DNA of 64,000 bases from Patiria pectinifera (lineage: Eukaryota; Echinodermata; Asteroidea; Valvatida; Asterinidae): assembly GCA_029964075.1 (NCBI GenBank), contig CM057147.1, positions 13,351,513 to 13,415,512 on the forward strand, given 5' to 3'. This document shows, in pieces, positions 1 through 64,000 of this stretch. Numbering within the stretch: position 1 is the first letter of the stretch; each line of letters opens with the position of its first letter. Both the position numbers and the translations under genes were made by a program. The notes beneath the pieces were generated by a model. The model had not been told where the DNA came from. It ran no database searches and was given only the letters and a program-made list of their open reading frames with translations.

Positions 1-341
1 TGCGCGCGCGTCGCCGTAGCCATGCGCGTCGGCAAAATGAAAAAGTTTTTTTTTTCAATGAAAGATGATGTCTCAAAACCGCCAAACTCACTGGTTTGAC
101 TGGAATCCTGCTGCTGCACAATTTTAACGTGTTTTTAGATTGGGTTATAGTCGAGAATAAGCTTTATGTGGCCTCTCTGGACTCCCATATTATTTGCACT
201 AAGTTTAGTCGGGCACCATTTGCAGTCATCAGCCGACACTTGAAGCAAAAAAATCAGGTAAAAAAAAAAAAAAAAGCCGCGTCGCCGCACCACTTTTTGG
301 GCAAGCTCCATACCAGAAACCGGAGACTTTTTTTTGGCCTA
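1..341 (-). mobile_element. MITE family A, copy 1 (cut by window edge)
   Basis: This is the same ~370-bp sequence as at 9042-9416 and 10522-10886, in the opposite orientation. Its right end carries the family terminal motif CATACCAGAAACCGGAGAC followed by a T run and GGCCTA. The mirror motif is lost beyond base 1. The interior has the family landmarks: the AAACCGCCAAACTCACTGG block, the AAGCTTTATGTGGCC block and an A-rich run before GCCGCGTCGCCGC. It has no coding capacity, and the short open frame inside it is a by-product. Confidence 0.85.
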
Positions 342-430
342 ATGTATATTAATCGTTTATCTTGAGACAAAATACAAGCAGACAGATTGCAAAGAACTGT
401 CAAAAGAACCATTATCACTGATAATGTAAC

Positions 431-1950
431 TTAGTATATTTTAATTTGATACTTAGACAAAATACAAGCAGACAGATTACAAAATAACTGTCCCAATACT
501 TGTGCATAACAGAACTGAAGCTGCAAAGGTCGAATCTTCTGTTCGATTGTTGTAGAACCTTGCAAAGGTACTGGCATTAGTCCAGTCTGCAGTATGAAGT
601 ATATCTTGAAGTGATAGACCCTAAGCCAAAGCAGTTGAAGTTGATGCACTTCTGAAACTATGAGTGCAGTATAGACATTTGTGTCTATCCCTGCTGCACG
701 GAGTATACTTTTCATCCATCTTGCCAATGTACCAGTTGTCACACCTTCATGCATGTGGTTTTCTTGTGGAAATAAATAGTTCTGAGACAGAATTTCTTAT
801 CTTTTCTCTTCTGCCAAGGTAATCTTTCAAGGTTGAAAAATGCATAACGTATGGTTTCCCTCACAGGCTGGCAGAGTTAATTTATTATTAGAGAAACCTA
901 TGATGTCTGACTAAGACTAATGAATGATAAATATCGGAGCCGAAATGAATGGACAAGGGAGACACGATTGTGCAGTATTGATACCTCGTGTGAGAGTATA
1001 TAATTTAGTACATGCCATTCAGGTCAAGGGTCATAAGCATATACTGCTCTAGAACACATGCAGTGAAAGGTGGCTATACAAATGCATTGCAATAATGTAA
1101 ACATTACACCTGTCTTAGGACAGTTAGTTTTAAGTAATTCCATAACTGTAATATAACGACAATTATCTGAAAAGACAAAATATCGTTTGTCTAGGGCAGC
1201 AAGCGTCTGAGTTCGCTGTGCCGTTACGAAAGCCAACAAGTTAACTGATTTTGTTTGCTAAGGTTGAGTTGCGAAAGACGTTTACTATCAGGTAAACTTG
1301 AAATGTGATCTAATAAAGTGGATACTTTCCACATTTTTGAATATCTTTGATTTGGTGGTGTGGAATTAAAAATCCCTTTTAGTAGACGAACATTGAGAGG
1401 GAGTTGCCCAACAGGATGACCTCCTGTTAAAGGCAGATTCATTGACATCCTGACCTGTACACATTTAAGGTAGAGTAAGACTTTCCTTCTGAATGATCGT
1501 GAGCCGGAAAATTAGCAATATCTAGAACAGATGACGGAAATGGATCAATTGTCCTTCCACTGCACCAGCTAACCCAACATTTCCAGGCAGACTCAAACTG
1601 CTTTTCCGTGCCCTGTCTACAAGAATTTGAGATGAGCTTGGTAGCGTCACTCGAAAGTCCCTTTGCTTTCCATCGTTGCCTGAGATGGTCCAAGCGGCTA
1701 ATCTTAGGCTCAGAGGTTGGATTTGCTGAGGTTTGTTTAGAGCGGTCTGTGACAGTTGGATTGGTTGTGCTTCACACATTGAGAGTAGCTGAGGCAACCA
1801 GGCTTGAGTTGGCCGACAAGGGGCGATTACTAGACATAATTCTGTCCTGTCCCTGGAAATCTTGTCCAGGATTCTGGGTAGCAAACAAAATGGAGGAAAA
1901 TATAAGGAGATACATTCCCACATAAAATTGTTAACGCATCTACAGCCCAA
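431..1950 (-). pseudogene. DIRS-type tyrosine recombinase, decayed
   Basis: Minus-strand pieces in several frames line up with the tyrosine recombinase (YR) of DIRS-type retrotransposons. The N-terminal core-binding part is at 1439-1693 (MDHLRQRWKAKGLSSDATK, then an FESAWKCWVSWC block). The middle part is at 1224-1448 (GGHPVGQLPLNVRLLKGIF). The start of the catalytic part is near 1200-1239 (LAFVTAQRTQTLAALD), and the C-terminal part is at 600-754 (GTLARWMKSILRAAGID). The typical HSFRSASTST motif follows after a frame change at about 655, and a stop codon lies just downstream. YR elements of this class integrate through a circular intermediate. At least three frame changes and internal stops make it non-functional. 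Confidence 0.8.
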
Positions 1951-1985
1951 GCATATGGATCAATTTTTTTATGAAACATACTGAT

Positions 1986-2944
1986 TCAATTTTCGATTTT
2001 CACAAGACGCGAAAAGGTCAACGTCAGGGCAGAGGGTATCATATGTTTGACAATATGATCAAAGACTAAACACTTGATATTTATTTCTTTGTTCAACTCT
2101 TCACGAGAAAGAAGATCGGCCGTGACTTGGTTTTGCCGGCAATGTGCGTTGCAGATAAGTAAATGTTCTTTTGCAAACACCACTTAGAAAATTGTGGTTG
2201 AAATCTGGTTTAAGGAAACCGTAGATTTTGGAGATGCATGATACAGCCGTGCTGTTATCTAATTTTATGAGAACATGTGCAGTTTGCACGTGTGAACACA
2301 GACTGAGCAGTGCATTTTGCACAGCTAGGAGCTCTAACACATTATTATGAAGTCTTTCCACTTACCCTGTGCATAGGAATTGTCTGTATGACAGACTGCT
2401 CCCCATCCCAGTTTACTGTCATCTGTGGAGAAAACAATATCGATAGATGGTAATTTTATATTACATTATACTCCATCTGAGGAAACCGTAAACCACCATT
2501 AAATTTCTTCAAGACATGGTGTGGTATCAATATGGGCGTCATAGTTACCCGATTTGGACTGAAGTGCTTTAACTTTGGCAACTTCCATCTGACTTCTTGC
2601 TGATGCTACTACAGGTTTAATAACCTAAGTAAAAATTCTAGGGGCTGATGATAAGCCAAATGGTAAGCAAGTAAAGCAGAAAAAAATTCTGCCCAAAGAG
2701 AAGCAAAGATAAGGTTTATCCTCTCACACATTGGAATAGAAGAGTAAGCATCTTTCAGGTCAATTGACGTGAGAAAGTCATTAACTTGAATTAGGTTTTT
2801 CACGAGCTTGATATTTTCCATTTTGAAATGCTCGTACGACACAAATTTGTTAAGATCTTTCAAATTTATAGCTGGTCTCAATCCACCTGTCTTTTTCGCT
2901 ATTAGAAAAATGTTCGACAGAAACCGGCATTCAGCCAGAGGAAC
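1986..2944 (-). pseudogene. DIRS-type reverse transcriptase and RNase H remnant
   Basis: The minus-strand frame 2609-2881 reads RPAINLKDLNKFVSYEHFKM and then FLTSIDLKDAYSSIPM. This is the typical start of the fingers and palm of DIRS and Gypsy-like reverse transcriptases, where the first catalytic Asp is in SIDLKDAY. Frame 2101-2361 reads VLELLAVQNALLSL and then VLIKLDNSTAVSCISKI, a typical RNase H core (E and D active-site positions) of DIRS elements. The palm YxDD region between them is not readable, so part of the enzyme is deleted or badly frameshifted. It lies between the gag remnant (upstream on this strand) and the recombinase, the usual DIRS order. Confidence 0.8.
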
Positions 2945-4300
2945 TTATTTCTTTTGAGGTTTTGAGGTTTGAATTGGACAGCTCAAGAAATCAATTTTAC
3001 AACCTGATATGGTGTTTAGAATCCACGTATCAGGAGTGATTAGAGACCAATCGTCCTTGTGTAATTTTAGTCTCCCGGCACTTGCCAATGGAGAGGATAG
3101 CAGGTCTGATTTTACATACCCGTTTGTTTCTGAAGTAGGCTTCGTTGCAGTAGATGGTTTGTTAGATCTATGCTGCCAGGTGGATCGCCCACGGCTGTGT
3201 TGGGGAACATTCGAACCCCGAGAAGATGAACGCCAGAAGCGTCTGTCTCCAGTGGGCCCGCTGTAGTTTGCGGACGAGCCTTTGCCTGCTCTCTGCTGGT
3301 TATAAGGCCCATAACAGCGATAGTAAGGCTTATTTTTCCTCTTGTCTAAGGTCAATTATTTGCCTGCTTTGTAGGCTTCAGCTACATGTTTCATTGTATT
3401 GTTCATATCTTCCCGAACAACATTTCTGAGACGGGAGTATTGCGGGAAAACAGACCGCGATACACGGGGTTGAGGACTTGTTTCAGTTCCCCATCAACGT
3501 TTCATACTTAGTTCATAGGAGGCGTTCCCTGCAAGGGTAATGCTATCGAAAGCAAGTTCCTTTAACTTGTCAATGTTCAAAAATTGGCCTGACTTTGTTG
3601 CATCACGCAATTCAGTCAACATTTTGCAGTAAGGAAGCAAACCTTTGAGAACTTGTTTTTGGATTTTCTGTAAGATCACGTCCTTGGATCTAGCTGAGGC
3701 GGGGATGGTTCCCCAAAGTTCACTGTCTATTCTGGGTGCCGACACGGCTACTGCATTTTTTTTTGCAATTTTTTGCAATTTTTGCATACGTCTCCTTCTT
3801 GATTGGCAAAGTTACCGCTTTTACAGCTCTTTCTGCTAGTTGCTAAATATCTCGGGGCCTTTAGCCTCACTGTCATTGTAATATCTTCACTTGGAAAACG
3901 TCAAAATCAGCTTGCGCTGTAATGGCTTGGTTATCCGCCAGTACACTGGTCGGATCAAACTCAGAATTGAGCTGGGCCGTATGCCAGAGCTTCCTGGCTT
4001 AGTAGCTCGTCTACAAACTCCTCTTCGTACTGAGCCGAGACTTCAAACTGGGGTGGACTACCAGCGGAGTTGCTGGGGCCGCCGTGCTTTGCACGTTCGG
4101 ATGACGAGTCACGGGAATGTGTCAGTGACGCCAGCATATTTTACATGAAATTGACAGAAGCCAATAACTTCTGGATACCGTCGGCGTTGGCCTGAACCGG
4201 AATTTCTATAGATTCTTTGAATGTATTGTGTGATCCGCATGCCTGGTACCTGAAAGGAATGCAAAGGCTCTGTAGAATTCAACGAAGTGTTATGCACGTG
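2945..4300 (-). pseudogene. DIRS-type gag-like ORF remnant
   Basis: The minus-strand frame 3494-3787 contains RIDSELWGTIPASARSKDV followed by a Gln/Lys-Leu-rich helix, which resembles the capsid-like region of DIRS gag proteins. Frame 2945-3355 continues with a basic Arg/Gly/Ser-rich stretch and then LHKDDWSLITPDTWILNTI, the conserved block that leads into the RT. An acidic N-terminal part can be followed to about 4200-4300 in another frame (EEEFVDELLSQEALAYGP, DPTSVLADNQAITAQADF). Frame changes separate the blocks. Together with the RT/RNase H and recombinase remnants it defines one element at about 431-4300. Confidence 0.7.
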
Positions 4301-4310
4301 TAATAGAATT

Positions 4311-5189
4311 AGACTCCACTATTTGTAATGTGAAAACGTTCGATGATCTGGGCAGAATGCCCCTGCCCGCAAACTGGAAAACCCATTCTCGGGGGACATC
4401 TTGTTTTTCTAGAAGCGTCGGTAGTAGGTTTTTACGCTTTTTGAAGTAGTTTGATTGTGTCCCGATCCCGGAATCGACACGCTACAACTGAAAAGCCCGA
4501 CTGTGTCATGTGTACAGGTAAGTGTTCTAGACCCAACGAATTTACCATCAGTTTGGTACGAAAGCACACCGTTTTGATGAAGTGACACATCTGTGCACAC
4601 TGATGCAAAACCGAGTTTTGAGAAACTTGAGTTTGAATTTGGTGAATTTTTCAATTGGCATTTTTGTGTATATTTTTCCCCCAGAATTGAAAAATATAAA
4701 ACTGAGACAATAGCTCAGGAGTTAAATAGCCAAAAACAATTATCTCTGTTCATAAAATCATGTTTAATTAGAAGATATTAATTACTAAAGATATCTGTCA
4801 CTTCGTCAAAACGGAAAATTTACTTATTAACAAAAATGAGGCATACGTTTGTACACAGCGCGTGCGCGTATATAAAATGTAAAGAACGCAGATGCGTCAC
4901 TTCGACAAAACGAAAATCGTGGAGGCTTCATATTTCTAAATATAGCACACGTGTTAACTCAATGAGAGTAAGTGACACGGAGAGATTTGTCACTTCGTCA
5001 AAACGAAAAACTTAGTGTGTAGCACCTTCCACACTTTGTGCAATTAGCGTAGTTAACGAACGATGGAATTTTGTGGCTCGAAATTTGGTAATTATGTAGA
5101 GGACAACATAAAATGTTAGAATATCCAAAAATCTCAGATTTCAGAAAATCTCGGTTTTGGACGGATGCGTCACTTCGTCAAAACGGTAA
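4311..5189. repeat. Spaced repeat of GTCACTTCGTCAAAACG
   Basis: The 17-base motif GTCACTTCGTCAAAACG occurs at 4797, 4896 (one change), 4989 and 5169, and once inverted near 4571-4586. Spacings are 99, 93 and 180 bases, roughly one or two units of ~93. The sequence between copies is AT-rich and not clearly repeated. No gene is visible. It lies just outside the 5' side of the DIRS remnant. Confidence 0.6.
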
Positions 5190-5454
5190 CGTAATGTGGC
5201 ATGGACATGAACATACATGTTTCCGTGTCAGAGTTAAAAAGTGGTGATTTTTGAAAAATAAAGTTTTTTTATCAAGTTATGACTCTGCTGTTATCCCTAA
5301 TAATTTAAGTTCCTTTTATATAAGCGGATTTCGATACTGAATTTCAAAATTGATTATCTAATCTTCTGCAACATTTATTTGGAAACATTCAAATCAAGCT
5401 GGAGTAAGACACATGAAAATTAATTCCTTTTCTATTGAATGACGTTTTCAGGAC
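5190..5454 (+). repeat. Dispersed repeat R1, copy 1
   Basis: This stretch is similar, with gaps, to 60375-60640. Shared blocks include GGTGRTTTTTGAAAAATA-like text, GCGGATTTCGATACTGAA, and a block ending in an AGCTGG motif. The copy is interrupted on its right by the 5455-8153 element. It has no coding potential. Confidence 0.55.
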
Positions 5455-8153
5455 ATTGGGTCGTATGTATAAAAACTAGCAAATGCTAGGAAGTTTAAGT
5501 AAAATCTAAAAGCATTTACTCCAGAGTACAAGCATTAGGGAAAAGCAAATGCTTGATTCCGTATGAATAAAAGTTTTCCTTTACTGTTCAGCATTTACTA
5601 GACTACAGGTAGTAATAGTGGGGCTGTTGAGTGATACGATTGTGCACTTTGTGACTAACGCATGAAACTCTGCACGTTGGTTCTTCATGCCAGGAAGAAA
5701 ATTTTCAGATGTGGAGACATTTCATATTTGACCTCTGGTGACCTTTGAGAGGTCAATGACCTTTACATACACTATTTATAATAATTGTTTTTGAAAACAC
5801 CACTTTCCTATGACCCAAGTCTATGTCATAGGTCTTTAGGCCATGAAATGAAGATCAGGTGTAAAAGCAAAAAAAATATTTGACCTTAAGTGACCTTCCA
5901 GAGGTCAATGACCTTTGTATATCAATTGATCGTCATTATGATTTACTCTTTAAACCCCAACTTTTTCAAGACCAAGACTTATTCAAGGCCGAGTTTTAAT
6001 GTTATGTGTTCATGTTATGATTTTTTCATATGTAGGGCATTTCATATCTGACCTATGGTGACCTTCAAGAGGTCAATAAACTTCGTATGCCCTATTCATA
6101 GATATTTATGAGATGTATTATTCAAAACCCAACTATTTCAAGATCCAGGTCTAAAAGTTGGCTCTTTATGACATGAAAATAATTTTCAGACATGGGGACA
6201 TCATATCTGACCTTTGGAACCCTTTGATTGGTCAATGAACTTTATATACCTTATTTGTCGCTAACACTTTTTTTGTGACCCAAGCCTCAATATTACAAAA
6301 GAAAAGGTATTGCACATATTAGTATACGCTCATGTAATGAATTTATATCCCACAAGAAAATTGGGGTGACATCTGACCTCCATTTCCCTAACATGTTGAG
6401 ACTGGGATAGAAAACTGTTGGACTTTCTTTACAATGTAATATATACAAATGTCTAACATTAGTCACTCTTTGTAAAGATTGTAAAGAAAGTCCACTATTA
6501 GTCACTCTTGTGTACTTATTACACTCTGTGGTATCTAGATAGATGGACTTGGGTCACCACATTTTTAACCATTTTACCAATTTTAACCATTTTTAACCAT
6601 TTAGACTTGGGTCATGAAAAGTGGCATTTGGAATATTAAATAGACAAATAGCGGTAAATAGGGTATGTAAAGTTCATTGACCTCTTAAAGGTCAGCAGGT
6701 GTCAAATATGAATGTTCACACAACTGAAAATTCTGTGCATGTCACGAAAAGCTATTGAACCTTTAAACCTGGGTCATAAAAAATGGGGTTTTGAATAGTA
6801 AATCTTATAAATATCTATTAATAGGGCATACAAAGTTCATTGACCTCTTGAAGGTCACCAGAGGTCAGATATGAAGTGTCCTTCATATGAAAATGATTTT
6901 CATGGCATGAACACCTAACTTTTAGAGTTGGGTCTTGAAAAAGTTGGGATTTAAAGTGTAAATATTATAAATAACAATAAATACTGTATATATAGGTTAT
7001 TGACCTCTGAAAGGTCACCGGAGGTCAAGTTTATTCTTTTTTTTTTTTTACATCTGATCATTATTTCCAGTTCCTGAAGACCTATGACATAGACTGAGGT
7101 CATATAAATTAGTGTTTTCAAGAACAACTATTAAAACTAGTCTATATAAAGGTCATTGATCTCTCAAAGGTCACCAGAGGTCAAATATGAAATTTCCCCA
7201 CATCTGGAAATTTTCGCCATGGCATGAAGAACCGACATGCGAAGTTTTATGCTTTACTTTGCATGGATGAATGATTGTCAACAATAGGGTCTCTTTTGTG
7301 TGAACGAACTGCCACACACACACACAGAGGGTTTGCACGTAGGGTATAGTCCAAATCAAGGTGATGAATATAGTACATGTAGTAGTACATTTGATCCTCA
7401 AATCCAGCAAAATCATGACACTTTAAACCAGTTGCAGAATGCAGAAAGTATACTTTCATTATTCATGAAAATTGCAAAGGTCCCGTAGACGTCACAATTG
7501 CATAAAATCCCAGCCATGTGTTAAAGCGGGTAAAATCATACCCACATTCAATACACACATAGTTTTGTTTATTGAAATATTAACAAAATAAAATAATAGT
7601 TGGCAAAGATTAGTTACCTTTAAAAACTAAAAAAAATGTGATTTTGTTCAGTCCCAAGGGTGCCGTTGGATAACATTTCTCCTAACTCATTCTATGCCGC
7701 ACTGAATTTCAGGCTAACATATCGTGAACAAAATGCGAAATTATTAAAGGTAAAAGTAATAATAAAACAATAATTAAATTCCGTATAAATGTTATTCAAA
7801 ATACAGGTAATATATAGTTTATTAACATTTTGTCTTAATTTTGGGGCGATTAATATTACTAAACGCAGCAGTTTTTGCGCAGAAGTATTTGCTTTATATT
7901 TTCAAGGTTGCCCCAATCCAGCCTTGAAAAATGACCAGTAAATACTTGGAATCTGAAGCATTTACTCATTTTTATTCATACGAAATGAAGAAGTAGTCTA
8001 GCAAAAGCTAACAAGCACCAAGTAAATACTTTTAGCTTTCAGTAAATGCTTTCCAGCAAGAGCATTAGCTTCATTTTTTTATTCATACAAATGCAAGTAA
8101 ATGCTTCAAAATAGTAGTAAAAACAATGCTAGTTTTTATACATACGACCCAAT
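5455..8153. mobile_element. Foldback-like element with short TIRs and long inverted arms
   Basis: The left end ATTGGGTCGTATGTATAAAA is matched by its reverse complement at 8134-8153 (TTTTATACATACGACCCAAT). Subterminal zones on both sides carry many copies of AGCATTTACT / AAGTAAATGCTT in both orientations. The core at about 5655-7260 is a long inverted repeat. No transposase is visible, so the element is non-autonomous. The architecture recalls foldback elements such as the TU elements described from sea urchins, but membership of that family is not shown. The target duplication is unclear; a 2-bp AT is possible. Confidence 0.75.
5655..7260. repeat. Long inverted repeat of ~160-bp units with AGGTCA half-sites
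   Basis: Four units in the left arm (marked by TGACCT near 5729, 5881, 6049 and 6209) mirror four units in the right arm (near 6679, 6841, 7000 and 7158). The centre is marked by GGACTTTCTTTACAAT at about 6420 and ATTGTAAAGAAAGTCC at about 6479. The unit core is TGACCT-N4-TGACCT-N5-AGGTCA-A-TGACCT. Flanking text such as CTTCATGCCAGG and CCATGGCATGAAG also mirrors. No open frame of note is present. Confidence 0.8.
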
Positions 8154-9041
8154 ATCGGTCAACAATTTGTGACATAATCAGGTGGTGATACGTTATCCGT
8201 TGGTTACTACATTATCAGTTGTAACAACATTCATTGACTCTTGTACTTTTCTTCAAACGGTTTCACTTGTTACCTCTCAAATGTACAAAACTGTACACAT
8301 GTTGTCTTGGATTCCTCGTTCAATAAGTAATATTTTGTTTACATTGTTCACAATGTTTGGTTGAAATAATAATTGAGTATTGCGTTGTTCCAGTTGAAGA
8401 ACGCATGAACTGTCCTGATTGATTTTGTTAGAGTTGTTCACCTCTTTTAAAACTTAGAATCAATCTTTCAACCTTTAATATCTCAAATATTATCACAACC
8501 AATTCTAACTACTTGCGCACGCGAGATTCGGCCGAAAATTGGTATCTTTAACAAAAATTGTCTGCGCATGCGCAAATCGTCCCCCGGAGAATGTGTAAAT
8601 CACTTTCATGTCGGTTCAAACATGACACTATCGCGTGGCGTCCTCCTCTTTACTAGACTACACCTCAAGCATTATTTTTGGTACTATTTTACCTGAATAG
8701 TTTGGCTCTAAATTAATCTCAAGCTATAAATAACATCTTCTGCGCATGCGCAAATCTTTCCCAATTCAGTCACTTCATAACAAGGCTTACGTACAATCCT
8801 CATCTTCAGACCCTCAACTTGATCCTCAACTTGATCCGCAATCCACAACTTGATCCTCAACTTGATCCAATTATGATGTTCAAATTGGTCCTCAACGGGG
8901 CATGATTTGCCCCTCACCTACAACTGTCATGCGTCGTCGGGAATGCACTCGAACGTCTTTTCCAGTGGTCAGCCCCAACTTTTCCTTTAATTTTTACCGT
9001 TGATGGGGTGCTTGTGGTGCACGGATCCCATAAGTCGGTAT
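8154..9041. other. Non-coding stretch with small repeats
   Basis: No gene is recognised. The motif TCTGCGCATGCGCAAATC occurs near 8562 and 8740. Around 8813-8865 there is a short array of CTCAACTTGATC units. The 60- and 69-codon open frames here have no recognisable content. Confidence 0.5.
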
Positions 9042-9416
9042 CTAAGGCCAAAAAAAGTCTCCGGTTTCTGGTATGGAGCTTGCCCAATAAGTGGTGCTGC
9101 GACGCGGCTGTTTTTTTTTTTTTTACCTGATTTTTTTTGCTTCCAATGTCGGCTGATGACTGCAAATGGTGCCCGACTAAACTTAGTGCAAATATATGGG
9201 AGTCCAGAGAGACCACATGAAGCTTATTCTCGACCATAACCCAATCTAAAAACACGTTAAAATTGTGTAGCAGCATGATTCCAGTCAAACCAATGAGTTT
9301 GGCGGTTTTGAGACATCATCTTTTATTGAAAAAAAAACTTTCCATTTTGCCGACGCGCATGGCAACGGCGACGCGCGCGCATACCAGAAACCGGAGACTT
9401 TTTTTTTTGGCCTTAG
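9042..9416 (+). mobile_element. MITE family A, copy 2 (complete)
   Basis: It starts CTAAGGCCAAAAAAAGTCTC and ends with the inverted form ...GGAGACTTTTTTTTTTGGCCTTAG, so the terminal inverted repeats are about 35 bp. The interior matches copies 1 and 3. It is about 375 bp and non-coding. Two hexamer-like GACGCG clusters sit next to the inner TIR edges. Confidence 0.85.
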
Positions 9417-10521
9417 GATGCAGCCTCATACAAGCAACCTGTCGGCTGGCTCCTCAGGCCGAATACAAAAAAACATGTTTCTCGTCCGGGTGTTTCAAAA
9501 AAAAGGAGGAAGCGGGGCTTTTTATTTTTTGTCATGTTTTATTTTCAATGAAATACTTTTTAAAAAATGAATAACATAATATAATACATTTGCGGGGTGA
9601 ATATTCAAGAGAGGTCACCCACTGAAAAAAGGCGCTCTCTCTTGCCCACAATATTTAAAAAAAAAAAGTGTATATGGACCTTATAGGTAGCAGTCATCAA
9701 GGCAATACATTTGTCTTGCTGTGACATACCAGAAATAAACCTTTTAAGCACTCACTGTTACTGAATTAAAATAACGAAGGATGCCCTATAAGATGGCCGC
9801 TATACGCATTAAGTCTACCCATGAGGTCTAAGAAATACGAAGGCTGCTCAAATTTAAGGAATAAGTCAATCTGGCATGAAATTTCATCATGGTCTACGTC
9901 AAAGTGAAAATGCAAAAAACGCTGCTCCGTCCCATTAATTCAAAACTTATTTTTCGATTCATTGACATTCAACGGTTGTATTCAAAATGCTATCAAAAGC
10001 TTGGAAAACACAACGACTATCCTCTATCAATATAATTTCTGTAGAAATATAACTATGCAGTTTTTCTAGTATATATTTTCCTGCTCAGTCTTGCAATTGA
10101 CTTTGTATTTCGTTAATCTTTCAGAAATTTGAGATAATTAACACACTGTTTTAATGCAACTCAAAATAATTATAATATACACGACTACATGTACTTGTCG
10201 CACAGATTGTTCATATCATTAAGGGAATTATTGTAATTAAGGAAATTATTGTTGTTAATGTATTTTTACTCTGTTGGACGGTTTTTAATCAAATTTGGTA
10301 TACTACTTTTAATTGGATAGTTGTATTTTTGGGAGACAGGTGTTTTTACCAATTGATCTGAATAAATAAAGTATTATTCCCTCCTGTATGCTCATTGTCT
10401 CTGTCCCTTTGCCAGATTCATGCTATTGTGTCTCATTCAGTGCACATCACTGGAGTTCGTTTCATTCCCTTTAACGCGTTTCTATCATTCCGTTCCCCTG
10501 TGAGCGTCCTTCGTTTGTATT
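9417..10521. other. AT-rich non-coding stretch
   Basis: This lies between two MITE copies. I see no gene, no RNA gene and no strong repeat. Homopolymer A/T runs and short AT-rich words dominate. Confidence 0.5.
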
Positions 10522-10886
10522 CTAAGGCCAAAAAGTCTCCGGTTTCTGGTATGGAGCTTGCCTAAAAGTGGTGCGGCGACGCGGCTTTTTTTTTTTTTAC
10601 CTGATTTTTTTGCTTCAAATGTCGGCTGATGACTGCAAATGGTGCCCGACTAAACTTAGTGCAAATATATGGGAGTCCAGAGAGGCCACATAAAGCTTAT
10701 TCTCGACCATAACCCAATCTCAAAACACGTTAAAATTGTGCAGCAGCATGATTCCAGTCAAACCAGTGAGTTTGGCGGTTTTGAGACATCATCTTTCATT
10801 GAAAAAAAACTTTTTCATTTTGCCGACGCGCATGGCTACGGCGACGCGCGCGCATACCAGAAACCGGAGACATTTTTTTTTGCCTA
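10522..10886 (+). mobile_element. MITE family A, copy 3 (complete)
   Basis: It begins CTAAGGCCAAAAAGTCTCCG and ends CATACCAGAAACCGGAGACA, a T run and GCCTA. It is ~365 bp and nearly identical to the other copies, including the AAGCTTATTCTCGACC block. It lies about 500 bp upstream of the PKS start codon. Confidence 0.85.
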
Positions 10887-11392
10887 ATCTTATGAAATGT
10901 TAGCTCAGTGAATGTTGTATATTAAAATGTAAATTTCTCGCCAAATCTTTTAGCCTGCCAGCTTATTTCAGGATATCTGGCCACATTGCTTGGTTTCAAT
11001 TACAAGTGTGCACAGTATAGTTTACACAGCATGTCAGATATGGTAATCTAGTTGCTGCTGTTTCAACTACGATGATTGAGTACATGCAGTGTTACATACA
11101 CAACTTGGTCAAACATACTGCGCATGTCAAATGTTCTCATTTACATGTTACTAAATGTATAGTACGTCTACGTACACCTTTGCTTTTCAAAAGCTGACGA
11201 AGGTATATGTCTCTGGCTGATCACCATCCCATGATTATGCGTCATGCAACTTAATACCCTCCCAGGCGGAACAGTAATCTAAATGCAAAATCGTTTGTGC
11301 TTTTCCATGACGTTAACTTATCCATGTCGTTCATGTTCTTTCACGACATACAGACAAGTAAACAAGCTCATTCCGGATCACATGGTACAGAC
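10887..11392. other. Upstream region of the PKS gene
   Basis: No other gene is visible. The PKS reading frame is open for ~96 bases before the chosen ATG and includes in-frame ATGs at 11324 and 11333, so part of this could be coding or 5' UTR. I could not identify a convincing TATA box with a matched start site. Confidence 0.4.
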
Positions 11393-11663
11393 ATGGACGC
11401 GGAAAACCCCTGCCAAAACCAGAAAGTGGCTATAGTGGGCATAGGCTGTCGCTATGGCAACGGGATCGACAACGTCAAGAAGTTTTGGGAGATGTTGGTG
11501 AAGGGGTTGGACTGTACCACGTCGGTGCCTGCAGATCGCTTCGATGCCAGCTACTTCCTAAGTCCTGGAGAGAAGAGGGCGGGCAAGATGTACATCAAGA
11601 ACGGTGGCTACATCTCTCAGGACCCGTACATGTTCGACAGGCAGTTTTTCCACATGCCACCCG
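11393..11663 (+). CDS. PKS exon 1 (start of ketosynthase)
   Basis: This exon encodes the KS N-terminus: VAIVGIGCRYGNGIDNVKKF and then ADRFDASYF. I chose the ATG at 11393 because it has G at -3 and G at +4 and sits about ten residues before the conserved VAIVGIGCR. In-frame ATGs at 11324 and 11333 have weaker context. The donor is CCCG|GTAAGT, phase 1, and the split Gly/Asp codon is completed by exon 2. Confidence 0.8.
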
Positions 11664-14600
11664 GTAAGTTCTTTTGGTCATACCCTTTCTACACCAATCC
11701 ATAATTCTACTGAGATGGGACTGTACTACACAGTGTTAGGTTTTGCATATCAAAATAGTTACGATAATTTGTATAAGCATTTTACAAAACTCGATGAAGG
11801 ACTACAGCAGCTCAGCAGTTTTGTGTGTGTTGTTATCGTTAAAACGCACTTGTGTCCAGGATAATATAAATGCTGACTCGTTGCACCCAGCTAAACGAAA
11901 AATGGAAACATCATTAAGTAGGTTTGCAAGTACAACAACGAACAATACATCAAATCCGACTGTTATCTAGAATTCTTGTGAATGCTGAACTTACGTAAAT
12001 GCACTTATTAATAAAACACCACATATTTAAAATATAAATACCCAAAAACTCGTTTTGACTGCTATTTAATGTATATTTTTTTACATCGATTGAAATCGCT
12101 GACGTTGACTGAGCGTCAAAAGAAAATCGTACTCCGTACCACTTCTAAGTTACCAAAAAGGCCGTTGTATACAAATATAACAACTATTCGACACGCCTAT
12201 ACTCATCAATATTCACACTGTTAATATAGCAAGAATGAAAAAGGAACTTATACATAGGGATAGATTCAAAATGAGCGAAATTGGGACACACCTCTAAAAG
12301 GCTCAAATAAGGAAAATCTACGCGCTCAAATGATTTTGAGGAGTAAGATTAAATTCCTTGGAGACAAACTTTTTAAACAATGCGGATTGGAAAAAGACGA
12401 TTTGAGTCAAGTCGGGCAAGGCGTTTCTGGTTGATGACCAGTCCTGATGTTTCTTGGTGGTAACGCCAATAGCTTTATCGGCCGCATCTAGGATAGATAT
12501 TTTGATAGTGGACTACACTTCATCAGTGGAACTTGTGGGTTTTTCTTCATGGACCTACAGCTTTTGAATCGGAGTGGCCTTATATTCGTCAACAATGCAA
12601 CGATCTTGAAGAAAACCAATGTCCATTTTTTACTTCTTGCATGATAATTTGGGGTTTGCACTTGAGTTTTAAGTTGATATTGGAGTGCAGCAGACGGCTG
12701 TCACTGCATTGCACATGGCCTAAGTGACTCAGGAATACATTGATCCCTGGTACGAATGCTGACATAATAAATCAGATGCCAATAGTTTGAATGGTGATGT
12801 TGCCAAGTTGTCTTTTGTCGATTCCTTAGACGGAAGAACGTGTTGGTTATGGGGATGATCAATGTCCAGAGCAAAGGCCAAGAAAGAGTGTGTGGTTGGA
12901 GTTTAACTTTACGAATTCGAATCTCTTCCGAGAATGCCTTGCCATAGGTTGTGGTCTTCCCAACCCAATTTTAAAGTCACCCTTAATTAGCAGCTTATCG
13001 GTGGGTGAAACTCTTCTTCTTTCGTATGATTTGCTGACCACTATACAATTTCGCGAAGCTGATGTAACCATGCGACAGTCTCCGGGGTTGGGTTGGTAAG
13101 ATCTATATGGAGATCTCTAGGCGGTCCGAGGTCCGGGCACTCAAGCAGGATGTGGTGTGCAGTCTGTTCAGGGGTACCACAGACGCAGGCCGTGGAAGGG
13201 CTCAAGCCCCATCTGTGCATGCTGGCATTTAGACGTCCAACCCCGGTGCGCAAGCGATTGAGAGTGACCCAATCTCTGCGGGGGAGGTGAGCACCTGGTG
13301 GAAGTTTAGTATTCGGACGGGTGGCGAACTGGATTGGTCTCTCAGTCTCTTGCCATTTGCTTTCCCATTGTTCCATGAGGTTGAAGTTGGAACGCTCGGG
13401 GGAGACTGCATGACGGCCGAAGGGGTGACGAGAGCTGAGGCGTTTTCTGCCGAGATCTTCAGCAGCCTTGATGCACTCGTGCAGAATGTGGTTGTCATGT
13501 TGGGAGGCCTTCGCTGCCAGCACGTGCATATGATGTTCTCTGCGGAGCGGTGAGGGGGGGGGGGGGGGGGGGGGGGGCAATGCCGGATAGCACTGGGAGG
13601 AGCTTCACGGGTGTAGGTCGAAGGCATCCAGTGATTAGCCTCATGGCGTCCTTGAGTATAACATCCAGCTTCTTGGTATGCGTGCTTCTGCACCAGACAG
13701 GGGAGACATGTTTTGCGGCGCTGTATACTAGAACAAGCGCACTGGTTCTTAATGTGTTAGTGCTTGCACCCCAGGTAGACCCTGCAAGGCGGCGGAGGAG
13801 GTTGTACCTTGATGAAAATTTTGCTCGGAGTGATTCAAGGTGTTGCTTGTATGTTAGCTGTCTGTCAAGTTTGACTCCCAGATATGTTGGTGTAGGAGTG
13901 TAGGGCAAGGTTGTTTCTCCTAGTTGGACTTTGAGTTGACGATTGGCATGCTTATTTGCAGGACGGAAGGCTGTTGCTGTAGTTTTGGCAATGCTGATCT
14001 TCCATCTCCAGAGTCTCAAGTAGTCTGCGATCATTGTGATGTCTGTTGAGAAGACTTCCTCAACCCTGTTCCAGCTTGCGTCAGAATACAGCAAAGCAAG
14101 ATCGTCAGCATAGCCATAGTGGTGCGATGTTGTTTTGGGAAGATCACTGATGTAGATGTTGAAGAGACCGGTGCCAAAACAGAGCCTTGAGGGACGCCGT
14201 TTTTAAGGCGGCGATGACGAATGGCTTGTCCATCGCTAGTCTTGAGGATGAAGCTGCGATTTGAGATGATGGTTTAGATGAATCTGACGAAGTGGTGATC
14301 GGGTACCATTTGCAGAAGCTTCAGAATGAGACCCTGATGACACACTGTGTCATAAGCCGCTGTGAGATCCACCCGCAATAACCCCGCCTTGTGGCCTGCT
14401 TCGAAGGCTTCCTCGATGTCGTCCGTTAGCTGCACGATTTGATGGACTGAGCTGCGTCCTTTCCGGAAACCTGCCTTCTCGTGTGGGAGTTGAGGGTCGA
14501 CCAAGCAAGACAAGCAAGGAGAGTCGTTCCAGCAACTTAAAAGGCACACAAAGGAGCGAGATGGGGCGATAACTCTTGGGATCATCAGCGGGCTTGTTTG

Positions 14601-17600
14601 GCTTTGAAATGGCGATGATTGTAGCTTTGCGCCAGATCTTGGGTATCGCCTGCCTGGTTAAGCATGTAGAGTAGAAACCACATAGCCACTCTTTGCACTT
14701 AGGGCCGCAGTTGATTAGGAACTCTGCTGGGATGTTGTCTGGGCCTTGGGCCTTGCCACTGTTAAGTAGGTGGATTGCCGAGGTGATTTCCGTGGGTGAA
14801 ACTGACAAGATAGCATTTTTAAAGGAGCCGTAGAAGGCATATTTCTTCTCATCCTCCTTTTCAAGGGTGGGGCGTAGGTACTGAAGACGGTCAATTGGTT
14901 ACCAGCCACACATGGGATACGAATAGACAACAATCTCCTCTGAAGCAAGTAAGTAAGGTGTTGTTATCGGGAACCAGCTTTTAATTTAATAGCAAAGCCT
15001 ACCCCATAAATCCTCTGCTCATATGGTTTTCTTCCTTTCCAGAATAACTCTGACCCGACTTTCGTGATTTTTTCCCTCATCAGCTTATCTGGTCTCTCTC
15101 AGAGCAGCTTACTACATCGATGCTGAATCTTTAATACCAGCTCTTACTTTGTGACAAGGGCAATACGACGAGGGCAGTATGTCATTCAGGTCGTTCGGTC
15201 ATATCACGTCAGTAAGGTCTGCCTTGAAAAGTTCGGACACTCTAGGAACCAACAATAAGTGGGACAGTAACTTTTGCATACTTCATGTTGTTTCGACCGC
15301 GCTGCTGGTAGGGTAAGCAGGCTGCGCGCGATAACCCCGACAGAAAAAGAGCAGTGAGCAATTTTTAGGGCACATTTTCTAGCCCCTTCCCCATAGAGTT
15401 AGGTTTAGGGTTTACGGTCATGGGCGGCGCCAGGATTTTTTTCAGGGGGGGAGCAAAGCAAATTTTCCCCCAAAACTCCTTAACTTTTTCATTTTATTCT
15501 CAATTTATCATTTTTCCGAGCGTGAGCGAGGGGAGCATTTGCCCTACACCCCCCCCCCCCATCAAGTTAACAGCAATATGACTTCGCACCTCTTTTTCCT
15601 TTTTTTCCCCTTTTTTCCCTTTTTTTCCCCTCGTTTTCCTGGGGGGGGGGGACAAGTGCCTCGTTGCCCCCCCCCCCTGTGACGCCACATCTGCTCGGAC
15701 AATGTTTGCCGTTACCCAGTGGCGTAGCCAGGAATTTTTCAGTGGGGGCCGCTGGGGGCTGGAACATTTCATGGGGGCGTCATGCAGGGCGTCAATCGCT
15801 TCTCAAAAGTGGGGGGGGGGGCGGGCGGACATACCTTGATCAGAACTGATGCGAGCGCGAAGCGCGAAGCCTTTACTGCGTGGGGTTCGGGGCCCGCTTA
15901 AGGGCCCCGAAAACAAATTGATTCTAGATGTTCTGTGGTGTGATCTCAAGCAATTTCTTACCACTTTCCCCCATGCTTTAACTTATATTTTCTTAGCAAA
16001 AGAGAATTATTTGAACATCGTTTTTGAGGGTGGAGTCATTGAATCAGCTATCGGCATTTTGAGCTATAGGCGTGGGGTTCGGGGCCCGCTTAAAGGCCCC
16101 TAAACAAATTGGATTCTCTCACAAAAGATAATAATTGAATCATAATTTTCGAGGTTTTCTCAGCTAAAGGTATAAGACATTTTTTTTAACATTGTTTTCG
16201 AGGTTGGAGTCATTGAATCAGCTACCAGAATTCTGAGTTTTAGGCGTGGGGTTCGGGGCCCGCTTAAGGGCCCCAAAAAAAATTTGGATTCTAAATGCTC
16301 TGTGGTGCTATCTGAGGCAATTTCTGACCACTTTAATCAATAATTATCTTAGCACAAAAGATAATAATTGAAACATAATTTTCGAGGTTTTCTCAGCTAA
16401 AGGTATAAGAAATTTTTTTAAACATTGTTTTCGAGGTTGGAGTCATGGAATCAGCTACCAGAATTCTGAGTTTTAGGCGTGGGGTTCGGGGCCCGCTTAA
16501 ATTTTGGATTCTAAATGCTCTGTGGTGCTATCTGAGGCAATTTCTGACCACTTTAACCAATATTTTCTAAGCAAAAGATACATTGTAGTACATAATAGGG
16601 CCCTGTAAATGAGACACGAGTTCAAAAATCCGGGGGGGGGACATTTGATATTTTGTACCCCACCCTTCAACAAGTGATTGACGCCCATGGCGTCATGTAG
16701 ATCAAGTATAATTTTTTTAGAAACTCAAAATTTCAGTGGGGGGCGACTGGGGGGGGGCGACAACGTTTCATGGGGGGGGGGGCGGTCGCCCCCCCGCCCC
16801 CCCACCGCCCCCCGGTGGCTACGCCACTGCCGTTACCGAATCTTGATGTCATTGCAATTCGCCAGGGAGATGATCATCGTACAACCACCGCCAACGTGCA
16901 GGTTCCGAGTTGAAGACTTCCAGTGATCATGTTCACCGGCCTCCGCCACGCGTTGCCCTTCGCCGCTTGACTTTTTCTCCATCTCATCACTGTGGACTCC
17001 TCCCCATGGAGCGTCTTCCGCCTTGTTTGATTTGGGTAGTAGCTGGTCGCGGGATCCCGTTTCCACACCATCTTGGCTAAAGCACACAAGTTTCTGTGGC
17101 TCAGGCAGCTGGGGCAACAGGGGTGCGACAGAGTTGCAATGGGCTGCTGAACATCCGGTCTTTTGGGTGACGCCTTTGTGCCAGCCCCTCTTACACTGCC
17201 CTCATCGACCATCTCCAGTTTGGATTAGCTGTTTGGGACTTTTCAAATGATTATCGTCAAGAATGCAAATTATAATGATTATCGTCGAGAATACAAATTA
17301 AAATGATTATTGTCAAGAATGCAAGTTGTTTGGAACTTCTGTTTGTTGTGAAATGTGCAAGCGGCACTGGATCATTAACATGTATGTGCTGTGTACTCGG
17401 GCTAATTTTTTTGAAATTCCGAGGACCAACTAGAGGCACAATGTTCCCCATCATCGTAATTTCATAATTGTGTGCCCGAGTTTGAAAGTTTTTGGTAAAT
17501 ATGTTGGCTAATAAGCTCTCATTATGATAGAGCGATTAACAATTTTGATTTGCCGAATTCTGTTCAAAAACCAAGTAGGTGTCAATAATTTCCACAATGT

Positions 17601-20600
17601 TCATCATTTATTATACATGTTTAGGCCCAATGCTTTAAAAATGGGAGCTGCATCAACGATGGCTGTAATAGTGGGTACCTATCAGTCACGACAGAATATG
17701 TAGCTATAGTGATTAGCCAGAATACGTCAAACGCAATCACGTTACCCATGTTTGTCTCAAGTGAATACGAAATATATAAATGATTTCAAAAATGCACATT
17801 CTCATATGAAGTTATATATTCAGACTTAAAAAAAAATTGCATTTTGATTGGTTTTTCACGTTTCTGTTCATTTTTATGCAGACGAAGCAGCTCACCTAGA
17901 TCCACAAATAAGACTCCTTCTTGAAGTCACGTGGGAGGCGCTTGAGAATGCTGGGATACCAGCTTCCTCTATACGAGGCTCCAAGACAGGTGTCTACATG
18001 GGCGTGACGGCACAGGAGTACTCATCATTTGCCTGTAAACCAGTCCACAGCATGAATCAATACTCTAACCCGGGTACCAACTCCTGTATGGTGTCCAACC
18101 GAATCGCATACGAATTTGACCTACGTGGGCCCAGTTTCTCCGTGGACACTGCCTGTTCATCCTCCCTGTATTCGATCCATTTGGCGTGTGAGGCACTCAA
18201 GCAGAGCTCCTGTACCATGGCTCTTGCTGGAGGAGTCAACTTGATTCTCACATCAGCTTCCATTGGGTTTTGTCAGGGTGGTATGCTGTCAGGTGACGGG
18301 AAGTGCGAAAGCTTTGAACAATCGGCGGATGGATATTCACGCAGCGAAGGTGCCGGGGTCGTGGTTTTGAAACCGTTGTCTGAGACTCTGAGGAATGGCG
18401 ATCGTGTTTACGCTGTATTGCTAGGAGGTGCACGGAGTAATGATGGCCGCACACCAGGCATTGCAAACCCCAGTTTCGACGCGCAGGTGGATTTGGTGAA
18501 GAGCGCTTGTCGCAACGCCAGAGTGGACCCCCATCAGATTGTCTACGCAGAGGCTCATGGCACAGGAACACGGGTTGGGGATACAACCGAGGCAGGTGCC
18601 TTGGGTGAGGCTATGGGACGAAGTAGAGGACTCAAAGATCCTCCGTTCTATATCGGGTCCGTCAAATCAAATGTGGGTCACTCTGAAGGTGCGGCAGGAG
18701 TCGCTGGCATTATCAAGGTCGCCTTGTGTCTGTATCAACGGAAGATCCCATCAGTCGTGCATTTTAAAACACCGAACGAAAACATCGATTTCAAGGCGCT
18801 AAAAATAAATGTCCCAACTGAGCTGATACCGTGGCCAGACCGAGACGGTTGGCAATTAGCTTGCTGCAGTTCCTTTGGTTTCGGTGGAGCGAATGCTAAC
18901 ATTGTTCTTGAAGGTCCTACTAAACCCCACGGAAATGGTCAGTTCATAAAGATGGATAAAAAGTTGAGCTGCCTTCTGCTGTCTGCATCCAGTTCCGATG
19001 CTCTTCATCAGAAAGTCAAGGATTGGCTCGACTTCCTTACCGGTGACACTCAGATGACAGACGCTACTTTCTACTCGTGTCTGTATACGGCCGCCTGTCG
19101 TTCAGAGTACCACACACACCGTTTGGGTTTCGCAGTCAACTGCAAGGAAGATGCAATCCATCAACTTCGAATGCAGCTTGAAGCTGAAAACAAGCATACT
19201 TCGGACCGGTTTGTTGAAGGTGTAGCTCCTTCAACCCCAGGCACCAAACGGCAGATTGTGTTTGTCTTCTCTGGCATGGGGACTCAGTGGTGGGGCATGG
19301 CGAGAGAGCTGATGCATACACAGCCTGCCTTTGCTTCAAAGATGAAGGTGAGCACAATACCTTGGCTCATTATATTTTTGCTTAAAGAAGCAGGTGTTGA
19401 GGCAGTTATGGAATGCATAGAGCATGTTAGGTACTAGTGGAGTTTTTTAGGTACTAGACTTCGCACAGGGAAGAGTAACTGAAAATACATTTTATTCGGT
19501 GGAAAAAAAATGTTCTCATATAGTTTCATTACTTGATTGTGTAGGTAGTAGACGAGCTGTTAGAGAACTGTGGAGCCGAATGGTCATTGGTCAACATGCT
19601 GTCTGAGGAAAAAGACCGTGAGAGAATACACGATATAGGTAAACATGATGCTTTTCATGATTTAATGAGTTTGTGCTCTTTATGGATTTGATTTTTCGGG
19701 GCTTTTAAAGATAAGTTGTCAACCATCAAGTCTTGCGACACACAGGCTTTCATATGTTGCTCTGACTTGTCTTTTTTCTGCTTTATTCATTCCAACAGAT
19801 ATTGCCCAGCCTTGCCTGTTTGCGGTTGCGATAGGTCTTGTAGATCTTTGGATGTCGCGTGGTGTGATTCCAGACGCAGTGGTTGGTCAAAGTGTAGGAG
19901 AGGTCGCATCAGCCTACGCAGCAGGTCTCCTTAGTCTGGAACACGCAGTCAAGCTCATCTACCGGAGAGGAAGGGAACTACGTAGGACCAGCGGCTCAGG
20001 GAAGATGGTGACTGTCTTACATCGTGTTGAAGACGCTCTTCAATATGTCAGGCAAAGCAAGCATGGGCAAGTGCTTGATGATGCGGCTATCAATAGCCCA
20101 TGTCAAATCGTATTTGCAGGTGAGACTTCTGCTGTTGAGGGTCTGGCTAACGAGCTGAAGTCAGATAACATAAAATGTGTGGTTCTTAAGGTAAATAGTG
20201 CTTTTCACAGCAAACTGCAGGATGTTGTAAAAAAACCTTTCCTCGAGAAAGTGGGTAAGTTTCTTAATGTACAAAACGCGACAGAGAGGCGACGCACGGT
20301 TCCAATGATGTCAACTGTGACTGGGCGGTATTTGACTCATGAGCAGGCCAACTCTCCTGAGTACTGGTATCAGAATATCAGACAGAAGGTTTTCTTCATG
20401 GATTCCATTCAGAATCTTGCAAAAGATGGCTACCGTGTGTTCGTGGAGATAGGTCCTAGCTCCTCGCTTCTGCCGGCCCTCCGAGAAACACTGGCTGCCG
20501 TTCAGGCTACAGATGATAAGTTCATCACCACTGCATCTCTGCTACGGCCCCGAGACACCACCACGATGGCAAACAATTCTGAGAATTTCCTTTTGGCGCA

Positions 20601-20739
20601 GATGAGGCTTCATGTGAGTGGCATTCCCGTGAAGTTCCATAGCTTGTTCAATTTCTCCTTCCAGCATGTCGACTCGATCCCACACTACCCATGGCAGCGA
20701 GAAAAGTGCACGAGTATTTCTCCTGAAGGAAAGGAATAA
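11393..20739 (+). CDS. Animal type I polyketide synthase, KS-AT part (spliced, truncated before DH)
   Basis: Four exons join in frame: 11393-11663, 17882-19347, 19545-19638 and 19799-20739. Together they make 923 codons, with intron phases 1, 0 and 1 and GT-AG borders. The product has a beta-ketoacyl synthase (about residues 10-440) followed by an acyltransferase (about 550-860). The KS triad is Cys182 (DTACSSS), His316 (EAHGTGT) and His357 (SNVGHSEGAAG). The AT has Ser642 in GQSVGE and His747 in NSAFHS, a malonyl-type pattern by the known rule. Related animal enzymes, such as sea-urchin pks genes, act in pigment and other polyketide synthesis, and use DH, KR and ACP domains after AT. Here the frame ends at TAA 20737-20739 just after the AT-DH linker IPHYPWQREK, and downstream DH text is broken. 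It could be a pseudogene or a shortened KS-AT protein. Confidence 0.85.
11664..12339. other. PKS intron 1, 5' part
   Basis: This is AT-rich intronic sequence from the donor GTAAGTTC to the first LINE remnant. No gene or strong repeat is seen. Short open frames at 11604-11970 are read-through of the exon or AT-rich noise. Confidence 0.5.
12340..13000 (-). pseudogene. RTE-like LINE: endonuclease C-terminal half and linker
   Basis: Minus-strand pieces read SPTDKLLIKGDF (around 13000), a KLNSNHTLFL block and NTFFRLRNRQKTTWQHH. They continue to HWHLIYYV-like text near 12790 (SNYWHLIYYVSIRTRDQ), then DEVWSTIKISILDAADKAIG and KKHQDWSS near 12400-12530. This is the order of an AP-endonuclease domain (GDF and H-x-IDYV-type motifs) and the endonuclease-RT linker of RTE-like LINEs. 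Stops and frame changes occur throughout. Its N-terminal half lies at 14804-15265, separated by an inserted second LINE. Confidence 0.75.
13001..13012. repeat. Target site duplication, right copy for nested LINE
   Basis: GTGGGTGAAACT here is identical to 14792-14803 and flanks the inserted LINE at 13013-14791. On the minus strand both copies lie inside the same endonuclease codons of the host RTE-like element. Confidence 0.8.
13013..14791 (-). mobile_element. 5'-truncated LINE (jockey/BS-like RT), nested insertion
   Basis: This minus-strand element starts inside the RT (EITSAIHLLNSGKAQGPDN). RT motifs follow in order: KSYRPISLLCVPFKLLER (frame 14350-14808), GFRKGRSSVHQIVQL and VDLTAAYDTV (14274-14585), NGVPQGSVLAP near 14190, and YADD at 14101-14112. 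The thumb and connection follow (PTPTYLGVKLDRQLTY, 13495-14094), then a C-terminal block with RDWVTLNRLRTGVGR and CVCGTPEQTAHHILLECP (13041-13580). The frame shifts several times, and a run of 24 G at 13554-13577 breaks it. The 3' end has a short GAA-rich tail. Identical 12-bp duplications flank it. It is dead. Confidence 0.85.
14804..15265 (-). pseudogene. RTE-like LINE: endonuclease N-terminal half
   Basis: On the minus strand, broken frames give FSIDVVSCSE, VGSELFWKGRKPYEQR, IYGVGFAIK, and then RLLSIRIPCVAGNQLTVFS with TYAPPL and EKEDEKKYAFYGSFKNAIL. These match the N-terminal half of the AP-endonuclease of RTE-like LINEs (SE, FFW-G, GVGFAIK, SAYAPTL blocks). The text resumes at 13000 after the nested LINE, so both pieces are one interrupted element. 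Stops and frame changes are present. Confidence 0.75.
15266..15417. other. Intron 1 filler
   Basis: This is short unassigned intronic sequence between the RTE-like remnant and a MITE. It may contain the 5' edge of the RTE-like copy. Nothing else is recognised. Confidence 0.3.
15418..15690 (+). mobile_element. MITE family B (CATGGGCG ends), degenerate copy
   Basis: It starts CATGGGCGGCGCCAGGATTTT, continues with a G-rich then C-rich core and T/C tracts, and ends near a GACGCC motif. The same layout, with cleaner ends, is at 46423-46694. Long C and G runs occur at about 15549-15560, 15641-15651 and 15666-15676. It is non-coding. Confidence 0.55.
15717..16829 (+). mobile_element. hAT-type non-autonomous element with 8-bp duplication
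   Basis: The left end CAGTGGCGTAGCCAGG and right end TGGCTACGCCACTG are inverted. Both flanks carry CCGTTACC (15709-15716 and 16830-16837), an 8-bp target duplication as expected of hAT transposons. It is 1113 bp with no transposase. The body is filled by the ~190-bp repeat at 15878-16560 and by G-rich ends with runs of up to nine or ten G or C. Confidence 0.85.
15878..16560 (+). repeat. Tandem repeat, ~175-230 bp unit (GGGGCCCGCTTAAG)
   Basis: Four units begin with GCGTGGGGTTCGGGGCCCGCTTAA near 15878, 16069, 16244 and 16478. Each continues with ATTGGATTCTARATG, CTGTGGTG and GGCAATTTCTGACCACTTTAA-like words. Related single units occur at 31380-31480, 36270-36370 and 39150-39250, and in reverse at about 29930 and 59720-59880. 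Confidence 0.75.
16838..17881. other. PKS intron 1, 3' part
   Basis: This runs from the hAT-type element to the acceptor TTTTTATGCAG at 17881. Around 16840-17230 both strands are open for 75-112 codons with GC-rich text, but I recognise no protein. It may be another transposon relic. Around 17245-17325 the phrase ATGATTATYGTCRAGAATRCAA repeats three times. The rest is AT-rich. Confidence 0.45.
17882..19347 (+). CDS. PKS exon 2 (ketosynthase core and start of acyltransferase)
   Basis: This 1466-base exon begins after a polypyrimidine-like tract and CAG. It encodes HLDPQIRLLLEVTWEALENA, the active-site Cys (TGT at 18154-18156, DTACSSSL), HGTGT His (18556-18558) and SNVGHSEG His (18679-18681). 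A CSSFGFGGANANIVLEG block and the KS-AT linker follow, and the AT starts at VFVFSGMGTQWWGM (about 19258). It ends in MKVS context with donor AAG|GTGAGC at 19347/19348, phase 0. The open frame upstream of 17882 is intronic. Confidence 0.9.
19545..19638 (+). CDS. PKS exon 3 (short AT exon)
   Basis: This 94-base exon lies between acceptor GTGTAG and donor ATAG|GTAAAC. It encodes VVDELLENCGAEWSLVNML followed by SEEKDRERIHDI, the helical segment that normally precedes QP-LFA in acyltransferase domains. It joins exon 2 at phase 0 and exon 4 at phase 1 without breaking the frame. Confidence 0.85.
19799..20739 (+). CDS. PKS exon 4 (acyltransferase catalytic part and linker)
   Basis: After CAACAG the frame resumes with DIAQPCLFAVAIGLVDLW, then VVGQSVGEVASAYAAG (Ser codon 19891-19893). 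A CQIVFAGE block, VNSAFHSKLQ (His codon 20206-20208), MMSTVTGRYL, the YWYQNIRQ block and FVEIGPSSSLLPALRETL follow, with the linker IPHYPWQREK near 20670-20705. The TAA at 20737-20739 stands where the family frame would run into DH. The same frame continues in register after it, so the stop looks like a mutation in a once longer exon. Confidence 0.85.
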
Positions 20740-20769
20740 TTGCTCTTTCCTATGGCGGATGGTTACCAC

Positions 20770-21130
20770 CAGTGTTGAAATCGAGACCAGGATAGTCCGA
20801 GACCGAGACCAAGACCGAAACCTGAAGTTAAAAAAATGAAAGAAATACTTAAGTTAACGCCCACAGGGGTGGGCTAATAAACTATATACAATCCCTGAAA
20901 ATGGTTGGCCCTTATTGCATAATTTGGTACTTACTTTGCTTTGTGCGCGACTCAAATGTCGAAATTTTAGCTGGTTTCGACTCGAGACCAGCCAAAATAT
21001 CGAGACCAAAGGGGACCGAGACCGAGGCCAAGACTGAGACTACAGCTCCCGAGACCGAGACCGAGACCAGCAACAAGTGGTCTCGAGACCGAGACCGAGA
21101 CCGAAACCGGTCTCGAGACCTACAACACTG
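20770..21130 (+). mobile_element. hAT-type MITE inserted in the PKS DH exon
   Basis: The ends CAGTGTTG (20770-20777) and CAACACTG (21123-21130) are inverted, and GTTACCAC flanks both sides (20762-20769 and 21131-21138). The 361-bp element has an 8-bp duplication, as in hAT transposons. The interior is dominated by GAGACC hexamer repeats and by paired GGTCTCGAGACC palindromes. Removing it and one duplication joins the PKS codons GGT TAC CAC and ATA CTC in frame. Confidence 0.88.
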
Positions 21131-21323
21131 GTTACCACATACTCCTGGGAGAGCCCCGGGATACCTTCTATCTTCAAGAAAGTCCCGTAAAGATATGGTG
21201 AGTTGCCCTGAAAGCATCTCGGGTACCTTGGGTTTAGGATCACGTTCTGCAGGGGGCTGTGGTTGTCCCTGCTGCTGCTTTTCATTGATTCCTAGTGAAC
21301 TGACCTTCGATCGATTCATGTTC

Positions 21324-21355
<32 letters not shown>

Positions 21356-21609
21356 AGCAACAAGTGGTCTCGAGACCAAGACAGAGACCGAGACCGGTCT
21401 CGAGACCTACAACACTGGTTACCACATACTCCTGGGAGAGCCCCGGGTTACCTTCTATCTTCAAGAAAGTCCGGTAAAGATATGGCGAGTTGCCCTGAAA
21501 GCATCTCGGGTACCTTGGGTTTAGGATCACGTTCTGCAGGGGGCTGTGGTTGTCCCTGCTGCTGCTTTTCATTGATTCCTAGTGAACTGACCTTCGATCG
21601 ATTCATGTT

Positions 21610-21642
<33 letters not shown>

Positions 21643-22180
21643 AGCAACAAGTGGTCTCGAGACCAAGACAGAGACCGAGACCGGTCTCGAGACCTACAAC
21701 ACTGGTTACCACATACTCCTGGGAGAGCCCCGGGTTACCGTCTATCTTCAAGAAAGTCCGGTAAAGATATGGCGAGTTGCCCTGAAAGCATCTCGGGTAC
21801 CTTGGGTTTAGGATTACGTTCTGCAGGGGGCTGTGGTTGTCCCTGCTGCTGCTTTTCATTGATTCCTAGTGAACTGACCTTTGATCGATTCATGTTTCCG
21901 AGACCGAGACCGAGACCGAGACCAGCAAAAAGTGGTCTCGAGACCAAGACAGAGACCGAGACCGGTCTCGAGACCTACAACACTGGTTACCACATACTCC
22001 TGGGAGAGCCCCGGGTTACCTTCTATCTTCAAGAAAGTCCGGTAAAGATATGGCGAGTTGACCTGAAAGCATCTCGGGTACCTTGGGTTTAGGATCACCT
22101 TCTGCAGGGGGCTGTGGTTGTCCCTGCTGCTGCTATCCATTGATTCCTAGTGAACTGACCTTCGATCGATTCATGTTTGC
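21123..22180 (+). repeat. 287-bp tandem array fusing DH exon and MITE end
   Basis: The junction CAACACTGGTTACCAC recurs at 21123, 21410, 21697 and 21978 (spacing 287, 287, 281). Each unit has ~190 bp of PKS DH text followed by ~90 bp of GAGACC-rich MITE end. The last unit runs on into unique PKS sequence after ATTCATGTTT at about 22178. Units differ by only a few bases, so the amplification is recent. Open frames rich in Arg-Pro on either strand are artefacts of the hexamer repeat. Confidence 0.9.
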
Positions 22181-22637
22181 CTCAAATTGCGAAGGTACTT
22201 TGGAGACGACAGTTGAGGAGAAGACACCAGAACAATCTCTCTTCACGCTCAGGAGCCATGACGCGTCCAGAGGAACGTGAACCCAGCATTGTCACCTTAA
22301 CATCATCCATCCATCTGTAGCCAATCTTAGTGAGTTGAAGACAGCTACAATTGACGTAGAGAGCATCATTTCAAGGTGTGAAGAGATCCTACAACGTGAG
22401 GAAGTTTACACCACAGCAGCAGGTTCTGAGTTCGAGCTGGGTTCGACATTTAGAGGAGTTCAAAAGATGTCAATGTCGAAAGATTTTCGAGAATGTTTAT
22501 TGTATGCTGACGCCCCTCCCAGTGTGCAGGGAGAATTTCATTGTTACGTTTACCATCCAGCTTGTATTGATAGTTTCTTGCAAGCCTTTGCTGTACTTCT
22601 GTTATTAGCGACAGAAGCAGAAATGGAGGCTTCTTGA

Positions 22638-25600
22638 AAAGCACTAAAGCCTGGGTATAGGGTTCCCAGAAGCATCAAGATTGTACCCCCCCCCCAAAAA
22701 AAACACAAAAAAACAACAACAACAACAACAATAGACCGATCCAGTGAGCCCCTCCCACTGCGCACGTGGACAAATTAACACGTGCTCCTCTCCAATGCCA
22801 CACTGCATTTTCCTGCCGCGCGCATCATACGCGCGTGCACGCATGTCGGACTTTTGTGCACGCATGTCGGACATAAATCACGGCTGTGATTGGTCAGAAT
22901 ACCATGGGGCGGTGCTTACTGGATCAGTCCATTCATTGTATGTTTTGACTGTTTGGAACAACTAAGAAAATGACACAGAATTCTTGTTTCAACAACTGCC
23001 ACCAACTGTAATTTACAATATCTTTATTAACAACCCAGGTTAGGCGTACATTATGAGTTATAAAATCTACCTTTTTTAAGGGCGGGCCTTTAAAGGTATA
23101 ATGTTGAATATTTTAACGTTAAAACTGAGATTTTATCGCTCGTGATGTTTGAAGACAATTGCGACGACGATTCTTGAATTCCTTTTTTTTTTTGAACGAG
23201 ACGAGTTTTAGGGTCATTGTGTTTAAATGGTGATATTTTCTGAACGGATTGACCAATTTCAGTAATTTTTGCATCTCAAAGTACCTTATGAAATCGGCTT
23301 TCCAGTCTTTGATTTTTGGGTTTTTTGGTGCTACATATTTTTTTAGATATGAAATATAATTGTTGGGGTTTGGATTCCGCTATTTTGACTCACCCTGTAA
23401 TTACGTTACATAAAGTGATTAATGCAATACTATATGAATAGGATACGCATGAAATATTCCGAAACACATTGTTATGGCTAATTCGACAACTGATGGTCAA
23501 ATCAATGTGTTTTGTCAACAGAATATCTGAGAACATGAAAAGCTAAAGGAAGTACTGGTGTTAAATTGTTAGGGATTATAGTTAAACGATATGATCATGC
23601 TTTAGTCTATCAGTATTTAAATGGTGTTATTTGGAAGATTATTAGAAGATATAATATTTTTGATGTTTCAAATATTCAAATACTCACATACTGCTTATTT
23701 GAACTTTTAACGACATCTTAATGTATCCACTGCAATAGTATGCCTTGGTAAATAACATTGAAAATGGAAATATTAACTCAGACACAATATTTATGTATAA
23801 TGACCAAATTTGTCTTTATACTTATTTGATCTTACATTAACTATGATTTACGTTCTGCCGATGAGACCAACTCATTACCGACGCAAAAACAGTGGTCGGC
23901 ACTTATATCTCCATCCTGAATTAGTGCTCTTGATAGAAATTTTCGTTGTTGTTCCCCTAATAAATTTTCAATTTTAATGTTTCGTTTTATCTCCAAAAAA
24001 ACTAGTTTATTCCGAGATTTGGGCGTCTGCAACCCACTGAAAAGGGGCTTTTATTTTGCGCACCTATGAATTTTTATCCGGCAGTTAATAATTTAAATGT
24101 TGTAAAGAAATAATTCAATAACTGGACGTGGGTAGATTTGTTTCATTCGAGGTATCTTTTAAAATTGAATAACTTTTAAATTGCTAGTGAGAACAAGAGA
24201 AATACAAAAAATATTGTTTTCGAGGAAAACTCGAACAAAATAGCACGGGGAACGCAACTTTTAATACTTTTTAATACCCTCAAAACGGTACTAAATGCCA
24301 TTTTTGAGCAAACTCTGTGTTGCAAACAACTCATGAGAAAAAAAAATTCTGATTGCGTGGTGTATTGTATGGCAATAAAGAGGTTTTTAATATACTTTTG
24401 TTTCTGGCAAAAGTCTGTATTCCTAAAAACACGATTGTTCCTGCAATGTTTATTATTATAGCAGTTCTAAGTACAAACATTGTTTTGCCAAAAACCACTG
24501 AAATATACTCGAAATGATATTCGGAAATGCAATGCAACAAGTCTATGTAAATAAAATATAATAATGGATTGTCCACTTTTTTTGGAGGGGGGGGGGGCTA
24601 TGGCCGGAAAGGGCATCCTTGCCCCTTCTTCTAACTGTTTATTATCGTTTGTAGTATAATTCCGAACATTATTATAAATGGTTCCTATAATGAGTGATTA
24701 TTTGGATGTTAATTCTGGTTCCACTTCCTCAATCACAAAGTGTCGAAAAAAACACGAATCACATGGAAAATGCACATGTGCCTGCATGTAGGTTTAAAAT
24801 CGACATCCGGTTAATCGCACTTGGGGTTTAAAGCAGTAGGATGGGACTCCGTATTATCCCGGTACTAATGATCTTTTTTTTTTCGGAATAGAGATTACCC
24901 ACTAACCTTCCCGAATTGTCCTGTCTTTTGTGTTGTATAACTCTTCCTTTTCAAATTGATATAAACATATCCGACGGTGGTGTGGTTTATTCCGTGTACG
25001 ATGCCTTTGAAAATAGACATGCTCGGAGTGTGCGAACGGAGGTGGACTCCCTATTATCGCGGTATGCGGGAAGTGGTTTTTATAATGATCTCAACTTTTT
25101 AATAGTTAATGTTTGACCAAAACATCCCCTGAATAAAGTCTAAAATTTTACCTGTAACGTTCAAATTGATTAAAGATTTTATGCCTGCAGGAAGATTTCT
25201 TAAGACCCTGCCCCTCCCCCGAAAGGAGAACAAAAATCACTGAGACAAGTCTACTGATTGGCGAATGGGGGCGCCATTCACACGGTGTGCCGTTTTTTTT
25301 TTGTTTTGTTTTTTACGCTCTGTCCTTGTTTTGATCCCGTAAAAGTGTTTACGATTTCGCGGTGGAAATATCGTCCTTCGACTCCATTTTGTTTTTGCAG
25401 CTGTAAAATGGGAACAATGGAACTTTCATGGACAGAGCACCATTACAGATTTAGGTTAAAATATAGACGGTACCTTTTAGCAGACACGGTGAGGGACAAT
25501 TTGCAAGTTTTCGAAAACGTTGATATTCATCAAAAATCGTTAAAAGTCCCGAAAGACAAAAAAAATATTAATCATCTTTTTCATACAACTCGGCAGAAAA

Positions 25601-26639
25601 TCCAATAGTGCCTGGTGAGCTGGATAAAAATCACCGCTTGAAAGGAGTTTTGGCAACGCAAAAAGAGAAATTTCATATTCGGCGATAATAGGGATGCTGC
25701 GATAATAATACGGAGTTCGACTACTGTAGCAATGGATATGCTCTAGGAATGCCCTTTTTTGGAGTGCTGTTGCTGTAAACTCTGTTAAGCACTGGTACCC
25801 CAGTGGTAAGCTCGTTCTGAAGTTAAATAAGGATAAGAATGAAGCAATTAAACAAGTGCAGCGAAAAAAATTGCAACCTGACGCCACTTTCGCGATTGTG
25901 TACGAAGTCTATGGAGAGTCTATGGAGAGTCAGGACGAAGTATTCCCTAACAAAATTGCAAATGTTTCGCAGTTCCAGATTCATGTCTTATCATCATTTT
26001 TGCAATGAATGATCTTCATTGATATGCCATATGAAGAAGAAAAGTGGGGTCAGGTTGCAACATTTTTTCCCGTACTTCTTAAGCCACCAAGGGCTTCAAT
26101 ATAGATAATTGACAATAAATACACCCTGCCACGCCCAGTCTCTTCACCGGTCAGTTTCTTACCCTTGCCCCATTTCACAACACTAAGCTTTCAAGTGGCC
26201 TTGAATAAACATCGCATTCAAATGCAAATACTGATTCGGGATTATAGGGGAACTTCCAGTATTATTCCGCTTCCAGCAGGCCTAATGTTATCAATAGTCC
26301 TTGAGTAAACTTATGTACACTCAGAAAGAATGTCCTCACAAACGACCCGGATTTCAGGGGAATTGTAATTGAACTCTGTCCTCATACTGTAGTTTCTGTG
26401 AACTGTCTTTTGTCAATCTACTTAAATCGTCCGATGTGTGAAGAGCAAACAACGTAAATTTAGATTAAGAACACTGGCAGTGATTATGGGAGGGGGTCCC
26501 AAATATTTCGTCGAAAAACTGATGCTCAGACGGCCCTTGTTTGCATGACAAAACAAAACAGCCGAACTTCGAAAAATAGGATTTTGAGAAAACTGAGTCT
26601 AAAGTTTGAACGATACCTTAATAATCATTTTTTTTTCAT
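22638..26639. other. Non-coding stretch after the PKS
   Basis: No gene is recognised. Short features: a CA/AAC-rich run at 22683-22732; two copies of GTGCACGCATGTCGGAC at about 22834 and 22857. A block at 24160-24320 is related to 47160-47290 (AATAGCACGRGGAAYGCAAC). Another at about 25070-25170 is the reverse of 45675-45808 (CCAAAACATCCC). The 25258-25608 open frame matches nothing I know. Long G run at 24587-24597. Confidence 0.5.
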
Positions 26640-27870
26640 GTATATTAACACAGTTATTTTGAAATTGGGAACTCAAGATAAACACATTGTATTGCAATGA
26701 AATTTCCTGTAATATTTTGTCATGGTATTTGACACGAAAATCTAGAAACCTGACAGGAACCGCCGACGAATGAATGTAATATAATTTAAGGAATTTGCAG
26801 TAAGAAGGACACTCCCCATTTTCTCTTCATGTCAACACAGTTTTTGTGAAATTGGGAACTCAAATAAACACATAGTATTGCAATGAAACTTCCTGTAATA
26901 TTTTGTCATGGTATTTGATACGACACTCTAGTAACTTGACAGGAACCGCCGACGAATGAATGTAATATAATTTAAAGAAATTGCAGTATGAAGGACACTC
27001 CGTATTTTATCGTCATGCAACAATTTCTTACAAAGAGGGCGCGCTACACAAACACTGCTCACCACGCTGATCCGACATACGTCTGGCCGTTCGTCATGTT
27101 AACACAGTTATTCTGAAATTTGGAACTCAAGATAAACACATTGTATTGCAATGAAATTTACTGTAATATTTTGTTATGGTATTTGACACGAAAATCTAGA
27201 AACTTGACAGGAACCGCCAAAGAATGAATGTAATATAATTTAAGGATATTGCCGTAAGAAGGACAATCCCCATTTTCTCGTCATGTCAACACAGTTATCG
27301 CAAAATTGGGAACTCAAGATAAACACATTGCATTGCAATGAAATTTCCTGTAATATTTTGTCATGGTATTTGACACGAAAATCTAGAAACTTGACAGGAA
27401 CCGCCAAAGTATGAATGTAATATAATTTAAGGATATTGCCGTAAGAAGGACAATCCCCATTTTCTCGTCGTGTCAACACAGTTATCGCAAAATTGGGAAC
27501 TCAAGATAAACACATTGTATTGCAATGAAATTTCCTGTAGTATTTTGTCATGGTATTTGACACGAAAATCTAGATACTTGACAGGAACCGCCGAACAATG
27601 AATGTAATATAATTGAAGGAAATTAAGTACGAACTCCGCATTTTCTCCTCATGACAACACAGTAATTGCGAAATTGGGAACTCAAGATAAACACGAAAAT
27701 CTAGAAACTTGACAGGAACCGCCGAAGAATGAATGTAATACAATTTAAGGAAATTACAGTATGAAGGACACTCCGTATTTTATCGTCATGCAACAATTTC
27801 TTGGAAAGAGAGCGCGCTACACAAACACTGCTCACCGCGCTGATCCGACGTACGTCTGGCCGTTCGTCAT
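26640..27870 (+). repeat. Satellite-like tandem array, ~185-bp unit, copy A
   Basis: Units are marked by GGGAACTCAAGATAAACACA near 26668, 26857, 27124, 27308, 27493 and 27677. Each continues with TTTCCTGTAATATTTTGTCA, GAAACTTGACAGGAACCGCC and GAATGTAATATAATTTAAGG. Usual spacing is 184-190, with one longer unit that includes GAGGGCGCGCTACACAAAC text. The array ends with that same longer text at about 27800-27870. It is non-coding. Confidence 0.85.
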
Positions 27871-28688
27871 GTTAATATGCAAAATTATATCTTTGTCAAT
27901 TCTTGTTTGTGTATTCATTTAGTTCTGAGACAGTTTTATGCGTCAACAACTGGAATATTTAAGATCTACACACAGGCAAATGCAATGTCCTGATTTGTCA
28001 CTCTGTTGTTTGGCCCTCAGCCAGAGTATCCGATGAATTTGATCGAATATTCTTGAAATCGATTGAACAAAGACGAATTCAATCCTTACATTATTTAAAT
28101 GATCATCAGCAGAGACGAATTCCATTGAAATCAGACGGCATAGAATGGACAAATGTTGACACTGATTGACCATTGATGACTTGAAGTTATTAACCGTTTA
28201 TGAATTTGAATAAAAACAGGTTTTAAATGTGCGGGAAAAACTAAACTATTACGAAGCTCCACTCCCTGCAAGGCGAATGTAGGCTCAAATAATTACACCC
28301 ACTTAGTGCGGTGCGTTGATTGACAATTGAACGCACTGCTTAGCTTAGAGTTAACCTATGGGGCGGTTGCCTGGTGGCTAGCCCTGCCCAGAGGCAGTAC
28401 CCACCCGACACCGTGGCGGTCCGTCCGCGCTACGGCCCGACTGGCTCACGAGAGCCAAACCCCCGTATTGGTTCAGCTTACAACCATAGTCCTGTCGTGA
28501 ACATTTTAACCAATGGTGCACAGTGTGCCCCTTCAGTGGGGTAGCAAGCGTGAGAAGGGGGGGGGGGTAAGTTGGGTATTTACCCACCCCACCCAATATT
28601 TTACCCCCAATGATTTTCAAAAGCCTCCTTTTTGAAGCAAGTGCCTTTTTTTATTTTTTTAAATAAGTGCCCTTTTTTGTTACAAACA
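27871..28688. other. Shared block of the duplication without a known gene
   Basis: This is repeated at about 34280-35100. On the plus strand a short frame near 28030-28170 reads LKSIEQRRIQSLHYLNDHQQ, and the minus strand is open for 76 codons in both copies. Neither is recognised. A GC-rich part at 28355-28510 (CCTGGTGGCTAGCCCTGCCC) precedes a G run at 28557-28567. Confidence 0.45.
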
Positions 28689-29216
28689 ATGAGTGCCTTT
28701 TATTATATTTATGCTACTTATTGGATTCTGGTTATAGATCTTGTTTTTCTGAATTTAGATGTTCATCTCACAAGTTGATGATTGAAGTTGGTAGATACAC
28801 TGGTTTAGCTCTACATGAAAGGTTATGTCGACATTGTCTACTTGATGTTGAAACAGAAATGCATTTTCTTTTAGAATGTCCTTTATATAATGATCTTCGA
28901 ACTAACTTTCTCACTGACATTTGTAAAATGGAGCCTGGCTTTAATGGTTTAACTGGCTTTAATGATAAATTCATTTTTCTCATGTCGTCGGCAGAAAAAC
29001 ACACTATTATATGTGTGGCTAAATTTATTGTCCAATGTACAAATCTTAAAGAGAGGCAAAGCATGACGTAATTTCTAAGCATATTCTTTGTTAACCCACC
29101 TGCCAAATAATTTAATGTTTAATTTCACTGTTGTAACCCTTCCCCAGGGTCATGGGGTTTGTTCCTATTTGTGGATTAAAACATAACTTAACTTAACATT
29201 ATATAGCGGCTGTAAC
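28689..29216 (+). pseudogene. Truncated LINE, pol C-terminus and 3' end (copy A)
   Basis: The plus frame reads RSCFSEFRCSSHKLMIEVGR, then LCRHCLLDVETEMHFLLECP and FNDKFIFLMSS. This is the Cys/His-rich C-terminal tail seen after the RT in many non-LTR retrotransposons. It ends at TGA-CGTAA context near 29070, followed by a short 3' UTR and an AACTTAACTTAAC tail. The words GAGTGCCTT at 28690 and 29218 could be a target duplication. It is 5'-truncated, and the same copy is duplicated at 35105-35630. Confidence 0.75.
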
Positions 29217-29435
29217 GAGTGCCTTATTTTGGAATTTCGCGCGTGTGCCTCCCTGAACTAATCATCATATCGTCACCGTCACCACGATGTGACACTAACA
29301 TAAAAAACACGATATTTTACGATTTCCATATTTTTTTCTGATTTGTAATTATATACACATAATCTATCACCTCAAGAAGTTACTAATAACATAGTTAACT
29401 AGTTTTGTCAAAATATTAATGAACATTAGTGAACG

Positions 29436-29825
29436 TTTGCACCTTAATGGGTCAAAACCGGGAAATGCATTTTCACGAAGTGTACTATACCATTCTTTCG
29501 CGTGTAAACCTCCCCCCCCCCCTCCTCCAATAAAAATGCCCTTGGATGCGCAACATACTCCCACTGGCTCGAACTGTAGTGTGGTTCGGTACACTCCATG
29601 GCCCCCGTCCAACTGTGTTGTCTCACCCATCACCGTATAGCGGGCTGCTCCCGCTTCGGTCCGGCCGTCTGTGCGAAGCGATAACCTGTACCCTGCTCAT
29701 CCTGTTCAGCTAGTACTATTGTTGGTTCAAGCCCGCGGGAACAGGGTTGCTGTGGGTGCTGTGGGTGCACCCCCAACTTTTGGGATAGGGTGCTAAAATA
29801 TATTAAAGCACCACCTACTCCCCGG
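29436..29825 (+). repeat. 380-bp dispersed repeat R2, copy 1
   Basis: It starts near CTTAATGGGTCAAAACCGGG, has a C run (29512-29522), TGTGTTGTCTCACCCATCAC, CTTCGGTCCGGCCGTCTG, GGTTCAAGCCCGCGGG and GGGATAGGGTGCTAAAATAT. Near-identical copies lie at 32905-33282 and 35854-36232, and an inverted partial one at about 40800-40915. GGTTCAAGCCC resembles a tRNA B box, so a SINE origin is possible but not shown. Confidence 0.75.
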
Positions 29826-30280
29826 AAAAAAATGAGTTCAAGCCTCTTAAAAAGTTTTGCTAAAATAAATAACAGGTGAAAGTGGCCAGGAATCGCCTCA
29901 GATTGCACAACAGAGCATCCAGAATCCAAAATTTTCCAGGGCCCTTAAGCCGGCCCCGAAACCCACGTCGCTCCGCGACTCCGCAGTCATTTTGTCCTAC
30001 TTTAGAAATTTCAGCACCCCCAGTAAAAAAATTGTTCCAGCGGTCTTGTGTTGGTTGATTTGGTTCCGCCGGTTAATGTGGTGACGAGAATTAGACATTG
30101 TAAAACAGACCAACCGAACCTGATTATCCTAAGCTCACATGAAAAAAACCCACAAAGTTATCACGAAGTGAAGAGATTGAATTCTAAACCAGTATTGTGA
30201 CTGTCTCACTGTCACCCAGGTCAAGTTTCCCACAAACTTCATAACGATTGTGGACTCCGATATGAAGGTTTAAAGTAAAT

Positions 30281-30722
30281 AGTTTCATATGTGCCAAAGT
30301 TATTGAAGGGTTTTTAATACTATTTTCCCAGTGATCACCTACAGCATGGGTTTTTCAAAGGCCGCTCCGCGGTAAACAACTTTTTTTCTGTCAATCAAAA
30401 AGAAAGTTGCGTTTTGGATAATGCTGGGCAGGTTGATATGATTTGTGTATATTTCTCCAAAACTTTTGATAGCGTTTCTCAGAACGCAAATTGTTATCCA
30501 AACAAGCTTCAGTGTTTTGGGGTTTCATTCCGAGACACTGGCGTATAGTTTAATTCTTATTTGCATAATCGCCAACAAAGGGTGGTTTAATATCAAAGGG
30601 TGGTTTAACATCGAACGGTGTATCTCCGATTGCCTCCCGATTGTTTCAGGTGTACCAAAACATGGTTCGTTTTGGGTCGACTTTTGTTTCTTTTCGTCAA
30701 CGACATACCCAGCCGCTGACTA
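30281..30722 (+). pseudogene. LINE reverse transcriptase fragment (copy A)
   Basis: Broken plus frames read SVLFICAKVIE-like text, a HGF-K-GRS-VNN motif (here damaged), AGQVDMI-like text, and then CISDCLPIVSGVP-K (normally GVPQGS). These are RT motifs of a non-LTR element. Stops and frame changes are frequent. Related fragments are at 38155-38470 and 46890-47110, and the last keeps GFVKGRSAVNNLHRFV. Confidence 0.65.
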
Positions 30723-30985
30723 ATGATATAGTATAATGGAACCGAAAATAATAAATGGAATGCTAAGCTCTAACATTTGATATCAAATTGCCTTAAGAAT
30801 ACAGCAGAAAGCATCGTAGATTTCACAATTTTCCTGGAGGCATGCCTTGGACCCCCCCCCCCCCCGCCAATCTAAAATCACTCAAATTTTAATGTGGAAT
30901 ACCTTGGAGAAGATTCAAACGGTCGAAACTCAGTGAAATCTCGATTTATTCGATTGTCTGGACTGAATTTCACTCCGAATCGTCA

Positions 30986-31861
30986 CACGGGCGTCGCTAG
31001 ACCATTGGGGGTGCCATCATGAAATTTGCCGACGGACCGTCACGCAAAATGCGAGTAATTGATAATTTCCGCCCAAAATGATCCCTTTAACTCCATTTCT
31101 AATTTCCTTCACAAATACATGAATGGTTAATTATTATGTTGATTATTTTGAATGGATTTAATTTTTCAGTGGAATAAGTTCAACTTCAAATGTAAATCGT
31201 CAACATTTGACCCTATCATATTAAACAGTTTTGGACATTTGCTTGTTGCCAAACGTCGTGTACAATCATGCTCAGTACGTTTGCGCATAACTTGTTGCAG
31301 GTCCTTTGCTTGATCCCAGACTGGGGGATGTCTTTAAATTCTTAAGTGGAACTTTTCATATGCGAGCGGGGAGCGAATAGCCCTGAAGGCGAGGGGTCCG
31401 GGGCCCGCTTAAGGGCCCCGGGACATTTTTCGATTCACGATGCTTTGTGGTGCAATCTTGGCCACTTTCTGACTTTTTGAATGAAATATGCTCGTGTTAA
31501 GGGAGATGGGGGTGGGTCATCAAAGGTGATATTATATCACAAACTTCACATCAAAACTGTAGCTTGACTCTTTTTCGAGATTTCCCCTCTTTAGCTTGAT
31601 CCAGGATTTTGAGCTCGTGCCGACATGACAGAATGTACGATCTTTTGCCATGGATCTTGCAGAACCGTATTTTAGCTTCGCGGGGTTTTGAGCAACAGTG
31701 TTTATTTTTTACATTCTACATTCTCTCTTGTTCCCTCTTACTCTCCCCTTTCTTCTCCACTCTACATTTTCCATTTTGCCGACAGCACCATGATTTTGCC
31801 GACCAAACTGACTAATGCCGGGGGTGTGTGACACCCCCCCCCCCCCCCAGCGACGCCCGTG
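30986..31861 (+). mobile_element. hAT-type element, family C (copy A)
   Basis: The left end CACGGGCGTCGCTAG and right end AGCGACGCCCGTG are inverted. The flanks are AATCGTCA (30978-30985) and AATCGTCT (31862-31869), an 8-bp duplication with one change. It is 876 bp and non-coding, and includes one GGGGCCCGCTTAAGGGCCCC unit and a poly-C end. The same insertion is duplicated at 38729-39724. Confidence 0.8.
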
Positions 31862-31869
31862 AATCGTCT

Positions 31870-32823
31870 GGTCCCTAGTTTCAGTCAGACGGAGAGAATA
31901 ATTCACTCGACTTCAAGAGTGAATTTTCACTGTTTTTAAATAGAAGTATACTCTCATTACTCTGCAAATACTAGTTTTCTTAACGGTGCAACTCATAATT
32001 TGTTATCCCCTTCTAAAACATTGATTAAGCACTTCTTTAACAGACTCTTTTAGGGACAGTCGTGTTTTTAAAGATGCAGATTTTTTGTTAAAAACTCTGT
32101 AATTACATTCAAACATACTGCATCGCAACACATAGGCTATATATCCGGCCACTATCACGTGTCCTATTCTTCAAACCATGTTGTGTAGAATAAACCGAAG
32201 TTAAAATATAAAGTCGTTAAACTCGTTTATTTATTTGACTATACGTGTGTATAATGTATTTCGAAAAGTTTTGCGAATGACGGTATTTCTCATCATAGGC
32301 CTTCCCGAGAAAAAAAAATTGATCGGTCTACTGAGTTTTTTATGAGGAAAAACTTGCTGAGGGTAAAATATGAATAGCTTTTTTATTAAAACGAAACTAC
32401 ACTGGAACTGGCGTAAAGCATCACTAGTTTCAATGATAGCGCGTCCCACTCCTATTAGGTTGGGGATCTGTGTGAACCTTGGTATTTGTAAATGTTGAGT
32501 ACAGAATGCTAGCAACGTCAATGAAACTGTTAAATGAAAAGAAAAACCTTCAGGGGAAAGGTTTGAGCATTTGCCCCTATTGAAAGATCGAATGCAAAAA
32601 TCCTGACAAGCATAATCAACTTTGCCCCATTGTCATGGCCGAGGTTATTGCTTTCGGGTCAAAGCTTCCACCATTGCGGAAATATCATAGACATTTCATG
32701 ATTTTAGATAACTTGAGAGAAAAATCGATTCCGCACTGCCTGAAGATTTAGAAAATACCTCCTCTTGATATTTTACAGTGTTTGTGCAAGACATTCAAAG
32801 CGCCGCGCTTAGCCGCGGCAGAA
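31870..32823. other. Shared tail of the duplication, no gene
   Basis: It repeats at 39733-40692. It includes a block at about 32490-32660 (GAATGCTAGCAACGTCAATG, CAGGGGAAAGG, GCCCCTATTGAAAGATCG) that occurs in reverse, twice, at 55440-56045. The 96-codon minus frame is not recognised. Confidence 0.5.
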
Positions 32824-33282
32824 CTCGTTTTTTTTTTTTTTTTTTTTGGGGGTGGGCATGGCCCCCTTTGGCCACCCCCCCCCCCCTGGATCCGCCCTTG
32901 TTGCAACTTAATGGGTCAAAACCGGGAAATGCATTTTCACGAAGTGTACTATACCATTCTTTCGCGTGTAATCCCCCCCCCCCCCAACCCTCCAATAAAA
33001 ATGCCCTTGGATGCGCCACATACTCCCACTGGTTCGAACTGCAGTGTGGTTCGGTACACTCCATGGCCCCCGTCCAACTGTGTTGTCTCACCCATCACCG
33101 TATAGCGGTCCGCTCCCGCTTCGGTCCGGCCGTCTGTGCGAGGCGATAACCTGTACCGTGCTCACCCTGTTCAGCTAGTACTATTGTTGGTTCAAGCCCG
33201 CGGGAACAGGGTTGCTGTGGGTGCTGTGGGTGCACCCCCAACTTTTGGGATAGGGTGCTAGAATATATTAAAGCACCATGAC
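32824..33282. repeat. Spacer between duplication copies with repeat R2, copy 2
   Basis: 32830-32904 has a T run, a GGCC-rich segment and CCTGGATCCGCCCTTG, which looks like one end of a hAT-type element (CAAGGGCGGATCCAGG in reverse). 32905-33282 is repeat R2. The 185-bp array of copy B starts directly after it. Confidence 0.7.
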
Positions 33283-34275
33283 ATTTTCTCGTCATGTCAA
33301 CACAGTTATTGTGAAATTGGAAACTCAAGATAAACACATTGTATTGCATTGAAATTTCCTGTAATATTTTGTCATGGTATTTGACACGAAAATCTAGAAA
33401 CTTGACAGGAACCGCCGAAGAATGAATGTAATATTATTTAAGGAAATTGTAGTATATGAAGGACACTCAGCATTTTCTCGTCATGTCAACACAGTTATTG
33501 TGAAATTGGGAACCCAAGATAAACACATTGTATTGCAAAGAAATTTCCTGTAATATTTTGTAATGGTATCTGACACGAAAATCTAGAAACTTGACAGGAA
33601 CCGCCGAAGAATGAATGTAATATAATTTAAGGAAATTAAGTATGAACTCTGCATTTTCTCCTCATGTCAACACAGTTATTGTGAAATTGTGAACTCAAGA
33701 TGAAATTTCATGTAATATTTTGGCATGGTATTTGACACGAAACTCTAGAAACTTGACAGGAACCGCCGAAGTATGAATATAATATAATTTAAGGAAATTG
33801 CAGTATGTGAAGGACACTCAGCATTTCCTCGTCATGTCAACACAGTTATTGTGAAATTGGGAACCCAAGATAAACACATTGTATTGCAAAGAAATTTCCT
33901 GTAATATTTTGTAATGGTATCTGACACGAAAATCTAGAAACTTGACAGGAACCGCCGAAGTATGAATATAATATAATTTAAGGAAATTGCAGTATATGAA
34001 GGACACTCCGCATTTTCTCGTCATTTCAACACAGTTATTGTGAAATTGGGAACTCAAGATAAACACATTGTATTGCAATGAAATTATCTGTAATATTTTG
34101 TCATGGTATTTGACACGAAAATCTAGAAACTTGACAGGAACCACCGAAGAATGAATGTAATATAATTGAAGGAAATTGCAGTATGAAGGACACCCCGTAT
34201 TTCATCGTCATGCAACAATTTCTTGGAAAGAGGGCGCGTTACACAAACACTGCTCACCGCGCTGATCCGAAGTAC
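33283..34275 (+). repeat. Satellite-like tandem array, ~185-bp unit, copy B
   Basis: The unit is the same as at 26640-27870. Landmarks are AACTCAAGATAAACACA or variants near 33323, 33510, 33690, 33868 and 34048. One unit is shortened by an internal deletion. It ends with the same GAGGGCGCGTTACACAAAC block. Confidence 0.85.
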
Positions 34276-35104
34276 GCCTGGCCGTTCGTCATGTTAATAT
34301 GCAAAATTATATCTTTGTCAATACTTGTTTGTGTATTAATTTAGTTCTTAGACAGTTGTATGCGTCAACAACTGGAATATTTAAGATCTACACACAGGCA
34401 AATGAAATGTCCTGATTTGTCACTTTGTTGTTTGGCCCTCAGCCAGAGTATCCGATGAATTTGATCGAATATTCTTGAAATCGATTGAACAAAGACGAAT
34501 TCAATCCTTACATTATTTAAATGATCATCAGCAGAGACGAATTCCATTGAAATCAGACGGCATAGAATGGACAAATGTTGACACTGATTAACCATTGATG
34601 ACTTGAAGTTAACCGTTTATGAATTTGAATGAAAACAGTTTTAAAATGTGCGGGAAAATCTATACTATTACGAAGCTCCACTCCCTGCAAGGCGATTGTA
34701 GGCTCAAATAATTACACCCACTTAGTGCGGTGCGTTGATTGACAATTGCACGCACTGCTTAGCTTAGAGTTAACCTATGGGGCGGTTGCCTGGTGGCTAG
34801 CCCTGCCCAGAGGCAGTACCCACCCGACACCGTGGCGGTCCGTCCCCGCTACGGCCCGCCCGGCTCACGAGAGCCAAACCCCCGTATTGGTTCAGCTTAC
34901 AACCATAGTCCTGTCGTGAACATTTTAACCAATGGTGCACAGTGTGCCCCTTCAGTGGCGTAGCAAGCGTGAGAAGGGGGGGGGGGGGGGGAAAGTTGGG
35001 TTTTTACCCCCCCCCCCCAATTTTTTACCCCAATTATTTTCAAAACCCTCCTTTTTAAGCAAGTGCCTTTTTTTTAAATAAGTGCCCTTTTTTGTTACAA
35101 ACAA

Positions 35105-35632
35105 TGAGTGCCTTTTATTATATTTATGCTACTTATTGGATTCTGGTTATAGATCTTGTTTTTCTGAATTTAGATGTTCATCTCACAAGTTGATGATTGA
35201 AGTTGGTAGATACACTGGTTTAGCTCTACATGAAAGGTTATGTCGACATTGTCTACTTGATGTTGAAACAGAAATGCATTTTCTTTTAGAATGTCCTTTA
35301 TATAATGATCTTCGAACTAACTTTCTCACTGACATTTGTAAAATGGAGCCTGGCTTTAATGGTTTAACTGGCTTTAATGATAAATTCATTTTTCTCATGT
35401 CGTCGGCGGAAAAAACACACTATTATATGTGTGGCTAAATTTATTTTCCAATGTACAAATCTTAAAGAGAGGCAAAGCATGACGTAATTTCTAAGCATAT
35501 TCTTTGTTAACCCACCTGCCAAATAATTTAATGTTTAATTTTACTGTTGTAACCCTTCCCCAGGGTCATGGGGTTTGTTCCTATTTGTGGAATAAAACAT
35601 AACTTAACATAACATTATATAGCGGCTGTAAC
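35105..35632 (+). pseudogene. Truncated LINE, pol C-terminus and 3' end (copy B)
   Basis: This is the duplicate of 28689-29216. The C-terminal Cys/His block is the same, but one extra A near 35411 shifts the last part of the frame. It ends with AACTTAACATAACAT tail text, and the GAGTGCCTT flanks are kept. Confidence 0.75.
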
Positions 35633-35853
35633 GAGTGCCTTATTTTGGAATTTCGCGCGTGTGCCTCCCTGAACTAATCATCATATCGTCACCGTCACCA
35701 CGATGTGACACTAACATAAAAAACACGATATTTTACGATTTCCATATTTTTTTCTGATTTGTAATTATCTACACATAATCTATCACCTCAAGAAGTTACT
35801 AATAACATAGTTAACTAGTTTTGTCAAAATATTAATGAACATTAGTGAACGTT

Positions 35854-36232
35854 TGCACCTTAATGGGTCAAAACCGGGAAATGCATTTTCACGAAGTGTA
35901 CTATACCATTCTTTCGCGTGTAAACCTCCCCCCCCCTCCAATAAAAATGCCCTTGGATGCGCCACATACTCCCACTGGCTCGAACTGTAGTGTGGTTCGG
36001 TACACTCCATGGCCCCCGTCCAACTGTGTTGTCTCACCCATCACCGTATAGCGGGCCGCTCCCGCTTCGGTCCGGCCGTCTGTGCGAAGCGATAACCTGT
36101 ACCGTGCTCACCCTGTTCAGCTAGTACTATTGTTGGTTCAAGCCGGCGGGAACAGGGTTGCTGTGGGTGCTGTGGGTGCACCCCCAACTTTTGGGATAGG
36201 GTGCTAAAATGTATTAAAGCACCACCTACTCC
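35854..36232 (+). repeat. 380-bp dispersed repeat R2, copy 3
   Basis: This is nearly identical to 29436-29825, with a shorter C run. It sits at the corresponding place of duplication copy B. Confidence 0.75.
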
Positions 36233-37765
36233 CCGGAAAAAAAAGTGTTCAAGCCTCTTAAAAAGTTTAAGCTTAAGGGCCCTGAAAATTGTTGGATTCG
36301 AGATGCTCTGTGGTGCGAGGTGAGGCAATTTCTGACCATTTTAACCGATGTTTTTTGAGGAAAAGATGGGGGTGTACTCATTGCCTGCCTTTATTACGAT
36401 GTCACATTAAAAAAAAAAATGGTTTCGTTTTTTTTTTGGGAGGGGGGGATGGCCCCTTTTGGCCCCCTGGATCCGCCCTTATCATCACGAATTGCTCGTT
36501 ACGAAGAACAACATTTCTTTAATTGCAATCAACATGCTCGCATAGGCCTACACCGTTTTATGACTGCACTGTATCTATTAAAGTATAAGTTCAGGTCTTC
36601 AATATGGTTTAACTAAACAAAATAATGATTTACTTCTATTTTGACACACAATTCTCCCAAGTGTAACAAAAGGGGGATCCAAGAAACTGATTTGGGAAAT
36701 TTTTATTTGCTGGCCCAACATGGTCAGACATATCAGCATTATCTAAAACAGATACATGCAAATCTTTAGCACTTATCAGGGAGACATATACAACCAATCA
36801 GATCTATTCCATGGTTATATGCAATTAAAGTGAACATCTCATTAGCCCCACAAGTGTATGGAATATTTTTGCAGCAGATCTACTACAATGGTAACAAAAT
36901 GTGATGCTACAAAAGTGGAAGTGTGCCCAGCACACAAATCTACAGGGTGCTTCCCTCCTCCATGATAATACGATTAAAATGGTAACAGCACAATTTCGAT
37001 CAGATTTATCTAGAAAATGCAAAAATCTATGGGCCTTGAAGAGCCTTGACTCAAAATTGCAAGGCCCTGAACCCTCAAGGCCAAGGCCAAGGCCAAGGCT
37101 TAAGCCCTCAAGCCTCGAGGCCAAGGCCAAGGCCCTAAAATCCAGCCTTAAGGCAGCCTTAAGGCCAAGGCCCAGCATCAAGGCACTACATCACTGCCGA
37201 GTACGCTAAAAGAAAATATGTAATAATCCATTATCTGATTACTTTCACTTGTTCAGTTCTCAAAAATCATGGTTGTAGGATAATCCCAGGTTAAGATTCA
37301 AAGTTCTAAGTTAACATAGTCACTTATGACAGTGATCTGTTTGACTGTTACTATTATTGTTCTGATCATAAGGTGAAACCAGTATTGTGTTGGCAAGCTT
37401 CTTGGATTAAGGACAGAAATAGAACACCGTATGAAAAAAAAACAACTCTAATTTTCTTTCTTTTGGAGATAAAATAGGGATTGTCTTTCGCAGACAGTTA
37501 GCGACGAAAAATGCCAAAACTCCCCACCCATGTATTAAAAAATGAAAAAGTGCACTGTTATTGTACATTATAAAACGGTCCTATTATTAGGCAAAGTGGT
37601 GACTTTAAATGAACAGTTTACTTACAAAAAATCCTCACAAACGCCACCCTGCCAAGCACTTTAATATAATGACAAAATTATTACTACTGGAGAGCTAGTG
37701 TGGTTCCAGCCTTAAAACAAAAACAATGATTTTTACGTCATCTTTAGTGAGGGTAGCTCTGATCA
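36233..37765. other. Extra segment in duplication copy B, no gene
   Basis: It contains one GGGCCC-family unit (36270-36370) and a hAT-type end CCTGGATCCGCCCTT at 36466. At about 37055-37185 there is an AAGGCC-rich low-complexity tract. At 37220-37760 lies a dispersed repeat also found at 45060-46400 (TTCAGTTCTCAAAAA, ACAAAGTTCTAAGTTAACAT, AAGTGCACTGTTATTGTACA words). The Lys/Ala/Leu-rich frames over the AAGGCC tract are artefacts. Confidence 0.5.
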
Positions 37766-38110
37766 GTGCAGGGCACTGCTTTCCATGGAGGCCCTCAATA
37801 TGAGAAATATGAGACCCATTGTGTAGCACCTTTAAGGATTACAAGGTGCTGCGGCGCATATTGTAGCCACTGCCAGAAACACCGGGGCAAACCCCTTCTC
37901 TTAGCGATAGGTGTTACAGGGGTCTTTAACGTCCATAACACAACACACGGGACCTACGGCTTTACGCCCCATCCGAAGGACGAAGCAATAATGGTTAAGT
38001 GCCTTGCTCAAGGGCACAAGTGTCCGGCCCGGGCTTGAACCCATGCCACTGTTGCACTCTGGAACACCAGAGCATGAGTCCGGTGTTCTTAACCGCTAGG
38101 CCATGACACT
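37766..38110 (-). mobile_element. tRNA-derived SINE
   Basis: Read on the minus strand, the head starts near 38110 with GGAGTGTCATGGCCTAGCGG. An A-box-like TGGCCTAGCGG lies at 38093-38103 and a B box GGGTTCAAGCCC at 38031-38042. The spacing and the stem-like text between (CTCTGGTGTTCCAGAG) fit a Leu/Ser-type tRNA with a long variable arm. The body continues through GACGTAAAGCC-like text and CGGTGTTTCTGGCAGTG to about 37770. It is not a functional tRNA, because the acceptor stem does not pair with a 3' partner. A fragment of the body is at 43550-43596. Confidence 0.75.
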
Positions 38111-38154
38111 CCACTGGCCATGATGAAAGTCATGTAGAAAATTATAGGCCGGTG

Positions 38155-38470
38155 TTTGTACTTTTCATATGTGCCAAAGTTATTGAAGGGATTTTGAAAC
38201 TATTTCCCCAGTGATTCAAGGTAAATTACATCACCTACATTGTTATCAAACAATCTTTAGTGTTTTGGGATTTCATTCCGAGTCACTGGCGTATAGTTTA
38301 ATTCTTAATTGCATAATCGCCAACAAAGGGTGGTTTAATATCGAAGGGTGGTTTAATATCGAAGGTTGTATAGCTCCGATTGGCTCCCGGTTGTTTCAGG
38401 TGTGCCAAAACATGGTTTGTTTTGGGTCAACTTTTGTTTCTTAAACGACATGCCCAGCCGCTGACTTATG
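38155..38470 (+). pseudogene. LINE reverse transcriptase fragment (copy B)
   Basis: This is the duplicate of 30281-30722 with about 150 bases missing in the middle (the GFVKGRS region). It keeps the TGGCGTATAGTTTAATTCTT and GTTTCAGGTGTGCCAAAACA blocks. It is non-coding now. Confidence 0.6.
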
Positions 38471-38728
38471 ATATAGTATAATGGAACCGAAAATAATAAA
38501 TGGAATGCTAAGCTCAAACACTTGAAATCAAATTGCCTTACTGAGAAGAATACAGCAGAAAGCATCGTAGATTTCACAATATTCCTGGAGGCATGCCTTG
38601 GACCCCCCGCCAATCTAAAATCACTCAAATTTTAAAGTGGAATACCTTGGAGAAGATTTGAGCGGTCAAAACTCAGTGAAATCTCGATCTATTCGATTGT
38701 CATGACTGAATTTCACTCTGAATCGTCA

Positions 38729-39724
38729 CACGGGCGTCGCTAGACCACTAGAGTTGCCATCATGAAATTTGCCGACGGACCGTCACGCAAAATGCGTGTA
38801 ATTAATAATTTCCGCCCAAAATAATCCCTTTAACTCCACAAATATATGAATTAATATAATATTAATTTCCTCCACAAATATATGAATGGTTAATTATTAT
38901 GTTGATTACTTTGAATGGATCTAATTTTTCAGTGGAATAAGTTCAACTTCAAATGTAAATCGTCAACATTTGGCCCTATCATATTAAAAAGTTTTGGACA
39001 TTTGCTTGTCGCAAAACTGCGTGTACATGCTCAGTATGTTTGCGCATACCTTGTTTTTAGGTCCGTTGCTTGATCCCAGACTGCGGGATGTCTTTAAATT
39101 CTTAAGTGGAACTTTTCATATGCGAGCGCGGAGCGGATAGCCCTGCAGGGGTGGGGTCCGGGGCCCGCTTAAGGGCCCTGGGAAATTTTTCGATTCTAGA
39201 TGCTCTGTGGTGCAATCTTGGCCACTTTCTGACTTTTTGAATAAAATGTGCTCGTGTTTAGGGAGATGGGGGTGGGTCATCAAAGATGATAATATCACAA
39301 ACTTCACATCAAAAATGTAGCTTGACTCTCTTTCGAGATTTGCCCTCTTTAGCTTGATCCATAATTTTGAGTCGTCACCAAGAATCAGCTGAATTCGTAA
39401 CTGCCTGCGAGCGAGCACGTACTTGTGTTTTGCACAGTTCTAGCTGTCAACCAAATTATAAAGTGACCTCGCGCGGCAGCTCGTGCCGACATGACAGAAT
39501 GTACGATCTTTTGCCATGGATCTTGCAGAACCGTATTTTAGCTTCGCGGGGTTTTGAGCAACAGTGTTTATTTTTTACATTCTCCATTCTCTCTTGTTCC
39601 CTCTTACTCTCCCCTTCCTTCTCCACTCTACACTTTCCATTTTGCCGACAGCACCACGATTTTGCCGACCAAACTGACTAATGCCGGGGGTGTGTGACAC
39701 CCCCCCCCCCCAGCGACGCCCGTG
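38729..39724 (+). mobile_element. hAT-type element, family C (copy B)
   Basis: It has the same ends and the same 8-bp flanks (AATCGTCA 38721-38728, AATCGTCT 39725-39732) as copy A, so the insertion predates the segmental duplication. It is 996 bp, longer by ~110 bases near 39370-39483. Confidence 0.8.
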
Positions 39725-40692
39725 AATCGTCTGGTCCCTAGTTTCAGTCGGACGGAGAGAATATTCACTTGACTGCAAGAGTGAATTTTCACTGTTTTTA
39801 AATAGAAGTATACTCTCATTACTCTGCAAATACTAGTTTTCTTAACGGTGCAACTCATAATTTGTTATCCCCTTCTAAAACATTGATTAAGCACTTCTTT
39901 AACAGACTCTTTTAGGGACAGTCGTGTTTTTAAAGATGCAGATTTTTTGTTAAAAACTCTGTAATTACATTCAAACATACTGCATCGCAACACATAGGCT
40001 ATACATCTGGCCACTATCACGTGTCCTATTCTCCAAACCATGGTGTGTAGAATAAACCGAAGTTAAAATATAAAGTCGTTAAACTCGTTTATATATTTGA
40101 CTATACGTGTGTATAATGTATTACGAACAGTTTTGCGAATGACAGTATTTCTCATCATAGGCCTTCCCGAAAAAAAAAATATGATTGATGGTCTACTGAT
40201 TTTTTTATGAGGAAAAACTTGCTGAGGGTAAAATATGAATAGCTTTTTTATTAAAACGAAACTACACTGGAATTGGCGTAAAGCATGACTAGTTTCAATG
40301 ATAGCGCGTCCCACTCCTATTAGGTTGGGGATCTGTGTGAACCTTGGTATTTGTAAATGTTGAATACAGAATGCTAGCAACGTCAATGAAACTGTTAAAT
40401 GACAAGAAAAACCTTCAGGGGAAAGGTTTGAGCATTTGCCCCTATTGAAAGATCGAATGAAAAAATCCTGGTAAGCATAATCAACTTTGGCCTATTGTCA
40501 TGGCCGAGGTTATTGCTTTCGGGTCAAAGCTTCCACCATTGCGGAAATATCATAGACATGTCATGATTTTAGATACCTTGAGAGAAAAATAATCGATTCC
40601 GCACTGCCTGAAGATTTAGAAAATACCTGCTCTTGATATTTTACAGTGTTTGTGCAAGACGTTCGAAGCGCCGCGCTTAGCCGCGGCAGAAC

Positions 40693-42055
40693 TAGAAACG
40701 AACAAAACGAAGGAGATATTTGTGGAGCAAGCATAATGTATAGCGTAGCGGCGCAATTTCATCGTCGTAGAACGATGAAATGGACGTAGAAACGACATTT
40801 TTGCCGGGAGTAGGGGGTGCTGAAACATATTCCAGCACCCCAATCCAAAAAGTTGGGGTGCGGCAGCACCCACAGCACCCCCCGTTCCCGCGGGCTTGCC
40901 CCCAAGAATATCGAGAAAAAGGGGGAAATTAATAATAATAATAATACCAGAGTCGTATATAGCGCACGTATCTATCAACAATTAGATACTCAAAGCGCTG
41001 GAAATTATGTATTATATTAAGCCTAAAAGGACCGGGTTATTTTGACCATCTCTCAACCCGGGGGGGGGGGGGGCGGATTCCGCCCGGCACACGAGTCGAA
41101 CACCGTAACATTGGACCACAGCACCCCACATGAATGTAAAAGAAAAGGAAAAAAAGAAGAAGAGACTCGAAATGAACATTGATTTTTGCTGTACATTTAA
41201 TAAGGGAATAAAAGTACACGGGCGTCGCTAGACCATTTTGAATAGGCGGGGAGTGCCGTCATGACATTTTCCGACGGAACGTCACACAAAATGTAATCCC
41301 TGCTAGTGTTTTGAATCTAAATTTACGGTGTTTGCCTAGGGCCACTTAAAGGCTTGCTCTGCCCACACACGACGATTTATTTTGAAACTATTGTTAGATT
41401 TATAAAAGAAAAGAGAGACTGTAAGGACAGAACTGATCATGGATTTTTCCCGAAATTCCAGCCGATTGTGACAATATCCTTTCTGAATGTACCGAAGTTT
41501 AGTCAAGGACTCTTGGAAATGTTGTTCACAAGCTACAGGGCAGAGATTTATGCAAGTATTGTTAGATTATAAAAGAGACAAAGAAACACAATACGAACAG
41601 GATGTTGCTGGAAAATCCCCTGAAATCCCTGGGTAGCTTCTATATTTGAAAGCGTGAAAGCTTAGTCTGCACGACACCGGCCGTTTTCTGATTTATTCAA
41701 CAAGTACAATACCAGGCACACCGATTGTGTTTTGTGGGATGTTTCGGTCGCTATGTCGCATCATTCGAACCATGTATGATTCAATAAGAAGAAAGGATAA
41801 GCTATTATGAGTACTAAATCCCCCCCCCCCCCACCAGTAAAAGCAAATTTGGCCATTATACACTATTTTTGTTTCCGAGTTTAAATTGCATTTTCCATGT
41901 TTTTTTACCAAGGCATCCTATTGCAGTGGAATAATTAAAAAGCAGATAAAAAAAATGCGAGTAAGCAGCATGTGTTTATTTTAATATTCAAAACATCAAA
42001 AATAATTATACTTCTCAAATCTTCAACATAACACGATTAAAAAACTGATACACAA
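40693..42055. other. Non-coding stretch before the gap
   Basis: It holds an inverted partial repeat R2 (40800-40915) and an AAT run (40930-40947). A fragment at 41060-41125 has tRNA-like words in reverse (GTTCGACTC, TGTGGTCCAAT). One left end of the family C element (CACGGGCGTCGCTAGACC at 41217) lacks a matching right end. C run at 41820-41831. No gene. Confidence 0.5.
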
Positions 42056-42555
42056 NNNNNNNNNNNNNNNNNNNNNNNNNNNNNNNNNNNNNNNNNNNNN
42101 NNNNNNNNNNNNNNNNNNNNNNNNNNNNNNNNNNNNNNNNNNNNNNNNNNNNNNNNNNNNNNNNNNNNNNNNNNNNNNNNNNNNNNNNNNNNNNNNNNNN
42201 NNNNNNNNNNNNNNNNNNNNNNNNNNNNNNNNNNNNNNNNNNNNNNNNNNNNNNNNNNNNNNNNNNNNNNNNNNNNNNNNNNNNNNNNNNNNNNNNNNNN
42301 NNNNNNNNNNNNNNNNNNNNNNNNNNNNNNNNNNNNNNNNNNNNNNNNNNNNNNNNNNNNNNNNNNNNNNNNNNNNNNNNNNNNNNNNNNNNNNNNNNNN
42401 NNNNNNNNNNNNNNNNNNNNNNNNNNNNNNNNNNNNNNNNNNNNNNNNNNNNNNNNNNNNNNNNNNNNNNNNNNNNNNNNNNNNNNNNNNNNNNNNNNNN
42501 NNNNNNNNNNNNNNNNNNNNNNNNNNNNNNNNNNNNNNNNNNNNNNNNNNNNNNN
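42056..42555. other. Assembly gap
   Basis: Exactly 500 consecutive N. The round number suggests a scaffold gap of estimated or fixed size, so the true length is unknown. Confidence 0.99.
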
Positions 42556-43080
42556 AATTAATAATATTTGTTTGTATTATTCAAAGAGTGTCAGGAGCAC
42601 ACCATGATTTATTTCTAAGTCTGAAAAAAACCTCAAACTTCAAAGAAAAACTGAACACACTTTGTCAGCAATATTCAGTTATTTGTTGGTTAATCTGCTT
42701 ATAATGAATCAATTTGGGGGATAAAAACCTGACCGAGGAAGGCTCCCACTTAGAAACAGTTTTACTTTTTGTATTGAGAACTAGTTAATATTTTATGTTT
42801 TCATTATTCAAAAGGTTCAGGAACACATTGTTTATTTTTAAGGAAAAGAAAATATTTGTATTCCTTCATTTATATGTTTATATATATTTTATACCTGAGC
42901 ATGTAGTATTGTGTTTTTATGATACTAAATTATTTGGTTATTTTTCTTTTGGAAAAGGATTCAAAATAAAGGGACACAGAAGTGTGTCAAGCTGGGATGA
43001 CGTTAAATAACCATGACTCATTTTGTGTGTCATTCAGATGTCAGGTTTACACGTTTTTCTATTTTCTTTTAATTTACTCA
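42556..43080. other. AT-rich non-coding stretch after the gap
   Basis: No gene or strong repeat is seen. The text ATTATTCAAAAGGTTCAGGAACACA near 42805 resembles 42580-42605, so one weak short repeat may straddle the area. Confidence 0.4.
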
Positions 43081-43512
43081 TCGAGTGAGTCATCATGGCA
43101 TTTAAACTATAGCTGAGTCTAATTACTCATCTGTGAGTCACTTTTTAATTACTCACCAAGTGAGTCCAAATTATTTTGATGCACCGGGTGAGTAAATTTC
43201 AAGTGAGTATTTCTCCATATTACTCATTTGTGAGTCATGTTTTAATTACTCACCAAGTGAGTCCAAATTATTTTGATGCACTGGGTGAGTAAATTTCAAG
43301 TGAGTATTTCTCCATATTACTCATTTGGTGTGGCGTTCTGAAGTCAAATCGTTTTACTCGTCATTGTGGGTATTCCCAACATAATACCTATCTGGTGCAT
43401 CATTATAGTTGAGTAACTTTACGCGTTTTAATGAGTATAGCAATTAATAACGCATTTGTTAAGTGTGTCATCTGTGAGTCAACTATACTCGGAATTCATG
43501 CGTATTACTACT
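43081..43512. repeat. ACTCA/TGAGT-rich repeat region
   Basis: A ~100-bp unit, from TTACTCATYTGTGAGTCA through CACCAAGTGAGTCC to CAAGTGAGTATTTCTCC, occurs about twice in tandem (43123-43320), with diverged copies on both sides. TGAGTCA, an AP-1-type word, occurs at several places. It is non-coding. Confidence 0.7.
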
Positions 43513-43549
43513 CAGAATATTTTTTGTGTGTAAAAGAACCCAGAAACAC

Positions 43550-43596
43550 TTATCGCTAAGAGAAGGGGTTTGCCCCGGTGTTTCTGGCAGTGCGTT
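43550..43596 (+). mobile_element. SINE body fragment
   Basis: CGCTAAGAGAAGGGGTTTGC through CTGGCAGTG is the reverse complement of 37870-37912 in the SINE at 37766-38110. Neither the tRNA-like head nor a tail is visible. Confidence 0.65.
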
Positions 43597-44384
43597 TATC
43601 TTCAACCATTATGAAGGCTGCACTTGCAGAAGAAGAATACCTTGATTTTACCATCAGTTGTCGAATAAACCATAATAATGTGTTTCGAAAAATGTCATGC
43701 TTATCTCATTTATGGAGTTTTGCATTAATTATTTTATCTAATATAATTAAAAGTGTACTATTTTAATCTGTGTAAATCCTTGGATTATACAGGAACATGA
43801 CTGTGTACGAATAATATGAATAAAAATATATCATAATATCCACCTAAACTAACTTTTCTCCTAATACCAATTTTCATTTTGGTAAGAATCTGCATTGCAA
43901 GTAAAATAAACAAAATAGAATGAACATTGGGCACAAAAATTGCAAAGAATCTGACTATGGCTTCGCGGAAATAATTAAAATGACTATAGTTTGTCTGAGT
44001 GCCAGTTCAATATTCAATAAAGAGACAAGCAATATAAAAGTTGTTCACTTTTTAAATAAGAAATCGAACGAAAAAAATGCACCGACGGTTAGTTATTGAA
44101 TTATTTCTTCACAAAATTTGAATTATTAACTGCAAGACAATAATTCAGCTCTCTCAGGTCGCGACGGGTTCATTTGTACATAACATAAAAGCACTTTTTG
44201 TTTTAGGTTGCAGACGCCCAAAATCGTACTAAATTAGTTTTCGCTAAAACAACAACATTTAAACTGAAATTTGTTTGGAGAATATATATATTTTAAGAGC
44301 AAGGGGTATATGCAACTTAAACATGACAAAGAAAGAAATATTCTGCTTGTTCAGTTCTCAAAAAAAAAACATGGTGTGTAGGAT
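43597..44384. other. AT-rich non-coding stretch
   Basis: No gene is recognised. The 62-codon frame at 43578 overlaps the SINE fragment and has no known motif. Confidence 0.4.
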
Positions 44385-45070
44385 AGGTTTCTGGTATGGC
44401 GCTTGCCCCAAAAGTGGGGCGGCGACGCGTATTTTTATCCTCTACTTTTTTCTTCTTCAAATGTCGGCTGATGTTGCAGATGACGCTTCGATGCCCTTAA
44501 AACACTCAAAAATCTCCTTCAGAGTGCAGCTTGATGTGACCTCAGTAAGGCCATAAGGCTTAAAAATTCTGCACCCACTTATGATCTCGACCGACACGAA
44601 CATTCCTCGGGAAATTTGGATAGTCAAGAAAACAATCAGAGAGAAAACAGTACCGTTAGACCATACAGCGACATCGACATCGTGCATGAGCTGCCAGGCT
44701 GGTCATTAGTCTGCTCCCTTACATATTGCGCTGATTAAAAAAGCGTTTACAGGTTCCAGATACACGACCATCGCTCCCTCAGTCTGGCTTTTAGACGCAA
44801 AAATACAAAATTACAACACTTTGGGTGCCCGACTAAATTTAGTGTAAAATATATGGGAGCACAGAGAGGCCACATAAAGCTTATACCTGATTGTAACCCC
44901 ATCTAAAACACGTTACAATTATGCAGCAGCAGGATTCCAGTCAAACCAGTGAGTTTGGCGGTTTTGAGACATCATCTTACATTGAAAAAAAAAACATTTT
45001 AATACTGCCGACGCGCATGGCTACGGCAACGCGCGCGCATACCAGAAACCGAAGACTTTTGGGGGGCCTA
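44385..45070 (+). mobile_element. MITE family A, copy 4 (with internal insertion)
   Basis: The left part (GGTTTCTGGTATGGCGCTTG through ATGTCGGCTGATG) and right part (GGTGCCCGACTAAATTTAGT to the end CATACCAGAAACCGAAGAC) belong to the family. About 345 bases of unrelated sequence at 44480-44825 separate them. The insert has no recognised ends. Confidence 0.75.
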
Positions 45071-46422
45071 ATCCGAGATTAAAATACAAAGTTGTAAGTT
45101 CACAGAGTTCACATTGATATGTATGACTATACTACACTTTTTCTAATCATAATGTGAAACCATGAATTGCGTTCGCAAGCTTCTTGGGTTAAGGACTTTA
45201 ATGGAACACCGTATAAAAACAATGTTCTAGTTTCTTTCATTTTTGAGATAGAATACGGATTGTCCTTCACAGACAACTAGATATTAACATTGCTTAAAAA
45301 AAACTCCACCAATGTATTAATAAATGATCAAGTGCACTGTTATCGTGCATTATTAAGGCAAAGTGATGACTTTAAAAACTAGCTTACTATGACACGATTA
45401 TCTACTCACTAAAAACCTATAACGACTACACATTTCTTTCTTTAAAAATTGGGCAAGAAATGTGTTGTCTATAAGGGTGCAATATGATTTAAGTGAAATC
45501 GTTTTGTAAGTTCCAAAAGTGCCTGTTCCATAAAATCGTTACTTGTTGCAAACTCCTGCAAAGATTGGGATTAACAGCATCACTATTTCTCAATCCTTCA
45601 CTTCTGTATAATAGCGTCGCTCAGTGACTTTAGACATAGATATATAGGGTGAGTCACAAAAAGCGAAACCCAAATGTCGGGACTATTGTTTAATCAATTT
45701 GAACGTAACAGGGAAAATATCAGACTTTATTCCAGGGATGTTTTGGTCAAACATTAACAATAAAAAAAAGTTGAGATCATTATAAAAACCACTTCCAAAA
45801 AACCACTTCCACTTTCTAAGTAAACATAGTCGCTAATGACTTTGATATGTTAAAACAAACTGTGTAACAATCCATTATCTGGGTATATTATCACTCGCTC
45901 AGTTCTTAAAAAGCAAGGCGTGTAGCATAATCCAAGTTATAATACAAAGGCTTTAGTCAACACAGTCGCTAACTACATTGATTTGTTAAAAAACAACATA
46001 TGTAACCATCCATTTTCTGAGCATACTATCACCTGTTTAGTTCTCAAAAACCACGGTGAGTTGGATAATCCGAGGTTAAAATACAAAGTTCTTAGTCATC
46101 ACAGTCGCCAATTACATTGATTTGATGAAACAAACTAATGATATGGGTACACTATAACCTGTTCAGTTCTCAAAAACCATGGTGTGTAGTATAATTCGAG
46201 GTTAAAATACAAAGCTCTAAATTAACTTAGTCGTTATTTACATTGATATGTTAAAACACATTATGAAACAATCCATTATCTGGGTATACATGTAAGGTGA
46301 AACCGTTATTGCATTAGCAAGTTTCTTGGATAAAGGACAGAAAAAGAACACCGATGAAAAATATTGTTCAGACAGTTGAAAAATGCCAAAAATCCCCTCA
46401 TCTGTATTAAAAAATTAACAAG
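45071..46422. repeat. Tandem-like dispersed repeat with TTCAGTTCTCAAAAA
   Basis: At least four imperfect units of ~120-140 bases (near 45830, 45960, 46080 and 46200) share CAATCCATTATCTGGGTATA, TTCAGTTCTCAAAAACCA, GGTTAAAATACAAAG and TTAACATAGTCGCTAA words. The family also occurs at 37220-37450. It is non-coding. Confidence 0.6.
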
Positions 46423-46694
46423 CATGGGCGTCGCCAGGATTTTGTTCTAGAGGGAGGCAAAACATATCCCCCCTTAAAAAACATCATGTATTTCTCAACA
46501 TATTGTCGATTTATCAGTTTCAGAGGGGGGCAGGGACATCCCCCAACCCATTAAATTTACACCGCTATGTTTTCGCGCCTGTTTGTCTTTTTTTTTGTCT
46601 CTTTTTTTTTCTTCCTTTTTTTTTTTTTTTTTTTTTTGTTTTTCCGGGGGGGGGGGAGCAAGCGCCCCTTGCCCTTTCCCTCGCGACGCCCATG
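46423..46694 (+). mobile_element. MITE family B, copy 2 (8-bp duplication)
   Basis: It has ends CATGGGCGTCGCCAGG and GCGACGCCCATG, with flanks TTAACAAG (46415-46422) and TGAACAAG (46695-46702). It is 272 bp, hAT-like by duplication length. The interior has a T run at about 46616-46637 and a G run at 46647-46657. Lys-rich or Phe-rich frames over it are artefacts. Confidence 0.75.
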
Positions 46695-46889
46695 TGAACA
46701 AGTGCACTGCTGCTGTACATTATTAAACGGTCCTGTAGGCAAAGTGGTGACTTCAAATGAATAGTTTACCACCCTGTCAAGCACTTTAATATTCCTATGA
46801 TATAATTATTACTACTGGAGATCTAGTGTCATCCCCTCCAGATTTAAAAGAAAACAAAAAAAACCGATAAGGGTCATGTAGAAAATTAT

Positions 46890-47110
46890 GGCCTGGTGTC
46901 TGTACTTTTCATATGTCCCAAAGTTATTGAAGAGTTTTTAATACTATTGTTTCCAATGATTCAAGGCAAATTACATCGCCTACAGCATGGGTTTGTCAAA
47001 GGCCGCTCCGCGGTTAACAACTTGCATCGGTTTGTCAAGAAGAAAGTTGTGTTTTGGATAATGCTGGGCAGGTTGATATGATTTATCTTGATTTCTCCGA
47101 CCAAAGCTTT
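46890..47110 (+). pseudogene. LINE reverse transcriptase fragment, third copy
   Basis: Plus frames read SVLFICPKVIEEFLI and then HGFVKGRSAVNNLHRFVKKK, and after a frame change QVDMIYLDFS-KAFDS. These are RT motifs 1-3 of a non-LTR element, the same family as 30281-30722. It is cut on both sides. Confidence 0.65.
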
Positions 47111-47972
47111 TGATAGCTTAACGTGGGCCGCTTTTATTTCGGGCGTTGTCTCATTCAAAGTGAATAACTTTTGTGTTGCTGGAAAAAAAGCAATTTAGAA
47201 AAGGAATCCTGTGAAGGATGAAACTGGTAAATAGCACGAGGAATGCAACTTTGAGTTTTAAAAAATAATTCTTTCAAAACCGTAAAGAATTCCTCTATAA
47301 TAGAAATAGGTGATAGTAACACAAGCACTAAAGGTTCATACTACTAAAGTTTTAAATTCTAAAGTTATTTTAATATAAAGAAAAACAGTCACAATTGCTC
47401 ATAAAATTTCTTTGTTAATTAAACAAAACAGGGACGTCAAACGGGTTTCAGATTCCCGCTTTTAAAAAGGCCGTTTTGAGATGTTTACTATAATGAAAAT
47501 AGAGTTAAACGTACATTATTATTCATATAAAACACGTATTCATATTAACTTTGTTTTCCATCAAAAGACACAACAATGAAAACGTTACTTCTCAAGAACA
47601 AAATAACATGTTGAAGGTGATAAAAAATCCGAAATATAATTTCATTTGAAAAACACACATTTTACATAAACAATTATTGATATTAACTTTGTTTTCCATT
47701 GAAAGGCACAATAAAACGTTGTTACTTCCCAAGAGCAAACATTATACAAAGGTTTTTATCTTAATATTAGATACATTCATCATATTTACAGTTAATAGAC
47801 ACAAGAATATGTTGAAAGGGATATTTAAAAAAAACAATGCAACTTGCAATGCAAATTATTAGTGGTAGGGCATATACAACATTGAATGTCTAGTACGAGA
47901 CTACAATCAACCAATGCTACCTTCCCCTTGCTCGTTTCCGGTTGACCCATTATATATAATTGTTTTTAAAGA
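47111..47972. other. Region 3' of the Patched-like gene
   Basis: AT-rich. 47160-47290 is related to 24160-24320. Two similar stretches near 47535 and 47680 share AATATTAACTTTGTTTTCCAT-like text and CAATAAAACGTT-like text. The part next to 47973 is probably the 3' UTR of the minus-strand gene, but I could not place a polyadenylation site with confidence. Confidence 0.4.
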
Positions 47973-49870
47973 TTATGAAAAGTCAACACCGGGGGCCGAA
48001 GTGGGCCTCGCCCTAGGAATAACAAAATTGCCAGACAGGGCCCAGTTTTGCCAGTTGCCACCATTTTGTCGTGACGATGATTGTGGTGACTTTCTGAAGG
48101 TGACGTCAGAGGGGTTTGGACCCACATGACCTCCGCTAATGTTGTAAGGCACAGACGCCGATCTTTGAGGGTGATTCGCGGCATAGGTAGGGGTTCTATG
48201 AGGGGAGTTGGGAGAAGAGTATTGCTCCACTGCAAAGGGTTTCTGATGGGGACTTAGGTGTGGGCTGCGGGAAACACGTCCATCTAGCAGATTCTCACTG
48301 GAGTCCACTCTGCGAGATCTAACGGGAATCGTGAGCAGGAGAAATACTGGCAGGAAGAGCAGGCCGTGCAGCGCTCCGAGGGAGATCACGAGAAACATGG
48401 TCTTGAAAAAAGTCCGAAAAATGTAAGAGTCCGTGAAGGCAAGAACTACGACACCGAGTAAGGTGGACAGGGATCCTTGGACTATCGGCATGCCGAGGGA
48501 GTACAGGGCGTAGATGACGCTGTCACGACGGCAGCCTGTGTTTGCTGCTATGTAAGCATAGGTGATGTGGGCTGAGAAATCCACACTGAAACCTATGCAC
48601 AGTATGAGGTTGGTCATGGCGATGGAGTCGAGGTTGACCTGCCACAGGGTCATGAACCCGACCACCCCTGTGACGATGGAGGCTACGGAAAGGGTGACAA
48701 TGAGAGAACAGATGGGGTTGGGGATCATGAACAGAGCCACGATCAACATGACGCCCACCGCGATACCCATGTTCTGCAGTGTGTTAGGTAGGATGGCTAT
48801 GTATTGATCGAAGAAAATAAAGGCTGGATGGTAAGCAATGGCAGGAAGCTCTGAGTCCTCAGCTATCTCCCTCATATCTGTCATCATGAATCGCTCTTTG
48901 TCTGTGGAAACCAAGTCCTTGGTGGTGACAAAGAATCGCGATGCCGCCACAGTCGTGTCATCAGCACCGAAGACGATATCCAAGGAGTATTTCTGGTAGG
49001 CGGGAATCTTCAGAAAATTTTGGCGCAGAATTTTTATGAACTGAGTCTGGGTTGGATTACTGAGGCCGATGGTTTGCAGGAACTCCAAATAATCTCTCAG
49101 CCAAGACACAGTCAGATTCTGATCCTTACCGTACGTGTACTCACTCGCCTCCATCTTAGCTAAGGTTTCCTCCATAAGATCTTGCACCACAGGATTCCAC
49201 ACGTCTCTGGGCTCCGTGAAGATCAGCGAGACTTGAGGACCGTAGGTCGTGAAATACTGCGATTCATAATCCAAAAAGTCGGCTGCGTAGGAGTTATCTC
49301 TGGCAAGGTTGCGGAGAGTGAGACCCTCACGAACCTGGGTGCATCCGTAGATGGCGGTGCCCAGGTAGCCCAGAAACAGTAAGATAGTCAGAATCACCAT
49401 CCACAAACGCATGATAAAGGGACCGTAGTAATTCTTGAAGAACAGCATAAGGGCGTGGTCGTTAGTGTCCCCGACCTCTCTATCAGTGGGTTGCTGGGAC
49501 GAACCACCGGCGCAGAATATGGTGTAGGCTGTGGACGCAGACTCACTCTTAGGTCGGACTTTGAGGCAGGACATGCAATGTCGGTTAGCTGCCTCGCGTC
49601 GACCAGTCAGCACCATACAGGCGCCGAAGAAAGTGATTTGATAGGCGTAGTCAAAGATGACGGCCACACCCGTGTACATGCAGAATATACGGACGGATCT
49701 GAAGAACGTAATAGCGCCGATTCCGAAGGCCAGGGCGTCTGTAATGGACGTGATGGTAATAGACATGGCGGCTTCAGAGAAGGCATGGCGCATGCGTCGT
49801 TCCACCGACCATCTGACGTCAGTCTGTCGCCAAGCAGCCAACATGATGAACATATCATCAACTCCAATAC
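47973..49870 (-). CDS. Patched-like gene, exon 2
   Basis: The acceptor on the minus strand is TTTCTTCACAG at 49871, and the exon starts GT-ATT-GGA, completing the Gly codon of exon 1. It encodes the last part of the SSD-like block (VDDMFIMLAAW, YAYQITFFGACMVL), the second loop (about residues 440-690) and the second helix block with IGFSVDFSAHITYAY. The tail is rich in Ser, Pro and Arg and ends GVDFS. The open frame upstream of 49870 is intron read-through. Confidence 0.9.
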
Positions 49871-52800
49871 CTGTGAAGAAAGAGAAAAAATATTTAAGCA
49901 ATTTCAAAACTATTATCGTCAATGTTTTTCTACAGCCATATTTTGTTGTCAACACACAACTCCAATTATGGCTTAACAAAAAGAAACTGACCTCATTGGC
50001 ACATTTTGCCCGACTGCCAAATAGATCACCAAACCACAACTTCATTTAAACCACTTTGCTTTTCTTGTTCGACAGGATCCAGTGGAAAATAATAAAGGGA
50101 ACTCCCAAATAGTTCTTACTTTGAAGCATTTTAATCAGATGAATTGATTGAAAAGATTATACTAAAGTCCGCTACAGAGACAAATCAACACTAGTTTTAT
50201 TGCATTTTTTGTGAATTGTGAATCGATAAAAACACGATTTTTTGTTTTAAATTTTGCTCCATTATACGCATTGAATACCGCACTTGTTAACTTTGAACCA
50301 ACACATATATAACAAAAACATGACTGTAGGCGTAATCACAAATCAACCTTCAGTAGGCCTAGCAGTAAGAGTGCAAATCAAGGCAGGATGTGCAGAACAA
50401 TATAATGTATTTATTGTATTTAGTTATTTTTGTTGACAGGAAAAATTCCTCATTATTTTCCTCCTTGGACTGTCTCTCCTTGGGAATCATTACTGAATCG
50501 TGGTTCCTTTCATATAATCTTTACACAATACAAATGAAATATGCAAAGATACCCTCTGTCACCTTGTGACTTTCCCCACTTTTTCTTGTTCTTTCTGGTT
50601 TGTAGCCAACAAGTAGGACTTTAGGTGTCTTCGTCATTGTGCTTGGTCAGACGATATCCACAAAAGGGTATTTTGTTTGGCAATGTTATCGAGAAACCTC
50701 GTTTTGACTACCAGCATGCAACTGGGTTAACTGTATTGTTCGTGCAGTGTTTTTCCAATTCCCAACAGGTTCGTTTTGTTGCGCTATACAAATATGTTTT
50801 TGCAACCGCAAATTTTCTTGTGTCATGATTGAGCGTTCACCACTTTTGTGACGTAGATAAAGCACGAAGCGCGAAACCGCTCAAGGGTGACAAGTTGCTA
50901 TGTGTTGCTATGACAAACTGAGCCTAGTTACTGCCAACAGTGGCCTCTAGACGAAATAAACACACATCGGGAAAATTTGTAAAATATAAGGCATCTTTCA
51001 AACGAGTAATGCTCGGGTGGTTGATATAATGATTAATAAAATCATTGTAGCATTGTTTTCTGTTTAAAAACATACATGCCTTAGAGGCAATTCCACGCAA
51101 AAGTGGACATTGGTCACATTGCTGACACGTGTAAAACTTATACAATCTTCGAAACTACAACAATTGCAACCTCAAGAGAGGTATCAAATTAAAGGGGACA
51201 AGACTTTGAGATTGAATATGGTCATATGTAGGCCTGTTAAAATTTTAGATCAGTTGATATAAATTTTTTCGAGATAACAGTGAAAAACCAGGCACAAGTT
51301 TTGACCACGAAACACAATTTCGTCTAGGGATATTTAAATCTGTTTCCCCAAAAGCAGTCAATTTATTGACTGATGGTGGGAAATCACCTGTTTTCTTCTT
51401 TTCTGTGACGGATTTGAGTTTCTATATCTTCTTCAATTCATCATGTTAGAGCAAGGTACACATTTTTATCAGTACGAGGCTTTGTGAGAAACACTTCAGT
51501 GCATACCGACTACCAGCCCCCGCATCTCCGCTGTGTAATGACAAATTTCATTGAAAACTAGTAGCGGTATGCATGTACCAATCACTTTTCTACAATGTTT
51601 TAGCGAATTGACAAAGCTTTTTGAAAGTATCATCAGTAATAATTAACACTACGTTGGGCTGCAAGTGAGCATTTTCTCCCTGCCCACAGTCAGAGAAATA
51701 CTTAACATTTAACAACATCCAGTCTCAACAATTTGCATTTTTCGACGTCAAAATGTCCGGACTTAATGAAATCGAGGTCAAATCGTTCACAAGACAACAA
51801 CCAAAAATTATAAAGGTCCGGCCAAAAACAAAAGCGGTGCTGGGGAAAACAGAATTCAAGTTGACACAGTGCATGGCTTTAAAAGCTCGCCTTCTACATG
51901 TGGTGGTCCCGATTCAAATCTAGCTTGATGCACTTCTCCCTCAAGCCTTAAATTTACATTTGCTTTTTTGTTCACTTTTCAAAAAAAGTTAAGACAACTG
52001 CCACGAGCTGATTAATAAAACAAGAAATATTTGAAGTTGATAACCATTTTAACTTGTCATAGGTTTAAATGTCGTTTTATGAGAATGGGAGCACTGTAAA
52101 TGTACTTCATTGTACACCGGTTTTAATTTCATTGTTTATGTTGAAACGAGTACTTAAACAGAGACGAGTGCTTAAACAGAAAGGTTTACATTCTGCAGAA
52201 AAAAAATATCGAAGGATCTATAGACACCTTGTCGTTACAAAATTTGGTTTCAATTACATTTTGGGTTAATTGTTTGTAAATGTTGTTGCCTTGTAAATAA
52301 TTTTGTCTCTTTCTGTTTAATATTTCATATTAAATGTATATTGTTGTTTTCAAACCCCGTATATCAATTGTACAATGACAGCTAGGACCTGCATGACAAA
52401 AATAGCCGCCCTGCATAAATAGATGTGTGAAGTTAAGTGTAAAATGAATTGACGTCTGAATGTTATGGCGTTTGATTAGATATCACGCAGATAGGCATTC
52501 ATGTGTGAATATAATTACATTTGTACGCTGTGTAAAGTGAGATTTGCTTACCGAGGATAAGGAATGGTGCTGAGCCGACGACATTAATGTATGGTACTCC
52601 AATATAGCTCATCAGCCCGAATGATGAAAGCACGGCCAGGCCGGCAGATAGGACACCACAAGCGGCCAGCCAGGGCTTGCTACGCACCCAGTCTAGCATC
52701 ACGCAAGAACAGATACTGAACGTGATCACGATGGTAAACGTGATAGAAAAGTCCTTAACGACATTGGAACTAGCTTTATCCAACTCGCTTTCTAGAGTAG

Positions 52801-53554
52801 AAGACACCTCGCGAGTTACTGTGATGACCAATGACCTGAAAGCCTCAGCTACTTCCAGAATTTTTTCCTCCCACAAGGCGCTTCGCTGGTCCTCCACGCT
52901 GTCTTCGTACCGTAAGAAGTAGGACAACTGAATAGACTCAGCCGAGAGGACATCATCTTGAGAACCTGATACAAAAGTCACTCCACCTAGTCCTCCACCG
53001 AGAAAATAAGTTACGGTGTTATCGGCTGGTGAGGTATAGAGGGGAAATGTCAGGGTGGTCGACGGAACCTTAGACGAGTTGTAATCATAGGCAGCCAGTA
53101 TGGGGTTTTCGTTACAAACACCGTTCCATTTCACGCAGAGATCGCTAAATGTGTAGTCCACGTTATCGTGAGTGATGCTGATGTTCATGATCTGCTCGTG
53201 TAAATCTAAAATGTCATTCATGGCCGTCTGTGTCAGGATGTTCTGTCCATCCTTGTGCCGTATAATCACGCTGCCAGCCCGACCAAGTCTCGTCAGACGT
53301 GACACCAGCGTGTCATTGTCACCGTGCTCGGCAAATAATGTTTCCACCGTGTTTCTGTCTGTTTTGGCCTGGCCATTTTCAGGAGTGTACAGGTTCTCCA
53401 CGCTCTGTTCCTCCGTCAGAAACACCATCCCAGCCCCCAGTGCCCCGGCCAGCAGTGGCGGCACCAGCAGAAAGGGAATCGGGTGCTTCGCGAGGAAACC
53501 TCCGTAGCTGAAGAAGAACAACTTGATGACTTTCTCGATGCAGTCGAACGCCAT
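47973..53554 (-). CDS. Patched-domain membrane protein (PTCHD3/Ptr-like)
   Basis: Two exons join at phase 1: 53554-52552 and 49870-47973. The product is 966 aa. The layout is that of the Patched/Dispatched-RND family: a first membrane helix at ~25-47, a large extracellular loop, a sterol-sensing-domain-like five-helix block from ~269, a second loop, and a second helix block before ~850. A Ser/Pro-rich cytoplasmic tail of about 110 residues follows. The ion-relay-type acidic motifs are kept: GIGVDDMF (D339, D340) and GFSVDFSAH (Asp near 765). Relatives include vertebrate PTCHD3 and nematode and fly Ptr proteins. Some act in Hedgehog-related or sterol/lipid transport contexts, and the substrate here is unknown. 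Both exons are fully open, so it is probably functional. Confidence 0.9.
49871..52551. other. Intron of the Patched-like gene
   Basis: A 2681-base intron with donor CTCG|GTAAGC (minus) and acceptor TTCACAG. No gene, clear transposon or RNA gene is seen inside. It is AT-rich. Confidence 0.7.
52552..53554 (-). CDS. Patched-like gene, exon 1
   Basis: I chose the ATG at 53552-53554 because the protein then starts MAFDCIEKVIKLFFFSYGGF, the usual short N-terminus before the first helix. The open frame extends 26 codons further upstream but has no earlier ATG that fits. The first loop carries the Cys pair DLCVKWNGVC and possible N-glycosylation sites. The exon ends in SAPFLILG. Confidence 0.88.
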
Positions 53555-53920
53555 TTTAATTCTACACAATCGACTCTGTTCGTGAACGTTGTATCGTTTA
53601 GTTGGTTTTGCGGTCACCGTCTGTGTGTTCACGCGTTACCGTTGTGCAAAGAACGCTTGATAGCAGCTTACAATCCCAGATAGTAATGTAAAACTACAAA
53701 CGTCATGCATATAAAAATCGTTGTTTCTCTGACTGCTACTGTTGTGACTGGAAACTCCAACCGTTTCCAAGCACAGACCGATCGTACACGTACAGCTTGT
53801 TATTGTGTAGGGGTCGTACAATCACATTCGCTTCGTATGCGGTAATGACCGACTTGAGGTACATTGCTCATGCGCTGTAAGGCCGTGACAACGGTGACGT
53901 ACGTAAAAATACAACACCGT
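53555..53920. other. 5' flank of the Patched-like gene
   Basis: Probably the promoter and 5' UTR of the minus-strand gene. No TATA box is evident. A MITE starts immediately beyond at 53921. Confidence 0.4.
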
Positions 53921-54182
53921 CTGCAAATGGTGCCCGACTATTTTGTGCAAAATATATGGGAGCCCAGAAAGGTCACATAAAACGTATACTCGATCGTACC
54001 CCTTATAAAAACACGTTAAAATTGTGCAGCAGCAGGATTCCAGTGAAGCCAGCGAGTTTGGCGGTTTAGAGACATCATCTTACATTGAACAAAACAAAAC
54101 AAAACTTTTAATTTTGCCGACGCGCATGGCTACGGCGACGCGCGCGCATACCAGAAACCGAAGCCTTTTTGGGGAGGGCCTG
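53921..54182 (+). mobile_element. MITE family A, copy 5 (5'-truncated)
   Basis: It starts inside the family at CTGCAAATGGTGCCCGACTA and runs to the end CATACCAGAAACCGAAG and GGGCCTGA. The left third, including the left terminal repeat, is missing. Confidence 0.75.
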
Positions 54183-55393
54183 ATGCTGACAACATTTTTG
54201 AAAGGTCGTAATGATGTTATATATAAAACATTCAAACATGACATTTTAATGACTATATAGAAACATCATGGTTAATTAGAAAACATTGTAATAACATTAT
54301 TAAAATGCCTCAAATTTGACGTTTTATCAAGTATGTTAAGGGGCCACTCAAAATGTTCGATGTATTTTAAATTTCGATTTTTTTTTTTCTCCAGATTGTA
54401 TTGACCCAGCCACCCACCCCAATTTTCGATCAAAAAATATTGATTTTCCATCCAATAAAAACATAACGAAAGTCCAGTTCGGTGACGGCTAATTGCAGCT
54501 GCAGCCCGTATACAGTACCGCCTTACCAACAACACGGCCCACTGGCATTCCCGTACGCATAGGGGATCCACCTGGAAACACGTAAAACTAGTCTATTAAA
54601 TCGGTAGTAATAAACATCAGCTCGCTCCAAAGAAAATTAAGTTTTGTCTTGGCGTATTGAGGTGTAATGACTCCCATTATTCATGAAGTTTATTTTGAAA
54701 TTCCAGTGGTTTTTGATAGAATTTGTTTTTGAACTCTCAACTCGCGCTTTCCAGACGTGTGGGCGCTGTCATGTTCATTGCTCGCAGCCCCATGCGCATG
54801 CATGCTGGCTGCCTAACTAGTCTTGAACACAAGTAGGTTTATTTCGTTGTCGCGATTCGTAACGACACTCGTGGCGTGTATTAAGACAAAATAAACCTGG
54901 TATGCCGCTCCATTTGCATGGCGCCCCGATTTTACGTATGCTTTAAGTCTTAATTCTCTGGTCTCCGTGCATATGGTGCTCCGGTGGACGTATACACAAT
55001 ACACGGTACATTGTACATGTACATGTACCGGATGCATGTACAGTACTGTACCCGTATACGGTACAGGCGAAGGGTTTACGAATCGGAACGCAGAGAGTTG
55101 AATTGGCAAGTCAAAAGGGTTATTTTCTATCTTTTTAATTGAAAAAAAGTGAAACTCGATTAACAAAAACTTCAATAAATTAATAAACTCTTGTGTGAAA
55201 AGGACTTCTGACAATATTGAAATAATAATATTTTGTGTATGAAACACCTAACTTCCGGTTTGATGACGTAAAATATTAAAGAGAATAATTATGCACAAAC
55301 ACTGTAAAATACAAAGAAGGTATTTTTAAAATTTTCAGGCAGTACAGAATCGATATTTCTCTAAACTTTACAAAATAATTGCTTGTGCATGAT
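54183..55393. other. Non-coding stretch
   Basis: No gene is recognised. Around 55005-55070 there is a local run of GTACATGTACATGTACCGG-type self-complementary words. The 144-codon minus frame at 54813-55247 has no known motif. Confidence 0.4.
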
Positions 55394-56045
55394 TGTATTA
55401 ACTTGCGCAACATTTGGCGTCACTAAAGTTACGCCATTGATGTTTGGCCCCGAAAAAGTGCACCTCGGCCATGACAATGGTGGCAACAGTGTTTATGCTT
55501 GCCAGGAGTTGTAGGCACTTTTTCATTCGATCTTTTAATAGGGGCAATTGTTAATACCTTTCCCCAGAATTAGGCGTTGTTTTTCATTTTAAAGTTTCAT
55601 TGACGTTACTAGCATTCTGTACCGAACCTTAATTAACAGATAACAAAGTTCATGCTACGGTTACAAACATCCCCAGCTTAATAGGAGTTGCACGGGATTT
55701 CATTTTAACGAGCCATGCTTCACGCCAATTTCTGTGTACATGTATTTTCACTTTATTATGAAATGTCCATAATATTATTAACTTGCGTAATGGTGGCGCC
55801 AGTGAAGATACGCTGTGATGGATGATTGACTCAAAAGCTATGAGCCTCGGACATGACAATGGTGGCAAAGTTGTTTATGCTTGCCAGGAGTTGAAGGCAC
55901 TTTTTCATTCGATCTTTTAATAGGGGCAATTGTTAATACCTTCCCCTGAAGGTGTTTTTTTTTTTTTTTTTTTTAGTTTCCTTGACGTCACTAGCATTCT
56001 GTACTGAACCTTAATTAACACATAACAAGGTATATGCTGCGGTTA
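55394..56045. repeat. Two tandem copies of a ~375-bp repeat
   Basis: Copies begin near 55394 and 55772 (TTAACTTGCGYAA) and share CGGMCATGACAATGGTGGCA, TTATGCTTGCCAGGAGTTG, CATTCGATCTTTTAATAGGG and CTAGCATTCTGTACYGAACC. The reverse complement of the right part occurs in both segmental duplication copies (32490-32660 and 40355-40530). Confidence 0.75.
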
Positions 56046-57408
56046 AACACAAGTTTTCCTCATAAATTCTAGACTGATAAAATATCCTCAACTCGTCCCA
56101 ACCTTGTCACCTACCGATTATATAGATGAAATTGGCCCTTTAGTTGCCATTACCTGTATGGAATTAATAACACTGCAACTAGAGCCACATCGGTTGTTCA
56201 GTTAGAACTATTTTATTGGCCAATTAAATTGTAAATATTTTCATGAACAAAAATTCAACCGTTCCCAGTGGAACCATTTGTTTTAACTTGAACAAAATAG
56301 CATCTGTTCTGGTTTTATAAATTTCAGTATACAATTAACACTGATTACGTCATCAATAAAAAAATCCAAACTTAACGTTGATGTCCTTCAGACAGGCTAA
56401 ACGTTCATCATAAAGTAAAAATAAATTCTGAAAATATGGGAATTATAATAAATATTTAAGTGTATGAATGAATAACATTTAAATTTCTGATTCCGATTTG
56501 AATTTTAAGGAAAGAAACTAATCATTCTGAAATTTTACCTTCAATAACCTGTGGTCCGATGACGTCATGATTCTGAAACCTCGCAAAGTCCTTTGAAATT
56601 GTGCAAAGAATATCTAGGGGTAATTTGGTGAAATTGTGACGAATGCTTTTTTTAAATCAGAGTTTCATCTATCGTTGACGTACCGCTAGCGGGCGTCCTT
56701 TCAATTAATGACGTCATCAGACCAATTTCTCAATCAGACATTCCTCACTGATTATTTGCCTAATTTATGTGACTAGTGACATGCTTCCAATTTCAAGTTA
56801 AATTCCATTTTCATTGCTCTCCCGGTAACACCGGAAGTAAATACCTGATCACTCTGTAAAAAAATCGATATCATAAATTGCCCAACCCTAAGAAGATGTC
56901 GTCATTCAAATTCTTTAATAGTATGACGTCCTTGGTTAGAATATGCACAAAAACATTTTATATCGAACCACGGATCCTACAAACAAGAATGAACGACCGT
57001 TCTGAAATTTGAAAAAAAAAAATCAAATTATTCATAAAACGTTACGCAAAACCAATCCTTATGTCAGATATACTTGTTCCAAAATTGTAATTTGTTTTTG
57101 ATATTTCAGGATATAACAGATGGTATTGTTCAGTTTTTGTCGTCGTAGATGAAGTATTTACCCGGGAAATGAACGTCAAATGTGACGAGGAGAATACCGT
57201 TCACCCAAATTTCGTTTTAAATTAGGCTTTCATGAAAAAGTGTAAGAGAGATGTGGTCCCGAACCGATGAAACAAATGCGACATTTCATAGTTCATTTTA
57301 AAGCAAAAGATAATATTGTGCTCGCCGTAAACATGTTTATGTATTTATGACTTACCAGAATTCAATAATAAAGGGGAAAAAAAGTGGGATCATGAATATT
57401 TCAAATAT
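56046..57408. other. Non-coding stretch
   Basis: No gene is seen. TGACGTCA-type words occur at about 56570 and 56720. The sequence CGCTAGCGGGCGTCC near 56685 stands out from AT-rich surroundings. The area may be an older relic related to the element at 57409-59249, with which it shares the GACGTCATCAGACC text. Confidence 0.4.
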
Positions 57409-59249
57409 AACTAGAGGTTGTAGGAACAACCACATGGTGTTGGGCCATGGATTACCGCAAACTTTGCCACTCACATGAACTCAAAATATGCATGTTTAAA
57501 TCCATGCTTGACTTTTCAAAATGCCGCCAGAGGGCGCTCTAACACTTGATGACGTCACCTGTAATATGTTTGTACAGTACTGCCTAGGCAGACACTCACA
57601 TCGTTGAAAACAAGTTCGCATCTTCGGCTAATTTCAAATAATAAGACACTTCCGGTTTCGACCGGAAGGAAGGGTCACGTGATATTGCACTTAATACCAA
57701 AAATGTAGATCCTGCAATATTGTATCGATTGCCATAAAAAACAACATGATCTTCATTTTATCTTGTGCACGTAACATCACGTGACCCTTCCTTCCGGTCG
57801 AAACCGGAAGTGCCTAATAATTTTAAAGTGGAAAAAGATATGAACTTGCTTTTAACGATTTAAGTGTCTGCCTGTATTGACCTTTCAAAACAAATAATGG
57901 GTGACGCCAAAAAGGGTTGGAGCGCCCTCTAGCGGCAGGTTAAATAACGTCAAAAACGCATTTTCACTTGATGTCTGTGGCGAAGTTTGCGGTGATCGCT
58001 TCAAAATTAATGTACATGATGACCATGATGCAGACAACACCTGTGCGCGGAAAAAATGATACGTCATCAGACCGGAAGTTACAATAAAAAGACCTTTATT
58101 AAAAAACCTTCAAAAATTGCTAGAAAATATACCGTGATAGATATAATCAAGATTTGGCTGTATATAGCAGAGTTAAAATAGCTCTTGAAATTTCTGGTAA
58201 TGACGTCATAATGACGTCATCAAGACGTCATAATGACGTCATCAAGTTTCGTATTACAATCAATCAAAGATTTGTAGATTTAATCTTTGAAAATCAATGT
58301 AAAATCAACTGCTACAGCTTTGATTTTGTTTTTATGGCAATCGATACAATATTACAGGGTCTTCAGTTTTGGTATTAAGTGCAAAATCACGTGACCCTTC
58401 CTTCCGGTCGAAACCGGAAGTGCCTTATTACTTGAAATTGGCAGAAGATGCGAACTTGCTTTCAACGATGTGAGTTTCTGCCTAGGCAGTACTGTACAAA
58501 CATACTACAGGTGACGTCATCGAATGTCAGAGCGCCCTCTAGTGGCAGTTTTAAAAACGTCCAAAACGCATTATCACTTGATGTATGTGGCGAAATTTTC
58601 GGTAATCGCTTCAAACCTAACATACATGATGAACTTAATGCAGAAAAGACCTGTGAGGGAACAAAAATGGATGACGTGATCAGACCGGAAGTTATAAAGA
58701 AAAGACCTCGAAGCCTTACAGAATTGCTAAAAAAAATCAACCGTGAGATATATAATCAAGATGTGGCTATATATAGCAGAGTAAATATAGCTCTGGAGGT
58801 TTCTGGCGATGACGTCACAATGACGTCATCAAGTGTCATATTACAAGCAAATAAAGATTTCCATATTTAATCTTTGAAAATCGATATAAAATCAATTGCT
58901 ACAGATTTGATTTTGTTTTTTATGGCAATCGGTTAAATATTGCAGGGTCTTCATTTTTGGTTTTAAGTGCAAAATCACGTGACCCTTCCTTCCGGTCAAA
59001 ACCGGAAGTGCCTTATTAGTTGAAATTGGCAGAAGATGCGAATTTGCTTTCAACGATTCGAGTGTCTGCATAGGCAGTACTGTACAACAATTTCACAGGT
59101 GACGTCATCAAATGTTAGAGCGCCCTCTGGCGGCATGTTGAAAAATTCAAGCATGGATTTCAACATGCATATTTTGAGTTGATTTGTGTGGCAACGTTTG
59201 CGGTAATCCATGGCCCAACACCGTGTGGTTGTTCCTACAACCTCTAGTT
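57409..59249. mobile_element. Element with long inverted ends and internal ~600-bp direct repeats
   Basis: The left end AACTAGAGGTTGTAGGAACA is matched in reverse at 59230-59249. Inverted similarity continues inward for about 280-350 bases. Inside, a unit starting CACGTGACCCTTCCTTCCGG begins near 57778, 58388 and 58976, spacing ~600. Units share GAGCGCCCTCTAG and TGACGTCA runs. The 140-codon frame at 58448-58870 is open, but its counterpart in the neighbouring unit has stops, so it is probably not a gene. No transposase. Confidence 0.75.
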
Positions 59250-60374
59250 GACAAGTATTCCTAGTATATTGCCACCTGTACGGCCCGTTATCACGCGTCC
59301 TACCAAAAGTTTGGGTGAGTCATTAATCCTTGTGTGTAGGATCTGGGATCCAACAAAACATGGTTCACCCCTTTGGCTGACGGACTACCTTTCCTATTAC
59401 GGATCAGCATGTTTTTAGGCGAACATTTTGCTATCATTTTTTAAAGCCAACAATATTGAACATAATGTTTCAGTTGCAACGTCAGTAAAATGTTTAACTG
59501 CATAATAAGATTATTCGAGGGTATATGTAAAATTGTACTATTTTGTAATGATGTTAATAGAACGTAAATAGAGGTCCTTGTGTAATTAACCTTATTCTAT
59601 TTTCGGACTCTAAGGCCCTTCGGACTTATAAGCCCTTCGGACTATCGAACTTTCGGACTAATGAACCTTCGCACTATTGAACCTTCGAACAATCGGGCCG
59701 TCACCCTATTTTTGACCTGCTATAGTGGCCTACATATGATTCTATAGCTCAGAATAGCTGATTCAATGACTCCAAACTCGAAAATGATGTATAAATGAAT
59801 ATCTTTTGCTAAAAAAAAATGGTTAAAATGGTCAAAAATTGCCTCAGATTTTTTCAGTCCCACAATTTGGCCTTGGTGATATGAATGTGGCCTGTTTTCG
59901 AGTAGTATAATAGGGGTGTAAGTGGCGCCACCAACGTCAAAATAGGCCTCCCCTCAAACAAATAAATAACTAAATAAATAAAAAAAAAAAAATTGTGCGC
60001 CACTGGGAACTTTGGATGCCTTTGTGGTGAAGTATACGTTACAAAGGACCGGGTCTAGTTGAGACCTGAATTAAAATAATGTGAGTGCGTCACAGGGTCT
60101 TTACAATTGGTTTTCGGTGATCTCGAACTGCCGTAAGGTACACGCGAGACCGACCGTGCCCGCGTGATCCATGAACGGGCCCTTAAATACGGGTGATCGT
60201 ACCGGCTTGGAGTTAGGCAGTCATTGCGAACCAATCAGCCGAACGGACTCGAGCAGAAAATTTGACGATTGTAAAGTCCGACTACTAGTGCTGCCAATCT
60301 GATAGGTAAGTTTTTAAGACTCGAGGTATTTATCACCAATTTTATATGGAAGCATACATTTGTTTAATGCCAAT
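59250..60374. other. Non-coding stretch with short repeats
   Basis: 59610-59700 is a short array around CCTTCGGACTAT / GAACCTTCG (about 15-base period). 59735-59880 is a reverse unit of the GGGCCC-family repeat (AGCTGATTCAATGACTCCAA). 60000-60300 is GC-richer. Confidence 0.5.
60232..60304 (+). promoter_or_regulatory. Possible promoter with CCAAT word and splice donor
   Basis: CCAATCAGCC at 60232 is followed about 65 bases later by ATAGGTAAGTTT, a strong donor-like site at about 60303. It could be a promoter and first exon on the plus strand. There is no supporting coding sequence, so this is a weak inference. Confidence 0.2.
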
Positions 60375-60716
60375 GTCGTATGGATGAACATCAAGATACA
60401 TGCTTTCCTGTCCAAGTTAAACTGTGGTGGTCTTTACAAAAATACTTTTTCTAATAAATTTTTTTAAGCGGATTTCGATACTGAACTTAAGAACGGAATA
60501 TCTTATCTATACTAGTTTCCTGAACCATTTGTCGTTTGAAACATTAAGATCTAGCTGGATCACAACAGATGACAACGACTTCGTATCTTTTCTACTGAAA
60601 CACGTTCTTCAGGAAAATGTAATGATAAAAATGAATTATTCGGTAAAGCTGAAGGAATACAAAAGTGATCCAGTCTAATGACTCCACCCGCTAGCTGGGT
60701 GGAGTCATATACTAAT
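60375..60716 (+). repeat. Dispersed repeat R1, copy 2, ending in a hairpin
   Basis: It is similar to 5190-5454. It ends with a perfect 11-bp stem, TGACTCCACCC (60679-60689) and GGGTGGAGTCA (60697-60707), with a 7-base loop, followed by TATA and CTAA|T. The 84-codon open frame over it is not recognised. Confidence 0.55.
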
Positions 60717-60981
60717 GTATTACTTTGACCTCAATTTGCACGTTGAACCCAAGTGGACGTTGTAAACCTTAGTGAAGCCATTCTGCCACAGTTTTCATCA
60801 TCAACGTCATGTTTTGCGTAAAAGCCATAACTTTTGGAGTGTTTTCATATAGATAATGTAATATTTAATTATTCAAAGTCTGAAAGAAACAAATTTGCCA
60901 AAAAAGCATTATACAATAAATGAACCATTTTTTAACGTGCAGACCGTGATTTCAGAGGACAGTGATATCGGAGCATACATA

Positions 60982-61340
60982 TGTGGGAGTCCCGATATAA
61001 TAGAACACCGCCATTGTGTATGGTGTGTTGGAGCTTTTCTCTATGGCACCGCGATTGCGTGCGGAGGGACTTTCTCTCAATGAGAAATAATTTTGCGGAG
61101 AGCTCGAGCGGGCGATCGATGAGAAATTCGGACACATGTAGGAGATGTCGGGAACTCAGGAATGACAACCCTGCTTCCTGAAATGAGACATAATGGTACA
61201 ATTTCGGGGGACTAAAGTTCCAGGAATACAGAATGTACACCACTCCATGTACACGCATTGAGACATCCTAACATTTGGGACTGACTAACCCTGGGGGTTT
61301 TGGGTTGGGGGTTTTCTATTCCTACCTCCATGATATGACT
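60982..61340 (+). repeat. Left terminal direct repeat (LTR-like)
   Basis: It starts TGTGGGAGTCCCGATATAAT and ends around CTACCTCCATGATATGACT. It is the direct counterpart of 62930-63311, very similar, with two small insertions in the other copy. It begins with TG, as LTRs do, but a clean CA end, primer binding site and 5-bp duplication were not found. Confidence 0.65.
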
Positions 61341-61587
61341 TTCACCAGAATATTTGGGACCTTGTAGAGACATATTTTGTGGTCAGTGAATAGTTCACTT
61401 TCATGGCTAGGCGTTTCCTTATGTTTTGACTGGATTTTTCCTGTTAAGCGTACACATTTTGATTGCATATATTGCATCTAGTCTTATTGTAGACATGTGA
61501 CATTTTGTATTTGAATATGGCCCTTATTGTGTTTACATCAGCTGAGATTCTTGCATAGCTTTGAAGCTAATAACTTTAGTTTGAATT

Positions 61588-62426
61588 ATGGCCACAAATG
61601 AGGTCTTGGTAAATGTTGTTGTTGAATCTCATAGAGCCTTTATTATTGATACTATTGTTGGAGCACTGAAAGGTATCAGTTGTCCAGTGCCTCCGCAAAT
61701 TCAAGATTTGAAATGTGATCAATCAAGTTGGGAAAGTGACCCACCTGTTGTAGAAAGGGCAAAGTGTAGTCCATGTGGCCCAGCAATTATATCTGATTGT
61801 GACATAGACGTAGATCACTTTAGTTCAAGTGACCATGATAGTCTGTTACCACTACTCGAAAGTCAAAAATACTTAATCGAGTTAGTAAACATTTTGGTTT
61901 TGCAGCAGCAACAAATTAATGAGCAGTTGAAGATCTGCAATCCAATATAAATATTCTGCTTGAACTTAGGGCAGAGGAAAAAGCAGGGAACCCACTGGAT
62001 GAGTCTGCGTATTACCCTCTTGATGAGGTAAATGATTCCAGTACTTTGAACAAACCTCATGGTGATGACTTTGTGATTTTGATAGAGAGTTCTGTCGATG
62101 ATTGTCGACATTCTTGTTCACCTTGTCTTTGTGATGAAAATTCTGATTTCAATGATGAGAGTGAGTACTCATCTGATGAGGATTTAATTTTGGTCGTTGT
62201 TCCAAGTGTTGATGAGGTTGAAAACAAACCTCCTGTAATTCGTAATTTCAGTTCGAATAAGGGAGCGAGTCAAATTGGATCTTACATAGCTCATAGGCCA
62301 AGTTACACCTGTACACTACCTGTAGTTGGACCACACATGTTCACCCAAAGTCCAGAGGAGTTTGGATTGAGGCCCTCTGAACGTCGTACGAGACATTGGG
62401 GTTGCTGGCCAAATGCAATTACCTAA
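61588..62426 (+). CDS. Unrecognised acidic ORF inside LTR-like unit, one frameshift
   Basis: An ATG in good context (A at -3, G at +4) at 61588 opens 120 codons to 61950. The second frame, 61932-62426, continues the same kind of protein (LQSNINILLELRAEEKAGNP, then acidic DENSDFNDESEYSSDEDLIL). One missing base near 61931 would join them into about 279 residues. The join falls in a Gln/Leu-rich helix that reads smoothly across it (LVLQQQQINEQLK to LQSNINILLEL), which supports a real former protein. No catalytic motif, zinc knuckle or RT is visible. The C-terminus is basic (RPSERRTRHWG). It may be a gag-like or captured host protein; the function is unknown. Confidence 0.4.
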
Positions 62427-62929
62427 TTATTTATTATTGATTCTGCTTGACGATCAAGTTAAGTAATGGGTCCTGATACTCCTATTATAGGACATGGTTT
62501 GACCAGCCTGGCACCCTGTAGCTTGCTACTTGTTCATGTTTTATAGTTACTATAACAAAGTTGTTGGTTTACAAAATATTTTGATAGTGTGCTAGCTATA
62601 GTGCTATGCGAACGTTTTCCAATATCTTATAAGAAGCATTTTGTTTTGTTATACTGTGTAAAAGTTGAAGAGCGAGTTTGAATTCTTCTGAAATCTGTTT
62701 AACAGTTTGTATTATTGAAAGTACAGGAGCTGGTCCAAGCTAGAGCAAGGATGCTGCATGAGTATCTCAAACTCAAACATTCAATTTGTTAAAGATATTT
62801 GTTATCTCCACTGCTTGTTTAAAAGGTTATTGATTGTAACTAATTTAAACTAATGTGCATATCTCCTTGGGTCATTATGATGCTTTATGTACGTGCCATT
62901 CGGGTCGCATGGCATAAAAGCAGGGAAGT
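62427..62929. other. 3' part of the LTR-like unit, no gene
   Basis: AT-rich sequence without a recognised gene. The purine-rich stretch AAAAGCAGGGAAG directly before the right repeat (62916-62928) could be a polypurine tract. Confidence 0.4.
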
Positions 62930-63311
62930 TGTGGGAGTCCCGATATAATAGGAAACCGCCATTGTGTATGGTGCTTTTGTCGTGAGAGCTTTTTCTCTAT
63001 GGCACCGCGATTGCGTGCGGAGGGACTTTCCCTCAATGAGAAATAATTTTGCGGAGAGCTCGAGTGGGCGATCGATGAGAAATTCGGACACATGTAGGAG
63101 AATGCTGTACGCCAATGTCGGGAACTCAGGAATGACAACCCTGCTTCCTGAAATGAGACAGAATGGTACAATTTCGGGGGACTAAAGTTCCAGGAATACA
63201 GAATGTACACCATTCCATGTACATGCATTGAGACATCCTAACATTTGGGACTGACTAACCCTGGGGGTTTTGTTTTGCGGGTTTTCTATTCCTACCTCCA
63301 TGATAATGACT
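62930..63311 (+). repeat. Right terminal direct repeat (LTR-like)
   Basis: This is the counterpart of 60982-61340, starting TGTGGGAGTCCC. It has extra short segments near 62975 and 63104 relative to the left copy. Confidence 0.65.
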
Positions 63312-63389
63312 AAGCATCCGATTGGTAATAAACCGTAGTGATCGAGAAGTAATTGATTGGTATCCTACGAAAGCCCTGTAGTGCCATAG

Positions 63390-63820
63390 AGATTTTTTTT
63401 CTCGAAGTTCGTTTTTAGGAGATTTTTTTTCTCGAAGTTCGTTTTTAGGAGATTTTTTTTCTCGAAGTTCGTTTTTAGGAGATTTTTTTTCTCGAAGTTC
63501 GTTTTTAGGAGATTTTTTTTCTCGAAGTTCGTTTTTAGGAGATTCTTTTTCTCGAAATTCGTTTTAGATTTTTTTTTCTCGAAGTTCGTTTTTAGGAGAT
63601 TTTTTTTCTCGAAGTTCGTTTTTAGGAGATTTTTTTTCTCGAAGTTCGTTTTTAGGAGATTTTTTTTCTCGAAGTTCGTTTTTAGGAGATTTTTTTTCTC
63701 GAAGTTCGTTTTTACGAGATTTTTTTTCTCGAAGTTCGTTTTTACGAGATTTTTTTTCTCGAAGTTCGTTTTTATGAGATACATTTTCTCGAAGTTCGTT
63801 TTTATGAGATACATTTTACG
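63390..63820. repeat. 30-bp minisatellite
   Basis: About 14 units of GAGATTTTTTTTCTCGAAGT plus TCGTTTTTAG, with few changes and one shortened unit near 63555-63575. The last units change to ATACATTTTCTCG. Because the unit is a multiple of three, the minus strand stays open with a 10-residue Asn/Leu/Lys repeat, which is not taken as a gene. Confidence 0.95.
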
Positions 63821-63877
63821 GAGTTACGGAGTTTTATGAAGTTACGGAGCCCCTAAAGGGACATCCAAAATTATTTT

Positions 63878-64000
63878 TTTATCTCGTGCGCACGACATAA
63901 TATCTCGTGCGCACGAGATAATTATCACGTGCGCACGACATATATCTCGTGCGCACGACATAATATCTCGTGCGCACGACATACATCTCATGGAATGTCG
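63878..64000. repeat. Palindromic CGTGCGCACG repeat array
   Basis: Five units of ATCTCGTGCGCACGACATAA or close variants. Each unit is centred on the 10-base palindrome CGTGCGCACG. It continues to the window edge. Confidence 0.9.

Follow-up and report, generated by a model that had tools for sequence, protein, structure and literature searches.

Animal type I polyketide synthases (PKSs) are represented by medaka OlPKS, sea urchin SpPks1, crinoid CrPKS and the PKS set of amphioxus. In the part of PMC4604110 drawn on here, OlPKS has the domain order KS-AT-DH-KR-ACP, and one of the 13 amphioxus PKS models tabulated, XP_002613500, is listed as KS*-AT-DH. An excerpt of PMC10764717 describes the PKS genes of molluscs as having few introns, lying towards the N-terminus, and the C-terminal regions of PKSs as believed to be altered, in some instances, by recombination. 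For the echinoderm pigment PKSs, a section of PMC11414698 gives a GMMD or GLMD motif close to the active site of the KS (Met133 of SpPks1), and for transposons of the hAT type 8-bp duplications are described in an excerpt of PMC6710886.

The gene analysed here lies in a window of 64,000 nucleotides, the whole stretch of DNA under study, from the asteroid Patiria pectinifera. Its likeness to the four animal systems named above is the KS-AT-DH order, but here the DH is broken and no KR-ACP was seen in the window. With the amphioxus KS*-AT-DH model, as that table presents it, the locus shares the lack of KR and ACP in an animal PKS gene model; unlike here, the tabulated model has a KS without the active-site residue (the asterisk) and a DH listed as present. 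As in the mollusc genes of the excerpt, all introns of the locus fall in the KS-AT part. At residues 131–134 its KS has GVTA, set by residue number alone against the GMMD/GLMD that the cited section gives for the SpPks1/CrPKS clade; the alignment at this point is uncertain, and we are not sure enough of it to file the KS with that clade. We consider it very probable that what remains here is an animal type I polyketide synthase gene, cut short and partly dead. It is a case of an already known kind, a truncated gene with a transposon insertion, and of ordinary gene decay in which the order of events can partly be read.

An open KS-AT frame

Four exons on the + strand, joined across GT-AG introns, give an open frame of 923 codons that is closed by TAA at 20737–20739. 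An earlier reading made from the letters alone (hereafter the sequence-only reading) had described clean KS-AT exons followed by TAA in the same frame, and the gene model bears this out. The exons are as follows:

11393..11663, + strand: exon 1; start of the KS, with ATG at 11393 and donor GTAAGT; PF00109 (N-terminal part of the KS), E 1.2e-16, 61.5 bits
17882..19347, + strand: exon 2; remaining KS, KS-AT linker and start of the AT; three Pfam matches, given below
19545..19638, + strand: exon 3; AT; placed by frame, GT-AG sites and its position inside the stretch aligned to CurL
19799..20739, + strand: exon 4; remaining AT, post-AT linker and TAA at 20737–20739; PF00698, E 3.3e-43, 148.8 bits

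With three introns and their GT-AG sites, the locus is unlike a processed pseudogene, which would have no introns. Within exon 2, Pfam placed PF00109 (E 1.4e-57, 195.6 bits), PF02801, the C-terminal part of the KS (E 1.3e-34, 119.2 bits), and PF00698 at the start of the AT (E 2.2e-8, 34.4 bits). When the frame was compared with solved structures, the CurL KS-AT didomain 4mz0 aligned to query residues 9–913 of 923 (E 1e-169), and the TAA follows 10 codons past the end of the match to KS-AT didomain structures. The frame thus stops close to where the didomain constructs CurL 4mz0 and DEBS 2qo3 do, with the difference that the ends of those constructs were picked by experimenters and the end of this locus is a natural stop codon. 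Among the solved structures PKSs rank first (best 60 of 211 matched sequences). Over the whole KS-AT the best PKS chains reach 1e-169 to 1e-146 and animal FAS about 1e-102, a separation that is not clean, as some fungal PKSs score as low as animal FAS (about 1e-100). These scores bear on membership of the animal FAS-like PKSs (AFPKs), in which the KS would lie closer to animal FAS than to PKS.

Cys182, His316 and His357 are present in the KS, and Ser642 and His747 in the AT, all of which we take to be catalytic positions; the Cys-His-His of type I PKS/FAS KS domains is therefore complete. The sequence-only reading had stated that all catalytic residues are kept. A blemish is the nucleophile box of the AT, which is GQSVG here rather than GHSxG, a change from His to Gln at a position where 9/9 bacterial references have His. 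Third-position G+C is 0.527 in KS-AT; the values for two pieces of DH, 0.373 and 0.625, come from sequence too short to judge decay by.

Stops, a transposon and a tandem array in the DH region

Past the TAA, a short linker in the continuing frame leads to DGYH, after which comes a transposon. The features from this point on are:

20740..20769, + strand: start of the DH stretch, in the same frame as the AT, reaching the left copy of an 8-bp target site duplication
20770..21130, + strand: hAT-like miniature transposon of 361 bp, with ends CAGTGTTG and target duplication GTTACCAC
21049..22178, + strand: tandem array, period 287, four copies, 97% matching
21131..21322, + strand: DH segment of unit 1; TAG at 21235 and a private TGA at 21199
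21418..21609, + strand: DH segment of unit 2; TAG at 21522
21705..21896, + strand: DH segment of unit 3; TAG at 21809
21986..22177, + strand: DH segment of unit 4; TAG at 22090; continues into the remaining DH stretch
22179..22280, + strand: DH continuation, up to TGA at 22278
22281..22637, + strand: second DH half, PF14765, with TGA at 22635 at its end

In the frame that continues the AT, a TAG beside HVLQGAVVVP and a TGA shortly after it recur in 4/4 array copies, where each unit translates, apart from small variations, as WV-stop-DHVLQGAVVVPAAAFH-stop-FLVN-stop. These are the TAG and TGA that the sequence-only reading had seen around the DH motif, and the TGA it gave at 22278 is likewise found, in the DH continuation. 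What we take to be the catalytic His and Asp motifs of the DH are still readable. The DH piece of unit 2, with X at the stop, matched PF21089 (E 3.9e-6; at 27.2 bits, right on the cut-off, which is 27), and 22281–22634 matched PF14765 (E 1.6e-8, Pfam), so that the DH identity of the pieces is not due to chance. Beyond PAAAF, DH sequence (SELTFDRFMFASNCEGT...) resumes in a different frame and has, by eye, fewer residues than two bacterial DH domains; the change of frame is probably the trace of one deletion with a frame shift.

The transposon opens with CAGTGTTG at 20770 and closes with the inverse, CAACACTG, at 21123–21130 (8 bp, exact), and an exact 8-bp duplication, GTTACCAC, flanks it at 20762–20769 and 21131–21138. 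It thus has both the 8-bp target site duplication and the short terminal inverted repeats expected of hAT elements, and we take its terminal letters to be hAT-like; at 361 bp it is too short for a transposase. The likeness to hAT-type MITEs lies in the short inverted ends starting CAG, the 8-bp duplication and the lack of room for a transposase, and the difference in that no family consensus was seen and a single source copy was found in the window. A scan for the pattern of an 8-bp repeat plus an 8-bp inverted end, 100–1500 bp apart, gave ten rows in the real window against 1 match in total over 40 block-shuffled windows, a lenient control since block shuffling destroys natural repeats. Four of the ten rows pair the left end of the element with its right end or with array copies thereof; three of the remaining six are inside array repeats and three are elsewhere (15717–16829, 15903–16260 and 57583–58486). 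Allowing up to 3 mismatches, the right end of the element matched in the window solely at its four array places, and its exact 22 bases had no match in viral_contigs. The sole AATAAA/ATTAAA within 20740–22700 is an AATAAA at 20876, inside the element and 137 bases past the TAA, which could terminate a short transcript or be chance. A second hAT-like structure of 1113 bp lies in intron 1 (15717–16829), with ends CAGTGGCG, an 8-bp duplication CCGTTACC and internal G-rich repeats.

Each unit of the array is composed of the right end of the element and a 192-bp DH segment that opens with the right target copy, GTTACCAC. At the junctions, ...TTCATGTT runs into CCGAGACC, from which we infer that a single copy step rejoined the DH exon to the repeat of the element. 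Private differences from the majority number 3, 0, 3 and 4 per segment, and as these are 10 in 4 x 192 bp (768 bp) the array is young. The TAG, being common to 4/4 units, would be older than the array and due to one ancestral event rather than four, and on the letters it is best read as a single ancestral stop that was copied along with the array. The two alternatives put forward in the sequence-only reading, that the gene became a pseudogene recently or that it survives as a protein of KS-AT alone, both stand, but the region is more than a DH with stops: given the transposon split and the tandem amplification, several of its stops are copies of one ancestral stop or belong to transposon sequence. 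Its account of the damage had been correspondingly incomplete, lacking the transposon at 20770–21130, the four units, TGA 21199, TGA 22635 and the missing downstream domains.

Downstream domains

Pfam was run on the DH piece together with 109 stop-to-stop ORFs of at least 45 aa in 22600–47900 of the + strand. No KR, ER or ACP was seen downstream on this strand to 47.9 kb, and 1/110 ORFs matched at E <= 0.01, namely the DH piece itself. When ten bacterial PKS ORFs (from L001 and L003–L007) served as tblastn queries on the full window, with E values of up to 1 admitted, again no KR, ER or ACP match was returned; the 47 rows consist of 36 that start in 11300–20750 (tallied from start position alone), nine on the DH array and two weak strays on the opposite strand. 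Two of these queries were inspected, and KR and ACP are present in both and ER-type domains in one. Blind spots of these searches are exons below 45 aa, which would escape the Pfam scan, and a gap of 500 bases in the window at 42056–42555. No complete animal PKS, with DH, KR and ACP in one frame, was found within the window.

Other features of the window

With its spliced PKS gene and many transposon pieces, the window has the look of animal DNA. On the - strand, intron 1 holds degraded pieces of LINE-type reverse transcriptase (13495–14898; PF00078, below Pfam cut-offs), and upstream of the gene there is a weak reverse transcriptase match at 2612–2944 (PF00078, E 1.5e-4, below cut-off). At 47973–53635, also on the - strand, two long ORFs matched Patched/sterol-sensing domains and are probably exons of one gene. 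Similar tandem units of 186–189 bp occur at two separate places (26647–27694 and 33282–34217), and the window closes with short tandem arrays, one kind with 30-bp and one with 21-bp units (63389–63989). A near-identical pair of ORFs (VPFFVTNNECLLLYLCYLLDSGYRSC...), at 28667–29068 and 35082–35435 and 6.4 kb apart, had no Pfam match.

Possible constraint on the KS-AT frame

The sequence-only reading had drawn attention to how clean KS-AT is beside the broken DH, and this contrast is real, as counts of lesions drawn up post hoc show. The list, itself post hoc, comprises TAA 20737, the TAG, the frame break (taken as one deletion), the insertion, TGA 22278 and TGA 22635. With six lesions falling within the 243 DH codons or on their margin, and 0 within the 923 KS-AT codons, p is 0.00008; without the TAA, which defines the boundary, the five others give p 0.0004, four give p 0.002, and the three later stops alone p 0.009 (post hoc throughout). 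The asymmetry is a hint, obtained post hoc, of constraint on KS-AT. In simulations, 1.3% of KS-AT frames were stop-free at 0.05 substitutions per site and 38% at 0.01.

Conserved positions were taken from nine bacterial KS-AT stretches, with L002 (whose scores equal those of L003), the partial L007_+2_892 and further AT matches of L004_+0_4649 left out. The frame retains 93 of the 107 columns invariant in these nine PKSs and is altered at 14, including the AT His to Gln. References left out in turn miss between 3/110 and 22/129 invariant columns, and when the window is scored on the nine column sets of eight references each, its misses number 14 to 20, more than those of eight of the nine left-out references on the same sets. 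An animal outgroup is expected to deviate more from bacterial invariant columns, and the result would count equally against and for constraint. The bacterial relatives in genome_contigs, three loci 33–35% identical, are unsuited to dN/dS, and among viral_contigs 0/27 pattern matches were confirmed as KS relatives.

Alternative explanations

Three rival explanations concern the structure of the locus itself. Near-identical 287-bp tandem units are of a kind that assemblers tend to misbuild, and the window has the 500-base gap noted above, so that array and stops might have come from misassembly or mixed haplotypes. We think this very unlikely: the exact target duplication and the make-up of the units from transposon end and DH are biologically sensible, the units differ at scattered sites, and the stops at 20737, 22278 and 22635 are outside the array and independent of it. 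A shade less probable again is that the DH piece is a fragment of an older, different copy of a PKS and came to lie next to a complete KS-AT gene, which would account for the sharp contrast in decay but sits badly with AT, linker and DH being continuous in one frame, at a spacing that is, by eye, about that of two bacterial PKSs (L003 and L005). Least probable of the three is that functional mRNA splices past the damaged stretch and a full synthase is still made. The donor-like GTGAGT at 20614 is in phase with the frame by our count, but its position is within the part of the post-AT linker aligned to CurL, TGA 22278 and TGA 22635 bound the DH remnant, and KR, ER and ACP were not seen, either on the + strand to 47.9 kb (Pfam) or in the window (tblastn). 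For its place in the CurL-aligned linker, and with no downstream domains seen, rescue through this donor was rejected, and the splicing round 20740–22300 into DH-KR-ACP that the sequence-only reading had allowed for is without support, no KR or ACP having been seen downstream in the window.

Neutral decay of the whole locus, with KS-AT simply unhit so far, shares the structural account given here and differs from a selected KS-AT in that part alone. It fits the carrier, KR and offloading domain of which none was seen downstream in the window, the youth of the array with its 10 private differences in 768 bp, and the alteration of some conserved KS/AT positions, including the AT His; at 0.01 substitutions per site, moreover, 38% of simulated frames would still be stop-free. 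The TAG, in contrast, is older than the array, so that decay began earlier, and the five to six lesions that the 243 DH codons carry while the 923 KS-AT codons carry 0 (p 0.0004–0.00008, post hoc) and GT-AG splice sites that are also intact are harder to accommodate. We give neutral decay somewhat less than an even chance. That the KS-AT frame has been kept under selection after DH loss, for example in trans with another carrier protein, we would put at about even, leaning slightly towards it over neutral decay; polyketide synthesis by a KS-AT protein alone, without a carrier domain, is impossible. It seems unlikely, though, that the insertion of the transposon, together with loss of the gene's 3' half, has made of a multidomain animal PKS a stable, selected KS-AT-only gene that uses the polyadenylation signal of the element and whose didomain relies in trans on a separate carrier protein or else on a sister PKS.

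A probable course of decay and its meaning

On the structural account that we prefer, a truncated and partly dead PKS gene, the ancestor would have been an enzyme of the KS-AT-DH-KR-ACP type, and its DH would have been working, because its catalytic His and Asp motifs can still be made out. The KS-AT frame is stopped by the TAA in the AT-DH linker, and the adjoining DH coding sequence has in-frame stops and is split by the hAT-like miniature element. The DH segment, with the right end of the element, was then amplified to four copies, the TAG presumably having arisen before the array. The product of the locus would now be at most a KS-AT didomain, and the AATAAA of the element could end its transcript.

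The locus shows a concrete route of domain loss, made up of point stops, what is probably a frame break, the insertion of a hAT-like element and, after that, tandem copying of a coding piece. Should KS-AT still be under selection, the locus would be an animal gene that naturally consists of KS-AT alone; should it not, it would be the fossil of a lost pathway step.
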